Source: Closterium sp. NIES-65
Taxonomy: Eukaryota; Streptophyta; Zygnematophyceae; Desmidiales; Closteriaceae
Assembly: GCA_948144175.1 (NCBI GenBank)
Contig: CANXME010002655.1
Coordinates: 100,367 to 164,366, forward strand
Direction: 5' to 3'
DNA length: 64,000 bases
The notes under the pieces were generated by a model, which had not been told where the DNA came from, did not search any database, and saw only the letters and a list, made by a program, of their open reading frames with translations. The translations under genes and the position numbers were made by a program. This document shows positions 1 through 64,000 of the stretch, piece by piece. How positions within the stretch are numbered: position 1 is the first letter of the stretch; the number at the start of each line of letters is the position of its first letter.

Positions 1-1402
1 GTTCTTTGTACAAGGTACATTCGAACCAAAATTCCAGAGAGGTCTATCCTTGCTTCTAAGAGCACTACCTAGCACATAAACGGCGATATCTCGCTCGATA
101 CTTAGGCGAACGAGGTGATCTACGGCTCGTTGGAAAGCTAGCAGAGTGCTCTACTGCTTAGAACAATTCCTAGTTCCTGCAAAGTAGAGGAGAGTCCTCT
201 ACAACAGGAGCTAGGCCTATGATATCAGCAGGAAGGTGTGGTGTGCAAACCCTAGACGAGGCCACGAGGAGGAAAACTGGATGAGAGAAATTAACTCACT
301 GGGTTGGGGTTGGGTGAGAGTGGCTGGTCGGTACGTGGGGGTCTGGTGGGGAGGAAGGGACCAAGAAGAACTCTCCTGCACGATGCACATCTGTGTGGCG
401 CTGCGCGTCACCGCCAGGCAGGCAAAATGCAGGTGATACGGGTACAGTTGGTGGGACTGTAGCTATGAGGACGCGAGCGGTCTTGGCGATGCGCAACTCT
501 GGTAACTCGGGCAAATCGCCGCTAATCGCGGCAAAAATCACGTCGGTGAGCCCCCCCAACCCCCCCCCCCCCCCCCCCCCCCCCCAAAAGAAAAATCGCT
601 TCAGTGTTGTACCTTAGTCATCAGGGCAAGTACACCAGGTCGGTCTGAAATATCAGTGTTACACAAAAATTCACTTTTTCTTGTAAGGGCGCCCTAAAAT
701 ACAACTCTGCAAAATATGGGTGAACACCTAAACCCACCCTTATAGTAAGGGTTATAAGGGTGATTTACCCTGATATCCAGAGGCCTGCTTACCACTCTCA
801 TATCTCCTAATTGTTGGGTTGCGTAGTAACCCTATACATCTGGTAGCACTTTTCGGTCGACTCGAATGAACAGTGCAGTTTTTTGTCATTATCCCAACGT
901 TTAAAGCTCTCGTTTTAACGTTTTTGAAACGAGTGCTCCAAAGTTGTGGACATGACGAAAGCACTGACACAAGAGTCCCCCAAAAATGAAACCAAATGTA
1001 ACCTTTCATTCCATAATCGTCGATAAATACGGCGAATGGAACAATCGGTCGTCACAAAACACAATTGACGAGAAACATCCACTGGACGTAAACGCAAATC
1101 ATGTGCAGCGCATCCATTGATCACGTGCAAAAACAACACATAACACCTAGGAGCAAATGCTAAAATGCATGGATGCTACAACAGAGATGGTTCCGGTATG
1201 CTAAGGCAAGCAACACTGCCCCAACAACGATCCCCGCCTCAAATGCAGACCCGACACACTTTAACATCACACATCACTTGCATATACCGTACAAGGCACT
1301 TTAGCACATGCCTCAAGACAGACAGGTGCAAACAAACACACACACATATCTCACATAGGCGCACACACGCACGTACGGTACATACACGCATAAGCACATG
1401 TA
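1..1402. other. Left flank, no supported gene
   Basis: Short open frames occur on both strands, but none shows a recognisable domain, splice pattern or codon bias. The stretch holds a run of 26 C at 560-585 and a CA-rich tract at about 1330-1400. The first copia element inserted into that CA-rich tract, which resumes at 8846. Confidence 0.6.
560..585. repeat. Poly-C homopolymer (26 C)
   Basis: An uninterrupted C run preceded by another seven C. Homopolymers of this length are prone to sequencing and assembly length error. Confidence 0.9.
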
Positions 1403-1407
1403 CAGCA

Positions 1408-1539
1408 TGTCAGAACTATATAGCTTATACTATTGTGTAGGCTATAGTGGGGTATCCCATAGGGGGTACAACCCAATTAGGGTTTCCTATTTGTACTCAC
1501 TTCTTTCATAGTCATTCCATTCTCGTTCTCTCTTTCACA
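1408..1539 (+). repeat. 5' LTR of copia copy 1
   Basis: 132 bp, TGTCAGAA to TTCACA. A TATA-like stretch (CTATATAG) lies at about 1415-1422, close to the 5' end, as expected for a very short U3 promoter. The sequence is identical to 8714-8845. Confidence 0.93.
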
Positions 1540-1620
1540 TGGAATCAGAGCAGGTCCCCTACTAGGGACTGTTTCTTGGGCCCACCGAAGCGCGCCCCGA
1601 GGCGCGCGTCCTTTTTTTTT
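1540..1620 (+). promoter_or_regulatory. Primer-binding site plus conserved hairpin and T-tract, copy 1
   Basis: The primer site TGGAATCAGAGC (1540-1551) directly abuts the LTR and matches the initiator tRNA-Met site TGGTATCAGAGC with one change. Downstream, a 7-bp stem (GCGCGCC 1590-1596, GGCGCGC 1601-1607, loop CCGA) is followed by nine T at 1612-1620. The same arrangement recurs in copies 2 and 3, so it is probably a functional leader structure (dimerisation, packaging or reverse-transcription control). That role is inference. Confidence 0.7.
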
Positions 1621-1649
1621 AGCGACCCGTCGTGTCGCCCTCCCTAGCG

Positions 1650-2445
1650 GCCTGTCGAGCCGCCCTACCTTGCGGCCCCGCCGCCCTATCGCGCGGCCTC
1701 GCCGCCCTAAGTCGCGGCCTGCCCGCCGCCCTACTTCGACGGCCCCGCCGCCCTACGTCGTGGCCCGCCGCCCTACTTCGACGGCCCGCCCGCCGCCCTA
1801 CGTCTCGGCCCCGCCGCCCTACGTCCCGGCCCGCCCGCCGCCCTACTTCGACGGCCCGCCCGCCGCCCTACGTCGCGGCCCCGCCGCCCTACGTCCCGGC
1901 CCGCCCGCCGCCCTACTTCGAAGGCCCGCCCGCCGCCCTACGTCGCGGCCCTGCCGCCCTCAGCTACGCGGCCCCGCCGCCTTCTGCTACGCGGCCCTGC
2001 CGCCCTCTACTACGCGGCCCCGCCGCCCCTCGATCGCGGCCCCGCCGCCCTCTGCTACGCGGCTCCGCCGCCCTCTGCTACGCGGCCCCGCCGCCCTCTA
2101 CTACGCGGCCCCGCCGCCCTCTCCTACGCGGCACCGCCGCCCTCTGCTCCGCGGCCCCGCCGAGCCGCCCAGCAGCAGCCGAGCCGCCGCCGAGCCGCCG
2201 CCGCCTGAGCCGCCACCCGGGCCGCCGCCGAGCCGCCGCCGCCTGCGCCGCCGAGCCGGAGCCGCCCGAGCCGCCGCCCAGCCGCCCAGCAGCAGCCGAG
2301 CCGCCGCCGAGCCGCCGCCGCCCGAGCCGCCGCTGAGCTGCGACCGAGCCGCCGCCCGAGCCGCCCGAACCGCCCGAGCCGCCCGAGCCGCCCGAGCCGC
2401 CCGAGCCGCCGTGCTGCTGTTCCTGAGCTGTGTTCTTCTGCTGCT
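1650..2445 (+). repeat. GC-rich tandem repeats in the gag leader, copy 1
   Basis: Degenerate tandem units built on CCGCCGCCCTACGTCGCGG, followed by CCGAGCCGC units, fill almost all of the space between the hairpin and the gag start. Both strands lack stop codons over long stretches, which creates spurious open frames. Copies 2 and 3 hold a different repeat at the same place. Confidence 0.85.
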
Positions 2446-2490
2446 GACCTACCCGACTCTCCCAGCCCGGTGAGACTTCCAGCTGCTGCC

Positions 2491-5400
2491 ATGGCCACCC
2501 CCAATGTTCTTTCTTTTGACGCTGAGGGGAGGGCCATTGACTTTGCCGTCTGGATTGAAGACCTGCAGCTGTACTTACTGTGTGATGCGATAGATGAGGT
2601 CTCTCTTTTTGACTTTGTCTCTGGCGCTGTTCCTGCCCCACCTGCTGATGCTGACTCTGCCGTTCGCTCCAAGTGGGCGACCCGCGATGCTGCTGCACGT
2701 CTTGCTGTGCGTCGCCACCTCCCTTCCTCTGAGCGTGCCCACTTTAGTCAGTGCAAGTCCGCTCAGGCCTTGTACGACGCTGTAGTTGCACGCTACTCCT
2801 CCCCTTCCTCCGCTACCCTTAGCCGCCTCATGCTACCGTTTCTCTTCCCTGACCTCGCTTCCTTTCCCACTGTCGCTGACCTCGTTACCCACCTCCGTGC
2901 TAGTGACACCCGCTACCGCGCTGCCCTTCCTGCTGAGTTCCGCGCTGCGAACCCTCCTCCCATGTACATCACCCTCTACTTTCTCGTCACCCGTCTCCCT
3001 GAGTCCCTTCGTGTCGTTAGGGACCAGTTTCTCTCTGTCTGTCCCACCACTCTCACTGTCGACCTCCTTGAGGAGTCCCTGCTAGCGGCTGAGAAGAGTA
3101 TTGTCGCTGTAGGGGCCTCTCGGGGTGACCCTCGCACCCCCATCTTTGAGGGGTGTGGTCCTTCCCCCCTGCTGCCCTCTGTCGCCTCTGCCGCTGCGGC
3201 CGACCTCACTGGTTTTGAGTCGGTCGGCGCGGCGTCTGCCCCCAGCGGCAGACGCCGCTCTGGCAAGAGCAAGGGGGGCAGGGGAGCGGGTGGAGCTCGA
3301 GGGGGCGGTGGAGGAGGCGGTGGGGGTGGCGGGGGGAGTGGGGGTGGCGGTGGGGGTGGTGGCGGGAGTGGAGGTACTGGTGGCGGCGGTGGAGGCGGAG
3401 GTGGCGGCGGAGGTGGTAGCGGAGGAGGCGGTGGGAGCGGTGGGAGCGACGGTCCTGGTGGGGGAGGTGGCGGTGGAGACGGGGGTGGCGGTGGAGGCGG
3501 GGGTGGCGGTGGAGGCGGGGGTCGGAGTGGCTCGTCCCAGCGGAGCAGCTCTGGGGGTGGTCAGCGCCAGCAGCAGCAGCAGCAACAGCAGCAGCCGCAG
3601 CAGCAGCCACAGAAGCAGCAGCGCTCTCGCACCGTCCCCGGCCCTCAGCAGCTCCGTGAGTGGTACTTGCAGCGTCAGCGTGGTGGTGCGCTTGGTCCCT
3701 GCCCCTACGTTCTTCGCACAGGTGACCGTGCAGGGGAGAGGTGTGGAGGCGCCCACACAGCCCGCCGCTGCTTTGGCCGCCTGACCGACGCCTGGCGTCA
3801 GCAGTTTCCGGAGGCCGCTGAGATCCCCCGCTGGGGAGAGCTGTCTAGGGCTGGTGTAGCTATTTATGATCTTGATTTTGATGCTATTCTCTCTGCTATG
3901 TATGCTGTGACTGGTAGTGATGAGGATGACTGTTACCGGTGTTTCCCGCCCGACCCGGGCATTGGTACTGCCGCGTCAGGTACTAGTGAGGCTGCTGCTC
4001 TAGGTGCCAGTGCGTCTGTGCTCTCAGGTGCTGGTGAGTCTGCCCTCTCAGGTACTGTGTCGGCTTCGGCCTCTCACACCTTCACCCTTGACTCTGGAGC
4101 GTCTCGCTCCTTCTTTAGGGACCGCACCACTCTCACGCCGCTGAGTCGGCCGGTTGCGGTGTCCCTGGCTGACCCCTCTGGGGGGCCTGTCCTGTCTCGC
4201 TTCTCCACTGTCCTCCCGTGTCCGGCGGCCCCCTCTGGCACCCTGACTGGTCTCTACCTCCCCTCGTTCTCGACGAACTTGGTGAGTGGTGCTGACCTCC
4301 AGGATGCGGGTGTCCACCAGTTCACCCCTGCTCGTCAGCGGGTGACCCACTGCACGGAGGCGGATACAGGTCGCCACCTGGCTACGTTTACACGTCGGCC
4401 AGGGTCGAGCCTGTACACACTGACCACTGCTTCTCCTCCAGGTGCTGAGTCTGGTAGGGTCCCTTCGTCTGGTCAGGTGTTTGCTGCAGCGTCCAGGTCT
4501 GGTCCTGAGTCTGCCCCTTGCTCGTGTCGTCGTCTGTCTCACGAGACCCTCCTCTGGCACCACCGCCTTGGCCACCCCTCTCTGCTTCGGCTCAGAGGCA
4601 TGGCCTCGCGAGTCCTTGTGTCTGGTCTTCCCCGGTCTCTCCCTCCCCTTCCTCCGGGCCCTGGCCCTACCTGTGTCCCCTGTGTCGAGGGGCGCCAGCG
4701 TGCTGCCCCTCACTCCTCCCAGTTTCCTCCGACAGAGGCCCCGTTGCAGACGCTTCACATGGACGTGTGGGGCCCAGCCCGCGTCCGTGGACAGGGTCAG
4801 GAGCGCTACTTCCTGCTGGTGGTTGACGACTACTCGCGTTACACCACAGTCTTCCCCTTGCGCAGCAAGGGTGAGGTCACTGCGGTGTTGATCGACTGGA
4901 TCCGCGCAGCTCGTCTCCAGCTTCGGAGGAGCTTTGGCTCTGACTTCCCTGTTTTGCGTCTGCACTCGGACAGAGGCGGAGAGTTCTCCTCTGGCCTCCT
5001 GAGTGCCTACTGTCGTGCACGAGGCATCCGTCAGACCTTCACGCTTCCGGACTCACCACAGCAAAATGGGATTGCTGAGCGCCGCATTGGCATGGTCATG
5101 GACGTCGCTCGTACGTCCATGATGCATGCGGCTGCTCCCCATTTTCTGTGGCCGTTTGCGGTCAGGTACGCTGCGCACCAGATCAACCTCCACCCCAGGG
5201 TCTCTCGACCGGAGACCTCCCCAGCCCTGCTGTGGACGGGGAAGGTTGGCGATGCGTCGGCGTTCCGGGTCTGGGGATCTCGGGCGTTTGTTCGCGACCT
5301 GTCTGCGGACAAGCTGTCCCCTCGTGCTTCTCCCTGCGTCTTCCTGGGGTTCCCCCCCGACGCCCCTGGGTGGCAGTTTTACCACCCCACCTCTCGACGT

Positions 5401-8400
5401 GTTCTGTCCTCCCAGGACGTCACGTTCGACGAGTCGGTACCCTACTACCGCCTCTTCCCCTACCGCACTCCGTCCCTCCCCCCACCCCCGCTCTTCCTGG
5501 TACCAGGTCCCCCCCCGGTAGTCCCCCTCCCCCCTCAGGGTCCTGCCCCTTCAGGTGTGTCCCAGGTAGACGCGGTCGAGCCTTTCGAGGTCACTGGTGA
5601 CTCTGGTGCTGCTGCGGGAGCTGAGCCTGGGGGTGCGGAGTCTGGGGGTGCTGAGCCTGGGGGTGCTGAGCCTGGGGGTGCTGAGCCTGGGGGTGCTGAG
5701 CCTGGGGGTGCTGAGCCTGGGGGTGCTGAGCCTGGGGGTGCTGAGCCTGGGGGTGCTGAGCCTTGGGGTGCTGTGCCTAGGGGTGCTGAGCCTGGGGGTG
5801 CTGCGTCTGGGGGTGCTGAGCCTGGAGGTGCCGAGCCTGGGGGTGCTGTGCCTGGGGGTGCTGAGCCTGGGGGTGCTGTGCCTGGGGGTGCTTCGTCTCG
5901 CCGGGAGCCACTCTCCCCGCAGGAGCTGCGTGAGTGGTTTGCCAGGCGCTGGAGGTGTGCTGCTGGTGCTGGTGGTTCTTCGGCTGCAGAGGGTACTGCT
6001 GCCTCGCGTCCCGCCGGTGCTCGTACTGTGGGTGCTGGAGCTGTTGGGTCTGAGAGTTCTCCTGGAGCTGGTGCTACTGAGGGTGTTGGCGCTGAGCCTG
6101 CCGTTGGCGGTCCGACTGACAGTGCTCCTGGTGCTGCTGCTGGAGGTTCTGGAGCTTCTGGTGGTGCTGCTGGAGGTGCTGCTGGAGTGGGTACTCCTGC
6201 CGGGGCTGCTGGTACTGTTCCTGCTGTTTCTGGCGTCGCCGCGCGGCCCCGACCTTACTTCGTTCCGCTCCTGCAGCAGGTTCTTGGTCTTCCGCCTCCT
6301 CCTCCTCCTCCCTTAGAGGGTCCGCAGCCTGTCCGGTCACAGCCACTGCTACAGCCTGCCTCCCCTTTGCCTGCTCCGTCTCCCTACACTGGTCCGACTG
6401 GAGGTCTTACTGAGCGTCGTGAGCCTGCGTCTCGTCCTGTGTCGCCTGTTCGTACTGAGCGCGCTAGTGGTCGCGGGTCGCGTCAGCGTCCTCCTCCTGT
6501 TCCTGGCACGCACCGGATGTCACTGCGTCCGTCCACTGCTCCTCTGCGTGCCCCTTTGCCTTCTCCTCCTGCTTCCTCTCTTCCTGCTCTTGCCGACCCG
6601 GAGTCGGACTCTCTTCGTGCTGCCAGTCCTACTGTCACGCGTCTCCTTGCTACAGCTGTCACTGACCCTTCCTTCGAGTCGTCTGCTGCGTCTGCCCTTG
6701 TCACTGAGCTTGTCGACTTTGCTGCGCGCTGTCGTCTAGACTACGCTGCCCGTCTTGTCACTGAGTCTGAGTCCGCCTGTCCTCCGTCCGTCGGGGGTGA
6801 GTGTGCCCTTGGCACGGACGTCCTTGAGGACATGCAGGAGGAGTTCCAGTGTCTAGCCGCCGCTTCACCTCGTCTCGCGTCTGTACTGCTAGCCCCTGAG
6901 GGAGACCCGGATGCACCAGACATCCCGACTCCGCGCTCTTACGCGGAGGCGATAGAGGGTCCCTACTCCTCTCAGTGGCAGGCAGCTATGGATGCAGAGA
7001 TGGCTTCCTGGAAGTTCACAGGCACCTACGTTGACGCTGTTCCCCCCCCTGGGGCGAACATCGTCAGTGGCATGTGGATTTTCAGGGTGAAGCGGCCGCC
7101 GGGTTCTCCGCCTGTCTTCAAGGCGCGTTACGTGGCTCGTGGCTTCAGTCAGCGGCAGGGGGTTGACTACTTTCAGACCTTCTCCCCCACCCCGAAGATG
7201 ACCACTCTTCGGGTCCTGCTGCACGTTGCTGCTCACCGTGACTACGAGCTGCACTCTCTCGACTTCAGCACAGCTTTCTTGCAGGGCAGCCTGCACGAGG
7301 AGATCTGGCTGCGTCGCCCACCTGGCTTCACTGGGTCTTTCCCTCCTGGTACCCAGTGGAGTCTCCGGCGTCCAGTCTACGGTCTCCGCCAGGCGCCACG
7401 TGAGTGGCACGACACACTGAGGACTACGCTCGCGGCACTTGGGTTTGCTCCTTCTACTGCCGACCCGTCGCTGTTTCTGCGCACCGACACCTCTCTGCCG
7501 CCGTTCTACATCCTCGTGTACGTCGACGACTTGGTCTTTGCCACAGCTGACACTGCTGGACTCGCCTACGTGAAGTCCGAGCTGCAGAAGAGACACACGT
7601 GCACTGACCTGGGTGAACTGCGCAGCTATCTTGGCTTGCAGATCACCCGGGACAGAGCACGCCGCACCATTACCCTGACTCAGTCACACATGGTGCAGCA
7701 GGTCCTTCAGCGCTTCGGCTTCACGTACTCCTCGCCTCAGGCCACTCCTCTGCGTACTCGCCACTCGCTCTCAGCTCTGCCTTCGGATGAGTCCGTAGAT
7801 TCGAGTGGCCCGTATGCAGAGCTTGTTGGCTGCCTCATGTACCTGATGACCTGCACACGACCTGACCTTGCATACCCTCTTAGCATTCTCGCACGCTATG
7901 TTGCTCCTGGGAGACACCGACCAGAGCACATGGCTGCAGCGAAGAGGGTGTTGCGCTACTTGTGCAGTACGTCGGGCATGGGGCTAGTGCTTGGAGGGCG
8001 CAGTCCAGTGGTCCTCACTGGGCACGCGGACGCTTCTTGGGCTGACGACCAGGCTACGCAGCGGTCGTCACAGGGTTACACCTTCAGCCTTGGTTCCGGC
8101 TCTGTTTCGTGGCGGGCTACCCGCTCGTCTTCTGTTCTCGGCTCCAGTTGTGAGGCTGAGATCTACGCCGGGGCTATGGCTGCACAGGAGTTACGCTGGC
8201 TCACCTACCTGTTGACCGACCTTGGAGAGCAGCCTCGTTCTCCTCCAGTCCTGTACGTAGACAACAAGGCCATGCTGGCCTTGTGTCGAGAGCAGAGACT
8301 GGAGCACAGAACGAAGCACATTGCTCTCCGCTACTTTCTTGCTCGTGAGCTACAGCAGCGTGGACAGTTGCGACTTGCGTACGTGGCCTCTGAGGCCAAC

Positions 8401-8502
8401 ACTGCTGATGTCTTCACCAAGGCACTTGCGCCTTGTGATCATCAGCGTTGTTGCACGCAGTTGGGTCTTGTGCCTGTCTTGCCTCACTTGCTCTCCTCTT
8501 GA
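2491..8502 (+). CDS. Copia gag-pol polyprotein, intact
   Basis: This is the retrotransposon polyprotein of 2003 residues. I chose ATG 2491 (MATPNVLSF) because copies 2 and 3 start at the same position; the frame is also open upstream. Order: gag with a copia-type N-terminal half; a long Gly-rich run (about 3300-3530) and a Gln run (about 3570-3625); a Cys-His cluster near residue 403 with unusual spacing (C-x13-C-x3-H-x4-C); protease with DSG at residue 534; integrase with HHCC (HHRLGH near 690, CVPC at 728) and catalytic D758, D827 and E863; a linker of GGAEP five-residue repeats (5620-5892); reverse transcriptase with YVDD at 1677-1680; RNase H with D near 1847. All catalytic motifs are present and no break was found. 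Processing would be by its own protease. The product acts in cytoplasmic virus-like particles and then, through integrase, in the nucleus. Confidence 0.95.
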   Translation: MATPNVLSFDAEGRAIDFAVWIEDLQLYLLCDAIDEVSLFDFVSGAVPAPPADADSAVRSKWATRDAAARLAVRRHLPSSERAHFSQCKSAQALYDAVVARYSSPSSATLSRLMLPFLFPDLASFPTVADLVTHLRASDTRYRAALPAEFRAANPPPMYITLYFLVTRLPESLRVVRDQFLSVCPTTLTVDLLEESLLAAEKSIVAVGASRGDPRTPIFEGCGPSPLLPSVASAAAADLTGFESVGAASAPSGRRRSGKSKGGRGAGGARGGGGGGGGGGGGSGGGGGGGGGSGGTGGGGGGGGGGGGGSGGGGGSGGSDGPGGGGGGGDGGGGGGGGGGGGGGRSGSSQRSSSGGGQRQQQQQQQQQPQQQPQKQQRSRTVPGPQQLREWYLQRQRGGALGPCPYVLRTGDRAGERCGGAHTARRCFGRLTDAWRQQFPEAAEIPRWGELSRAGVAIYDLDFDAILSAMYAVTGSDEDDCYRCFPPDPGIGTAASGTSEAAALGASASVLSGAGESALSGTVSASASHTFTLDSGASRSFFRDRTTLTPLSRPVAVSLADPSGGPVLSRFSTVLPCPAAPSGTLTGLYLPSFSTNLVSGADLQDAGVHQFTPARQRVTHCTEADTGRHLATFTRRPGSSLYTLTTASPPGAESGRVPSSGQVFAAASRSGPESAPCSCRRLSHETLLWHHRLGHPSLLRLRGMASRVLVSGLPRSLPPLPPGPGPTCVPCVEGRQRAAPHSSQFPPTEAPLQTLHMDVWGPARVRGQGQERYFLLVVDDYSRYTTVFPLRSKGEVTAVLIDWIRAARLQLRRSFGSDFPVLRLHSDRGGEFSSGLLSAYCRARGIRQTFTLPDSPQQNGIAERRIGMVMDVARTSMMHAAAPHFLWPFAVRYAAHQINLHPRVSRPETSPALLWTGKVGDASAFRVWGSRAFVRDLSADKLSPRASPCVFLGFPPDAPGWQFYHPTSRRVLSSQDVTFDESVPYYRLFPYRTPSLPPPPLFLVPGPPPVVPLPPQGPAPSGVSQVDAVEPFEVTGDSGAAAGAEPGGAESGGAEPGGAEPGGAEPGGAEPGGAEPGGAEPGGAEPGGAEPWGAVPRGAEPGGAASGGAEPGGAEPGGAVPGGAEPGGAVPGGASSRREPLSPQELREWFARRWRCAAGAGGSSAAEGTAASRPAGARTVGAGAVGSESSPGAGATEGVGAEPAVGGPTDSAPGAAAGGSGASGGAAGGAAGVGTPAGAAGTVPAVSGVAARPRPYFVPLLQQVLGLPPPPPPPLEGPQPVRSQPLLQPASPLPAPSPYTGPTGGLTERREPASRPVSPVRTERASGRGSRQRPPPVPGTHRMSLRPSTAPLRAPLPSPPASSLPALADPESDSLRAASPTVTRLLATAVTDPSFESSAASALVTELVDFAARCRLDYAARLVTESESACPPSVGGECALGTDVLEDMQEEFQCLAAASPRLASVLLAPEGDPDAPDIPTPRSYAEAIEGPYSSQWQAAMDAEMASWKFTGTYVDAVPPPGANIVSGMWIFRVKRPPGSPPVFKARYVARGFSQRQGVDYFQTFSPTPKMTTLRVLLHVAAHRDYELHSLDFSTAFLQGSLHEEIWLRRPPGFTGSFPPGTQWSLRRPVYGLRQAPREWHDTLRTTLAALGFAPSTADPSLFLRTDTSLPPFYILVYVDDLVFATADTAGLAYVKSELQKRHTCTDLGELRSYLGLQITRDRARRTITLTQSHMVQQVLQRFGFTYSSPQATPLRTRHSLSALPSDESVDSSGPYAELVGCLMYLMTCTRPDLAYPLSILARYVAPGRHRPEHMAAAKRVLRYLCSTSGMGLVLGGRSPVVLTGHADASWADDQATQRSSQGYTFSLGSGSVSWRATRSSSVLGSSCEAEIYAGAMAAQELRWLTYLLTDLGEQPRSPPVLYVDNKAMLALCREQRLEHRTKHIALRYFLARELQQRGQLRLAYVASEANTADVFTKALAPCDHQRCCTQLGLVPVLPHLLSS
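5620..5892 (+). repeat. In-frame 15-bp repeat encoding GGAEP units
   Basis: Roughly 18 near-identical 15-bp units (GCTGAGCCTGGGGGT and variants) lie in the integrase-RT linker. The matching tracts in the other copies (about 48575-48775, 55065-55250 and 63190-63425) differ in number and variants, so the tract expands and contracts without breaking the frame. Confidence 0.9.
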
Positions 8503-8713
8503 CCTTGCTTGTACCTTCGCCTATATATACTCTTGCTCTTGCTTACTTGACTCTTGTATATCTCTATATATGATCTTGCATGTGAACTGGCCATGTGGCC
8601 TTGAACTTGTGCTCGGAATGTGTGGTGACTTTGTGATCCACCCTGAGCTTTGCTTTGCTTTGCTTGACTGGTCTTGTGACCCCTTGTTCTCCCCCACTTT
8701 GCCTATGGGGGTG

Positions 8714-8845
8714 TGTCAGAACTATATAGCTTATACTATTGTGTAGGCTATAGTGGGGTATCCCATAGGGGGTACAACCCAATTAGGGTTTCCTATTTGT
8801 ACTCACTTCTTTCATAGTCATTCCATTCTCGTTCTCTCTTTCACA
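8714..8845 (+). repeat. 3' LTR of copia copy 1
   Basis: 132 bp, identical to the 5' LTR, and followed directly by the CAGCA duplication. The preceding 3' UTR (8503-8713) has TATATATA-rich tracts and a GCTTT repeat; parts of it recur in the TRIMs at 18535 and 40549. Confidence 0.93.
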
Positions 8846-9040
8846 CAGCACACACTAACACATACGCAAACAAGCACAGATAGATACAGAGACCGTTATA
8901 ACGACACAACCGTCATGAAAAAAATTCAGAAATGCAGAAATGATTTCTGGCCTATTTCACCTTCCCCTCCCTACAACCCTCCCTCCCTCCTTCCCTCATC
9001 TCCATCCCAATCCCTCCCTCATCTCCCTTCTCAGCTCATG

Positions 9041-9355
9041 TGCCCTGCACAAAGCAAAATCAGGGAAGTCAACACACACACGCCCTGCACAAAGCAAAAC
9101 CAGAGAAGTCAACACACACACGCCCTGCACAAAGCAAAATCAGAGAATTCCACACACAAGCGCCCTGCACAAAGTAAAACCAGAGAAGTCAAACACACAC
9201 TCGCCCTGCACAAAGCAAAATCAGAGAAGTCAACACACACGCGCCCTGCACAAAGCCAAATCAGAGAAGTTAGCACACACGCGCCCTGCACAAAGCAAAA
9301 ACAGAGACGTCAACACGCGCCCTGCACAAGCAAAAACAGAGAAGTCAACTCTCAC
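9041..9355 (+). repeat. Minisatellite with about 40-bp unit
   Basis: About eight tandem units, each containing CCCTGCACAAAGCAAAA, then CAGAGAAGTC and CACACACG. Units differ by a few substitutions and small indels. The open frames across it are repeat artefacts. Confidence 0.88.
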
Positions 9356-9565
9356 ACGCGCCCTCTCACGCTTGCTCACGCGTTCTCTCACACGGACTCT
9401 CACGTGCTCTCTCACACGAACTCTCACGCGCTCTCTGACACTCTCTGACGTGCTCTCTCATGCGCACACTCAAGCGCTCTCACTCGCCCACTCACGCACT
9501 CTCTCACGCGCTCTCTCACGCGCTCTCTCATGCGCTCTCTCACGCGCTCTCTCACGCGCACTCAG
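9353..9565 (-). repeat. Short inverted outpost of the 12-bp satellite
   Basis: Repeats of CTCTCACGCG, the reverse complement of the GAGAGAGCGCGT unit of the array at 14442-24166. It ends only a few bases before the ATG at 9571. Confidence 0.85.
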
Positions 9566-10887
9566 AAATAATGGAGTTGCAGCGTAAGAGATCCCGAACC
9601 TCCAACAGGCATCTCGAAGGCTACGAGCTTGGTAGCCCAACCACAGGAGCTCGTAGAAATTCTACTCCAGCCCAGCAGGTGGGTACCCCGAGCGCTCAGC
9701 CTACGGAACCCCAGCCTCTGCAAGACCTTGAGGCACTTGAGGCCGAGCACACAGCAGACAATGGAGTTGCCTCTCCCCACGACGCTTCGAACGCTACCGC
9801 ACACGTGGGGCAACCTGGTGCTTCGGCAAATGTCATCGCATCCGCTAGAACTGGCGGTACGTTTTACTGATTACTATTCTGTTTCTGTCAGCGTTTCCTC
9901 CATTGTTTCATTTGGCCTTATTATAAATATTTAAGTGTCATGACGTTTTGCTCTAATGAAACCTCCCTTGTGTTTTCAGGTGTGCGCTCGTCAGATCGTG
10001 ATGTTCATCACCCCGAGGCCAACTCGTACAACCACATCGACGCTGCCATACGCGGCGAGCTGAAAGACGTTCGCACTCTGATGCTGCGAATTGAAAACCG
10101 GCTTCGTGTATCGGATGAGATCCACCAGACTCTGGCTGCTACTGTCAAGAATCTTCTCGAAATTGTGCACCAGCCGAGCTGGTGCAACGAGAAAACCATG
10201 GAAGTAAGTGTCCATTATTTGCTTATTGTTTTGTCTGGCTTATGAGACATGTTCTAAACTCTCGTTCTTTTCGCAGGATGCCTGTAAGAAGGCGTGCGAT
10301 GATTTTCTCAAGGGATCAGATGTCTCCCAGTGAGTCATTTACCCTGACGAATATCAGTTCAAGGCGGCCGTTGTGGTTCATCTCGCTCTGGAGCCCGAAG
10401 ACTTCGGGAAGTTTAACGACAACTGGAAGAAGGGCGAGTGGGCGAAGAGGTGCACCGGCATTTGTAACGGCCGGCGGGGGAAACTCGGGAACAAGTCCCG
10501 GAAGGCGAGTTTCAAGCTGCTGAAGTACCCTGATGGCAAAGTCGTTCACAACTCCGTGGAGGATCGGCGCAATTATGCTCGAGCCTGTGTCTCTGGTACG
10601 TGAGTTATCTTATTGCTGTTGCTCTAGTTATGACTTGTTTGTGACTCCTGTGTTTTTAATTTCAGAGGAGTTTGGCCTGCCGTGGCATGTTGACGATAAC
10701 AAGCCGTTCTGTAGCGAGGCGTGTCAGAATCCCAACCACTAGACCATTGGGATAAAAGGGCTTGTTAAGTAGCGGGTCAGTGCGCCCATAACCCCCCAGG
10801 CCAACGTGCGTGTAACCTTCCCTAGGATCAATCGGGGATCACCAGTGGACCTCTGACACCCCCCCGCACTGGGATGCTCGAAGTGCA

Positions 10888-10960
10888 TACACCGGGATTC
10901 GAACCCGAGACCTTCGCTCCGATACCATGTCAGAATCCCAACCACTAGACCATTGGGATA
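10888..10960 (-). other. tRNA-like segment spanning an LTR/primer-site junction
   Basis: On the minus strand an A-box-like TGGTCTAGTGG (plus 10942-10952) and a perfect B-box GGTTCGAATCC (plus 10895-10905) lie 36 nt apart. A T-arm (TCGGG/CCCGG) and an anticodon-like arm (TCTGA/TCGGA with a 7-nt loop) can be drawn. The anticodon-like arm overlaps the LTR end and the primer site. No matching acceptor stem is evident, so this is not a functional tRNA gene. It resembles the head of a tRNA-derived SINE. Confidence 0.5.
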
Positions 10961-11008
10961 AAAGGGCTTGTTAATTAGCGGGTCAGTGCGCCCATAACCC
11001 CCCAGGCC

Positions 11009-12365
11009 TGTTAAAATAAGCGAGAGTGAGCTGAGTAGTAACTAGGGCCTAGGCTTAGAAGCCTAGGCCCAACTTAGGTATCGAGTGGGTTTTGCCTAGG
11101 GAGGGGAGAGTCGAGAAAAGTTGGAAAGGTAAAAATGTGGTTTCACTATAGGTTCAAGGAACATATAGCATAGGAAACACAAGGAAGAGGTGCACCACCT
11201 ACAGATTTAAATAACTGCACTAACTACAGCTACAGGCAGTTACATAATATAAGTTCTGACATTCCCCCATAAGTGCCTGCAGCAGGAGTTTGTGTAGAAT
11301 ACAACCTGCAGGTGTACACATGCAAAATAATAAAGAACAAGCAACAGCAGGAACTGCAGGCGGGCTGACACAAGTAGGTCACCCCCTCCATCTTCTCACC
11401 CTCCTCCTTCCCCTCCCCCACACTGCTGCAGGAGCAGCAGAGAGGGGGGGGGAGAGAGGAGAGGTGGAGGGACGGCTGCTGGTTGCCTCACACCCGCCAC
11501 CCCGGCGCCTCTCCCCCTGCTCCCCCACACCCTCACACCCTCCCCCTCAGCGGCAGCTGCAGCAGTGGGAACAAAAGGAGGAGGAGGGGAAGGGAAGGGT
11601 ACGACCCACGACTCCAACACCCGCCACCCCCATACCCTCCCCCCCACGGCTGCAGGGAGATGAAGGAGGAGGGGGTGGGCGGGAAGAAAGACGCAGAGCG
11701 GCTAGATAGGGTCGATGCAGGTAGGTCAGGGGCAGCTGCAGGGAATGCAGGTGCGGAAAGCACCGTCGCAGGCGCCAAGGGCGGGTCCGCGGCGGCTCAA
11801 GGGCACCACCGCGGGCGCCAGGGGCGGGTCCGCGATGGCGCAGGGCACCGCCGCGGGCGCCAGAGGCGGGTCCGCGGGCGCCAAGTGCACTGCCGCGGGC
11901 GCCAAAGGGGGGTCCGCGACGGCAAAGGGCACCGCCGCGAGCGCCAGAGGCGGGTCCGCGGGCGCCAAGTGCACCGCCGCGGGCGCCAAAGGGGGCGGGT
12001 CCGCGACGGGTAGAAAGGTAAAACGTCACGCGCCCGAGGCTCGTGACCAGAAATCCAGCAGCGGAAGAATTGGGCGGGCCCACAGGCCAGGACGAAACTG
12101 CTCTGATAACCATGTTAAAATAAGCGAGAGTGAGCTGAGTAGTAACTAGGGCCTAGGCTTAGAAGCCTAGGCCCAACTTAGGTATCGAGTGGGTTTTGCC
12201 TAGGGAGGGGAGAGTCGAGAAAAGTTGGAAAGGTAAAAAGGTGGTTTCACTATAGGTTCAAGGAACATATAGCATAGGAAACACAAGGAAGAGGTGCACC
12301 ACCTACAGATTTAAATAACTACACTAACTACAGCTACAGGCAGTTACATAATATAAGTTCTGACA
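11009..12365 (-). mobile_element. TRIM (non-autonomous LTR element), family 2, minus copy
   Basis: 1357 bp, with two 253-bp LTRs (11009-11261 and 12113-12365) differing at about two sites. The target duplication AGGCC is at 11004-11008 and 12366-12370. The primer site adjoins the right LTR (plus CTGCTCTGATAACCA, about 12098-12112), so the element reads on the minus strand. The 0.85-kb interior has GC-rich tandem units (GCGGGCGCCAAG, GGCGGGTCCGCG) and no coding domain. It inserted into one LTR of the mini-element at 10722. Its LTR shares blocks (GGTGCACC, CCTATAGTGAAACCAC, GATACCTAAGTT) with the element at 22424. Confidence 0.92.
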
Positions 12366-12432
12366 AGGCCAACGTGCCTGTAACCCTTCCCTAGGATCAA
12401 TCGGGGATCACCACTGGACCTCTGACAAGGCG

Positions 12433-13341
12433 TTCTTAGCTGCTGCAAGCTGTTGTGTGATGCAATCATATGCATTCACGTCTGTCTGCCTCCCATCATA
12501 TGTTCGTGCGTTGCATGCGTGGTGTGAGCGTGTGCAAGAATTTGTGTTTGATGTGGTTTGATTTTTCTGATTGTGTGTGAATGTTATTTGGCTTGAGCAG
12601 ATATCTGAAGTGACTCCTCTGCTCAAGAGCTTTCCGACGAACCAAGTATCGCTTCAATCGGAGCACGAACAAGAAAGTTACGAACGTTGGAGTTCGTATG
12701 CTTTTGATATTTGGTTGTGGTGACTATGGGAAGTTGTGGGGTTGACTCAATATGGGGTACAGAATTTTGGGGGTTGGGAAATTCGTCAACATCACTGTAG
12801 ATGCTGCCAAGTGGTTGGGAGAAACCAAACCAGGTTGGCAAGTGTGGCCAAGTTGGGTTAAGGTGGATGGCATGGGTTGGGAAAGTGACAAAAGTGAAAG
12901 TGGGGTTGCCTATGGAGAGGGGAATTGTGTGGCATGGGGTTTCCTTGGTTGGGGACTGTCTTGGGACCTTCCCTCTCGTCCTCCTCATCCCATCCCACCT
13001 GGTTTATTGCTACTCTAACTCTCTTGTGTAGTTACTGTGAACTTGTGTGAGAACTTTGTGATTGAGTTAAGATTCTATGGCAGCATACCCCCTAGTGCGC
13101 CGAAATTGATAACTCAAGAAATACTTCATCTTTTCGTATGATTCAACTTGGAAATTGTAGCCACGGACTAGCGCTACATTATATCTAAGTTTAGTGAAGT
13201 TTCAACAGTGCACCTTCCGTTGACGGCGTTTCTTGTGAAGTCGACGTTTCTGTCCAGAATTCTAAGCCAACGATTTTGAGAATTTTAGCCACCTAATCTT
13301 CGTAGACTCCATCCTTAGTCTCTAACACAAGCAAGTGGCAG
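12433..13341. other. Intron/exon remnants of the disrupted gene
   Basis: The frame from exon 4 of the disrupted gene continues from 12433 for about 80 bases to a possible donor near 12515. A possible acceptor lies at about 12600. From about 12750 to 13080 the sequence is GT-rich with no domain. No separate gene is supported. Confidence 0.4.
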
Positions 13342-13665
13342 AAGAAAGAGGGGGGTGTCTACACCCTGAGCATTGACCAGCTGTGCTACACCATGGTCGC
13401 GGTGAGCGAACATGCATTTATAATGCTTTATCTTGCCATTTTCAACCGGCTAATTTCGCTCTTTTCTTGGCAGGTCGAGTTTGAGATGCTATGTCGTGAT
13501 CGGAGCAGCATGTTTTCTGATTCCGAGAACAACACCCGCGAAATGACCAAGAGGAAGTTCCAGATTGAGAGCTGGGTCCGTCACGCTAGCATTCCACTAG
13601 TCAGTGGGTTCTACTATTTTGGAGATGTCATTGTTAAGGATTGGCAGATTGTAGAGGATGTTTAG

Positions 13666-14441
13666 TAGCTTTATGTAGCTGTAGTGCATTTGTAGGTTTA
13701 GTATGTGACATTCTGATGATTAATTTCTAATCAATTAGTATTGTAAGCGTTTAATAATAGTTAATTATAATTAGCGAATTGTTTTGATTTGTTGGTACTA
13801 AACCCATTCGAAATTCTTCTGATCATATTTTTAGCAGTGTAGTTATCTCAATTAAATATCGCCTTGTCACATCTCTAATAGGAACAAATATCCACTAAAC
13901 TTTTCTTTATCGCTTTTGTACATAAGCATATTGTTATCATGCGGTAACCAACTTTAACAATTTTGTTACGCGAATGGTTACAACTGAACTTGTCAATTCT
14001 CGCCTGTGCAAGGGCCTTCTTTTCGTTTCCGAAAGTAACAAACTAGATTACTCGCCCCAACTGACATGCAATGCGCAACTTACACATTTCAATCGTTTCG
14101 CAGGTTGGTTTCGGCAGTGCGCAGGTTGACTGCAGGGTGGTTCTGTTGCCCCACAATTACCCCCCCGCATTGAAAGGAGATTGACAGGACTCCCGAAAAC
14201 GGGAGTCACCAGGAAGGCTTCCAGCTAATTGCTGGAAGCTACATTTCTTCGTGCGATGTTAAGCGCGGGTTGGTGCGCGAGCGGGGATTGTTTTCTGAGG
14301 CACCGCGGTTATCAGGTGCGTTCCCGGTCATTTCATCCTCCCTCCCCCCTCTGAAAATTCCTTTTTGTTGTTTTTTTGCTCTCTTCCTAAATTTTGTGTG
14401 TCAATTGGTCTCCTCTTGCATGGCACTTTCATTTGAAGAAG
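13666..14441. other. AT-rich spacer with two hairpins
   Basis: This is non-coding sequence 3' of the disrupted gene. The two adjacent stem-loops at 14188-14207 and 14217-14239 are the only structure seen. Confidence 0.55.
14188..14239. other. Two consecutive perfect hairpins
   Basis: GACTCCCG-AAAA-CGGGAGTC (14188-14207, 8-bp stem) is followed nine bases later by GCTTCCAGC-TAATT-GCTGGAAGC (14217-14239, 9-bp stem). Both stems are perfect. The function is unknown. Confidence 0.7.
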
Positions 14442-17430
14442 GGGAGAGACGAAGCGCGCGAGAAAGCGCGTGAGGGTGTGCATGAGAGAGCGCGACAGAG
14501 AGCGCGTGAGAGAGAGAATGCGCGTGAAATTGCGAGAGACAGAGCGCGAGAGAGTGTGCCTGAGAGTGGGCATGAGGGTGCGCGTGAGAGAGCGCGCGAG
14601 AGAGCGCGTGAGGTTGCACGTGAGAGAGCGCGTGATTGAGTACGTGAGAGAGAGCGCGTGAGAGAGCACGTCAAAGAGCGCGTGAGAGAGCGCGTGAGAG
14701 AGCGCGTGAGTGAGTGCGTGAGAGAGAGCGAGTGAGAGAGTGCGTGAGAGTGCGCGTGAGAGTGCGCGTGAGAGTGCGCGTGAGAGAGTGCGTGAGAGAG
14801 CGCGTGAGAGAGCGCATGAGAGGGCATGTGAGTGAGTGCGTGAGAGAGAGCACGTGAGAGAGCGCGTGAGAGAGCGTTTGAGAGCGCATGAGAGGGCGCG
14901 TGGGTGAGTGCGTGAGTGAGTGCGTGAGAGAGCGCGTGAGAGAGCGCGTGAGAGAGCGTGTGAGGGTGCGCATGAGATAGCGCGTGAGAGAGCGCGTGAG
15001 AGAGAGAATGCGCGCGAGAGTGCGAGAGAGTGAGCGCAAGAGGTAGTGCGTGAGAGTGTGCCTGAGAGTGCGCATGAGGGTGTGCGTGAGAGAGCGCGTG
15101 AGAGCGCATGAAAGAGCGCGTGAGAGAGCGCGTGAGGGAGCGCGTGAGAGAGCGCGTGAGAGAGCGTGCGAGAGAGTGCGTGAGGGAGCGCGCGAGAGAA
15201 TGCGTGAGAGAGCACGTGAGAGAGCGCGTGAGGGAGCGTGAAAGAGAGAGAATGTGCGTGAGAGTGCGTGAGGGCGCGTGTGAGAGAGAGCGAATGAGAG
15301 TGTGCCTAAGAGTGCGCGTGAGGGTGCGCGTGAGAGAGGACGTGAGAGAGCGCGTGAGAGAGCACGTGAGAGAGCGCGTGAGAGAGCGCGTGAGAGAGCG
15401 CGTGAGAGAGCGCGTGAGAGAGCGCGTGAGGGAGCGCGTGAGGGAGCGCGTGAGAGAGCGCGTGAGAGAGCTCGTGTCAGAGAGCGCGTGAGAGAGCGCG
15501 TGAGAGAGCGCGTGAGAGAGCACGTGTCAGAGAGCGCGTGAGAGAGTGCGTGAGAGAGTGCGTGAGAGAGCGCGTGAGAGAGCGCGTGAAGGACCGCGTA
15601 AGAGATTGCATCAATGAGCACGTGAGAGAGCGCGTGAGAGTGTGCGAGAGAGTGTGCATGAGAGAGCGCGTGAGAGAGAGAATGCGTAAGAGAGTGCGCG
15701 AGAGGGAGTGCGACGGAATGCATGAGAGCTTGTGAGAGAGCGCATGGGAGATTGCGTGAGAGAGCATGTGAGAGAGCGCGTGAGAGTGCGCATGCGAGAG
15801 CGCGTGAGAGAGTGCGTGAGGGAGCACGTGAGAGAGCGCGTGAGAGTGCATGAGATAGAGCGTGAGAGAGTGCGTGAGAGAGCGCGTGAGGGAGCGTGTG
15901 AGAGCGCGTGAGAGTGCGTGTGAAAGTGCGCGTGAGAGTGTGCGTGAGAGTGGGCGTGAGAGTGCGAGTGAGAGAGGGCGAGCGCGTGAGAGAGCGCGTG
16001 AGAGTGTGCGTGAGAGAGCGCATGAGAGAGTGCGTGAAAGAGCGCGTGAGGGAGCGCGTGAGAGAGCGAGTGCGCGTGAGTGCGCGTAAGAGAGCGCATG
16101 AGAGAGCGCGTGAGAGAGCGCGTGAGAGAGCACGTGTCAGAGAGCGCGTGAGAGAGTGCGTGAGAGAGTGCGTGAGAGAGTGCGTGAGAGAGCGCGTGAG
16201 GGAGCGCGTGAGAGAGCGAGTGCGCGTGAGAGTGCGCTTGAGAGAGCGCGTGAGAGAGCGCGTAAGAGAGCGCGTGAGGGAGTGCGTCAGAGAGCGCGTA
16301 AGAGAGCGCGTGGGAGTGCGCGTGAGAGAGCGCGTGGGAGTGCGCAAGAAAGAGCGTGTGACAGAGGGAATGCGCAAGAGAGTGCGCGAGAGAGAGCACG
16401 TGAGGAAGTGCGTGAGAGCCCGTGAGAGAGCGCTTGAGAGAGGGTGTGAGAGAGTGCGTGAGAGAGTACGTGAGAGAGCACGTGAGAGAGCACGTGTCAG
16501 AGAGCGCGTGAGAGAATGCGTGAGAGAGTGTGTGAGAGAGCGCGTGAGAGAGCGCGTGAAGGACCGCGTAAGAGATTGCATGCGCGTGAGAGTGTGTGAG
16601 AGAGTGTGCATGAGAGAGCGCGTGAGAGAGAGAATGCGCAAGAGAGTGCGCGAGAGGGAGTGCGACGGAATGCGTGAGAGCCCGTGAGAGATTGCGTGAG
16701 AGAGCATGTGAGAGAGCGCGTGAGAGTGCGCGCGAGAGAGCGCGTGAGAGGGCGAGTGAGAGTGCGAGCGAGAGAGCGCGTGAGAGAGTGCGTGAGAGAG
16801 TGCGTGAGAGAGCGCGTGAAGGACCGCGTAAGAGATTGCATCAAAGAGCACGTGAGAGAGCGAGTTAGAGTGTGCGAGAGAGTATGCATGAGAGAGCGCG
16901 TGAGAGAGAGAATGCGCAAGAGAGTGCGCGAGAGGGAGTGCGATGGAATGTGTGAGAGTAAGTGAGAGAGCGCATGAGAGATTGCGTGAGAGAGCATGTG
17001 AGAGAGCGCGTGAGAGTGCGCATGCGAGAGCGCGTGAGAGAGTGCGTGAGGGAGCACGTGAGAGAGCGCGTGAGAGAGTGCGTGAGATAGAGCGTGAGAG
17101 AGTGCGTGAGAGAGCGCATGAGGGAGCGTGTGAGAGCGCGTGAGAGTGCGTGTGAAAGTGCGCGTGAGAGTGTGCGTGAGAGTGCGCGTGAGAGTGCGAG
17201 TGAGAGAGTGCGAGCGCGTGAGAGAGCGCGTGATAGTGCGCGTGAGAGAGCGCGTGAGGGAGCGCGTGAGAGAGTGCGTGAGAGAGCGCGTGAGGGAGCA
17301 CGTGAGAGAGCGAGTGCGCGTGAGAGTGCGCATGAGAGAGCGCGTAAGAGAGCGCGTGAGAGAGCACGTGTCAGAGAGCGCGTGAGAGAGTGCGTGAGAG
17401 AGTGCGTGAGAGAGCGCGTGAGAGAGCGCG
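14442..17430 (+). repeat. 12-bp satellite array (GAGAGAGCGCGT), main block
   Basis: About 3 kb of tandem GAGAGAGCGCGT units and variants (AGTGCGTG, AGCACGTG, AGTGTGCG). Longer variant strings recur, for example the marker GGACCGCGTAAGAGATTGCAT at about 15592, 16561 and 16822, so there is higher-order repeat structure. Few stop codons arise in any frame, which yields very long spurious open frames on both strands (Arg-Glu-Arg-Val-type or Leu-Thr-Arg-Ser-type peptides). The array continues at 22101-22423 and 23675-24166. Confidence 0.93.
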
Positions 17431-17992
17431 TCTCAGGATCGTAAACGCCTTAGTCGGCAATAGTCTACTTGCTATCACCTATCGTGTTCTCCACGATCTC
17501 CCGAATCCAATGATATGCGCAGCTCTGCTTGAAGTTGTCAATACACACTTCAGCAATTTTCAGAATCTGATTGGTATGATTTCCAGAATGAGTACAAGCA
17601 GTTTTATAGTCAGGCAAGACACAAAGTGCGATTCGTAACTTCACTTGTTTCCCAGGTAACCGCGTGCGTCTCGTTTCACCCCGAGTCGCACACGCAACCG
17701 AACCGAATTCGCTGAACACTCCGCAAGTCCGAATCCCGAACTTTTTCGAACGCGCCTTGGTCTCGAAGCACATTTTTCCCCTCGTCAGTCTCATTCTCGA
17801 TGCTTCTCCTTCTCTCTCCCTCCTTCTAGCACATTTCTTCTCGATTTCTCTCCCGCTTCTCACGCCGTAGCCTCTATTCCCCACCGTAGGCCGATTTCCA
17901 CCGTTTTACACACTCGCTTCCATTCCGCCGTCATTCCGCCGTCGTAGATGCTTTCGCCTTAGGTTTCGTGGTTGGGCGAACCAACCCTAACA
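17431..17992 (-). repeat. 3' LTR of gag-protease element
   Basis: 562 bp. It shares its ends and nearly all of its sequence with 21539-22100. The differences include G/A and C/T changes such as CTATCACC versus CTATCGCC. Confidence 0.88.
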
Positions 17993-18065
17993 ATCTCCCC
18001 TGTGGTTCGTCAACCACGAACACCACTCGCACTGCTCCCCTGCTCCTTGTAGCCTTCACATGGGT

Positions 18066-21000
18066 CTAAGTCGGCTTCACGCTCCCCTGCAGCTCCTGCA
18101 CCTTGAACCTCTGCTTACGTGTCTTGAAGTTGAGCGCCTTGACATCCAATCGATGAGAGATTTTCTTAAGCCTCTCACGTCTCCTCGGCATCTTTACACT
18201 CAACACCTCTCGGGTCTCGTACCCTTCAACGCGTTCATCCTTCTTAAGCACTTGCCCCTTTGCAGTTGCATTTGCCTTTGATCCTTTCACCATGATGTCC
18301 CCTTTCACAGCTTCAACTCCCACACACTTCGCATTTACTGCTTCATCTTCAACCACGATCGCTGCTGCAAAAGTGTTGACATCGTCTCCATCTCCACCGT
18401 TTACTGCTGCTGCCTCCGTGATCACTATCTCCTCTTCTTGCTTCACTGCTGCCTCCACACTCGCTCCCGTATCATCCGTGTCCTCGCTCTTATCAACCTT
18501 AGTCAATAACTCCTCCAGTTCTCCCATCTCACCATGTGAAAGTTTAGAAGAGAGAAGAGGGGTTGCACTAGCAAGAATGGGGATACAAATAAGAAACCCT
18601 AGAAGGGTTGTACTCGCTATAGAGCACCCCACTACAGGCTAGAGCATAAGATAACATTCTGACACACCCCCATAGCCAAAGTGGGGTGTAATCAGCAGAG
18701 CAAGCAAAGCAGTACTAGCTCAGGGTGGATCACAATGTCACCACACATTCTGAGCACAAGTTCAAGAAGCAATAGTTAAAGTTCACAATTATGAGCAAAG
18801 CTAGTGGTAGTCACAACGGGCAAGTGAGGAGGAGGAGAGAGAGTGAGAGGAGAGGAGATAGGAGGCGACGGATGAAGCTGCAGACACACGGGCAACAGGA
18901 GGCATACTGGCACAGCGGCTACCGGAACAACGCTCCGGAATACTGGAGTAACTGGCCCCGCGGCTAAAGTAGCGGCAGACGAGCAACGGACCCACGGGCG
19001 GCTGGCGCAGCTGGCTACGACTGGGCTACCGGACTAAGTCCCCGGAATACAGGTGCTGCTGGCGACACGACGGCAACCTCCATTCAGCTTCCCCAAACTA
19101 TCCCACACTCTCGGCACACGCCCACTGCTCAAACCCTAGCTCCACTCCCACGCACCCCCCTTAAACCCTAAACCCCAGTCTCCCACTCATCCACCCCCCT
19201 CAGCGACAGCTGCAGCAGTGGGAGACGAAGGAGGAGGAGGAGCAAAGGGAGGAATGCACAACTGCCACCCCCATACTCGCCACCCCCCAAACCCTAACAC
19301 TGGCAGGGCGGGATGGCGGGTAGAGAGGTTACGGGGGAGGGGGGGGTGCACGTGCCCTCGGTGCGCCGCGACGGGCGACGCAGCATGGCCGGGGCGAGGC
19401 TGGTCTTGGCGCAGCCCGTACGGGCCGCGCGCTGCCTGTAAGGGCGGCGCGCAGGCCACGACGGGCGACGGGGGGCGACGCGCGGGTCCCCGTCGCTCGT
19501 CGCGACGCCTCTCGAGGGCGACGCGCCGAGGGACGGGGCAGAAGCCCGCCGCGCGCCTCGGGGCGCACAGCGGGCAGATAACCGCCGCGCGCCTCGGGGC
19601 GCACGGCGGGCAGAAAACCGCCGCGCGCCTCGGGGCGCACGGCGGGAAGAAAAACTGCCGCACGCCACGGGGCGTGCGGCACAGAGAGTAGTAATAGCAG
19701 TTGCAGCGGAAGCAACGAGGTGGTAAGCCCACCCACAGGATCGATCCAAGGGGATCGACCTGCTCTGATAGCATGTGAAAGTTTAGAAGAGAGAAGAGGG
19801 GTTGCACTAGCAAGAATGGGGATACAAATAGGAAACCCTAGAAGGGTTGTACTCGCTATAGAGCACCCCACTACAGGCTAGAGCATAAGATAACATTCTG
19901 ACACACCATACTCAGGATCCTCATAGATCTCATCCATATCATTCGTCGCGACCAAGTTCATCTCATAGAACCCGTCACTGAAGTAACCATCAGCATACTT
20001 CTCCCACTCAGGACCAAACACAGTCACCTCACCACTGTCATAGAATATCTTGCACCCCAAGTCATCAAGCTGTGACTGACTGACCAAGTTCACCTTCAAA
20101 TCCGCAACCAGCAACACACTCTCCAGTTTCACTACTCCATACGGACTCTGCAGCACCACATCACCCTCTCCTGTCACTGGTAACTTCCCACTATTACCTT
20201 GTAGTTCATAATCCTCACTCGACTCCCTCACATTCTCCATCCAATCCGACCTGAATGTCATGTGACGCGTGCATCCGCTGTCCATGAACCATGTCGTCTT
20301 CTCACGTCCGTCCGTCTGCCGAACCTCCATTGGTAAACGCACCACATTCGCAAGATGCGCTCCTCCAAGGATCACATCATCTTCGTTCGCTTCTGCTACA
20401 TTCGCCTTTGCCGCCACATTCCGCTGCTGCGACGGACCCTTGTAGCTCCTGCTATTCGGATTGGAGTAGCACTCTGCGGCACGATGCCCATAGCGCCCAC
20501 AATAATCACACTTGCCGCCAAAACCTCGTTTCTGCTGCCACTCCGCTCCTGCATTTTCTCCTTTCTCGTTCTCCATCGCTTTGCCCTTATAGTTTCTGCT
20601 TCGCGGGTTCTCGTAGCAATTAATCGCCTTATGCCCGCGCTTTCCACACTGGTAGCATGCTCCAAACGCCTTCGTGGCATTCATCAAAGCGGGCCTCTCC
20701 TCATCAAACTCCTTAGCTACTGCTGCTGCTTTCTTTTTCCTCATCTCCTTCACCGTCTCAAGCGACTGCAGAATCTCCTGCAGCTTCATCAAACTCTCCG
20801 GCGGTTGGTACGTAAACATACCGATGTCAGATTCCCACTCCTTAGGAAGGCCTTGGATGATATAGTCAATCATCTCATGCTCCGTCTCCGCGGCTCCCAT
20901 CACCCGCAAATCGTCGTTGTAGCTTTTCGCCCTGTTGATGTAGGTGATGACTTTCTCGCCTTTCTCCATGCTCAGCATCAGCAGTTGTTTCCTAATCGCC

Positions 21001-21437
21001 TTCTTGTTGACATCGTTGGTGCTCATGTATGTGGACTCCAGGTACTCCCACGCTTTCTGTGCAGAGTTCAGCTCCCCTGCAAACTGGTCCAAATCCACCG
21101 CGATTCCATCGGCAACTGAATGACAAAGCTGAAAGAAAGCTTGCTTACTTTGCTTTTTGAACGCCGCTATTTTCTCCTTCGTATCCGTCGCGGAAGGCGC
21201 AACTCCCTCCATCGTCTCCTCGTCGGGACGGTAGTACGACAAGAGGTCCACCTCCTCTGCCCTTCGAATGAACTTCTTTTGCCACACGTTGTAGTTGCTT
21301 CCATTGAAGCGCTGAGCTTCACTGAGCCCGATCGTCGGTTTTGCCACCAATCGGCCACTCGCAAGGGCCTCGAGAAGAGCCTTCAACTGCGGGTCTCCAA
21401 GACTCACACTGGAACCCGAACTCGCCTCGTCTCCCAT
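18066..21437 (-). pseudogene. Gag-protease polyprotein of the non-autonomous element, split by a TRIM
   Basis: It starts at ATG 21437 (MGDEASSG). The first 500 or so residues hold a UBN2/copia-type gag, then two canonical zinc knuckles (CYQCGKRGHKAINC near 270, CDYCGRYGHRAAEC near 318), then protease with MDSGCTRHM near 392. Coding runs to the insertion at 19903 and, without the TRIM, would resume at 18534 in the same frame (the inserted length plus duplication is 1374 bp, a multiple of three). It ends at 18066. The last part is an acidic, Ala/Val-rich stretch ending in a basic Arg-rich segment, and I do not recognise a domain there. No integrase or RT is present, so the element must be mobilised in trans. 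The TRIM brings in stop codons. Confidence 0.85.
18535..19903 (-). mobile_element. TRIM family 1, copy A
   Basis: 1369 bp. Its 130-bp LTRs (18535-18664 and 19774-19903) have one difference. The target duplication is CACCA (18530-18534 and 19904-19908). The primer-site remnant CTGCTCTGATAGCA lies beside the right LTR, so it reads on the minus strand. The internal 3' end (18665-18790) matches the copia 3' UTR (GTGGTGAC.TTGTGATCCACCC, CTATGGGGGTGTGTCAG), and the LTR aligns with the copia LTR (TAGTGGGGT, GTACAACCC, TAGGGTTTC). GC-rich tandem units (CCTCGGGGCGCACGGCGGG) lie near the primer site. There is no coding domain. Confidence 0.92.
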
Positions 21438-21538
21438 AGCGTAGGCGTGAACGACTCCTCTTCTCCACTAATTTCACTTAGCGCACCAAGTGAATTCGCG
21501 ACGATCGACGAGCCCGTTCGTCAAGCTCTGATACCAGT

Positions 21539-22100
21539 TCTCAGGATCGTAAACGCCTTAGTCGGCAATAGTCTACTTGCTATCGCCTATCGTGTTCTCC
21601 ACGATCTCCCGAATCCAATGATATGCGCAGCTCTGCTTGAAGTTGTGAATACACACTTCAGCAATTTTCAGAATCTGATTGGTATGATTTCCAGAATGAG
21701 TAGAAGCAGTTTTATAGTCAGGCAAGACACAAAGTGCAATTCGTAACTTCACTTGTTTCCCAAGTAACCGCGTGCGCCTCGTTTCACCCCGAGTCGCACA
21801 CGCAACCGAACCGAATTCGCTGAACACTCCGCAAGTCCGAATCCCGAACTTTCTCGAACGCGCCTTGGTCTCGAAGCACATTTTTCCCCTCGTCAGTCTC
21901 ATTCTCGATGCTTCTCCTTCTCTCTCCCTCCTTCTAGCACATTTCTTCTCGATTTCTCTCCCGCTTCTCACGCCGTAGCCTCTATTCCCCACCGTAGGCC
22001 GATTTCCACCGTTTCACACACGCGCTTCCATTCCGCCGTCATTCCGCCGTCGTAGATGCTTTCGCCTTAGGTTTCGTGGTTGGGCGAACCAGCCCTAACA
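21539..22100 (-). repeat. 5' LTR of gag-protease element
   Basis: 562 bp, partner of 17431-17992. It is followed on the minus strand by the tRNA-Met primer site and a short leader before ATG 21437. Confidence 0.88.
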
Positions 22101-22423
22101 GCGCGTGAGGGAGCGCGTGAGAGAGCGAGTGTGCGTGAGTGCGCGTGAGAGAGCGCGTGAGAGAGCGCGTAAGAGAGCGCGTGAGGGAGTGCGTCAGAGA
22201 GCGCGTAAGAGAGCGCGTGGGAGTGCGTGTGAGAGAGCGCGTGGGAGTGCGCAAGAAAGAGCGTGTGACAGACGGAATGCGCAAGAGAGTGCGCGAGAGA
22301 GAGCACGTGAGGGAGTGCGTGAGAGCCCGTGAGAGAGCGTGTGAGAGAGGGTGTGAGAGAGTGCGTGAGAGAGTACGTGAGAGAGCACGTGAGAGAGCGC
22401 GTGTCAGAGAGCGCGTGAGAGAG
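22101..22423 (+). repeat. 12-bp satellite, middle block
   Basis: Continuation of the array at 14442 after the 17431-22100 insertion, in the same orientation and unit. Confidence 0.9.
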
Positions 22424-23674
22424 TGTCGAAATATTTTGTCATGTTTTATAATTGCTTGTAGTTGTAGTTAGTGTAGTTATGTAAACTTTTGTTGGTGGTG
22501 CACCTTATTTTGTTTCTATGCTATATGTACCCCTGAACCTATAGTGAAACCACCTTTTCACCAATTTCTCTCTCAACTCACTCGACATTGCTCCCAAGGG
22601 AAAACCCGCTCGATACCTAAGTTAGGGCCTAGGCTACTAAGCCTAGGCCCCACCTTTCAACTCCTGTTCTTATTACTCTCGACATGTTATCGGAGCCGAG
22701 TGTTCGTCCTGGCCTGTGGGCCCACTTTACTTCCGCTGCTAAGATTTTACGGTCGCGCGCCTAGGGCGCGTGACGGTTTTATTTTTACCTTGTCCCGCCC
22801 ACGGGCGTGTGACTCCTTCCCTGCCCGTCGCGCGCCCCGTGGCACGCGACGGTGCCCTTCTACTGCCCATCGTGCGCCCCGTGGCACACGATGGTGCCCT
22901 GCTCGTCGTGTGCCCTGAGGCACACGATCGGGCCCTTTTATGCTACCCGTCGTGCGCCCCGTGGCACTGGCCCGCGACGGGCCTTTCAGCCCCTGCACTC
23001 CCTGCTGCCGCCCCTGACCCATCTGCACCGACGCCTCTTCGCCGCTCTGCGGCTTTCTTCCTTCCCACCCCCCCCTTTCTCTTGTCTCCCTGCAGCCGTG
23101 GGGAGGAGGGTATGGGGGTGGAGGGTGTTGGAGCGTGGGGTCAACTCTCTCCCTTTCCCTCCTCCTTCTTTCAGTCCCACCGCTGCAGCTGCCGCTGGGG
23201 GAGGAGGGTGTGAGGATGTGGGTGAGGAGGGGGAGTGGTACCGGGGTGGCGGGTGTGAGGCAACAAGCAGCCGTCCCTCCACCTCTCCTCTCTTCCCCCT
23301 TTCTCTGCTGCTTCTGCAGCAGTGTGGGGGAGGGGAAGGAGGAGGGTGAGGAGATGGTAGGGGTACCTGCTGTTGCTGTAACTACATACCTACCTACAAG
23401 CATTATGGGGGCGTGTCGAAATATTTTGTCATGTTTTATAATTGCTTGTAGTTGTAGTAAGTGTAGTTATGTAAACTTTTGTTGGTGGTGCACCTTATTT
23501 TGTTTCTATGCTATATGTACCCCTGAACCTATAGTGAAACCACCTTTTCACCAATTTCTCTCTCAACTCACTCGACATTGCTCCCAAGGGAAAACCCGCT
23601 CGATACCTAAGTTAGGGCCTAGGCTACTAAGCCTAGGCCCCACCTTTCAACTCCTGTTCTTATTACTCTCGACA
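22424..23674 (+). mobile_element. TRIM family 2, plus copy, in satellite
   Basis: 1251 bp. Its 261-bp LTRs (22424-22684 and 23414-23674) differ at about one site. They start TGTCGAAA, end CTCGACA, and are flanked by GAGAG duplications (22419-22423 and 23675-23679), which are less diagnostic inside a GA-rich repeat. The primer site TGTTATCGGAGC follows the 5' LTR at 22685. The interior has tandem CGCGCCCCGTGGCACGCGACGG-like units and no coding domain. Confidence 0.9.
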
Positions 23675-24166
23675 GAGAGTGCATGAGAGAGTGCGTGAGA
23701 GAGCGCGTGAGAGAGCGCGTGAAGGACCGCGTAAGAGATTGCATCAAAGAGCGCGTGAGAGAGCACGTGAGAGTGTGCGAGAGAGTGTGCATGAGAGAGC
23801 GCGTGAGAGAGAGAATGCGCAAGAGAGTGCGCGAGAGGGAATGCGACGGAATGCGTGAGAGCCCGTGAGAGATTGCGTGAGAGACCATGTGAGAGAGCGC
23901 GTGAGAGTGCGCGTGAGAGAGCGCGTGAGAGTGCGCGTGAGAGAGCGCGTGAGAGGGCGAGTGAGAGTGCGAGCGAGAGAGCGCGTGAGAGAGCGCGCAA
24001 GAGAGCGAACAAGAGAGCGCGTGAGAGAGAGAATGCGCGAGAGAGTGCGCGTAAGGGAGCGCGTGAGGGATCGCGTGAGAGAGTGCGTGAGAGAGCGTGA
24101 GAGAGCGTGTGCGAGAGTGCGTCAGAGAGCGCAGGAGAGAGCGCCTGAGAGCGCGCGTGAGAGACA
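23675..24166 (+). repeat. 12-bp satellite, right block
   Basis: The array resumes after the TRIM and again contains the GGACCGCGTAAGAGATTGCAT marker string (about 23727). It ends near 24166. Confidence 0.9.
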
Positions 24167-25188
24167 GGCATAGGGCACGTAGATGAAAACGAGGCAAAAA
24201 ATAGTGGGACTAGGCGGAACTTTGAGAACGAGAGGAAGCTCGGCTGGTTGGAAACGAGGGGAAGCTGCTCTGGTAGGATACGAGATGAGTAGCACAGGTC
24301 GTTGGTATCGATGACTAAGAGGCATGTTGCGATGGGTAGTGTTGACAGCGTGAAGGTTCATTCCGAGCTACTTCACAAGCAAATTATTACACCGATACCA
24401 CACTTTGCGAGAACAGTGGACCAAACCCTTCACCTCGGACTTTAATCAAGGACCCTGCTCGAATGGACCAGAACGTTAAACGCTAGTGCGATAGATGATA
24501 CATCGCACTTAGTTGCGAGTCGTTTAGTAAGTACCGAACAGCATTACACAGAACATGCGAATTCAAATAATGAAAAGGTGCTTTGGTTCACTTTTCGAAA
24601 CGAGATTGTCCTTGAAATACGCCAAAACGCTCCACACATTGGTGCTGTATCTGTCTCACGACACATACGTGCCAAACAACGCGACAACTGCGCCGCTGAA
24701 CAACGAACTATTCAGCAAACAAGGACAGAGCAAAAAGTTTAGTGACGTGTATCTTTCCAGGCGTGGTCGCTAGGCATGGAAGTCCAACGAATGAGAGACT
24801 TGTTGCCTGCGAAACTGGCAACATTGTCGAAGTCACTGGAAGGCTGACAGCTGCAAGTGACGTCCTGCGAAGCTGTTACGAAGGACCCATTTCTACTTTG
24901 CATCGAGCCAGACAAACCTTAACAATGGCATGGTGGACACAGCACAGCAGGCAGATAACTGCGCGCTAGCCAACGAGGCAGGAAAGGCTACCCAGTTGCG
25001 CAGCAGCATGCCAGCAAGCAACTGTGTAATGATTACTAGCGTGGCACAACATCGCCAACAACGCACGGGTGAATGTTACACTTCCAATCGGAACAAGGGA
25101 TAATAGGGGAGATATAGCGGACTCGTTTCAACAAGCGATGCTTACAATATTCGAAGTACAGAACTGATTGTGTTATGTCCATCGTTTT
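24167..25188. other. Spacer, no gene seen
   Basis: Unique-looking sequence with only short unsupported open frames. It lies 3' of the transposase gene. No terminal inverted repeat could be paired by eye with the far side of that gene. Confidence 0.5.
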
Positions 25189-28100
25189 TTAATAAAATTT
25201 GAACTTGTTCATAACAAAGAGCCCCTCACTGACCGAAACCATATGAGCTACGCGCAGAATGTTATCAAGCTCAAGCAGTTGGTACTCGTTGTCACCTGCC
25301 TCCCAAGCATACACCGGGCATTTTGATGCGTGCACCGCACTAGTGGCTCTGAAATAGCGGACAAATGCGTACGCGCGCTTGGAAAACGCCTTTGTCTCTG
25401 GCGTGTACACGTCGATGGTAAACAACAGCAGGAGTCTTGCATACCATATCACCTTCCGCCTTGTTTTTTGGCCTCCTGCAGCCTCAACCTCCTCTTCACC
25501 AAGCACTGCTACATCGTTGAACCATGGTTTGTCGCCGAAAGACGCGCACGCTCGCACATAATGTGTCTGGCTGGAGTACTTGGTGAAATCCTCGTCGCCT
25601 GGAATAGCCATGCCGTTCTTCACACGTATGGTACCATTTAGTACCTCGCCTTCCTCGGCCTTGCCTTCCAACAGCCCCGCGAGCTTGGTCATGTCACCCG
25701 GCGCGGCCAGCGCATGCGCTTTCCACTTGTCACACCCATCCTCAATGCTTTCCTTCCAGCTAACACTGAAGCTGGTGGCTGCAAGCGTGTTGCTACCGCT
25801 CTCCATAGCCTGCAAAATGCATGTCCATTCAGGCATGGGTGCAAAAAAAAGGCTCGTTGTTTAGGCGATGTCGAATACAGGCACCCAAATACGTTTCAAC
25901 AAGACTTGAAGCTCCATGCTCACAAGACATAATCCCAGTTACACACACATGCTCACGCATGCACAAACCCTCGCACACAGACACACACACACACATACTC
26001 ACACACACACACGCATGCGCGCACACACACACACACGCACACACACGCACACACACGTATACACACACCCTCGCACACACTCACACACACGCACACGCAC
26101 GCGCACACAGACATTTACACACACACACGCACATGAACGCACACACACACACACACACACACGCACCCACGCTCGCACGCGCACGCGCACAAACACACAC
26201 AGACACACACACACGCATACATATGCACACAGACACACACAGACAGACACACACACACACACACTCGCACACACTCACACACACGCACGCGCACACATAC
26301 ACTCACACACACATGCATACATACGCACACACACCCTCACACACACTCACACACACGCACGCGTATGCGCACACACACACACGCACGCACACACCCACGC
26401 TCGCACGCGCACGTGCACACACACACACGCACACACACGCACACACACGCATACATACGCATACATACGCACACACATACCCTCACACACACTCACGCAC
26501 ACGGACGCGTACGCACACACACACACACACTTACACACACACACACGCACGCATGCACGCACACACACACATACACACTCACACACACACACGCATACAC
26601 GCGCGCACACACACACACTCGCACACACTCACACACGCGCACGCGCACACACACACTCACACACACACGCATACATACGCACACACACACCCTCACACAC
26701 ACTCACACACACACACACACACGCGTGCACGTACATACAAAAACACTTACACTCACACACGCACGCACGCATACACACACACTCACACACACGCACACAC
26801 GCCCACACACACTCGCACATACATACAAATACGTGCACACACACACTCTCTCTCTAACGCTCTCTCACACACACACACACATACACACACACACGCACGT
26901 ACCTCCTGTAGTGCAACCATTCGCTTTGGTCCATCCTCGCTTGGTGCCTCCGATGCTTGGAGCACGCGTAGCATGTGCATTCGCACATCGTGCTTCACAA
27001 TTTGAGGGATATGATCCCTCTTGTTGCTTGCACGGTACGCTCGCTTCACGAGAGGTTGATGGAGATACTCGTACATGTTGGCGCTATAATGCATCGGCAC
27101 CCCCGATTGAATGATGTCCTCCACCACGTGTGCCAATGAATGCACTTTGGTGATGTCGAACTCAGACTTCTGAAGGCCTGCAAAGACTTCCTTCAAGAGC
27201 GGAATCAACCTGTTGGTGGGTATGGCACACATGAAGAACATTGAAGAGACAAAACTCAATGGGCGCGAAAAAATTAGTAACACAAGACGTCGCAACACAT
27301 TGGCAAGCATGGAATGCAAGGTATGAGAGACATCGAACAAGAAAGAGAACAAAATGGAAGAAAAAAACAACACAAGCAACCATGCACGGTTGAGAAAGAT
27401 GCTTACCTCTTGATGGCCTCATCAAGCTCTTGTAGCGTCTTCGAGGTATGATGCCAACGCCGGGCTGCGAGCATGTAGCAATCCACGAATGCTGCCACCG
27501 CACCAACCACCGAGTTCGGCACGCCGCAATTTGCAAGCACGATCGTGATCACTTGCATCACCGCGCGATGCTCAAACGCCTGAAACCGTGCAGCACCCGC
27601 AAAGTAACCACCCTTCTCGGAAGATGGGATACGGAAACCCGAGATTCGGGTGTCGGTCGCAATGCGCTGCAACTCGGTGTCGAGGGAACGCAGAAATTCG
27701 CGATCTCGTGCGTAATACGCTCGAATGCAGGAAACGATGTGCAAGAAGACACCAAGGTCCATCGCGTGCATCACCTCGACAAGTAAGGCTCGGTATGGAT
27801 TGCCGACAGGGGTACGTCCGCCTCTGAAGCCCCACAAGGCTACCTGCGCGGGGGCGAGTAAGTGAAAAACTGTTAGCACACACTTAATTTAACCCACACA
27901 ACCAAGACAGAGAAACGCATGCACGCAGATTCTTAGAAGAACGACGCACGAACTAAGGAGGCACGAACAGACGCGCGTACACACACAAATATGCACGCAA
28001 AACGTATGGACGCACTCGCAAACCATACGTACCTTGATGGGATGGGTGCTGATTGATTTTGATGCCTTGTTGCGCTCGTGCCCACTCGGCAACGCCAACA

Positions 28101-29536
28101 ACGCCTCAACTTTATCGCCCTGATCGACTTCCGTGCGATATTCGGCCACCGCCTCCATGTTGCTTATGTCTTCACGTTTCACGAGACACCTGTGGCACGG
28201 GAACATCGCCTTGTGACTTGCAAACGTCCCCGCCAGCTTGCACGCTTCCGGGTGATCGGCCACATATGCGTAGACAGCGGGAAATACCACTTGCGTCTGC
28301 CCAAAAGGGTCTTCTATTACAATGCCACTATGTAGGTAGAAAAGGGTGATGAACATAGGAAAGATACAATTATAAGGGGAGGGGAAGTGGATTTGCGCAT
28401 GAGGTGAGCATGAAAAATCTCATCGTAGCGATAAAGCATACTTGCAACACACACACCCACACCCAGTAGAATGAAGAGCACTCACCCGCACACTCAATAG
28501 ACACTCACTCCTAAGATGCCTCTTTGAGCTCTTTGAGAACCACATCCAAAGCCAGTTGGAATACCTCCCGATGAAGCGCCTTCCCCTCGTCCGTCCTCGA
28601 GTCCACGTTTGGAAGTGGCGGAAGCATAGCAACCATCCGATGCCCGTGTGGTTGCCAACGATTCTTGAGCATGACGTTTCCAAGTGTGAAATATACCGGA
28701 TGTCCCGTAACACGCCCATCGTTGCTCAAGTTTGTCCCGTCGCTGTACAGGATGCACGCTGCAATTACACCACCCCTCGGGCATTCTTCTTGCATCTTAA
28801 TCCATCCATCTCCCGTCTCGGGCCCTGCGTATATCCGCTGCTTCTTGTCGGACGTGTAGACTGCTGCCGGTTTCACCACAAAGTCGTCTCTGTTCGCGTT
28901 GTCCGAATACATCGCCACCAATGCTTCGACTATGGAGGTTACGTGCACAGTAACTTTCATGCCGTTGCTCAACTCCACCTCGACAGCTCTCCATTCCACC
29001 GTGCCCGTAGCCTCAGCCAGTGATGACTTTTCGTACTTCGCCAAGCCAGCACTGTTCTTGTATGATGGCTTCATGTAACCGGCCTCGTGCAAAACGCTCA
29101 GTAGAGTATTAATGTCAGTTGCCGACATCCCCATGCCTCCATTAAAACCTCGAATCGCCTTCGCCAAAGCCAGGTCTGTGTCAAATGGGAGCTTCTGTGG
29201 ACTAAGATCTGCCGTTGCATCCGTTGTTGAGAATTCTATGTCATCACCGTCGCCGTCGCTGTCATTCGACGTCGGAAAGTCAAACGGGGGAGGGTTCACA
29301 CTGGTTTGTGCAGATGCTGCTCCGCTAGTGGTCAAAGGCGGACTTGCTGCGGCACGCGGAGCAGCTCGTGCACGCAGCAGCCGGTTCACGTCATTAGCTC
29401 GTTTGCGCTTCAAACCCTCTAGAATCCGTACATTTGCACTCTCTGACGCAGTTGGGCGCTTTCTACTAAACGGTTTGTGATTAATCAAGCCCTGTCCAGT
29501 AGTGCAGGTGAATCCACAGGCACATGTAAACTCCAT
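25189..29536 (-). CDS. CACTA-superfamily (Plavaka-like) transposase, five exons
   Basis: This is a DDE transposase that would cut and paste a CACTA-type DNA transposon in the nucleus. Exons read on the minus strand: 29536 to about 28510, 28327-28033, 27843-27407, 27209-26903 and 25809-25189 (stop). Exons 2 to 5 have good GT-AG borders and joining phases. Visible motifs: an N-terminal Cys/His zinc-finger-like start ([18 protein letters not shown]); the core around [12 protein letters not shown] (first catalytic Asp region); [22 protein letters not shown] with the [13 protein letters not shown] Cys cluster; MHAMDLGVF; and the C-terminal [16 protein letters not shown] block typical of Plavaka-type proteins. 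A TAG (28511-28513) lies in frame next to the exon 1 donor; if it was CAG, the donor GTGAGT after it joins in phase. About 890 residues. It may be inactive. TIRs were not found. Confidence 0.72.
25935..26900. repeat. CA/CACG microsatellite inside transposase intron 4
   Basis: Nearly 1 kb of ACACAC interspersed with ACGCAC, CATAC and CTCAC. It lies wholly between the exon 4 donor (26903) and the exon 5 acceptor (25809). Apparent open frames (Thr-His on plus, Val-Cys on minus) are artefacts. Confidence 0.93.
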
Positions 29537-30740
29537 TATCAATAGAGTGGATACAAGGATCTATTGCACCCTGTGGTGCAAGCTTGGAGAAGAACTATGG
29601 TGTTCTAAGCTTAATGGTGAAGAATAACAAGCATGGTCTAAAATATATGCAATGTCTTCAACAACATCCCCTGGACCTGCATGCAAAGACCACAGAGCAC
29701 AAACGGTCATGGCCCTCAGTGGCAAGAGGGGGCAAATCTGTGGCTCTAAAACGAACATGGCAAAAAAGAAGCAAAAAAACACTAAAAACGGTACCGACCT
29801 CACTAATCCCTCAAGCCGCGGCACTTTCGCGCAATATACCACGCGTCGGCACGCGGCGCATCCGATGGTGCGGCGACGAAGTCGCTATTTCTGTCGGGGC
29901 GACCCTAAAACTAATGTAGAAACCAAAACGGCGCTGATTTCGCGGCCCGTGGATCTTCAACAGCGAGACGCAAACAAATTGTACGCCTTGTCGGCACGCC
30001 GCTCATGCACTGGTGTGTCGTCGAAGTCGCGTTTCGGGCTTTGGCGTCCTTAAAACTAATGTACATCCAAAAAATTGAGCTCGAGTCGCGCCCTACGATC
30101 TACCCTGAGCTGGACGAGCACCCGTCTGGCATGCGGTACGAGGCAAAGAATGCATGGCGAGGCGTCATTTCCTTAAAAAAAAAAACCGCCGAACTCGGGT
30201 AAACCGGGCGGTTCCGGCGAGTTAGCGGGTTCTAGGGAGGCGCCATGGCGGGCTACTTATACACCAGCTCTACGAGAATAATGTGCACTTCGAGTGAGGA
30301 GGGAAATGGAGGGGCTGGAGGGGAACGACCGCATGATGCGGGCACCGATAAAAAGTGCGCAAAAACGTTCTCAACCGCGTACCACACCCTTCGCCCCTAA
30401 CTGCAACGACGACAAAGCAAAAAGTTACGTGCCGTATTCGCACGTAACAGGGTGTGCGACTCCGTCAACATTCTGGTCCAGCTGGATTTTTCGCGCGCTG
30501 AAAATGACCCGTCCGAAGGGCTCATTTACCTGGTTACCGCTACGGTCATTTGCCAACGGTAAGTGTTCTGGTAACCGGAGGCGTACGCGTCTACATTTCT
30601 TCATGGGAATGAGACAATGTGATTCCCAAAACTTACAAAAGATTCGCATACATTGACGTGTTCATTTTCAGTCTTCACCATTTTTTTTACAATATTAGTT
30701 CAGCGCGGAGTTCTATACACCACCGCACCGAATTTCACCG
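29537..30740. other. Spacer upstream of the transposase; contains a degenerate direct duplication
   Basis: No gene seen. Blocks around 29846-29930 and 29990-30070 share TCGGCACGC, CGAAGTCGC and TAAAACTAATGTA in the same order about 144 bp apart, so they are an old tandem duplication. It may include the transposase promoter. Confidence 0.5.
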
Positions 30741-31044
30741 AGCGGTGTTCATCGACCCAACGGGATGAGTTTTGCACCGATTGCCCGCTAACTGTTCCGT
30801 GACTGCACAAATCGAAATTAGGGTAACTGCGGGAGATCGCAGGCAGCTCGGAAACAGAGGGCAATTAGAAAAAAACACCGCAAGCAAACTGCAGGGATGC
30901 GATATCGCCAAGCTTACCGCCGGCTGTTTCCCCGCGAACACCTGCAGAGTTGCGATGAAGCACCAACCCGCGATTGCGCACCAATCTGCACTTGCGCACC
31001 AATCCGCGCTTGCGCTCCGGGCGCAACGGCGGGGAGGAGGGAGG

Positions 31045-31290
31045 GCGACGACGGGGAGGAGGGAAAGGCGACGGCGCGGAGGAGGGAGAGGCGACGGCGC
31101 GGAGGAGGGAGAGGCGACGGCGCGGAGGAGGCGGAGGCGACGGCGCGGAGGAGGCAGTGGCGACGGCGCGGAGGAGGCAGAGGCAACGGCGCGGAGGAGG
31201 GAGAGGCGATGGCGCGGAGGAGGGAGAGGCAACGGCGCGGAGGAGGGAGAGGCAACGGTGGGGAGGAGGGAGAGGCGACGGTGGGGAGGT
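31045..31290. repeat. 23-bp minisatellite
   Basis: About ten units of GGCGACGGCGCGGAGGAGGG plus three bases (variants GGCAACGG, GGCGATGG). The unit is not a multiple of three, so frames drift. A degenerate GGGAGG tail continues to about 31450. Confidence 0.9.
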
Positions 31291-31449
31291 AAGGGAGAGG
31301 AGATGGCGGGGTGGGACGGAGTGATTGTGAGGTGGGAGGAAGGGGCGATGGTGGAGTGGGAGGGAGAGGTGACGGCGGAGAGTGAGGGAGAGGATACGGG
31401 GAATGGGAGGGAGAGCGACGGCTAGGTGGGAGGTAGCGACGGCGGGGTG

Positions 31450-32384
31450 TTAGGAGAAATGGCTAGAGAAGAAATTGGGGCGGGGAGGAAATGGAGTGAG
31501 CAAAGCAGGTGCTTCTCGAGAGGAACCAAGAACAAGAACCAAGAAATGAAAAGCCTCGAATTCGAGTTTGACAGCTGTGAAAGGGACAGATATCTTGGGC
31601 TTTGGTTGGGGTCGTGGTGGAGCTGGGATGTTCATACGGCGCGACTCGGCAAAAACCCCGCCCACGCCTTGGGATGCACGAGGCGCGGAGAAATCGCGGG
31701 AAGCGTGGGCCGAAGTCGGCCACCCAGAATCCCACCAGGTTTGGACCTAGCGCGGCCTTGCGTGGCTCAGTGAAACCCACCAGGCTGCCACCGAAAGCTC
31801 CGCAGCCCCCAAAAAACCTAAAGAACCCATCTCGTTCTTACGCGCCGATGCATGCGCGACTCGGTAGAAAACGAACACGATTGGTCGGTAACATTGACGA
31901 GCGGGACATCCCGCGCATGCAACCGCGGGACACCAAAGGAGTGCTACTATTGGTTGTGCTATCTCGCAACTTATCGCGAACAAAATTCGCACAAGGATGG
32001 GTACGGAAAGCGCACAGCGAGATCCGGTTCGGTTACAGCTGGCGGGATCTGGTAGGCTCCATGCTGGCTGACACGTGCAGCAATTTGAACGAGCCACACA
32101 GCTGTGGCTGTTTGGTCGATGCGCGATCACGATAACGTGTCAAGCACGTCCACGCAGTGTCCGGTCATTACTCCGAGCATGCCTACATTTTCCACTTTCC
32201 GATCGCCAGTTGCATACCAAGCTCTTCCCTCTCATGACACACTGGATTCACCTGACTTAGACGGAAAACGGGACACCAGTATCGCGGTTACGTTGTGTGC
32301 CGCGCTCGAATGTCCGCGAGCAAATCGGTCGCGAGGTAGACGGGTCTAAGTCACACCCAGGTGTACAAGTAGTGACTGCGCATC
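31450..32384. other. Region upstream of the recombinase gene
   Basis: No coding sequence is supported. It probably contains the promoter and 5' leader of the gene starting at 32385. No clear TATA box or element terminus was identified. Confidence 0.45.
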
Positions 32385-35300
32385 ATGTTGACGCACGCGG
32401 TGAATAGGAGTAGGTGCAATCTCGCACGCCGCATGCATACCGTGAATCGCGTCGCGGCACCAATACTTCACGACTCCATCAATGCTCCGGGCAACACAAC
32501 CGCGCATCAAATCCATAATGCCGAACCGCCTACCGCTCCCGTGCATGGGGTGAACGCGCTCAACCCCACATGGAGCACCCCATACGTGCAGCCCGTGGTT
32601 TTTGGGTCCCGGATGCCCGCGTTCCACCCACAGCAACTGGTCAACGGGCTCCACCTAGCACCGCGACCACAAATACCGTTTGCAGCAGCGGCGGTCGCGT
32701 TACAAAATCAACCGGGTAATGTTACCGCGCAAGGAGTTTCCACGACTCATCCCGTTGGACAACACATTGCGTCCCCGTCCGTGCCCACTAGCCAGCTCTT
32801 TGGGATGCCTGTGCGTGGCTTCGTAGGGCCGCAGTACTCGAACGTGGGATTCAGGTACGGGTACTTCGGCGTTAAACCAGACCCCATGGTGCACGCACCC
32901 GCATCTGTCGCGACGCCTCCTGTCGCGCCGTCAACACCATTCCCCAGCGCGATTCATCCGGAAAGCCAGCCAGCGGTGCAAGCCCCGCCAGACCCTAGAG
33001 AAGCATTAGTTGTCGGTTTGGACACACGGGCGCGAACAGACGGCCCATCATCGAACGCGGATGCCGGTGGTTTAGGGCGTGCGGTGAATGGTGGAGCGGG
33101 GATGAATGCGAGCGCGCGTGCACATTCGCCGCCAATATGGAACGTGAACTCACTGTTGCCCGGAAACCCCGACATCCACATCCGCACCCCCGCGCATCCG
33201 ACTGTAGCGTACGCGACTGGTGTAGGTGGGCAACCACAGGCGAACGCGGGGCGTGGAGTGGGTGCAAGCGGAAACGCGGTAAGGGGAAGAGGGACGGGTG
33301 CGAGAGGGAACGCGGGAAGAGGGACAGGGGAGAGAGGGAGCACGGCTAGAGGGAGAGGTGCGAGACGAAGGGGTGGGAGAGCAAGCGCGGGACGTGGGAC
33401 AGGTGTGGGATCGAACGAGTATAGTGCGAACGGGCAGGGAGCGCATGAGGTGACAGGTAACGGCGGCTCGGGTAGCGGTGTTAACGCGAACGGCGGGTCC
33501 GGTAACGGGCCAGTTAATAGACCGTGTATAAGGAGGCGGAGAGTCGATGTAGTGCCGCACACGGCACGCAACGTCTCCCGGGAGGGGAGCGAGGGGGCAA
33601 GCGATGAGGATGACAAGGACGACGCTGACGATGCGGACGATAGTTGGAATGGCGATGACGAAAACTACCTATCGAACTCGCTGTCCGGGCTCAACGAGGA
33701 GGAGGCGAAAGACAACGAACGGGTGCGGGGTACGCGGAGGGACATTGAGGTCCCTATCGCGGATTGGAACAGGCTAGGTGTGGACGACACACCGGCCGCG
33801 AAACGAGAGATGTGCTACGGAATCCTCTACGGTGTCTCTGAGGCCACGCTGAAGAAGTATCGCGGTTGGGCCAACGAGTACAAGCGGTTCATGGCTCACG
33901 AGCTGCCTAAACTGGACGCGGGTAGGTTTGGTGATGAGGCCGCGTTGAGAAACGCGGACCCCGACGAGATAGGGGCCGCGCTCGAACAGAACATGGGTGG
34001 TGACTGGAAGATGGCGGAGGGCGACGAGCAGTGGTTCCACGGCTCTGAGACGAATCCGTGGCGCTTACGCAAATACGTGACCTTCCTCGCGAACGAGACA
34101 GTCGCGCAGGCGGACAGGATGGCCACACTCAAGCGGCCAGAGAAGACCTTGAAGAAGAGACGCCAGTGCACCCCGGCAATGCTGATGGGGCGTCTCAAGG
34201 CTTTGAACCTGCTCATCAAGCTGGACAAGGCCATCTTCAGGAAGCCCGTTCTGAACCTGCTGCGCGACTTTGCGGAGTGTCGCATCTGGGTCCGCGTTCA
34301 AGTACGCAACCAGTACAAGCGGTTTATCGCGTAAGTATACGTTCTCAGTGAACGCATTTAATGCCCAACAATACCGCGTCCACTAACACCCGCACTATCG
34401 CCCCAATCGATGCGCAGGGAACACATGGATCGCCATCGAGGCACGGCCGCGGACACGTACACCCCGGACGAGTTCAACTATATGATGCGGAAGACCAGCA
34501 TGGACGCGATCTTGACCAGCTTCACACTAGCCAAGAAAGCATACACGCAGGCAATGCATCGCGACCTCTGCATCCGGACGATGACCGTGCTCGGCCATCA
34601 CACTCTGGCCCACGGATGCACGATCAGAAACCTGCAGCTGCCAGACATGATGATGTGGAAGCTCGGCGCAAAATCGGAGACCGATCGACTGAGGAATGCG
34701 TTCATGTTTGTTTGCGCGTGCAGGACGGGCAAGACAAACAAGGACTTCTCGCTCAACTACATATCTGCTATGAGGCACATAGATTGGACGTTGTGCGCGG
34801 TCGGAGCCACGCTGCTGTGGCTGCACTGGGTGTACGACTTGGTTCCCATCCTCTACAAGGACATAGCCCCCCCTCTCGACTTTACGGAACCCTCGACGTG
34901 GTACGATCAATACCTGTTCTTCCCCCTTCGCGCTGGCAATGAGAAGCAAATACCGCCCACGACTCATCACGACTGGGCGGCGAAGATTCTCCAGGATGCG
35001 GGAATCACATGCTCGCGTGCGGTACACGCGACCAGGGCTGGGGGGGCGCAGCACGTGTCCGCGGACGGAATGCCTTCGGATCAGCTGGCGAGGCTGGGGG
35101 GTTGGCGCTTCATCAACGTGATGACTAAGCACTACCTCACAACCATTCCGAGGGAGGCCGTGCTGCTGAAGGCGGGCTTCACCGGGGTTGACGGTGACTA
35201 CTTCCTGGGTCGCGCAACTGTTCCGGTCAGCGATAAGCTGGATGAGCTACTGAGGAAGCACATTTTCCCATGGGCCGCCGCGGACAAAGAACAGCAACAT

Positions 35301-36593
35301 GTATGTGTGGGCCGCGCATACGCGACCGCAAGCATCCCACATAACCCTCTGGCACCGCGTTCACTACCGCGTTGTTTTCTTGTCACAGTGCAAGGATTAC
35401 AACCGCAAGATGGTGAAAAAGCAGAAGCCGGAGAAGCAGGACACCACGGGGCTAAACATAATGAAGGAGCTGGATGGTGACGCTAGGATGGCGGTCGCGC
35501 AAGACCTGGCAATGTATTACATCCACCAGCCGCGACACCCGTACGTGGTCAACAACCCGCTCTGCCAGACGGAGGAATTTGCGTCGTGGGCTGCAGATGT
35601 CTCATTGGCAAATCAACTCGCCATAGTACAGCGCAACACACCTACACTGACCCAGCCCGCAGTAAGTACTGCATGGTCGCGTTATCTTTCGGCTGTGATG
35701 TCAATGCCAAACCATAACAAGTTCGCGGTCGCTTTCTGTCCATGCAGGAGGTGAGTACCAGAATGGACGCGCAGAACCAAGTGACCATCCTCACTGAGTA
35801 CCTGACTCGTTCACAAGCGGACAACACCAGACTGGGCCTAGAGTTGGTCGCGACTCATAACCGGGTGAAAGAGCTGGAGGGGCTGCTGGAGGATCGCGAT
35901 CGGAAGCTGGCCGCGAAGGACGAGCGCGTGAATAATTTGGAGGCCCAGCTGTCGCGGCTCACCGTGAGCAGCTCAGGGCCGACCGCGGTTCCGAACTAGG
36001 CAACCAATCCTGGAGCCGCGGCCGCGCCGACCAATGCCACAACTCCCACCGAGCAGGGGACGCGGAAGAAACCCGCACCGCCCACCAGGGAACAGACGAT
36101 TCGGGACGCGATCGTCCTTCCATGGGTCAACGCCACCAAACCGTCAGACGGATGGAAGCTGTACAAGACAACGCACCCGCTGATCCGCGAGAGTCCAGAG
36201 TCGCTTCTGGCCCAGCCCCGCGGTGCAGTTACGCGAATGGCCGCGCTCATTGGGGAGGAGGGAGGCGGTCAGAACGTGATAAACCGTGTCAAGCGACTCA
36301 TGAACTTCATCGCCCACAGGGTGGAGCAAGGAGACGACATCGCGGTAGTGCTCGACAAGCTCGACCTCGTGTCAGGAGCTGTGGGCATGTCGGGTGTATC
36401 GGAAGGGATCGCGGTAAAGAAGAAGAGTGTTGACCTGGAACTGAGCCAGCTCAAGAAGGGTTCTCCGGTGGAGTTGCAGTTGCGTGTGAAATGGATGCTT
36501 GTTCGCGACCGTCTCATCAATGCCTCTCTTCCCGCGTCTGAGTTCACGGTCGCGTGGCCCCAGTACTGTGCGCTGATGCCAGACTTACAGTAA
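32385..36593 (+). CDS. Crypton-like tyrosine recombinase, four exons
   Basis: Predicted site-specific DNA recombinase of a Crypton-type element. Exons 32385-34330, 34418-35300, 35389-35661 and 35748-36593 all have GT-AG borders and matching phases (about 1300 residues). The N-terminal 440 residues are Pro-, then Gly/Arg-rich (RGRGTG units near 300-345), then acidic. A core-binding-like helical domain follows (near 480-650, KYRGWANEYKRFM). The catalytic set is R751 (CRTGKTNKD), H852 and R855 (HATR), W878 (LGGW) and nucleophile Y888 (KHYLTT), the usual order and spacing. The GKTN box and the YLTTIPRE...LLKAGF...YFLGRA...IFPW series match Crypton/Ndc10-type proteins as I know them. Exon 3 has WAADVSLANQL, exon 4 a coiled coil. 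An in-frame TAG (35997-35999) precedes 198 further open codons and probably was CAG. Catalytic residues lie before it. Confidence 0.78.
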
Positions 36594-37091
36594 ATGGATT
36601 GACCTCGCTTTTGTTCGTCTTGATATCACTGTCTTCGGGTGCGATGTTATGGGTCCCTATAATCGACCGCGAGTGTTGTTGTTTTGCGCGAAAATAGTGC
36701 TGATTTACATCGCGGCCGTGGTGATCGTGGGCTGCTGTTGCCTAATGTATATAGATTGTTTGCGTCGTAGTGTGTACAGTGATAATGTGTGGGAATACCT
36801 GAGTCGAATGCAGATTACTACTAAAATGGCACACGCGCAAACACACGCACCCACTGAATCCTACAAAAGATCACACACAAAGTACGTAAGTTAAGAACAG
36901 TCCACCGCGAGTATAACTCCAGCACATATTGTTCCAAATGTCAACACTATGTTCTCACGCGCGCGCGCACATACACACACACACACGATATACTACATGC
37001 ACACAGATCCGCAAGCCCAGCACAATCCACCGCAAGTAGAACTCAAGCATGGCGGACAAGCTGTGCACATGCTACGCGATACTACACGCAC
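36594..37091. other. Spacer between convergent genes
   Basis: About 500 bp with short CA/CG runs at 36830-37000. The 3' ends of the plus recombinase gene and the minus partner gene face each other across it. Confidence 0.55.
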
Positions 37092-40000
37092 TCAAGTCCG
37101 CTTCTTCACACGATCCTTGGGCAGGGCAAGGTACAAACCCAAGGAATCCATCTGCTTCCCTGCCACCGAGCAGTCGCACCAGGTGATGATAACGTCCACC
37201 GTTTCGCGGGCGGCCAACTCAATGTGCCTGAGATCGCGAGACTTTGCAACGACCTCGTTCACGACTCCAGACACGATCGCGGCGGCGACCGCCTTCGGGT
37301 CCGCGACAACTTGTGGCTCATCTTCCTCAGCCTGCTGATGTTCGCGGCAATTGCGCTTTCGCACCGCATTGATGACAAACGCGGATACTACGGGGAAGAG
37401 ACGGCTTCGCTCTCCATAGCAACCAGCAGCTCGGGCGGCCAGATTTCCATTATCCGCTGCGGCAGTGACGTTAGAACCGCGAGTGACCTCCCACACCATT
37501 GCAATGGCGCATGCGATCGCTCCCGCGTAGTCCGTCGGCTCCACATCGCCGAGATCCGCTTCTTCTGCTGCAGCCTCCTTGCCTACCACCGCAGCCCATG
37601 CAATTACGTTGGTGGTGTGCATTCCAGGCTTGGTTAGCCCGCGATAGGAATCGAACATGCGTTGCCACCTGCCACGCAGTGGGTTGGAGCGGCCAGAACA
37701 TGATAACATACCAAACCGTATGAACGCACTAGATGATGGTGGATTGGCACAGCTCACCTGTCCTTGCTTGCCACGAGGTTGCGGTAGTGCATGGTGATTA
37801 AGAGGCCCGTATGTAACCCCTCGGCGATGGACAGGTCCGCGGCCCATTCTCGGATCTGCTGCTGGCTCAGGTTCAGCCTGGGGTCGACCTTCCCGTCGTA
37901 GGGATACATTGCGATCGCGGTCTTGTACTGCAGGTCTTGGCGGTTGCCATGTCCGAGCCATCGCTTCTTCCCCCCCAGATGGGGTTCAGAAACCAATCCG
38001 GGCCCGCCCCTGGGTGGAGCGCGGATGCCGCAGCCCCTGCGCTTGGGGCCGGTGTCACCATGTCCTCCCGTTGTGCCACCTTCCACGACCACGGGGTCTC
38101 CGTCTTGCTCGTCCGCGCTCTCCCCGCCGCTATAAACATCGACCACGGCCTCCCCACCCTGCTCTCCTCCGTCGCCCGCCTCGACCCACCTGCTCACGAG
38201 ACCCTCCAGCTCCTCATCTGCATCGTCCTCGTCGATCGTGTACACGGGTGGAGGGGGCAACTTCTTGCCACCCCGTCCGCGTTTCTCCGCCTTGACCTCG
38301 ACCGAGGCCGCGATAGGACTTGCAGATGCCAGTGCGCTGTGCAGATTTCCCGTGGTGATTGCAGCACGAGCGGGTGCGAGCGTGGTCTGCCTGCCCTCTG
38401 CCGCAGCAGCCGCTGCGGACTGGACCTCACGCCTGGAGGCCAGCGAACCCGCAGCAGCCGGCGCCTCTCCATCCTCCGCCTTACCCTTGCCCCGACCCAC
38501 AGTAGTTGTCACTGTTGCGGTTGCCCCGGCAGGGCCCGGTGGTTTGGGTGCAGCTTCTCCAGGTGGGATGGAGCACGAGCTCGAACCCGGTTGACCAGGC
38601 GGTGCTGCACCTCGCAATGTAGCGCCCCACTTCTGCTTCAGCATGTCCTGCACGCTCGGATTGCGCACCGCAGCCGCTGCCTGGGGACCTCTCTGCCTCT
38701 TCGCCCCCCGTTGATTCTCCGCCTTCGCACCCGTTGCCCGCTTTCCATGCTCTGCATCCCCGGGCTCGGCAATCTCCGTCGCGGCCGTTCCTTCATTATC
38801 CGTGCGCGGCGGGGGGCCTCCTCCAACGAGCGCGATGAGGGTGTGCAGCGCGTTCGTGACCCCGCTGGTGGTGACTGCCCGCTCTGCTGTCGCGGAGACC
38901 GCGGTCGACATGTTGTCGATCTTCCGCGCAACCTCGTCCGTCAGCTTCTTCTGAGCGGTTTCCATGGAGTCTGCCACCACCCCCTGCACCTGTCCCAGCC
39001 TCGCGTCCACTCGCCCCAGCACCAACGCCTCCTGGTTACGCGTATCGACCAGGGCCGCTCTTTCCTGCGCGATCGCCCTCGCCTCCTTCTCCAACACCCG
39101 AACCGCATTAGCAAGCGCGGACGCAAGCTCCTCAGAGCCCACGACCGCGACCCCACCAACCCCCGACTCCTGGCGTTTCTTCAGCCGTGCGTTCTCTTCG
39201 GCCTGCGCTGCAAGCCTGCATTCGAGCTGCAGGATCTCGGCAGCAAGCTTATGCGATGGCAACGAGGATAGGGACGCGTGATCACGCGCACCTGTCACGG
39301 GACTCTTGCCCGCGACCTCACCACTCGGGCCCGCGCTTCCAGCACCGGGGGCCAAGTGCTGCGCGAGGTGGTTGATGCTCTTGCCGGATGTAGTGGGCCT
39401 GCTGGATGCCGCGGCCGCTACCACGTGAGCCTCCGCCTCCTCCTCGCTCGACTCCTCCCCCTCACGCACAACAGTGCGGTCAGCCTCATCGCGGGTTGCA
39501 CCCTTAGTCGCGGTATCCTCGGCCCCTTCGCCATTAGCGTGGACCACCGTCCCCCCCCCGAGCACCTCCGCGGTTCGAAACACCAGCGGCACCTGTGAGA
39601 GCGAGAACACCATGGTCAGCAACTTGCACACCCGTTGCCACTTTCTGCACCTTCCCCATTTCAGCACCTTCAGCCTCACCGCCGTGCTTGGGTCGCGTCA
39701 AATCCACGCTCAAGTTGAACGCGAGCTCTTCGGCGGTTTGGTACGCCTCATGCCGCAGTGCATTCAGAGTCTTCGCGGTTGGCCTCGAGAATTGCGGCCC
39801 GGATCCACTGGGAGCGACCGCGTCCAACTGGGCAAGGATCTTGTCGAACGCGAACAAACAAGCGAGATTGCCGCAGGAGCCCTTCAATGACGTCGCGTCC
39901 TGGAAAACATAACATGGGGTTTGTTAGCACCACTGCAACTATTCGCGGTCATCGAGAACACGTACACAACACAGACGTACCAGATCCAACAGACACTTGG

Positions 40001-40548
40001 GATCCTTAAGCTGGCGGGAGCGGGTGCACTGAATGGAGCCGCGTGCAAAATCCTCGTCAACGCGACCCTGAAACCACCTGCCCAAAAGCACATACATATC
40101 CACACGAACGCACGGTTAGCGACATGAGCCTCGGTGCGGAAATGAACGTGGTACTGATGATAAACCAGTACGCGGTACTCACTCCACAATCGCCTCCACC
40201 GCGGTGACGTGTTCCGCACCACCAGTGGGAATAGCAACGCGAACGAACCGCGTGTTCCAAGTCTCGTCACCGTCAAGCGACAGGTGGTCAGGGTGAAGCA
40301 TAATGAGCATGCTCGCGTTCGAGCGCTTCTTGTCGATCAAGTCCCTGAACGTGCCATTGACGACCGCGCTAAACCACGTAAACGAGTGCATTCCCTGTAC
40401 AAGTGAACACTCCCAATGAACACTCACTCGGACCAGATGCAGAAAACCACCAGGCTGCACTCCATCAAACCGGCAAAGGCTTGGACCGCTTCATCGCGAC
40501 CCGCGACTATGTCCGCGACAACACCGCTCGTCACGATTCGGACGTGCT

Positions 40549-41470
40549 TGTGAAAATTTAGAAGAAAGAAGAGGGTTGCACTAGCAAGAATGAGGATACA
40601 AATAGCAAACCCTAGAAGGGTTGTACTCGCTATAGAGCACCCCACTACAGGCTAGAGCATAATATTCTGACACACCCCCATAGCCAAAGTGGGGTGTAAT
40701 CAGCAGAGCAAGCAAAGCAGTACAAGCTCAGGGTGGATCACAATGTCACCACACATTCTGAGCACAAGTTCAAGAAGCAATAGTTTAAAGTTCACAATTA
40801 TGAGCAAAGCTAGAGGCTACCGCAGAGGGCTAGTGTGGAGGAGGAGGGAATATGAGAGGAGAGGAGGTAGTGGGCGGCAGCTGAAGCTGCTGACACACGG
40901 CGCAACTGGAGCAACTGGCACACGGGCAACTGGAGCAACTGGCATACTGGCAACTGGAGCAACTGGCACACGGGCTACTGGAGTAATTGGCTCCGCGGCT
41001 AAAAGTAGCGGCAGACGATCAACGGACTCACGGGCGACTGGCGCAACGGGCTCACGGGCGACTGGCGCAACGGTCTCACGGGCGACTGGAGCTGCTGGCT
41101 TCTCGGCGGCCACCCCCTTCAACCTCCCCAAACTATCCCACCCCCATTTCACACACCCCCTACTGCACCCCTAGGGTCACTCACACCCCACCCCCTAGCA
41201 CCACTCCGTCGACTCCCACACACCCACCCCCCTCAGCGGCAGCTGCAGCAGTGGGAGACAGAGGAGGAGGAGGAGCAGGGGAGACCACACACCCGCCACC
41301 CCCCACTCGCCACCCCCAAACCCGAACACAGGGCAGGGCGGGATGGTGGGTAGAGAGGTTACGGGGGGGGGGGGGCGACGTGCGGCCTCCCTGGGCGCCA
41401 AAGCAGGCGGCAGAAGGGGCGACGCTCGCCCCCTTCCCCCAGGTCGCCTCGACAGGCGACGGGAAAAGGT

Positions 41471-41510
<40 letters not shown>

Positions 41511-42079
41511 CGGTGCACGTGCCCCCGGTGCGCCGCGGCTGGCGACGAGGCATGGCCGGGGCGGGGCCAGGGCCGCAAGTGGCGGCGGCGGGGCCGCTGG
41601 CGGCGACGACGGGGCTGCTGGCGGCGGTTCGGGGCCGATAGGAGCGGCGACGGGGGGCGACGCACGGGTCCCCGTCGCCCGTCGCAGCGCCTCCCGGGGG
41701 CGACGCGCCGAGTGACGGGGCAGAAACCCGTCGCACGCCTCGGGGCGCACGGCGGGCAGAAAACCGCCGCACGCCTCGGGGCGCACGGCGGGCAGAAAAT
41801 TGCCGCGCGCCTCGGGGCGCACGGCGGGAAGAAAAACTGCCGCACGCCACGGGGCGTGCGGCACAGAGAGTAGCAGTAGCAGTTGCAGCGGAAGCAACGA
41901 GGTGGTGAGCCCACCCACAGGATCGATCCAAGGGGATCGACCTACTCTGATAGCATGTGAAAATTTAGAAGAAAGAAGAGGGTTGCACTAGCAAGAATGA
42001 GGATACAAATAGCAAACCCTAGAAGGGTTGTACTCGCTATAGAGCACCCCACTACAGGCTAGAGCATAATATTCTGACA
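40549..42079 (-). mobile_element. TRIM family 1, copy B
   Basis: 1531 bp. Its 124-bp LTRs (40549-40672 and 41956-42079) are identical by eye. The target duplication is GTGCT (40544-40548 and 42080-42084). The primer-site remnant CTACTCTGATAGCA lies beside the right LTR. It has the same architecture as copy A at 18535, including the copia-like 3' UTR (40673-40800) and CCTCGGGGCGCACGGCGGG tandem units near 41735-41830, plus a 40-bp poly-G run. It interrupts an exon of the minus-strand gene. Confidence 0.92.
41471..41510. repeat. Poly-G homopolymer (40 G)
   Basis: An unbroken G run inside TRIM copy B. Copy A has only a short G-rich stretch at the equivalent point (about 19329-19346). The length may be real slippage or a consensus error. 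Confidence 0.85.
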
Positions 42080-42178
42080 GTGCTCATGCACCTCCTTCTC
42101 CATATACCTCCGGACAATCACGCTGTGCGGGACGGTGTAAAACACGGCGGGAAAAAGCTCAACCATAAACAACGCGAC

Positions 42179-44154
42179 CTAAAAGCACAGCGGAGGTATG
42201 CCGCGGCCTGCACTACCCCCTAGTAAATATTGCTGACATGTCGCGAACAGCCTAAACACCGCGACCATAAACAACGCGTGCATAGTGAAGTCAGGGAATG
42301 GAACGCATGGATCTCACCCGGTGACAAAGTCGAACAGACGGGCCGTGAACGGATGCTTATCCTCAGCGAGCAGCTTCCACTGTTCGGGGGGGAGGTCCAC
42401 CGTGGCTCCCGCAACAGAGATGATGGTCGGACAGGAGGCGGCCTCCTTCGACCCAGCTCTAAGCGCCTTCATTTCGCGGTTCATTACTGGTACGACCGCA
42501 AGAGTGCGACCACAGGTACGGTGTATCTAGGACGAACGGTACGCGAAACAGTGCTCACGGCAGAAAATAAGAGCTAAGCTTAACGCTACCAAGCGCGAAC
42601 GCGGCCAAGCAGAGTCTTTGCTAGCACTAGGCGATGAGGAACTCTACGTGGAACGGACGAGCAGGAAGAAAACAAGATGTGAAGACGGAGAACGAAAATT
42701 AGCACCAGGTGCCCGTACCGAGAACCTAAGAGAGGGCCGAGGGGAATCAAGAGACGGCACTCACGGTCAAACTGCGCGGGCCTCTCACCCCGCGCCGCTT
42801 TCGACTTGACAAGCGGGGAGGTTCCGCAACATGCACGCTTGTGCAGCCAACGTCCGCCACGTTGCACACCATCCGCGAGCCCCGTTCGTAGCGGGCTGCC
42901 AACTCCCGCGGAGAGAGAATTTTCCTCGTCGCGACCGCCGAGGTCCAAGGTAACGATCAGGTACACCAATTTGGGTCACCCGAATTAACACTACACTCCG
43001 TTATATTACACGTAAACTCGCAATTGAATATTTCCCCGATGCATTAGAGATTATATCGTTTGATCTTTCGAATGGCGTACACTCCGCTCCGTAAATTTAA
43101 TCCCAGCATGCTTTCCGGGAACGATTGTTCGCGAGGGTCTTGCGAGCATTCCGACGCTCGTAAACGATGGCGATTGGCCGGCTCCATTTCGGGAAGCACG
43201 GAGATGGCTTCGCACGCGCGCCGATTCACCCGTCGCTTCGAAACCGGCTCCCATTGGCCGAATCCTTTTCGGCCAGCCCGAATTGCCATTCGCACGCGCG
43301 GATTTGCATGCGAAATGCTTCGCGAGGGTTCTCCGAGGGACAGACCACTCGGAAACGGCTACGATTGGCCGGATCCGTTTCGGCGCGCTGGGGTTCGGCC
43401 CTCGCCCTCGGATTGGAGAGCGATGAGTTTCGCGAGGGGTTTCGCGAGCCAGGGCTGGGCCCGGGGGGGGGCCGGGGTTGGGACCACGCTGCGTGGCGCT
43501 GGCGTGGCCCGGGCTCGGCGCGGGACCACCCCGCCAGCTTGCTCCGCCGCCCGGATCTCGCTAGGGACCTGGGAGGGGGCGGGGGACTCCCTCTCGCGTG
43601 CGATTCCCAGCTGCGAGTCGCGACACACCAGGCATCCGCGTGCGGCCCTGGTGGAAACCCGTTTCCACCAGGAGGGGGACCTGGTGGGATTCCTTCCACC
43701 AGGGCCCGGATGGACTGGCAAGAAATTTCTGCCAGCTTAGAAGGAGGCACCAAATCCTATATACAATACTACTGAACTTGCTGACACATCAGATACAGTA
43801 CAGTAGTTGCAAACATAAAACCCACTATAGTAGATACTTCTATAAGTACCACAATGTTTCTTATAAAAAGGATACAACTCTATGCAACCCTTTCGACGTA
43901 AACGTCGAGTCTTGTTTTGAAATGGCGGCGGAAATCGCTGCCAGTATAGGGTGCTGAGCCTGGGCAGGTACAGCTCGCTATTGCTGTAGTATATGTTTTT
44001 TTTCCAGGGTGAACGACGTGAAGACGAGACTGCGGGAGAGAAAGCATTGGGAAATTATGTCACAAGTAACCAACATGGGACGCGATAACGTGAGTAGTAA
44101 AAACAAAACTCTTATGATCACCCTATCGGGTTTGCTGACGGGCTTGGTAAGTGG
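42179..44154. other. Flank of the partner gene with degenerate repeats and hairpins
   Basis: It may contain 5' exons of the minus-strand gene (see 37092-42178). From about 43130 to 43390, ATTGGCCGxxTCC followed by TTTCGG occurs three times with GCTTCGCxCGCGCG blocks between, so it is an old tandem repeat. Paired palindromes lie at 43647-43706. No other gene is supported. Confidence 0.45.
43647..43706. other. Two successive palindromes with CCTGGTGG/CCACCAGG arms
   Basis: A perfect 12-bp inverted repeat (CCTGGTGGAAAC, CC, GTTTCCACCAGG) at 43647-43672 is followed within about 10 bp by a second hairpin with the same outer arms (CCTGGTGG ... CCACCAGG). The function is unknown. Confidence 0.75.
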
Positions 44155-44286
44155 TGTCAGAACTATATAGCTTATACTATTGTGTAGGCTATAGTGGGGT
44201 ATCCCATAGGGGGTACAACCCAATTAGGGTTTCCTATTTGTACTCACTTCACTTCATACTCATTCATTCACGTTCATACTTTCTCA

Positions 44287-44366
44287 TGGAATCAGAGCAG
44301 GTCCCTTCCTAGGGACTATTCCTAGGGCCCACCGAAGCGCGCCCCGAAGCGCGCGTTTTTTTTTTT
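44287..44366 (+). promoter_or_regulatory. Primer site, hairpin and T11 tract, copy 2
   Basis: The primer site is followed by GCGCGC / GCGCGC arms (about 44337-44354) and eleven T (44356-44366). This is the same arrangement as 1540-1620, with a one-base change in the loop region. Confidence 0.7.
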
Positions 44367-44389
44367 AGCGACCCTCCGTGTCGCCCTTC

Positions 44390-45130
44390 CCGCCGTGCTC
44401 CCGCTTAGGCCCCTCGTCGGCCCCGCTTAGGCCCCTCGTCGGCCCCGCTTAGGCCCCTTGTCGGCCCCGCTTAGGCCCTTAGTCGGCCCCACTTAGGCCT
44501 CGTCGGCCCCGCGTAGGCCCCGTCGGCCCCGCTTAGGCCCCGCTACGGCCCCGCGTCGGCCCCGCTTAGGCCCCGTCGGCCCCGCTTAGGCCCCGCTACG
44601 GCCCCTCGTCGGCCCCACTTAGGCCCTATCGGCCCCGCTTAGGCCTCGTCGGCCCCACTTCGGCCCCACTACGGCCCCGCGTCGGCCCCGCTTAGGCCCC
44701 GTCGGCCCGCCTAGGCCCTGCTACGGCCCCTCGTCGGCCCCGCCTAGACCCCGTCGGCCCGCCGTAGGCCCCGCTCCAGCCCGCCGTCGGCCCCTGCTGT
44801 AGCTCGCCGTCGGCCCCGCTACAGCCCGCCGTCGGCCCCCGCTCCAGCCCACCGTCGGCCCCGCTACAGCCCGCCGCCGGCCCCGCTACTGCCAGCCGTC
44901 GGCCCCGCTACAGCCCGCCGCCGGCCCCTGCTAGAGCCCGCCGTCGGCCCGCCGTCGGCCCCGCTACTGCCCGCTGTCGGCCCCGCTACAGCCCGCCGCC
45001 GGCCCCGCTACAGCCCCGCTAAAGCCCGCCGTCGGCCCCGCTACAGCCCGCAGTCGGCCCCGCTACAGCCCGCCGTCGGCCCCGCTACAGCCCCGCTACG
45101 GCCCTCCGTCTGCCCCGCCGCTCGTGCTGC
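44390..45130 (+). repeat. GC-rich leader tandem repeats, copy 2
   Basis: Units built on GGCCCCGCTTAGGCCCC and CGTCGGCC, then GGCCCCGCTACAGCCCGCCGTC. The unit differs from copy 1 but is shared with copy 3 (58690-59280, reverse complement). Confidence 0.88.
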
Positions 45131-45456
45131 AGCCCGCCGCGCAGCCATGCAGCCGCCCACCGTGCCGCCCGTGAGCAGCTCCAGCCGCTCGTGCGCCGCC
45201 CGTGCGCCGACCGTGAGCCCCTGCGTCACCCGAGCAGCGCGAGCCGCCCGAGCCGCCTGAGCTGCCCGAGCCGCCCGAGCCGCCCGCGCTGCCCGAGCCG
45301 CCCGAGCCGCCCGAGCCGCTGCAGCCGCCCGAGCCGCCCGTGCCGCCAGAGGAGCCGCGCTCCTACGTCTGTGGGACCACTGCTGCTCGTGGGCGGTGTT
45401 CCTGTGCCGCTGACCTACCCGGCTTTTCCTGCCCGGTGAGACTGTCAGCTGCTGTC

Positions 45457-46518
45457 ATGGCCACCCCCACAGTCCTAGCTTTTGACGCTGAGGGTAGAGC
45501 CATTGACTTTGCAGTCTGGATTGAAGACCTGCAGCTGTACTTACTGTGTGATGCGATAGATGAGGTCTCTCTCTTTGACTTTGTCTCTGGCGCTGTCCCT
45601 GCCCCTCCTGTTGATGCTGACCCCGCCGTTCGCTCCAAGTGGGCGACCCGCGATGCTGCTGCACGTCTTGCTGTGCGTCGCCACCTCCCTTCCTCCGAGC
45701 GTGCCCACTTTAGTCAGTGCAAGACCGCTCAGGCCTTGTACGACGCTGTAGTTGCACGCTACTCCTCCCCTTCCTCCGCTACACTGAGCCGCCTCATGCT
45801 ACCTTTTCTCTTCCCTGACCTCGCTGCCTTTCCCACTGTCGCTGACCTCATTACCCACCTCCGCGCTAGTGACGCTCGCTACCGCGCTGCCCTTCCTGCT
45901 GAGTTCCGCGCCGCAAACCCTCCTCCCATGTACATCACTCTCTACTTTCTCGTCACCCGTCTTCCTGAGTCCCTTCGTGTCGTCAGGGACCAGTTTCTCT
46001 CTGTCTGTCCCACCACCCTCACTGTCGACCTCCTTGAGGAGTCCCTGCTAGCGGCTGAGAAGAGCATAGTCGCTGTAGGGGCCTCTCGGGGTGACCCTCG
46101 CACCCCCATCTTTGAGGGGTGTTCTCCTTCCCCCCTGCTGCCCTCTGTCGCCTCTGCCGCTGCGGCCGACCTCGCTGGTTTTGAGTCGGTCAGTGCGGCG
46201 TCTGCCCCCAGCGGTAGACGCCGCTCTGGCAAGGGCAAGGGGGGCAAGGGAGCGGGTGGAGCTAGAGGAGGCAGTGGCGGAGGAGGTGGAGGTGGCGGGG
46301 GGAGTGGGGGTGGCGGTGGAGGTGGTGGCGGGAGTGGGGGTACTAGTGGAGGTGGTGGAGGCGGAGGTGGCGGCGGAGGCGGTAGCGGAGGAGGCGGGGG
46401 CGAGGGTACCGGTGGGGGCGGTGGCGGTGGAGACGGGGGTGGCGGTGGAGGCGGGAGTGGCGGTGGAGGCGGGGGTCGGAGTGGCTCGTCCCAGCGGAGC
46501 AGCTCTGGGGGTGGTCAG

Positions 46519-46562
<44 letters not shown>

Positions 46563-49500
46563 GCAGCAGCAGCGCTCTCGCACCGTCCCCGCCCCTCAGC
46601 AGCTCCGTGAGTGGTACTTGCAGCGTCAGCGTGGTGGTGCGTTTGGTCCCTGCCCCTACGTTCTTCGCACCGGCGACCGTGCGGGGGAGAGGTGTGGAGG
46701 CACCCACACAGCCCGCCGCTGCTTTGGCCGCCTGACCGACGCCTGGCGTCAGCAGTTTCCGGAGGCCGCTGAGATCCCCCGCTGGGGGGAGCTGTCTAGG
46801 GCTGGTGTAGCCATTTATGTTCTTGCCTTTGATGCTATTCTTTCTGCTATGTATGCTGTGACTGGTAGTGATGAGGATGACTGTTACCGGTGTTTCCCGC
46901 CCGACCCGGGCATTGGTACTACTGCGTCAGGTACTAGTGAGGCTGCTGCTCTAGGTGCCAGTGCGTCTGTGCTCTCAGGTACTGGTGAGTCTGCCCTCTC
47001 AGGTACTGTGTCGGCTTCGGCCTCTCACACCTTCACCCTTGACTCTGGAGCGTCTCGCTCCTTCTTTCGGGACCGCACTACTCTCACGCCGCTGAGTCGG
47101 CCGGTTGCGGTGTCCCTGGCTGACCCCTCTGGGGGGCCTGTCCTGTCTCGCTTCTCCACGGTACTTCCGTGTCCGGCTGCCCCCTCTGGCACCCTGTCTG
47201 GTCTCTACCTCCCCTCGTTCTCGACGAACCTGGTGAGTGGTGCTGACCTCCAGGATGCGGGTGTCCACCAGTTCACTCCTGCTTGTCAGCGAGTGACCCA
47301 CTGCACGGAGGCTAGCACGGGACGCCACCTGGCTACGTTTACACGTCGGCCAGGGTCGAGCCTGTACACACTGACCACTGCTTCTCCTCCAGGTACTGAG
47401 TCTGGTAGGGTCCCTTCGTCTGGTCAGGTGTTTGCCGCAGCGTCCAGGTCTGGTCCTGAGTCTTCCCCCTGTTCGTGTCGTCGTCTGTCTCACGAGACCC
47501 TCCTCTGTCACCACCGCCTTGGCCACCCCTCTCTGCTTCGGCTCAGAGGCATGGCCTCCCGTCTTCTTGTGTCTGGTCTCCCCCGGTCTCTACCTCCCCT
47601 TCTTCACGGCCCTGGCCCTGCCTGTGTCCCCTGTGTCAAGGGGCGCCAGCGTGCTGCCCCTCACTCCTCCCAGTTTCCTCCGACAGAGGCCCCGCTGCAG
47701 ACGCTTCACATGGACGTGTGGGGCCCAGCCCGCGTCCGTGGACAGGGTCAGGAGTGCTACTTCCTGCTCGTTGTTGACGACTACTCGCGTTACACCACAG
47801 TCTTCCCCTTGCGCAGCAAGGGTGAGGTTACTGAGGTGCTGATCGACTGGATCCGCGCAGCTCGTCTTCAGCTCAGGCAGAGCTTTGGCTCCGACTTTCC
47901 TGTGTTGCGTCTGCACTCTGACAGAGGCGGAGAGTTCTCCTCTGGCCTTCTGCGCGCCTACTGTCGGGCGCGAGGCATCCACCAGTCCTTCACGCTTCCG
48001 GACTCCCCGCAGCAAAATGGGATTGCTGAGCGCCGCATTGGCATGGTCATGGACGTCGCCCGTACGTCCATGATGCATGCGGCTGCCCCCCATTTTCTGT
48101 GGCCGTTTGCGGTCAGGTACGCAGCGCATCAGATCAACCTCCACCCCAGGGTCTCCAGGCCGGAGACCTCCCCAGCCCTGCTGTGGACGGGGAAGGTTGG
48201 CGATGCGTCGGCGGTCCGGGTCTGGGGATCTCGGGCGTTTGTCCGCGACTTGTCTGCGGACAAGCTGTCCCCTCGCGCTGCTCCCTGCGTCTTCCTGGGG
48301 TTTCCCCCCGACGCCCCTGGGTGGCAGTTCTACCACCCCACCTCTCGACGTGTTCTGTCCTCCCAGGACGTCACGTTCGACGAGTCGGTACCCTACTACC
48401 GCCTCTTCCCCTACCGCACTCCTTCCCTCCCCCCACCCCCGCTCTTCTTGGTACCAGGTCCCCCCCCCCGGTAGTCCCCCTCCCCCCTCAGGGTCCTGCC
48501 CCTTCAGGTGTGTCCCAGGTAGACGCGGTCGAGCCTGTCGAGGTCACTGGTGACTCTGGTGCTGCTGCGGGAGCTGAGCCTGGGGGTGCGGAGTCTGGGG
48601 GTGCTGAGCCTGGGGGTGCGGAGTCTGGGGGTGCTGGGCCTGGGGGTGCTGAGCCTGGGGGTGCTGAGCCTGGGGGTGTTGTGCCTAGGGGTGCTGAGCC
48701 TAGGGGTGCTGTGCCTGGGGGTGCTGAGCCTGGGGGTGCTGAGCCTGGGGGTGCTGTGCCTGGGGGTGCTTCGTCTCGCCGGGAGCCACTCTCCCTACAG
48801 GAGCTGCGTGAGTGGTTTGCCAGGCGCTGGAGGCGTGCTGCTGGTGCTGGAGGTTCTTCGACTGTAGAGGGTACTACTGCCGCGCGTCCTGGCGGTGCTC
48901 GTACAGTGGGTGCTGGAGCTGCTGGGTCTGAGAGTTCTCCTGGAGCTGGTGCTGCTGAGGGTGTTGACGCTGAGCCTGCTGCTGGCGGTCCGACTGACGG
49001 TGCTCGTGGTGCTGCTGCTGGAGGTTCTGGAGCTTCTGGAGGTGCTGCTGGAGGTACTGCTGGCGTGGGTGCTCCTGCCGGGGGTGCTGGTGCTGTTCCT
49101 GCTGTTTCTCGCGTTGCCGCGCGGCCCCGACCGTACTTCGTTCCGCTCCTCCAGCAGGTTCTTGGTCTTACACCTCCTCCTCCTCCCTTAGAGGGTCCGC
49201 AGCCTGTCCGGTCACAGCCACAGCTCCAGCCTGCCTCCCTCTTGCCTGCTCCTTCTCCCTACGCTGGTCCGACTGGAGGTCTTACTGAGCGTTGTGAGCC
49301 TGCGTCTCGTCCTGCGTCGCCTGTTCGTCCTGAGCGCGCTAGTGGTCGCGGGTCGCGTCAGCGTCCTCCTCCTGTCCCTGGCACGCACCGGATGTCACTG
49401 CGTCCGTCCACTGCTCCTCTGCGTGCCCCTTTGCCTTCTCCTCCTGCTTCCTCTCTTCCTGCTCTTGCCGACCCGGAGTCAGACTCTCTTCGTGCTGCCA

Positions 49501-51381
49501 GTCCTACTGTCACGCGTCTCCTTGCTGCTACTGTCACTGACCCTTCCTTCGAGTCGTCTGCTGCGTCTGCCCTTGTCACTGAGCTTGTCGACTTTGCTGC
49601 GCGATGTCGTCTAGACTACGCTGCCAGTCTTGTCGCTGAGTCTGAGTCTGCCTGTCCTCCGTCCGTCGGGGGTGAGTGTGCTCTTGGCACGGACGTCCTT
49701 GAGGACAGGCAGGAGGAGTTCCAGTGTCTAGCCGCCGCTTCACCTCATCTCGCGTCTGTACTGCTAGCCCCTGAGGGAGACCCGGATGCACCAGACATCC
49801 CGACTCCGCGCTCTTACGCGGAGGCGATAGAGGGTCCCTACTCCTCTCAGTGGCAGGCAGCTATGGATGCAGAGATGGCTTCCTGGAAGTCCACAGGCAC
49901 CTACGTCGACGCTGTTCCCCCTCCTGGGGCGAACATCGTCAGTGGCATGTGGATTTTCAGGGTGAAGCGGCCGCCGGGTTCTCCGCCTGTCTTCAAGGCG
50001 CGTTACGTGGCTCGTGGCTTCAGTCAGCGGCAGGGGGTTGACTACTTTCAGACCTTCTCCCCCACCCCGAAGATGACCACTCTTCGGGTTCTGCTGCACG
50101 TTGCTGCTCACCGTGACTACGAGCTGCACTCTCTCGACTTCAGCACAGCTTTCTTGCAGGGCAGCCTGCACGAGGAGATCTGGCTGCGTCGCCCACCTGG
50201 CTTCACTGGGTCTTTTCCTCCTGGTACCAAGTGGAGTCTCCGGCGTCCAGTCTACGGTCTCCGCCAGGCGCCACGTGAGTGGCACGACACACTGAGGACT
50301 ACGCTCGCGGCACTTGGGTTTGCTCCGTCTACTGCCGACCCGTCGCTGTTTCTACGCACCGACACCTCTCTACCGCCGTTCTACATCCTCGTGTACGTCG
50401 ACGACTTGGTCTTTGCCACAGCTGACACTGCTGGACTCGCCTACGTGAAGTCTGAGCTGCAGAAGAGACATATGTGCACTGACCTGGGTGAACTGCGTAG
50501 CTACCTTGGCTTGCAGATCACCCGGGACAGAGCACGCCGCACCATTACCTTGACTCAGTCACACATGGTGCAGCAGGTCCTTCAGCGCTTCGGCTTCACG
50601 TACTCCTCGCCTCAGGCCACTCCTCTGCCTACTCGCCACTCGCTCTCAGCTCTGCCTTCGGATGAGTCCGTAGAGTCGAGTGGCCCGTTTGCAGAGCTTG
50701 TTGGCTGCCTCATGTACTTGATGACCTGCACACGACCTGACCTTGCATACCCTCTTAGCATTCTCGCACGCTATGTTGCTCCTGGGAGACGCTGACCAGA
50801 GCACATGGCTGCAGCGAAGAGGGTGTTGCGCTACTTGTGCAGTACGTCGGGCATGGGGCTAGTGCTTGGAGGGCGCAGTCCAGTGGTCCTCACTGGGCAC
50901 GCAGACGCTTCTTGGGCTGACGACCAGGCTACGCAGCGGTCGTCACAGGGTTACACCTTCAGCCTTGGTTCCGGCTCTGTTTCGTGGCGGGCTACCCGCT
51001 CGTCTTCTGTTCTCGGCTCCAGTTGTGAGGCTGAGATCTACGCTGGGGCTATGGCTGCACAGGAGTTACGCTGGCTCACCTACCTGCTGACCGACCTTGG
51101 AGAGCAGCCTCGTTCTCCTCCAGTTCTGTACGTAGACAACAAGGCCATAATGGCCTTGTGTCTGAGCAGCGACTGGAGCACAGAACGAAGCACATTGCTC
51201 TCCGCTACTTTCTTGCTCGTGAGCTACAGCAGCGTGGACAGTTGCGACTTGCGTACGTGGCCTCTGAGGCCAACACTGCTGATGTCTTCACCAAGGCACT
51301 TGCGCCTTGTGATCATTAGCGTTGTTGCACGCAGTTGGGTCTTGTGCCTGTCTTGCCTCACTTGCTCTCCTCTTGACCTTG
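45457..51381 (+). pseudogene. Copia gag-pol, copy 2, frameshifted
   Basis: Same polyprotein as copy 1, from ATG 45457 (MATPTVLAF). Gag, protease (DSGASRSFF) and integrase are in one frame to about 48474. A run of 10 C at about 48460-48469 (8 in copy 1) then shifts the frame. The RT part (YVDDLVFA) continues in another frame from about 48475 to 50795. There CGA of copy 1 is TGA (stop). RNase H resumes, a one-base loss near 51158 shifts frame again, and CAG of copy 1 is TAG at 51317-51319. The C-run length could be a sequencing error, but the others are clear substitutions or loss. The Gln run is longer than in copy 1. Confidence 0.9.
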
Positions 51382-51727
51382 CTTGTACCTTCGCCTATAT
51401 ATACTCTTGCTCTTGCTTGCTTGACTCTTGTATATCTCTATATATGATCTTGCATGTGAACTGGCCTTGTGGCCTTGAACTTGTGCTCGGACCGTGTGGT
51501 GACTTTGTGATCCACCCAGAGCTTTGCTTTGCTTTGCTTGACTGGTCTTGTGACCCCTTGTTCTCCCCCACTTTGCCTATGGGGGTGTGTCAGAACTATA
51601 TAGCTTATACTATTGTGTAGGCTATAGTGGGGTATCCCATAGGGGGTACAACCCAATTAGGGTTTCCTATTTGTACTCACTTCACTTCATACTCATTCAT
51701 TCACGTTCATACTTTCTCAAGTGGGGT

Positions 51728-52047
51728 CACAGATTCAGTAACTCACAACTGATAAAAAATCACGCGAATGGTCACACATGTAGCTCCCGCCAAAAACTCT
51801 CGAAACTCTACAAAATTCCCGCTCGCGCCGAACCAATCAGATAACTTCTAAAAAAACTAACACCCAATCGGAAACTGAGGCGATTCGGGAACGGATCAAC
51901 CCTAAACACCTGGCGAATTGTGTTTAGGGTTGATTCATCCGAAAATGTTTCCAGGTTCGTTTTGGGTATTCTCGTTTTTTGGGCGGGAGTTTCATCTGTG
52001 ACCATTCGCGTTTTTTTTTTCCCCGTTGATTGTGACTGATTCCGTGA
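51728..52047. repeat. Foldback (MITE-like) palindrome between two copia copies
   Basis: The centre is a perfect 15-bp inverted repeat (ATCAACCCTAAACAC 51895-51909 and its complement 51920-51934). Further perfect pairs lie outside it: CTCCCGCC 51784-51791 with 51982-51989, and ACGCGAATGGTCACA 51762-51776 with 51997-52011. The outermost arms match imperfectly. The inner flanks are weakly matched. There is no coding capacity. Confidence 0.72.
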
Positions 52048-52430
52048 AACGTGTTATCAACCACGTGAAAACACCCTTTGCAGTCACCGTTGAGAAGATA
52101 TGAACGAGAATGAAATGACTATGAACGAAGTGAGTACAAATAGGAAACCCTAACTGGGTTGTACCCCCTATGGGATACCCCACTATAGCCTACACAAACA
52201 AGTAAGCTATAATGTTCTGACACACCCCCATAGGCAAAGTGGGGGAGAACAAGGGGTCACAAGACCAGTCAAGCAAAGCAAAGCAAAGCTCAGGGTGGAT
52301 CACAAAGTCACCACACAGTCCGAGCACAAGGTCAAGGCCACAAGGCCAGTTCACATGCAAGAGAAGGCATATATATATAAGGCTAAACAAGCAAGAGCAG
52401 GTATATATATATGCAAGAGTACAAGCAAGG

Positions 52431-55400
52431 TCAAGAAGTGAGCAGGTGAGGCAAGACAGGCACAAGACCCAACTGCGTGCAACAACGCTGATGATCACAA
52501 GGCGCAAGTGCCTTGGTGAAGACATCAGCAGTGTTGGCCTCAGAGGCCACGTACGCAAGTCGCAACTGTCCACGCTGCTGCAGCTCACGAGCAAGAAAGT
52601 AGCAGAGGGCAATGTGCTTCGTCCTGTGCTCCAGTCGCTGCTCTCGACACAAGGCCAGCATGGCCTTGTTGTCTACGTACAGGACTGGAGGAGAACGAGG
52701 CTGCTCTCCAAGGTCGGTCAGCAGGTAGGTGAGCCAGCGTAACTCCTGTGCAGCCATAGCCCCAGCGTAGATCTCAGCCTCACAACTGGAGCCGAGAACA
52801 GAAGACGAGCGAGTAGCCCTCCACGAAACAGAGCCGGAACCAAGGCTGAAGGTGTAACCCTGTGACGACCGCTGCGTAGCCTGGTCGTCAGCCCAAGAAG
52901 CGTCTGCGTGCCCAGTGAGGACCACTGGACTGCGCCCTCCAAGCACTAGCCCCATGCCCGACGTACTGCACAAGTAGCGCAACACCCTCTTCGCTGCAGC
53001 CATGTGCTCTGGTCGGTGTCTCCCAGGAGCAACATAGCGTGCGAGAATGCTAAGAGGGTATGCAAGGTCAGGTCGTGTGCAGGTCATCAGGTACATGAGG
53101 CAGCCAACAAGCTCTGCAAACGGGCCACTCGACTCTACGGACTCATCCGAAGGCAGAGCTGAGAGCGAGTGGTGAGTAGGCAGAGGAGTGGCCTGAGGCG
53201 AGGAGTACGTGAAGCCGAAGCGCTGAAGGACCTGCTGCACCATGTGTGACTGAGTCAGGGTAATGGTGCGGCGTGCTCTGTCCCGGGTGATCTGCAAGCC
53301 AAGGTAGCTGCGCAGTTCACCCAGGTCTGTGCACGTGTGTCTCTTCTACAGCTCGGACTTCACGTGGGCGAGTCCAGCAGTGTCAGCAGTGGCAAAGACC
53401 AAGTCGTCGACGTACACGAGGATGTAGAACGGCGGCAGAGAGGTGTCGGTGCGCAGAAACAGCGACGGGTCGGCAGTAGACGGAGCAAACCCGAGTGCCG
53501 CGAGCGTAGTCCTCAGTGTGTCGTGCCACTCACGTGGCGCCTGGCGGAGACCGTAGACTGGACGCCGGAGACTCCACTGAGTACCAGGAGGGAAGGACCT
53601 AGTGAAGCCAGGTGGGCGACGCAGCCAGATCTCCTCGTGCAGGCTGCCCTGCAAGAAAGCAGTGCTGAAGTCGAGAGAGTGCAGCTCGTAGTCACGGTGA
53701 GCAGCAACGTGCAGCAGAACCCGAAGAGTGGTCATCTTCGGGGTGGGGGAGAAGGTCTGAAAGTAGTCAACCCCCTGCCGCTGACTGAAGCCACGAGCCA
53801 CGTAACGCGCCTTGAAGACAGGCGGAGAACCCGGCGGCCGCTTCACCCTGAAAATCCACATGCCACTGACGATGTTCGCCCCAGGAGGGGGAACATCGTC
53901 GACGTAGGTGCCTGTGGACTTCCAGGAAGCCATCTCTGCATCCATAGCTGCCTGCCACTGAGAGGAGTAGGGACCCTCTATCACCTCCGCGTACGAGCGC
54001 GGAGTCGGGATGTCTGGTGCATCCGGGTCTCCCTCAGGAGCTAGCAGTACAGACGCGAGATGAGGTGAAGCGGCGGCCAGACACTGGAACTCCTCCTGCC
54101 TGTCCTCAAGGACGTCCGTGCCAAGAGCACACTCACCCCCGACGGACGGAGGACAGGCAGACTCAGACTCAGCGACAAGACTGGCAGCGAAGTCTAGACG
54201 ACAGCGCGCAGCAAAGTCGACAAGCTCAGTGACAAGGGCAGACGCAGCAGACGACTCGAAGGAAGGGTCAGTGACAGCAGTAGCAAGGAGACGCGTGACA
54301 GTAGGACTGGCAGCACGAAGAGAGTCCGACTCCGGGTCGGCAAGAGCAGGAAGAGAGGAAGCAGGAGGAGAAGGCAAAGGGGCACGCAGAGGGGCAGTGG
54401 ACGGACGCACTGACATCCGGTGCGTGCCAGGGACAGGAGGAGGACGCTGACGCGACCCGCGACCACTAGCGCGCGCAGGACGAACAGGCGACGCAGGACG
54501 AGACGCAGGCTCACGACGCTCAGTAAGACCTCCAGTCGGACCAGCGTAGGGAGAAGGAGCAGGCAAAGGGGAGGCAGGCTGTAGCTGTGGCTGTGACTGG
54601 ACAAGCCGTGGACCCTCTAAGGGAGGAGGAGGAGGACCAGGAGAAGGTGTAAGACCAAGAACCTGCTGCAGGAGCGGAACGAAGTACGGTCGGGGCCGCG
54701 CGGCGACGCCAGAAACAGCAGGGACAGCACCAGTACCCCCAGCAGGAGTACCTGCTCCAGCAGCACCTCCAGCACCACCCCCAGTAGCTCCAGAACCTCC
54801 AGCAGCACCACTAGGAGCACTGCCAGGCGGACCGCCAGCGGCAGTCTTAGCGCCAACACCCTCAGCAGCACCAGCTCCAGGAGAACCCTCAGACCCAGTA
54901 GCTCCAGCACCCACAGTACGAGCACCTCCGGGACGCGCGGCAGCAGTACCCTCTGCAGCCGAAGAACCACCAGCACCAGCAGCACGCCTCCAGCGCCTGG
55001 TAAACCACTCACGCAGCTCCTGTGGGGAGAGTGGCTCACGGCGAGACGAAGCACCTCCAGGCAGAGCACCCCCAGGCACAGCACCCCCAGGCACAGCACC
55101 CCCAGGCTCAGCACCCCCAGGCTCAGCACCCCCAGGCTCAGCACCCCCAAGCTCAGCACCCCCAGGCTCAGCACCCCCAGGCTCAGCACCCCCAGGCTCA
55201 GCACCCCCAGGCTCAGCACCCCCAGACTCCGCACCCCCAGGCCCAGCTCCCGCAGCAGCACCAGAGTCACCAGTGACCTCGACAGGCTCGACCGCGTCTA
55301 CCTGGGACACACCTGAAGGGGCAGGACCCTTAGGGGGGAGGGGGTCTACCGGGGGGGGACCTGGTACGAAGAAGAGCGGGGGTGGGGGGAGGGACGGAGT

Positions 55401-58349
55401 GCGGTAGGGGAAGAGGCGGTAGTAGGGTACCGACTCGTCGAACGTGACGTCCTGGGAGGACAGAACACGTCGAGAGGTGGGGTGGTAGAACTGCCACCCA
55501 GGGGCGTCGGGGGGAAACCCCAGGAAGACGCAGGGAGCAGCGCGAGGGGACAGCTTGTCCGCAGACAAGTCGCGGACAAACGCCCGAGATCCCCAGACCC
55601 GGAACGCCGACACATCGCCAACCTTCCCCGTCCACAGCAGGGCTGGGGAGGTCTCCGGCCTGGAGACCCTGGGGTGGAGGTTGATCAAATGCGCCGCGTA
55701 CCTGACCGCAAACGGCCACAGAAAATGGGGGGCAGCCGCATGCATCATGGACGTACGGGCGACGTCCATGACCATGCCAATGCGGCGCTCAGCAATCCCA
55801 TTTTGCTGCGGGGAGTCCGGAAGCGTGAAGGACTGGCGGATGCCTCGCGCAGGACAGTAGGCACGCAGAAGGCCAGAGGAGAACTCTCCGCCTGTGTCCG
55901 AGTGTAGACGCAAAACAGGGAAGTCAGAGCCAAAGCTCTGCCTGAGCTGAAGACGAGCTGCGCGGATCCAGTCGATCAGCACCTCAGTAACCTCACCCTT
56001 GCTGCGCAAGGGGAAGACTGTGGTGTAACGCGAGTAGTCGTCAACAACGAGCAGGAAGTAGCGCTCCTGACCCTGTCCACGGACGCGGGCTGGGCCCCAC
56101 ACGTCCATGTGAAGCGTCTGCAATGGGGCCTCTGTCGGAGGAAACTGGGAGGAGTGAGGGGCAGCACGCTGGCGCCCCTCCACACAGGGGACACAGGCAG
56201 GGCCAGGGCCCTGAGGAAGGGGAGGTAGAGACCGGGGGAGACCAGACACAAGAAGACGGGAGGCCATGCCTCTTAGTCGAAGCAGAGAGGGGTGGCCAAG
56301 GTGGTGGTGCCAAAGGAGAGTCTCGTGAGACAGACGACGACACGAACAGGGGGAGGACTCAGGACCTGACCTGGACGCTGCGGCAAACACCTGACCAGAC
56401 GAAGGGACCCTACCAGACTCAGCACCTGGAGGAGAAGCAGTGGTCAGTGTGTACAGGCTCGACCCTGGCCGACGTGTAAACGTAGCCAGGTGGCGACCCG
56501 TGCTAGCCTCCGTGCAGTGGGTCACCCGCTGACGAGCAGGAGTGAACTGGTGGACACCCGCATCCTGTAGGTCAGCACCATTCACCAGATTCGTCGAGAA
56601 CGAGGGGAGGTAGAGACCAGACAGGGTGCCAGAGGGGGCTGCCGGACACGGAAGGACCGTGGAGAAGCGAGACAGGACAGGCCCTCCAGAGGGGTCAGCC
56701 AGGGACACCGCAACCGGCCGACTCAGCGGCGTGAGAGTGGTGCGGTCCCGAAAGAAGGAGCGAGACGCTCCAGAGTCAAGGGTGAAGGTGTGAGAGGCCG
56801 AAGCCGACACAGTACCTGAGAGGGCAGACTCACCAGTACCTGAGAGCACAGACGCACTGGCACCTAGAGCAGCAGCCTCACTAGCACCTGACGCAGCAGT
56901 ACCAATGCCCGGGTCGGGCGGGAAACACCGGTAACAGTCATCCTCATCACTACCAGTCACAGCATACATAGCAGAAAGAATAGCATCAAAGTCAAGATCA
57001 TAAATGGCTACACCAGCCCTAGACAGCTCCCCCCAGCGGGGGATCTCAGCGGCCTCCGGAAACTGCTGACGCCAGGCGTCGGTCAGGCGGCCAAAGCAGC
57101 GGCGGGCTGTGTGGGTGCCTCCACACCTCTCACCCGCACGGTCGCCGGTGCGAAGAACGTAGGGGCAGGGACCAAACGCACCACCACGCTGATGCTGCAA
57201 GTACCACTCACGGAGCTGCTGAGGTGCGGGGACGGTGCGAGAGCGCTGCTGCTGTGGCTGCTGCTGCTGCTGCAGCTGCTGCTGGTGCTGGCCACCCCCA
57301 GAGCTGCTCCGCTGAGACGAGCCACTCCGACCTCCGCCGCCACCGCCACCCCCGCCTCCACCGCCACCCCCGTCTCCACTGCCACCGCCCCCACCGGTAC
57401 CCTCTCCCCCGCCCCCTCCGCTACCTCCACCGCCGCCACCCCCGCCTCCACCGCCTCCACCAGTACCTCCACTCCCGCCACCACTTCCACCGCCACCCCC
57501 ACTCCCCCCGCCACCCCCACCTCCCCCGCCACCGCCCCCTCTAGCTCCACCCGCGCCCTTGCCCCCCTTGCCCTTGCCAGTGCGGCGTCTACCGCTGGGG
57601 GCAGACGCCGCACCGACCGACTCAAAACCAGCGAGGTCGGCCGCAGCGGCAGAGGCGACAGAGGGCAGCAGGGGGGAAGGAGAACACCCCTCAAAAATGG
57701 GGGTGCGAGGGTCACCCTGAGAGGCCCCAACAGCGACGATGCTCTTCTCAGCCGCTAGCAGGGACTCCTCAAGGAGGTCGACAGTGAGGGTGGTGGGACA
57801 GACAGAGAGAAACTGGTCCCTAACGACACGAAGGGACTCAGGGAGACGGGTGACGAGAAAGTAGAGAGTGATGTACATGGGAGGAGGGTTTGCAGCGCGG
57901 AACTCAGCAGGAAGGGCAGCGCGGTAGCGAGCGTCACTAGCGCGGAGGTGGGTAACGAGGTCAGCGACAGTGGGAAAGGCAGCGAGGTCAGGGAAGAGAA
58001 ACGGCAGCATGAGGCGGCTAAGCGTAGCGGAGGAAGGGGAGGAGTAGCGTGCAACTACAGCATCGTACAAGGCCTGAGCGGTCTTGCACTGACTAAAGTG
58101 GGCACGCTCGGAGGAAGGGAGGTGGCAACGCACAGCAAGACGTGCAGCAGCATCGCGGGTCGCCCACTTGGAGCGAACGGCGGGGTCAGCATCAGCAGGA
58201 GGGGCAGGGACAGCGCCAGAGACAAAGTCAAAGAGAGAGACCTCATCTATCGCATCACACAGTAAGTACAGCTGCAGGTCCTCAATCCAGACTGCAAAGT
58301 CAATGGCTCTACCCTCAGCGTCAAAAGCTAAGACCGTGGGGGTGGCCAT
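52431..58349 (-). pseudogene. Copia gag-pol, copy 3, single nonsense codon
   Basis: From ATG 58349 (MATPTVLAF) the frame is open through gag, Gly and Gln runs, protease DSG, integrase HHCC and DDE, the GGAEP linker and RT including YVDD. A TAG at 53346-53348 replaces the CAG of copy 1 (SELQKRH). Beyond it the same frame is open to the stop at 52431 and includes the end of RT and RNase H. Apart from that codon it looks complete, so it is a very young pseudogene or a copy that would need readthrough. One integrase motif reads HSDTGGEF instead of HSDRGGEF; the catalytic Asp is kept. Confidence 0.92.
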
Positions 58350-58689
58350 GACAGCAGTTGACAGTCTCACCGGGCAGGAACAGTCGGGTAGGCCAGCGGC
58401 ACTGTAACACAACCCAGGAGCAGCAGTGGTCCCACAGGAGCAGGAGCGCGGCTCCTCTGGCGGCTCGGGCGGCTCGAGCGGCTCGGGCGGCTCGGGCAGC
58501 TCGGGCGGCTCGGGCGGCTCGCGCGGCTCGGGTGACGCAGGGGCTCACGGGCGGCGCGGGCGGCTGCACGGGCGGCGCACAGGCGGCTGGGGCTGCTCAC
58601 GGGCGGCACGGTGGGCGGTTGCACGGGCGGCTGCACGGTGGCGCGGCGGGCTGCAGCACGAGCGGCGGGGCAGACTGCGGGCCGTAGCT

Positions 58690-59290
58690 GGGCTGTAGCG
58701 GGGCCGACGGCGGGCCATAGCGGGGTTGTAGCGGGGCTGTAGCGGGGCAGACGGCGGGCTGTAGCGGGGCCGACGGCGGGCTGTAGCGGGGCCGACTGCG
58801 GGCTGTAGCGGGGCCGACGGCGGGCTGTAGCAGGGCCGGCGGCGGGCTGTAGCTGGGCCGACAGCGGGCTGTCGGCGGGCTGTAGCAGGGCCGGCGGCGG
58901 GCTGTAGCGGGGCCGACGGCTGGCAGTAGCGGGGCCGGCGGCGGGCTGTAGCGGGGGCGACGGCGGGCAGACGGGGTCTAGGCGGGGCCGACGAGGGGCC
59001 GTAGCGGGGCCTGGGCGGGCCGACAGGGCCTAAGCGGGGCCGACGCGGGGCCGTAGCGGGGCCTAAGCGGGGCCGACGAGGCCTAAGCGGGGCCTAAGCG
59101 GGGCCGAGTGGGCCTAAGCGAGGCCGACTCGAGGCCGTAGCGGGGCCGACGGGGCCTACACGGGGCCGACGAGGCCTCAGTGGGGCCGATTAGGGGCCTA
59201 AGCGGGGCCGACGAGGGGCCTAAGCGGGGCCGACGAGGGGCCTAAGCGGGGCCGACGAGGGGCCTAAGCGGGAGCACGGCGGTAAGGGCG
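58690..59290 (-). repeat. GC-rich leader tandem repeats, copy 3
   Basis: The same unit type as copy 2, in opposite orientation (GGGGCCGACGGCGGGCTGTAGC and GGGGCCTAAGCGGGGCCGAC). It lies between gag and the primer-site hairpin. Confidence 0.88.
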
Positions 59291-59305
59291 ACACGGAGGG
59301 TCGCC

Positions 59306-59383
59306 AAAAAAAAACGCGCACCTCGGGGCGCGCTTCGGTGGGCCCTAGGAACAGTCCCTAGGAAGGGACCTGCTCTGATACCA
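59306..59383 (-). promoter_or_regulatory. Primer site, hairpin and T9 tract, copy 3
   Basis: Reading the minus strand: TGGTATCAGAGCAGG, then a GCGCGC-rich imperfect stem, then nine T (plus A-run 59306-59314). It is conserved with copies 1 and 2. Confidence 0.7.
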
Positions 59384-59520
59384 TGAGAAGATATGAACGA
59401 GAATGAAATGACTATGAACGAAGTGAGTACAAATAGGAAACCCTAACTGGGTTGTACCCCCTATGGGATACCCCACTATAGCCTACACAAACAAGTAAGC
59501 TATAATGTTCTGACAACCGT

Positions 59521-60254
59521 ACCCGTTTTTTTTTTTACCAAACATATTATCGAGACCCTTGTTGATTACGTGTGGCATATTTTCCCGAAAGCATTTGCCA
59601 ATTATATACACACGGGTGACGTCATCACATGCCGCCCCGCCCGCCCTGGCGCAAAGGGAATTGAGGCAAAACGAAAAACCCGCGGAATCCCTCCGGGCCC
59701 CCGGAAATTCCAGACTGACCAGGCAAAAAAAACCCGCAGAAACCCGCGGGTTCAATGTCGTATTCTTATGCCAATATATATGTCGGCCGTACTGTTGCAA
59801 TTTCGGGGACATTTGTCGAACAGTGCTCGACGGACATTGGCCAATTGCCGTCGAGCACCGTGCATCCCCGACAACACTGGTTACACCCCGTGGCAAGTCG
59901 CCAGGGAATCGCCTACACAGTGTTTCGTAACTCAAATATCAGCCAAGTTAAGGCCCTAAAAATAATATACCATTCTCGACGAAAGGGGTATTTCCGTCGA
60001 AAATGTGCAAAAATTTTGTTCTCGACGGAAGGGGTATTTCCGTCGAAAATGTATCAATTCTCGAAGGAAGGGCGTTAACACTTCAGTTCTGCAATTTCCT
60101 GTCTTCGACAGAGCCTTGGTTGGCATTAAAAGGGTGTATCGCCTTCGACAACATTTCGAATTCACGGCAAATATTTTTTCTTCGACGAAAACTCAAATGT
60201 GATGTTCGACAAGAGGTGCTCCCGGGATGTTCGACAGTACTTAGTTAGAAGAAG
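59521..60254. other. Palindrome-rich spacer between copies 3 and 4
   Basis: No gene. It holds an 11-bp perfect inverted repeat (GTGCTCGACGG / CCGTCGAGCAC, about 59822-59857) and a repeated hairpin TCGACGGAA-GGGGTAT-TTCCGTCGA with a nearby variant (59973-60047). Confidence 0.6.
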
Positions 60255-63200
60255 TGAACGAGAATGGAATGACTATGAACGAAGTGAGTACAAATAGGAA
60301 ACCCTAATTGGGTTGTACCCCCTATGGGATACCCCACTATAGCCTACACAAATATGTAAGCTATAATGTTCTGACACACCCCCATAGGCAAAGTGGGGGA
60401 GAACAAGGGGTCACAAGACCAGTCAAGCAAAGCAAAGCAAAGCTCAGGGTGGATCACAAAGTCACCACACATTCCGAGCACAAGTTCAAAGGCCAGAAGG
60501 CCAGTTCACATGCAAGATCATATATAGAGATATACAAGAGTCAAGTAAGCAAGAGCAAGAGTATATATAGGTGAAGGTACAAGCAAGGTCAAGAAGTGAG
60601 CAAGTGAGGCAAGACAGGCACAAGACCCAACTGCGTGCAACAACGCTGATGATCACAAGGCGCAAGTGCCTTGGTGAAGACATCAGCAGTGTTGGCCTCA
60701 GAGGCCACGTACGCAAGTCGCAACTGTCCACGCTGCTGTAGCTCACGAGCAAGGAAGTAGCGGAGAGCAATGTGCTTCGTCCTGTGCTCCAGTCCCTGCT
60801 CTCGACACAAGGCCAGCATGGCCTTGTTGTCTACGTACAAGACTGGAGGAGAACGAGGCGGCTCTCCAAGGTCGGTCAGCAGGTAGGTGAGCCAGCGTAA
60901 CTCCTGTGCAGCCATAGCCCCAGCGTAGATCTCAGCCTCACAACTGGAGCCGAGAACAGAAGACGAGCGGGTAGCCCGCCACGAGACAGAGCCGGAACCA
61001 AGGCTGAAGGTGTAACCCTGTGACGACCGCTGCGTAGCCTGGTCGTCAGCCCAAGAAGCGTCCGCATGCCCAGTGAGGACCACTGGACTGCGCCCTCCAA
61101 GCACTAGCCCCATGCCCGACGTACTGCACAAGTAGCACAATACCCTCTTCGCTGCAGCCATGTGCTCTGGTCGGTGTCTCCCAGGAGCAACATAGCGTGC
61201 GAGAATGCTAAGAGGGTATGCAAGGTCAGGTCGTGTGCAGGTCATCAGGTACATGAGGCAGCCAACAAGCTCTGCAAACGGGCCACTCGACTCTACGGAC
61301 TCATCCAAAGGCAGAGCTGAGAGCGAGTGGCGAGTAGGCAGAGGAGTGGCCTGAGGCGAGGAGTACGTGAAGCCGAAGCGCTGAAGGACCTGCTGCACCA
61401 TGTGTGACTGAGTCAGGGTAATGGTGCGGCGTGCTCTGTCCCGGGTGATCTGCAAGCCAAGGTAGCTACGCAGTTCACCCAGGTCAGTGCACATGTGTCT
61501 CTTCTGCAGCTCGGACTTCACGTAGGCGAGTCCAGCAGTGTCAGCTGTGGCAAAGACCAAGTCGTCGACGTACACGAGGATGTAGAACGGCGGCAGAGAG
61601 GTGTCGGTGCGCAGAAACAGCGACGGGTCGGCAGTAGAAGGAGCAAACCCAAGTGCCGCGAGCGTAGTCCTCAGTGTGTCGTGCCACTCACGTGGCGCCT
61701 GGCGGAGACCGTAGACTGGACGCCGGAGACTCCACTGAGTACCAGGAGGGAAGGACCTAGTGAAGCCAGGTGGGCGACGCAGCCAGATCTCCTCGTGCAG
61801 GCTGCCCTGCAAGAAAGCAGTGCTGAAGTCGAGAGAGTGCAGCTCGTAGTCACGGTGAGCAGCAACGTGCAGCAGAACCCGAAGAGTGGTCATCTTCGGG
61901 GTGGGGGGAGAAGGTCTGAAAGTAGTCAACCCCCTGCCGCTGACTGAAGCCACGAGCCACGTAACGCGCCTTGAAGACAGGCGGAGAACCCGGCGGCCGC
62001 TTCACCCTGAAAATCCACATGCCACTGACGATGTTCGCCCCAGGAGGGGGAACAGCGTCGACGTAGGTGCCTGTGGACTTCCAGGAAGCCATCTCTGCAT
62101 CCATAGCTGCCTGCCACTAAGAGGAGTAGGGACCCTCTATCGCCTCCGCGTAAGAGCGCGGAGTCGGGATGTCTGGTGCATCCGGGTCTCCCTCAGGGGC
62201 TAGCAGTACAGACGCGAGATGAGGTGAAGCGGCGGCCAGACACTCGAACTCCTCCTGCCTGTCCTCAAGGACGTCCGTGCCGAGGGCACACTCACCCCCG
62301 ACGGACGGAGGAGAGGCAGACTCAGACTCAGCGATAAGACTGGCAGCGTAGTCTAGACGACAGCGCGCAGCAAAGTCGACAAGCTCAGTGACAAGGGCAG
62401 ACGCAGCAGACGACTCGAAGGAAGGGTCAGTGACAGCAGTAGCAAGGAGACGCGTGACAGTAGGACTGGCAGCACGAAGAGAGTCCGACTCCGGGTCGGC
62501 AAGAGCAGGAAGAGAGGAAGCAGGAGGAGAAGGCAAAGGGGCACGCAGAGGAGCAGTGGACGGACGCAGTGACATCCGGTGCGTGCCAGGGACAGGAGGA
62601 GGACGCTGACGCGACCCGCGACCACTAGGGCGCGCAGTACGAACAGGCGACGCAGGACGAGACGCAGACTCACGACGCTCAGTAAGACCTCCAGTCGGAC
62701 CAGCGTAGGGAGAAGGAGCAGGCAAAGGGGAGGCAGGCTGTAGCTGTGGCTGTGACTGGACAGGCTGTGGACCCTCTAAGGGAGGAGGAGGTGTAAGACC
62801 AAGAACCTGCTGCAGGAGCGGAACGAAGTACGGTCGGGGCCGCGTGGCAACGCCAGAAACAGCAGGAACAGCACCAGTACCCCCAGAAGGAGCACCCACT
62901 CCTACAGCACCTCCAGCAGCACCTCCAGTAGCTCCAGAACCTCCAGCAGCAGCACCAGGAGCACTGTCGGTCGGACCGCCAGCGGCAGTCTCAGCGCCAA
63001 CACCCTCAGCAGCACCAGCTCCAAGAGAACCCTCAGACCCAGCAGCTCCAGCACCCACAGGACGAGCACCGCCGGGACGCGCGGCAGCAGTACCCTCTGC
63101 AGCCGAAGAACCACCAGCACCAGCAGCACGCCTCCAACGCCTGGCAAACCACTCACGCAGCTCCTGTGGGGAGAGTGGCTCCCGGCGAGACGAAGCACCC

Positions 63201-64000
63201 CCAGGCTCAGCACCCCCAGGCACAGCACCCCCAGGCACAGCACCCCCAGGCTCAGTACCCCCAGGCTCAACACCCCAGGCTCAGCACCCCCAGGCTCAGC
63301 ACCCCCAGGCTCAGCACCCCCAGGCTCAGCACCCCGAGGCTCAGCACCCCCAGGCTCAGCACCCCCAGGCTCCGCACCCCCAGGCGCAGCACCCCCAGGC
63401 TCCACACCCCCAGGCTCAGCTCCCGCAGCAGCACCAGAGTCACCAGTGACCTCGACAGGCTCGACCGCGTCTACCTGGGACACACCTGAAGGGGCAGGAC
63501 CCTGAGGGGGGAGGGGTCTACCGGGGGGGGACCTGGTACCAAGAAGAGCGGGGGTGGGGGGAGGGACGGAGTGCGGTAGGGGAAGAGGCGGTAGTAGGGT
63601 ACCGACTCGTCGAACGTGACGTCCTGGGAGGACAGAACACGTCGAGAGGTGGGGTGGTAGAACTGCCACCCAGGGGCGTCGGGGGGAAACCCCAGGAAGA
63701 CGCAGGGAGCAGCGCGAGGGGACAGCTTGTCCGCAGACAAGTCGCGGACAAACGCCCCGAGATCCCAGACCCGGAACGCCGACGCATCGCCAACCTTCCC
63801 CGTCCACAGCAAGGCTGGGGAGGTCTCCGTCCTGGAGACTCTTGGGGTAAAGGTTGATCTGATGCGCCGCGTAGCTGACCGCAAACGGCCACAGAAAATG
63901 GGGGGCAGCCGCATGCATCATAGACGTACGAGCGACGTCCATGACCATGCCAATGCGGCGCTCAGCAATCCCATTTTGCTGCGGGGAGTCCGTGTGAAAG
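60255..64000 (-). mobile_element. Ty1/copia retrotransposon, copy 4 (defective, truncated by window)
   Basis: The 3' LTR lies at 60255-60376 (about 122 bp; it lacks the last ten bases of the copy 3 LTR). It is followed on the plus strand by the same 3' UTR. Coding sequence runs from RNase H (60589) back to integrase near 63990. The 5' half lies beyond the window, so no target duplication can be checked. Confidence 0.88.
60589..63990 (-). pseudogene. Copia pol fragment, copy 4, several breaks
   Basis: RNase H and RT (YVDDLVFA) are open from about 61905 to the stop at 60589. An extra G near 61905 shifts the frame. CAG of copy 1 is TAG at 62117-62119 (YSSQWQ). Losses of one base near 63270 in the GGAEP linker and near 63515, and further changes near 63760 and 63830, break the integrase end. 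The integrase catalytic core falls at the window edge. It is non-functional as read. Confidence 0.88.

Follow-up and report, generated by a model that had tools for sequence, protein, structure and literature searches.

Cryptons, among them CryptonF and CryptonS, encode a tyrosine recombinase (YR) with the catalytic set R-H-R-Y; they have no terminal inverted repeats, and the short direct repeats at their termini are taken as the recombination site (Kojima and Jurka 2011, PMC3212892). Table 1 of the same survey gives as hosts fungi, animals, oomycetes and a diatom, and some of the oomycete Cryptons are described there as carrying a second gene, which encodes a C48 peptidase. The Starship elements of fungi are also large YR transposons. 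Their captain proteins belong to Pfam family DUF3435.

The DNA studied here (the window, a stretch of 64,000 nucleotides from Closterium sp. NIES-65) very probably holds one copy of a two-gene, Crypton-like YR DNA transposon whose two genes are convergent, the Crypton group being assigned by the NDC10_II profile and the catalytic residues and not by a tree with named Cryptons. As inserted here the element occupies positions 31623..43718 (no strand assigned) and measures 12,096 bp, or about 10.56 kb without a later LTR-type insert. The preliminary description had placed it at 32385-42178; the two-gene unit stands, whereas the extent had to be enlarged, since the alignments of copies C1673 and C1769 to the window cover 31623-43718 and then end, and the empty sites at C2078 and C1954 support the same span.

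The ends of the element, whose location had been left as a task for the comparison of genomic copies, were found by comparing copies, flanks and right ends; they are exact, and the flanks are unrelated between copies. At the 5' end a CTGG (31623..31626, + strand) is present and the element proper starts (C)TGGGATGTTC; among 20 left flanks read, TGGGATG begins the element in 16 and the preceding C is found in 16. The 3' terminal CTGG lies at 43715..43718 (+ strand), where the element proper ends GGACT(GG), and GGACT was kept in all 20 right ends read. The termini are short direct repeats, CTGG at both ends in the window copy with a core of 3-5 bp in other copies, and agree with the Crypton pattern of 4-6 bp direct repeats at the ends without inverted ones. 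Two CCACCAGG motifs are situated near the 5' end (31732..31784, at 31732 and 31777, + strand) and a cluster of four, CCTGGTGG or CCACCAGG, at the 3' end (43647..43703, no strand assigned), the latter including 12-bp inverted arms CCTGGTGGAAAC/GTTTCCACCAGG spaced by 2 bp. Six of the eight CCACCAGG/CCTGGTGG occurrences fall within 160 bp of an element end.

Two unrelated empty sites show that the element inserts at a short core, about ACTGG, and duplicates no target sequence outside it, as seen at C2078, C1954 and the LTR site of C1175. In addition, head-to-tail arrays exist, with units of 10,422-10,423 bp and a single-core junction, which is consistent with a circular intermediate. We hypothesize that the gene 1 protein would cut and rejoin the DNA through Y888 and that the element would leave as a circle with the junction GGACTGGGATG. 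Such a circle would integrate at short cores with CT or close to CT, and the arrays would arise when integration hits the junction of a resident element.

In the genome at least 133 YR matches were scored, alleles included, and they fall into three families (A, B and C), families B and C being separated from the match listing and not by a tree; by comparison, the copy number of most Crypton hosts is very low in the survey cited above (PMC3212892). The recombinases of family A are 40-42% identical to those of the two further families.

Gene 1 is a spliced gene on the + strand with GT-AG introns, as had been proposed. Exon 1 (32385..34330) encodes a long low-complexity N-terminal part and then a presumed core-binding domain, a region conserved in families B and C; exon 2 (34418..35300) encodes the YR catalytic domain with R751, K754, H852, R855, W878 and Y888. 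These are followed by exon 3 (35389..35661) and exon 4 (35748..36593). The positions previously given for R751, H852, R855, W878 and Y888 proved exact, and all the sequence blocks named earlier are present: GKTN, which holds K754, YLTTIPRE at 888 and IFPW at 931. None of the residues R, K, H, R, W and Y varies when four sequences from families A, B and C are aligned, and the R-H-R-Y set of Cryptons corresponds to R751, H852, R855 and Y888. Exon 4 has an in-frame TAG at 35997-35999, beyond which the frame is open to the stop at 36591-36593. This codon is TAG in the window copy, and among 30 copies it is CAG in 22, TAG in five, CCG in two and CAT in one; a tiny intron or readthrough at this place was rejected because CAG is found in 22 of the 30 copies read.

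The catalytic region of gene 1 belongs to the same sequence family as yeast Ndc10. When the spliced protein was searched against Pfam, as had been recommended, an NDC10_II match was obtained with an E-value of 1.1e-14 in the window copy; the corresponding values were 2.7e-10 in family B and 8.8e-14 in family C, and the match passes the cut-off in all three families. Cre (E 0.9) and a phage integrase family (0.0045 in family C and 0.047 in the window) also gave weak matches, in the correct register. The AlphaFold model of exon 2, calculated from single-sequence input, had a mean pLDDT of 33.6, a value too low for judging the fold. Of the GCR1_C/Ndc10-like domain that was mentioned at the outset as usual in Cryptons, the Ndc10 part is present as NDC10_II, whereas for the GCR1_C part the C-terminal region of the gene 1 proteins of families A, B and C gave no match up to E 10; in this the protein differs from those of CryptonF, which bear GCR1_C. 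DUF3435 is absent among the families that gene 1 matched with E-values of up to 1, and the unit described here, which measures 10.5 kb, has two genes and shows no cargo, is unlike the Starship elements. The Ka/Ks of the YR exon (0.094-0.152) indicates that it evolves under purifying selection.

The fact that the top Pfam model is named for a yeast centromere protein, together with the tandem arrays, could also be accounted for by a repeated family of host DNA-binding genes, Ndc10-like and of centromere type. We consider this extremely improbable, given that every catalytic residue is retained and that the units have exact ends, unrelated flanks and empty sites, the last of which already disfavour it. 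A DIRS-like retrotransposon after loss of its reverse transcriptase would likewise use a tyrosine recombinase, as DIRS-like elements do (PMC3212892), but this is very improbable too: the scanned exon products of A, B and C matched neither reverse transcriptase nor RNase H, genes 1 and 2 occupy most of the unit, and the termini are a short core, unlike the repeats of DIRS-like elements.

The preferred reading, a Crypton-like transposon, includes gene 2, which lies on the - strand facing gene 1. A multi-exon gene with GT-AG signals is indeed present there, as first described, although its end was misplaced: the start is probably the ATG at 42484, beyond the end given earlier. From this ATG a probable first exon (42318..42484) has a predicted join to exon b, which in the window copy is divided into 42085..42157 and 40428..40548; exons c (40183..40394) and d (39981..40077) follow, then the long exon e (37758..39899), whose reading frame changes in the window copy and is continuous in copy C1769, and the last exon (37092..37668), which encodes a conserved C-terminal domain. 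The segment dividing exon b (40549..42079, no strand assigned), formerly read as the inside of the second gene, is not part of the element and is actually a later LTR-type insert. It has terminal repeats of about 125 bp, is flanked by a GTGCT target duplication (40544-40548 and 42080-42084) and is missing from C1673 and C1769, the two other copies compared there. The window copy is damaged in both genes and would probably be unable to move by itself.

Regarding the question of whether the two genes travel together, the YR exon has a facing gene-2 match at most 12 kb downstream in 52 of the 59 rows listed for family A, 43 of 44 for family B and 29 of 30 for family C, with only opposite-strand, downstream partners counted and alleles taken as separate rows. 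The family A count took 87 of 89 gene-2 rows, the omitted fragments (C1851:1032720 and C1980:522) being unable to lower the pair count, and 29 rows, those on contigs of family C, entered the count for that family. Seven of the 59 family A rows listed are without a scored gene-2 partner, and among the matches listed ten gene-2 rows with at least 40% identity lack a scored YR partner. With both genes inside exact ends and paired in three families, the earlier proposal that the convergent pair forms one larger element is borne out. The architecture had been called unusual, and the element does have two genes; a second gene as such is nevertheless not unknown, being a C48 peptidase gene in some oomycete Cryptons (PMC3212892), whereas gene 2 is of no recognised kind.

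The gene 2 protein had no convincing family match or recognised domain in the Pfam scans. A CDC27 match (0.0003) that fell in low-complexity sequence of L047, Perilipin matches (0.003-0.004) and the remaining, still weaker ones were all below the cut-off and judged to be due to chance. No useful match was found in the PDB, and the last exon showed no homology to the C-terminal region of gene 1 (hhalign probability 0.3). Relatives sought in viral_contigs and genome_contigs with a pattern filter were not confirmed by tblastn. Judging from its Ka/Ks (0.067-0.195), the last exon is under purifying selection; some other segments have a Ka/Ks near 1, with few changes. It is conceivable that gene 2 is a passenger, otherwise useful to the element or host and dispensable for movement, and both its want of a family match and the segments that change freely would suit this. 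However, all three families keep it at one position and in one orientation, and the constraint on its last exon is strong, which makes this decidedly unlikely.

We are less sure of what the gene 2 protein would do as a partner of the recombinase; it could be a helper specific to the element that would bind the element's DNA, possibly at the subterminal CCACCAGG motifs, and assist recombination or expression. MuDR (mudrA/mudrB, convergent) and Harbinger also combine a DDE enzyme with a second element protein. MuDR, VANDAL and Harbinger differ from the element in the window by their DDE chemistry and by having inverted repeats and target duplications. In VANDAL the second element protein is VANC (PMC5735166). 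Like VANC of Arabidopsis VANDAL, gene 2 might be an anti-silencing or regulatory factor that binds motifs of the element and sustains its expression and is not a direct partner in recombination. We consider this unlikely. In its favour, gene 2 diverges between some elements far more than gene 1, short motifs cluster near the element ends, and VANC targets are described as often being tandem repeats, variable among related elements (PMC5735166); against it, no Pfam match of gene 2 points to VANC. The divergence is seen in elements whose recombinases are 87-92% identical and whose gene 2 is only about 41-60% identical, with a sharp border of the identity drop at the gene 1 stop codon, and for this reason gene 2 may have been exchanged as a cassette between elements. 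It would be a further step, and an unlikely one, to propose a green Crypton lineage that keeps its recombinase and ends and depends on a swappable gene 2, which would confer specificity or counter silencing as the element and its host race against each other. If true, the swappable gene 2 would represent a new protein family serving as helper to a YR transposon.

In the open-access Crypton and Starship literature, the scope of our search (subscription papers, preprints and Repbase lying outside it), we found neither a green-lineage Crypton nor such a second gene. That three families conserve a partner gene facing the recombinase suggests that YR transposons evolved helper proteins, as several DDE transposons did. 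Cryptons are little understood, and the hosts surveyed mostly contain very few copies (PMC3212892). A genome such as this one, in which copies are numerous, their ends are exact and both empty sites and tandem junctions are present, makes the Crypton mechanism directly testable.

Spliced gene 1 (forward strand) of the element (window 31623-43718) reads as one long frame with confirmed GT-AG introns, and the residue numbering given in the preliminary description for its tyrosine recombinase (YR) proved exact. A profile check supported the recombinase identity: the spliced protein passed the curated cut-off of Pfam NDC10_II with an E-value of 1.1e-14. The same profile matches the homologous exon of two further families (2.7e-10 and 8.8e-14), and four aligned copies (two of family A, one of B and one of C) all keep the residues R, K, H, R, W and Y. 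No match to NDC10_II was found in 14 control prokaryote genomes, and searches of viral and prokaryotic contigs confirmed no relative of the YR exon (exon 2, 34418-35300).

In the window's own genome (874 Mb, 2,400 contigs) at least 133 YR exon matches were scored, a lower bound since only the best candidates were scored. The matches listed comprise family A, to which the window copy belongs (59 rows, identity 71% or more), family B (44 rows, about 40-42%) and family C (30 rows, about 39-40%), a division drawn from the identities in the match listing and not from a tree. Alleles are counted as separate rows: contigs C2357, C1879 and C228 share one insertion and its flanks.

The proposal that gene 1 travels together with the facing gene 2 holds in nearly all of the other copies. 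The last exon of gene 2 (37092-37668, reverse strand, in the window) was taken as query from each of A, B and C, and a partner was counted where a gene-2 match lay on the opposite strand no more than 12 kb downstream of the YR exon. Among the matches listed, 52 of the 59 rows of family A, 43 of the 44 of B and 29 of the 30 of C have such a partner. Among these same matches, 49 of the 52 A pairs lie within 4 kb (49 distinct partners, three being shared), 40 of 43 B pairs within 2.2 kb and 28 of 29 C pairs within 2.3 kb. With gene 2 of B as query, just 3 C rows out of 30 had a partner (best 150 candidates scored); the remaining C partners were recovered with C's own gene 2. Among the seven of the 59 listed A rows that lack a partner, C1770 breaks off where gene 1 ends and continues into a repeat present four times in the window, C2251 retains other gene-2 exons, and two appear, from their spacing, to be short units of the array in C1769. 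The A search also listed 13 unpaired gene-2 rows at 40% identity or more; for three the gene had been paired through a smaller piece, the unpaired row being the larger one, and ten are without a scored YR partner.

For gene 2 no convincing Pfam match was obtained, and the two pieces of it compared with NCBIfam gave none up to 0.01. Direct comparison of A's gene 2 with B and C loci gave weak convergent matches (E 4e-6 to 0.007), and the gene-2 domains of the three families align end to end at 22-27% identity.

Fifteen of the 52 paired A rows combine a YR that is 87-92% identical to that of the window with a nearest gene-2 piece that shares 41-60% identity with that of C1769 (in two of these pairs the genes are separated by over 9 kb, and one element contributes two rows). 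Elsewhere similar YR identity accompanies a gene 2 at about 90%, as in C1541 (YR 89%, gene 2 90%) and C637 (YR 92%, gene 2 91%). The C2059 copy shows 85.5% DNA identity to the window across 31776-36580, ending just before the gene 1 stop (36591-36593); beyond 36580 three short patches alone align, one near the 3' end. In family C, loci L047 and L048 share 97.7% identity through gene 1, against about 70% in the gene-2 region, and among the 29 paired C rows three have a gene 2 at 64-65%, the rest being at 90-100%. On these sequence comparisons exchange of a gene-2 cassette is possible, and it would account for a sharp border better than faster change of gene 2.

Alignment of copies, suggested as a way to find the element ends, located them: the C1673 and C1769 alignment with the window ceases outside about 31622-43718. 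Each end as query gave 40 scored matches listed. Twenty left flanks were read, 17 of them distinct and outside array junctions. The 5' end starts with TGGGATG in 16 of 20 copies and is preceded by C in 16 of 20, while GGACT is kept in all 20 right ends read and GGACTG in 17. Six of the eight CCACCAGG/CCTGGTGG motifs are found no more than 160 bp from an element end. One copy in C1995 (loci L063-L102) is flanked on its left by the 3' end region of another copy, in inverted orientation, so elements insert into one another.

In C1769 the next unit begins immediately after the 3' end, the junction GGATGGACTGGGATGTTC having a single core where two ends meet. This array (C1769:2608227-2646923) mixes long units of 10.42 kb (5' ends spaced by 10,422 and 10,423 bp) with short ones of about 5.94-5.97 kb that hold a truncated YR and gave no gene-2 match, as might result if amplification had extended to a shortened derivative.

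On C2078 and C1954 the joined flanks of the window copy align without a break (282 and 283 of 317 aligned columns match), a divergence indicating related places and not the other allele of the window site. The empty site reads GAGTTGGCAAG and the filled one GAG-CTGGGATG...GGACTGG-CAAG. A second, unrelated case is the C1175 copy, inserted in an LTR whose uninterrupted form stands at window 40578 (GCACTAGCAAG). The cores deduced from paired flanks of seven insertions resemble ACTGG; six contain CT, and the empty site of the window has TT.

As to the state of the window copy, the codon at 35997 is CAG in 22 of 30 copies read and TAG in five. An LTR-type insert sits within a gene-2 exon, and the long gene-2 exon (37758-39899) keeps one frame throughout in C1769 and changes frame in both the window copy and C1673. 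Among these three copies Ka/Ks was 0.094-0.152 for the YR exon and 0.067-0.195 for the last gene-2 exon. It was 0.192-0.468 at the end of gene 1 exon 1 (gene 1 being covered in two of six segments, as anchors for the other four were not found in the other copies) and 0.167 to 1.007 for the other six gene-2 segments, with few changes in each.

Head-to-tail repeats of about 9,133 bp with two other tyrosine recombinases on opposite strands (loci L001-L008) occur on contigs C108, C311, C317, C643, C678, C734, C799, C823, C887, C959 and C1215. The recombinase read from this repeat (336 aa) resembles XerC/D with a score under the curated cut-off, and the repeat may be a plasmid-like circle, from an organelle or a bacterium, that the assembly rendered as a concatemer. 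The window also holds a 2010-aa open frame (2470-8502) that, as read from its sequence, looks like a copia-type retrotransposon polyprotein, with similar stretches near 49821-50781, 53027-53978 and 61185-62137, and long arrays of the 12-bp unit AGCGCGTGAGAG at 14453-17431, 22100-22423 and 23674-24164.

The genome has a green-type rbcL with MSPQTETK near its start, which we take to be streptophyte. Copies of rbcL lie on opposite strands at varying distances (C97, C162, C824, C1848, C2174, C40 and C75), as if from a plastid inverted repeat or several plastid arrangements.

A partial Crypton transposase is mentioned for one Fanzor element (PMC3627910). The element described here shows those defining features of a Crypton that are open to testing and appears to work like one; the GCR1_C domain of CryptonF gave no match up to E 10 in the C-terminal region of gene 1 from A, B and C. 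Its novelty lies in the host group, within the literature searched, in the copy number and, above all, in the conserved facing gene of unrecognised family, which may act as a helper.
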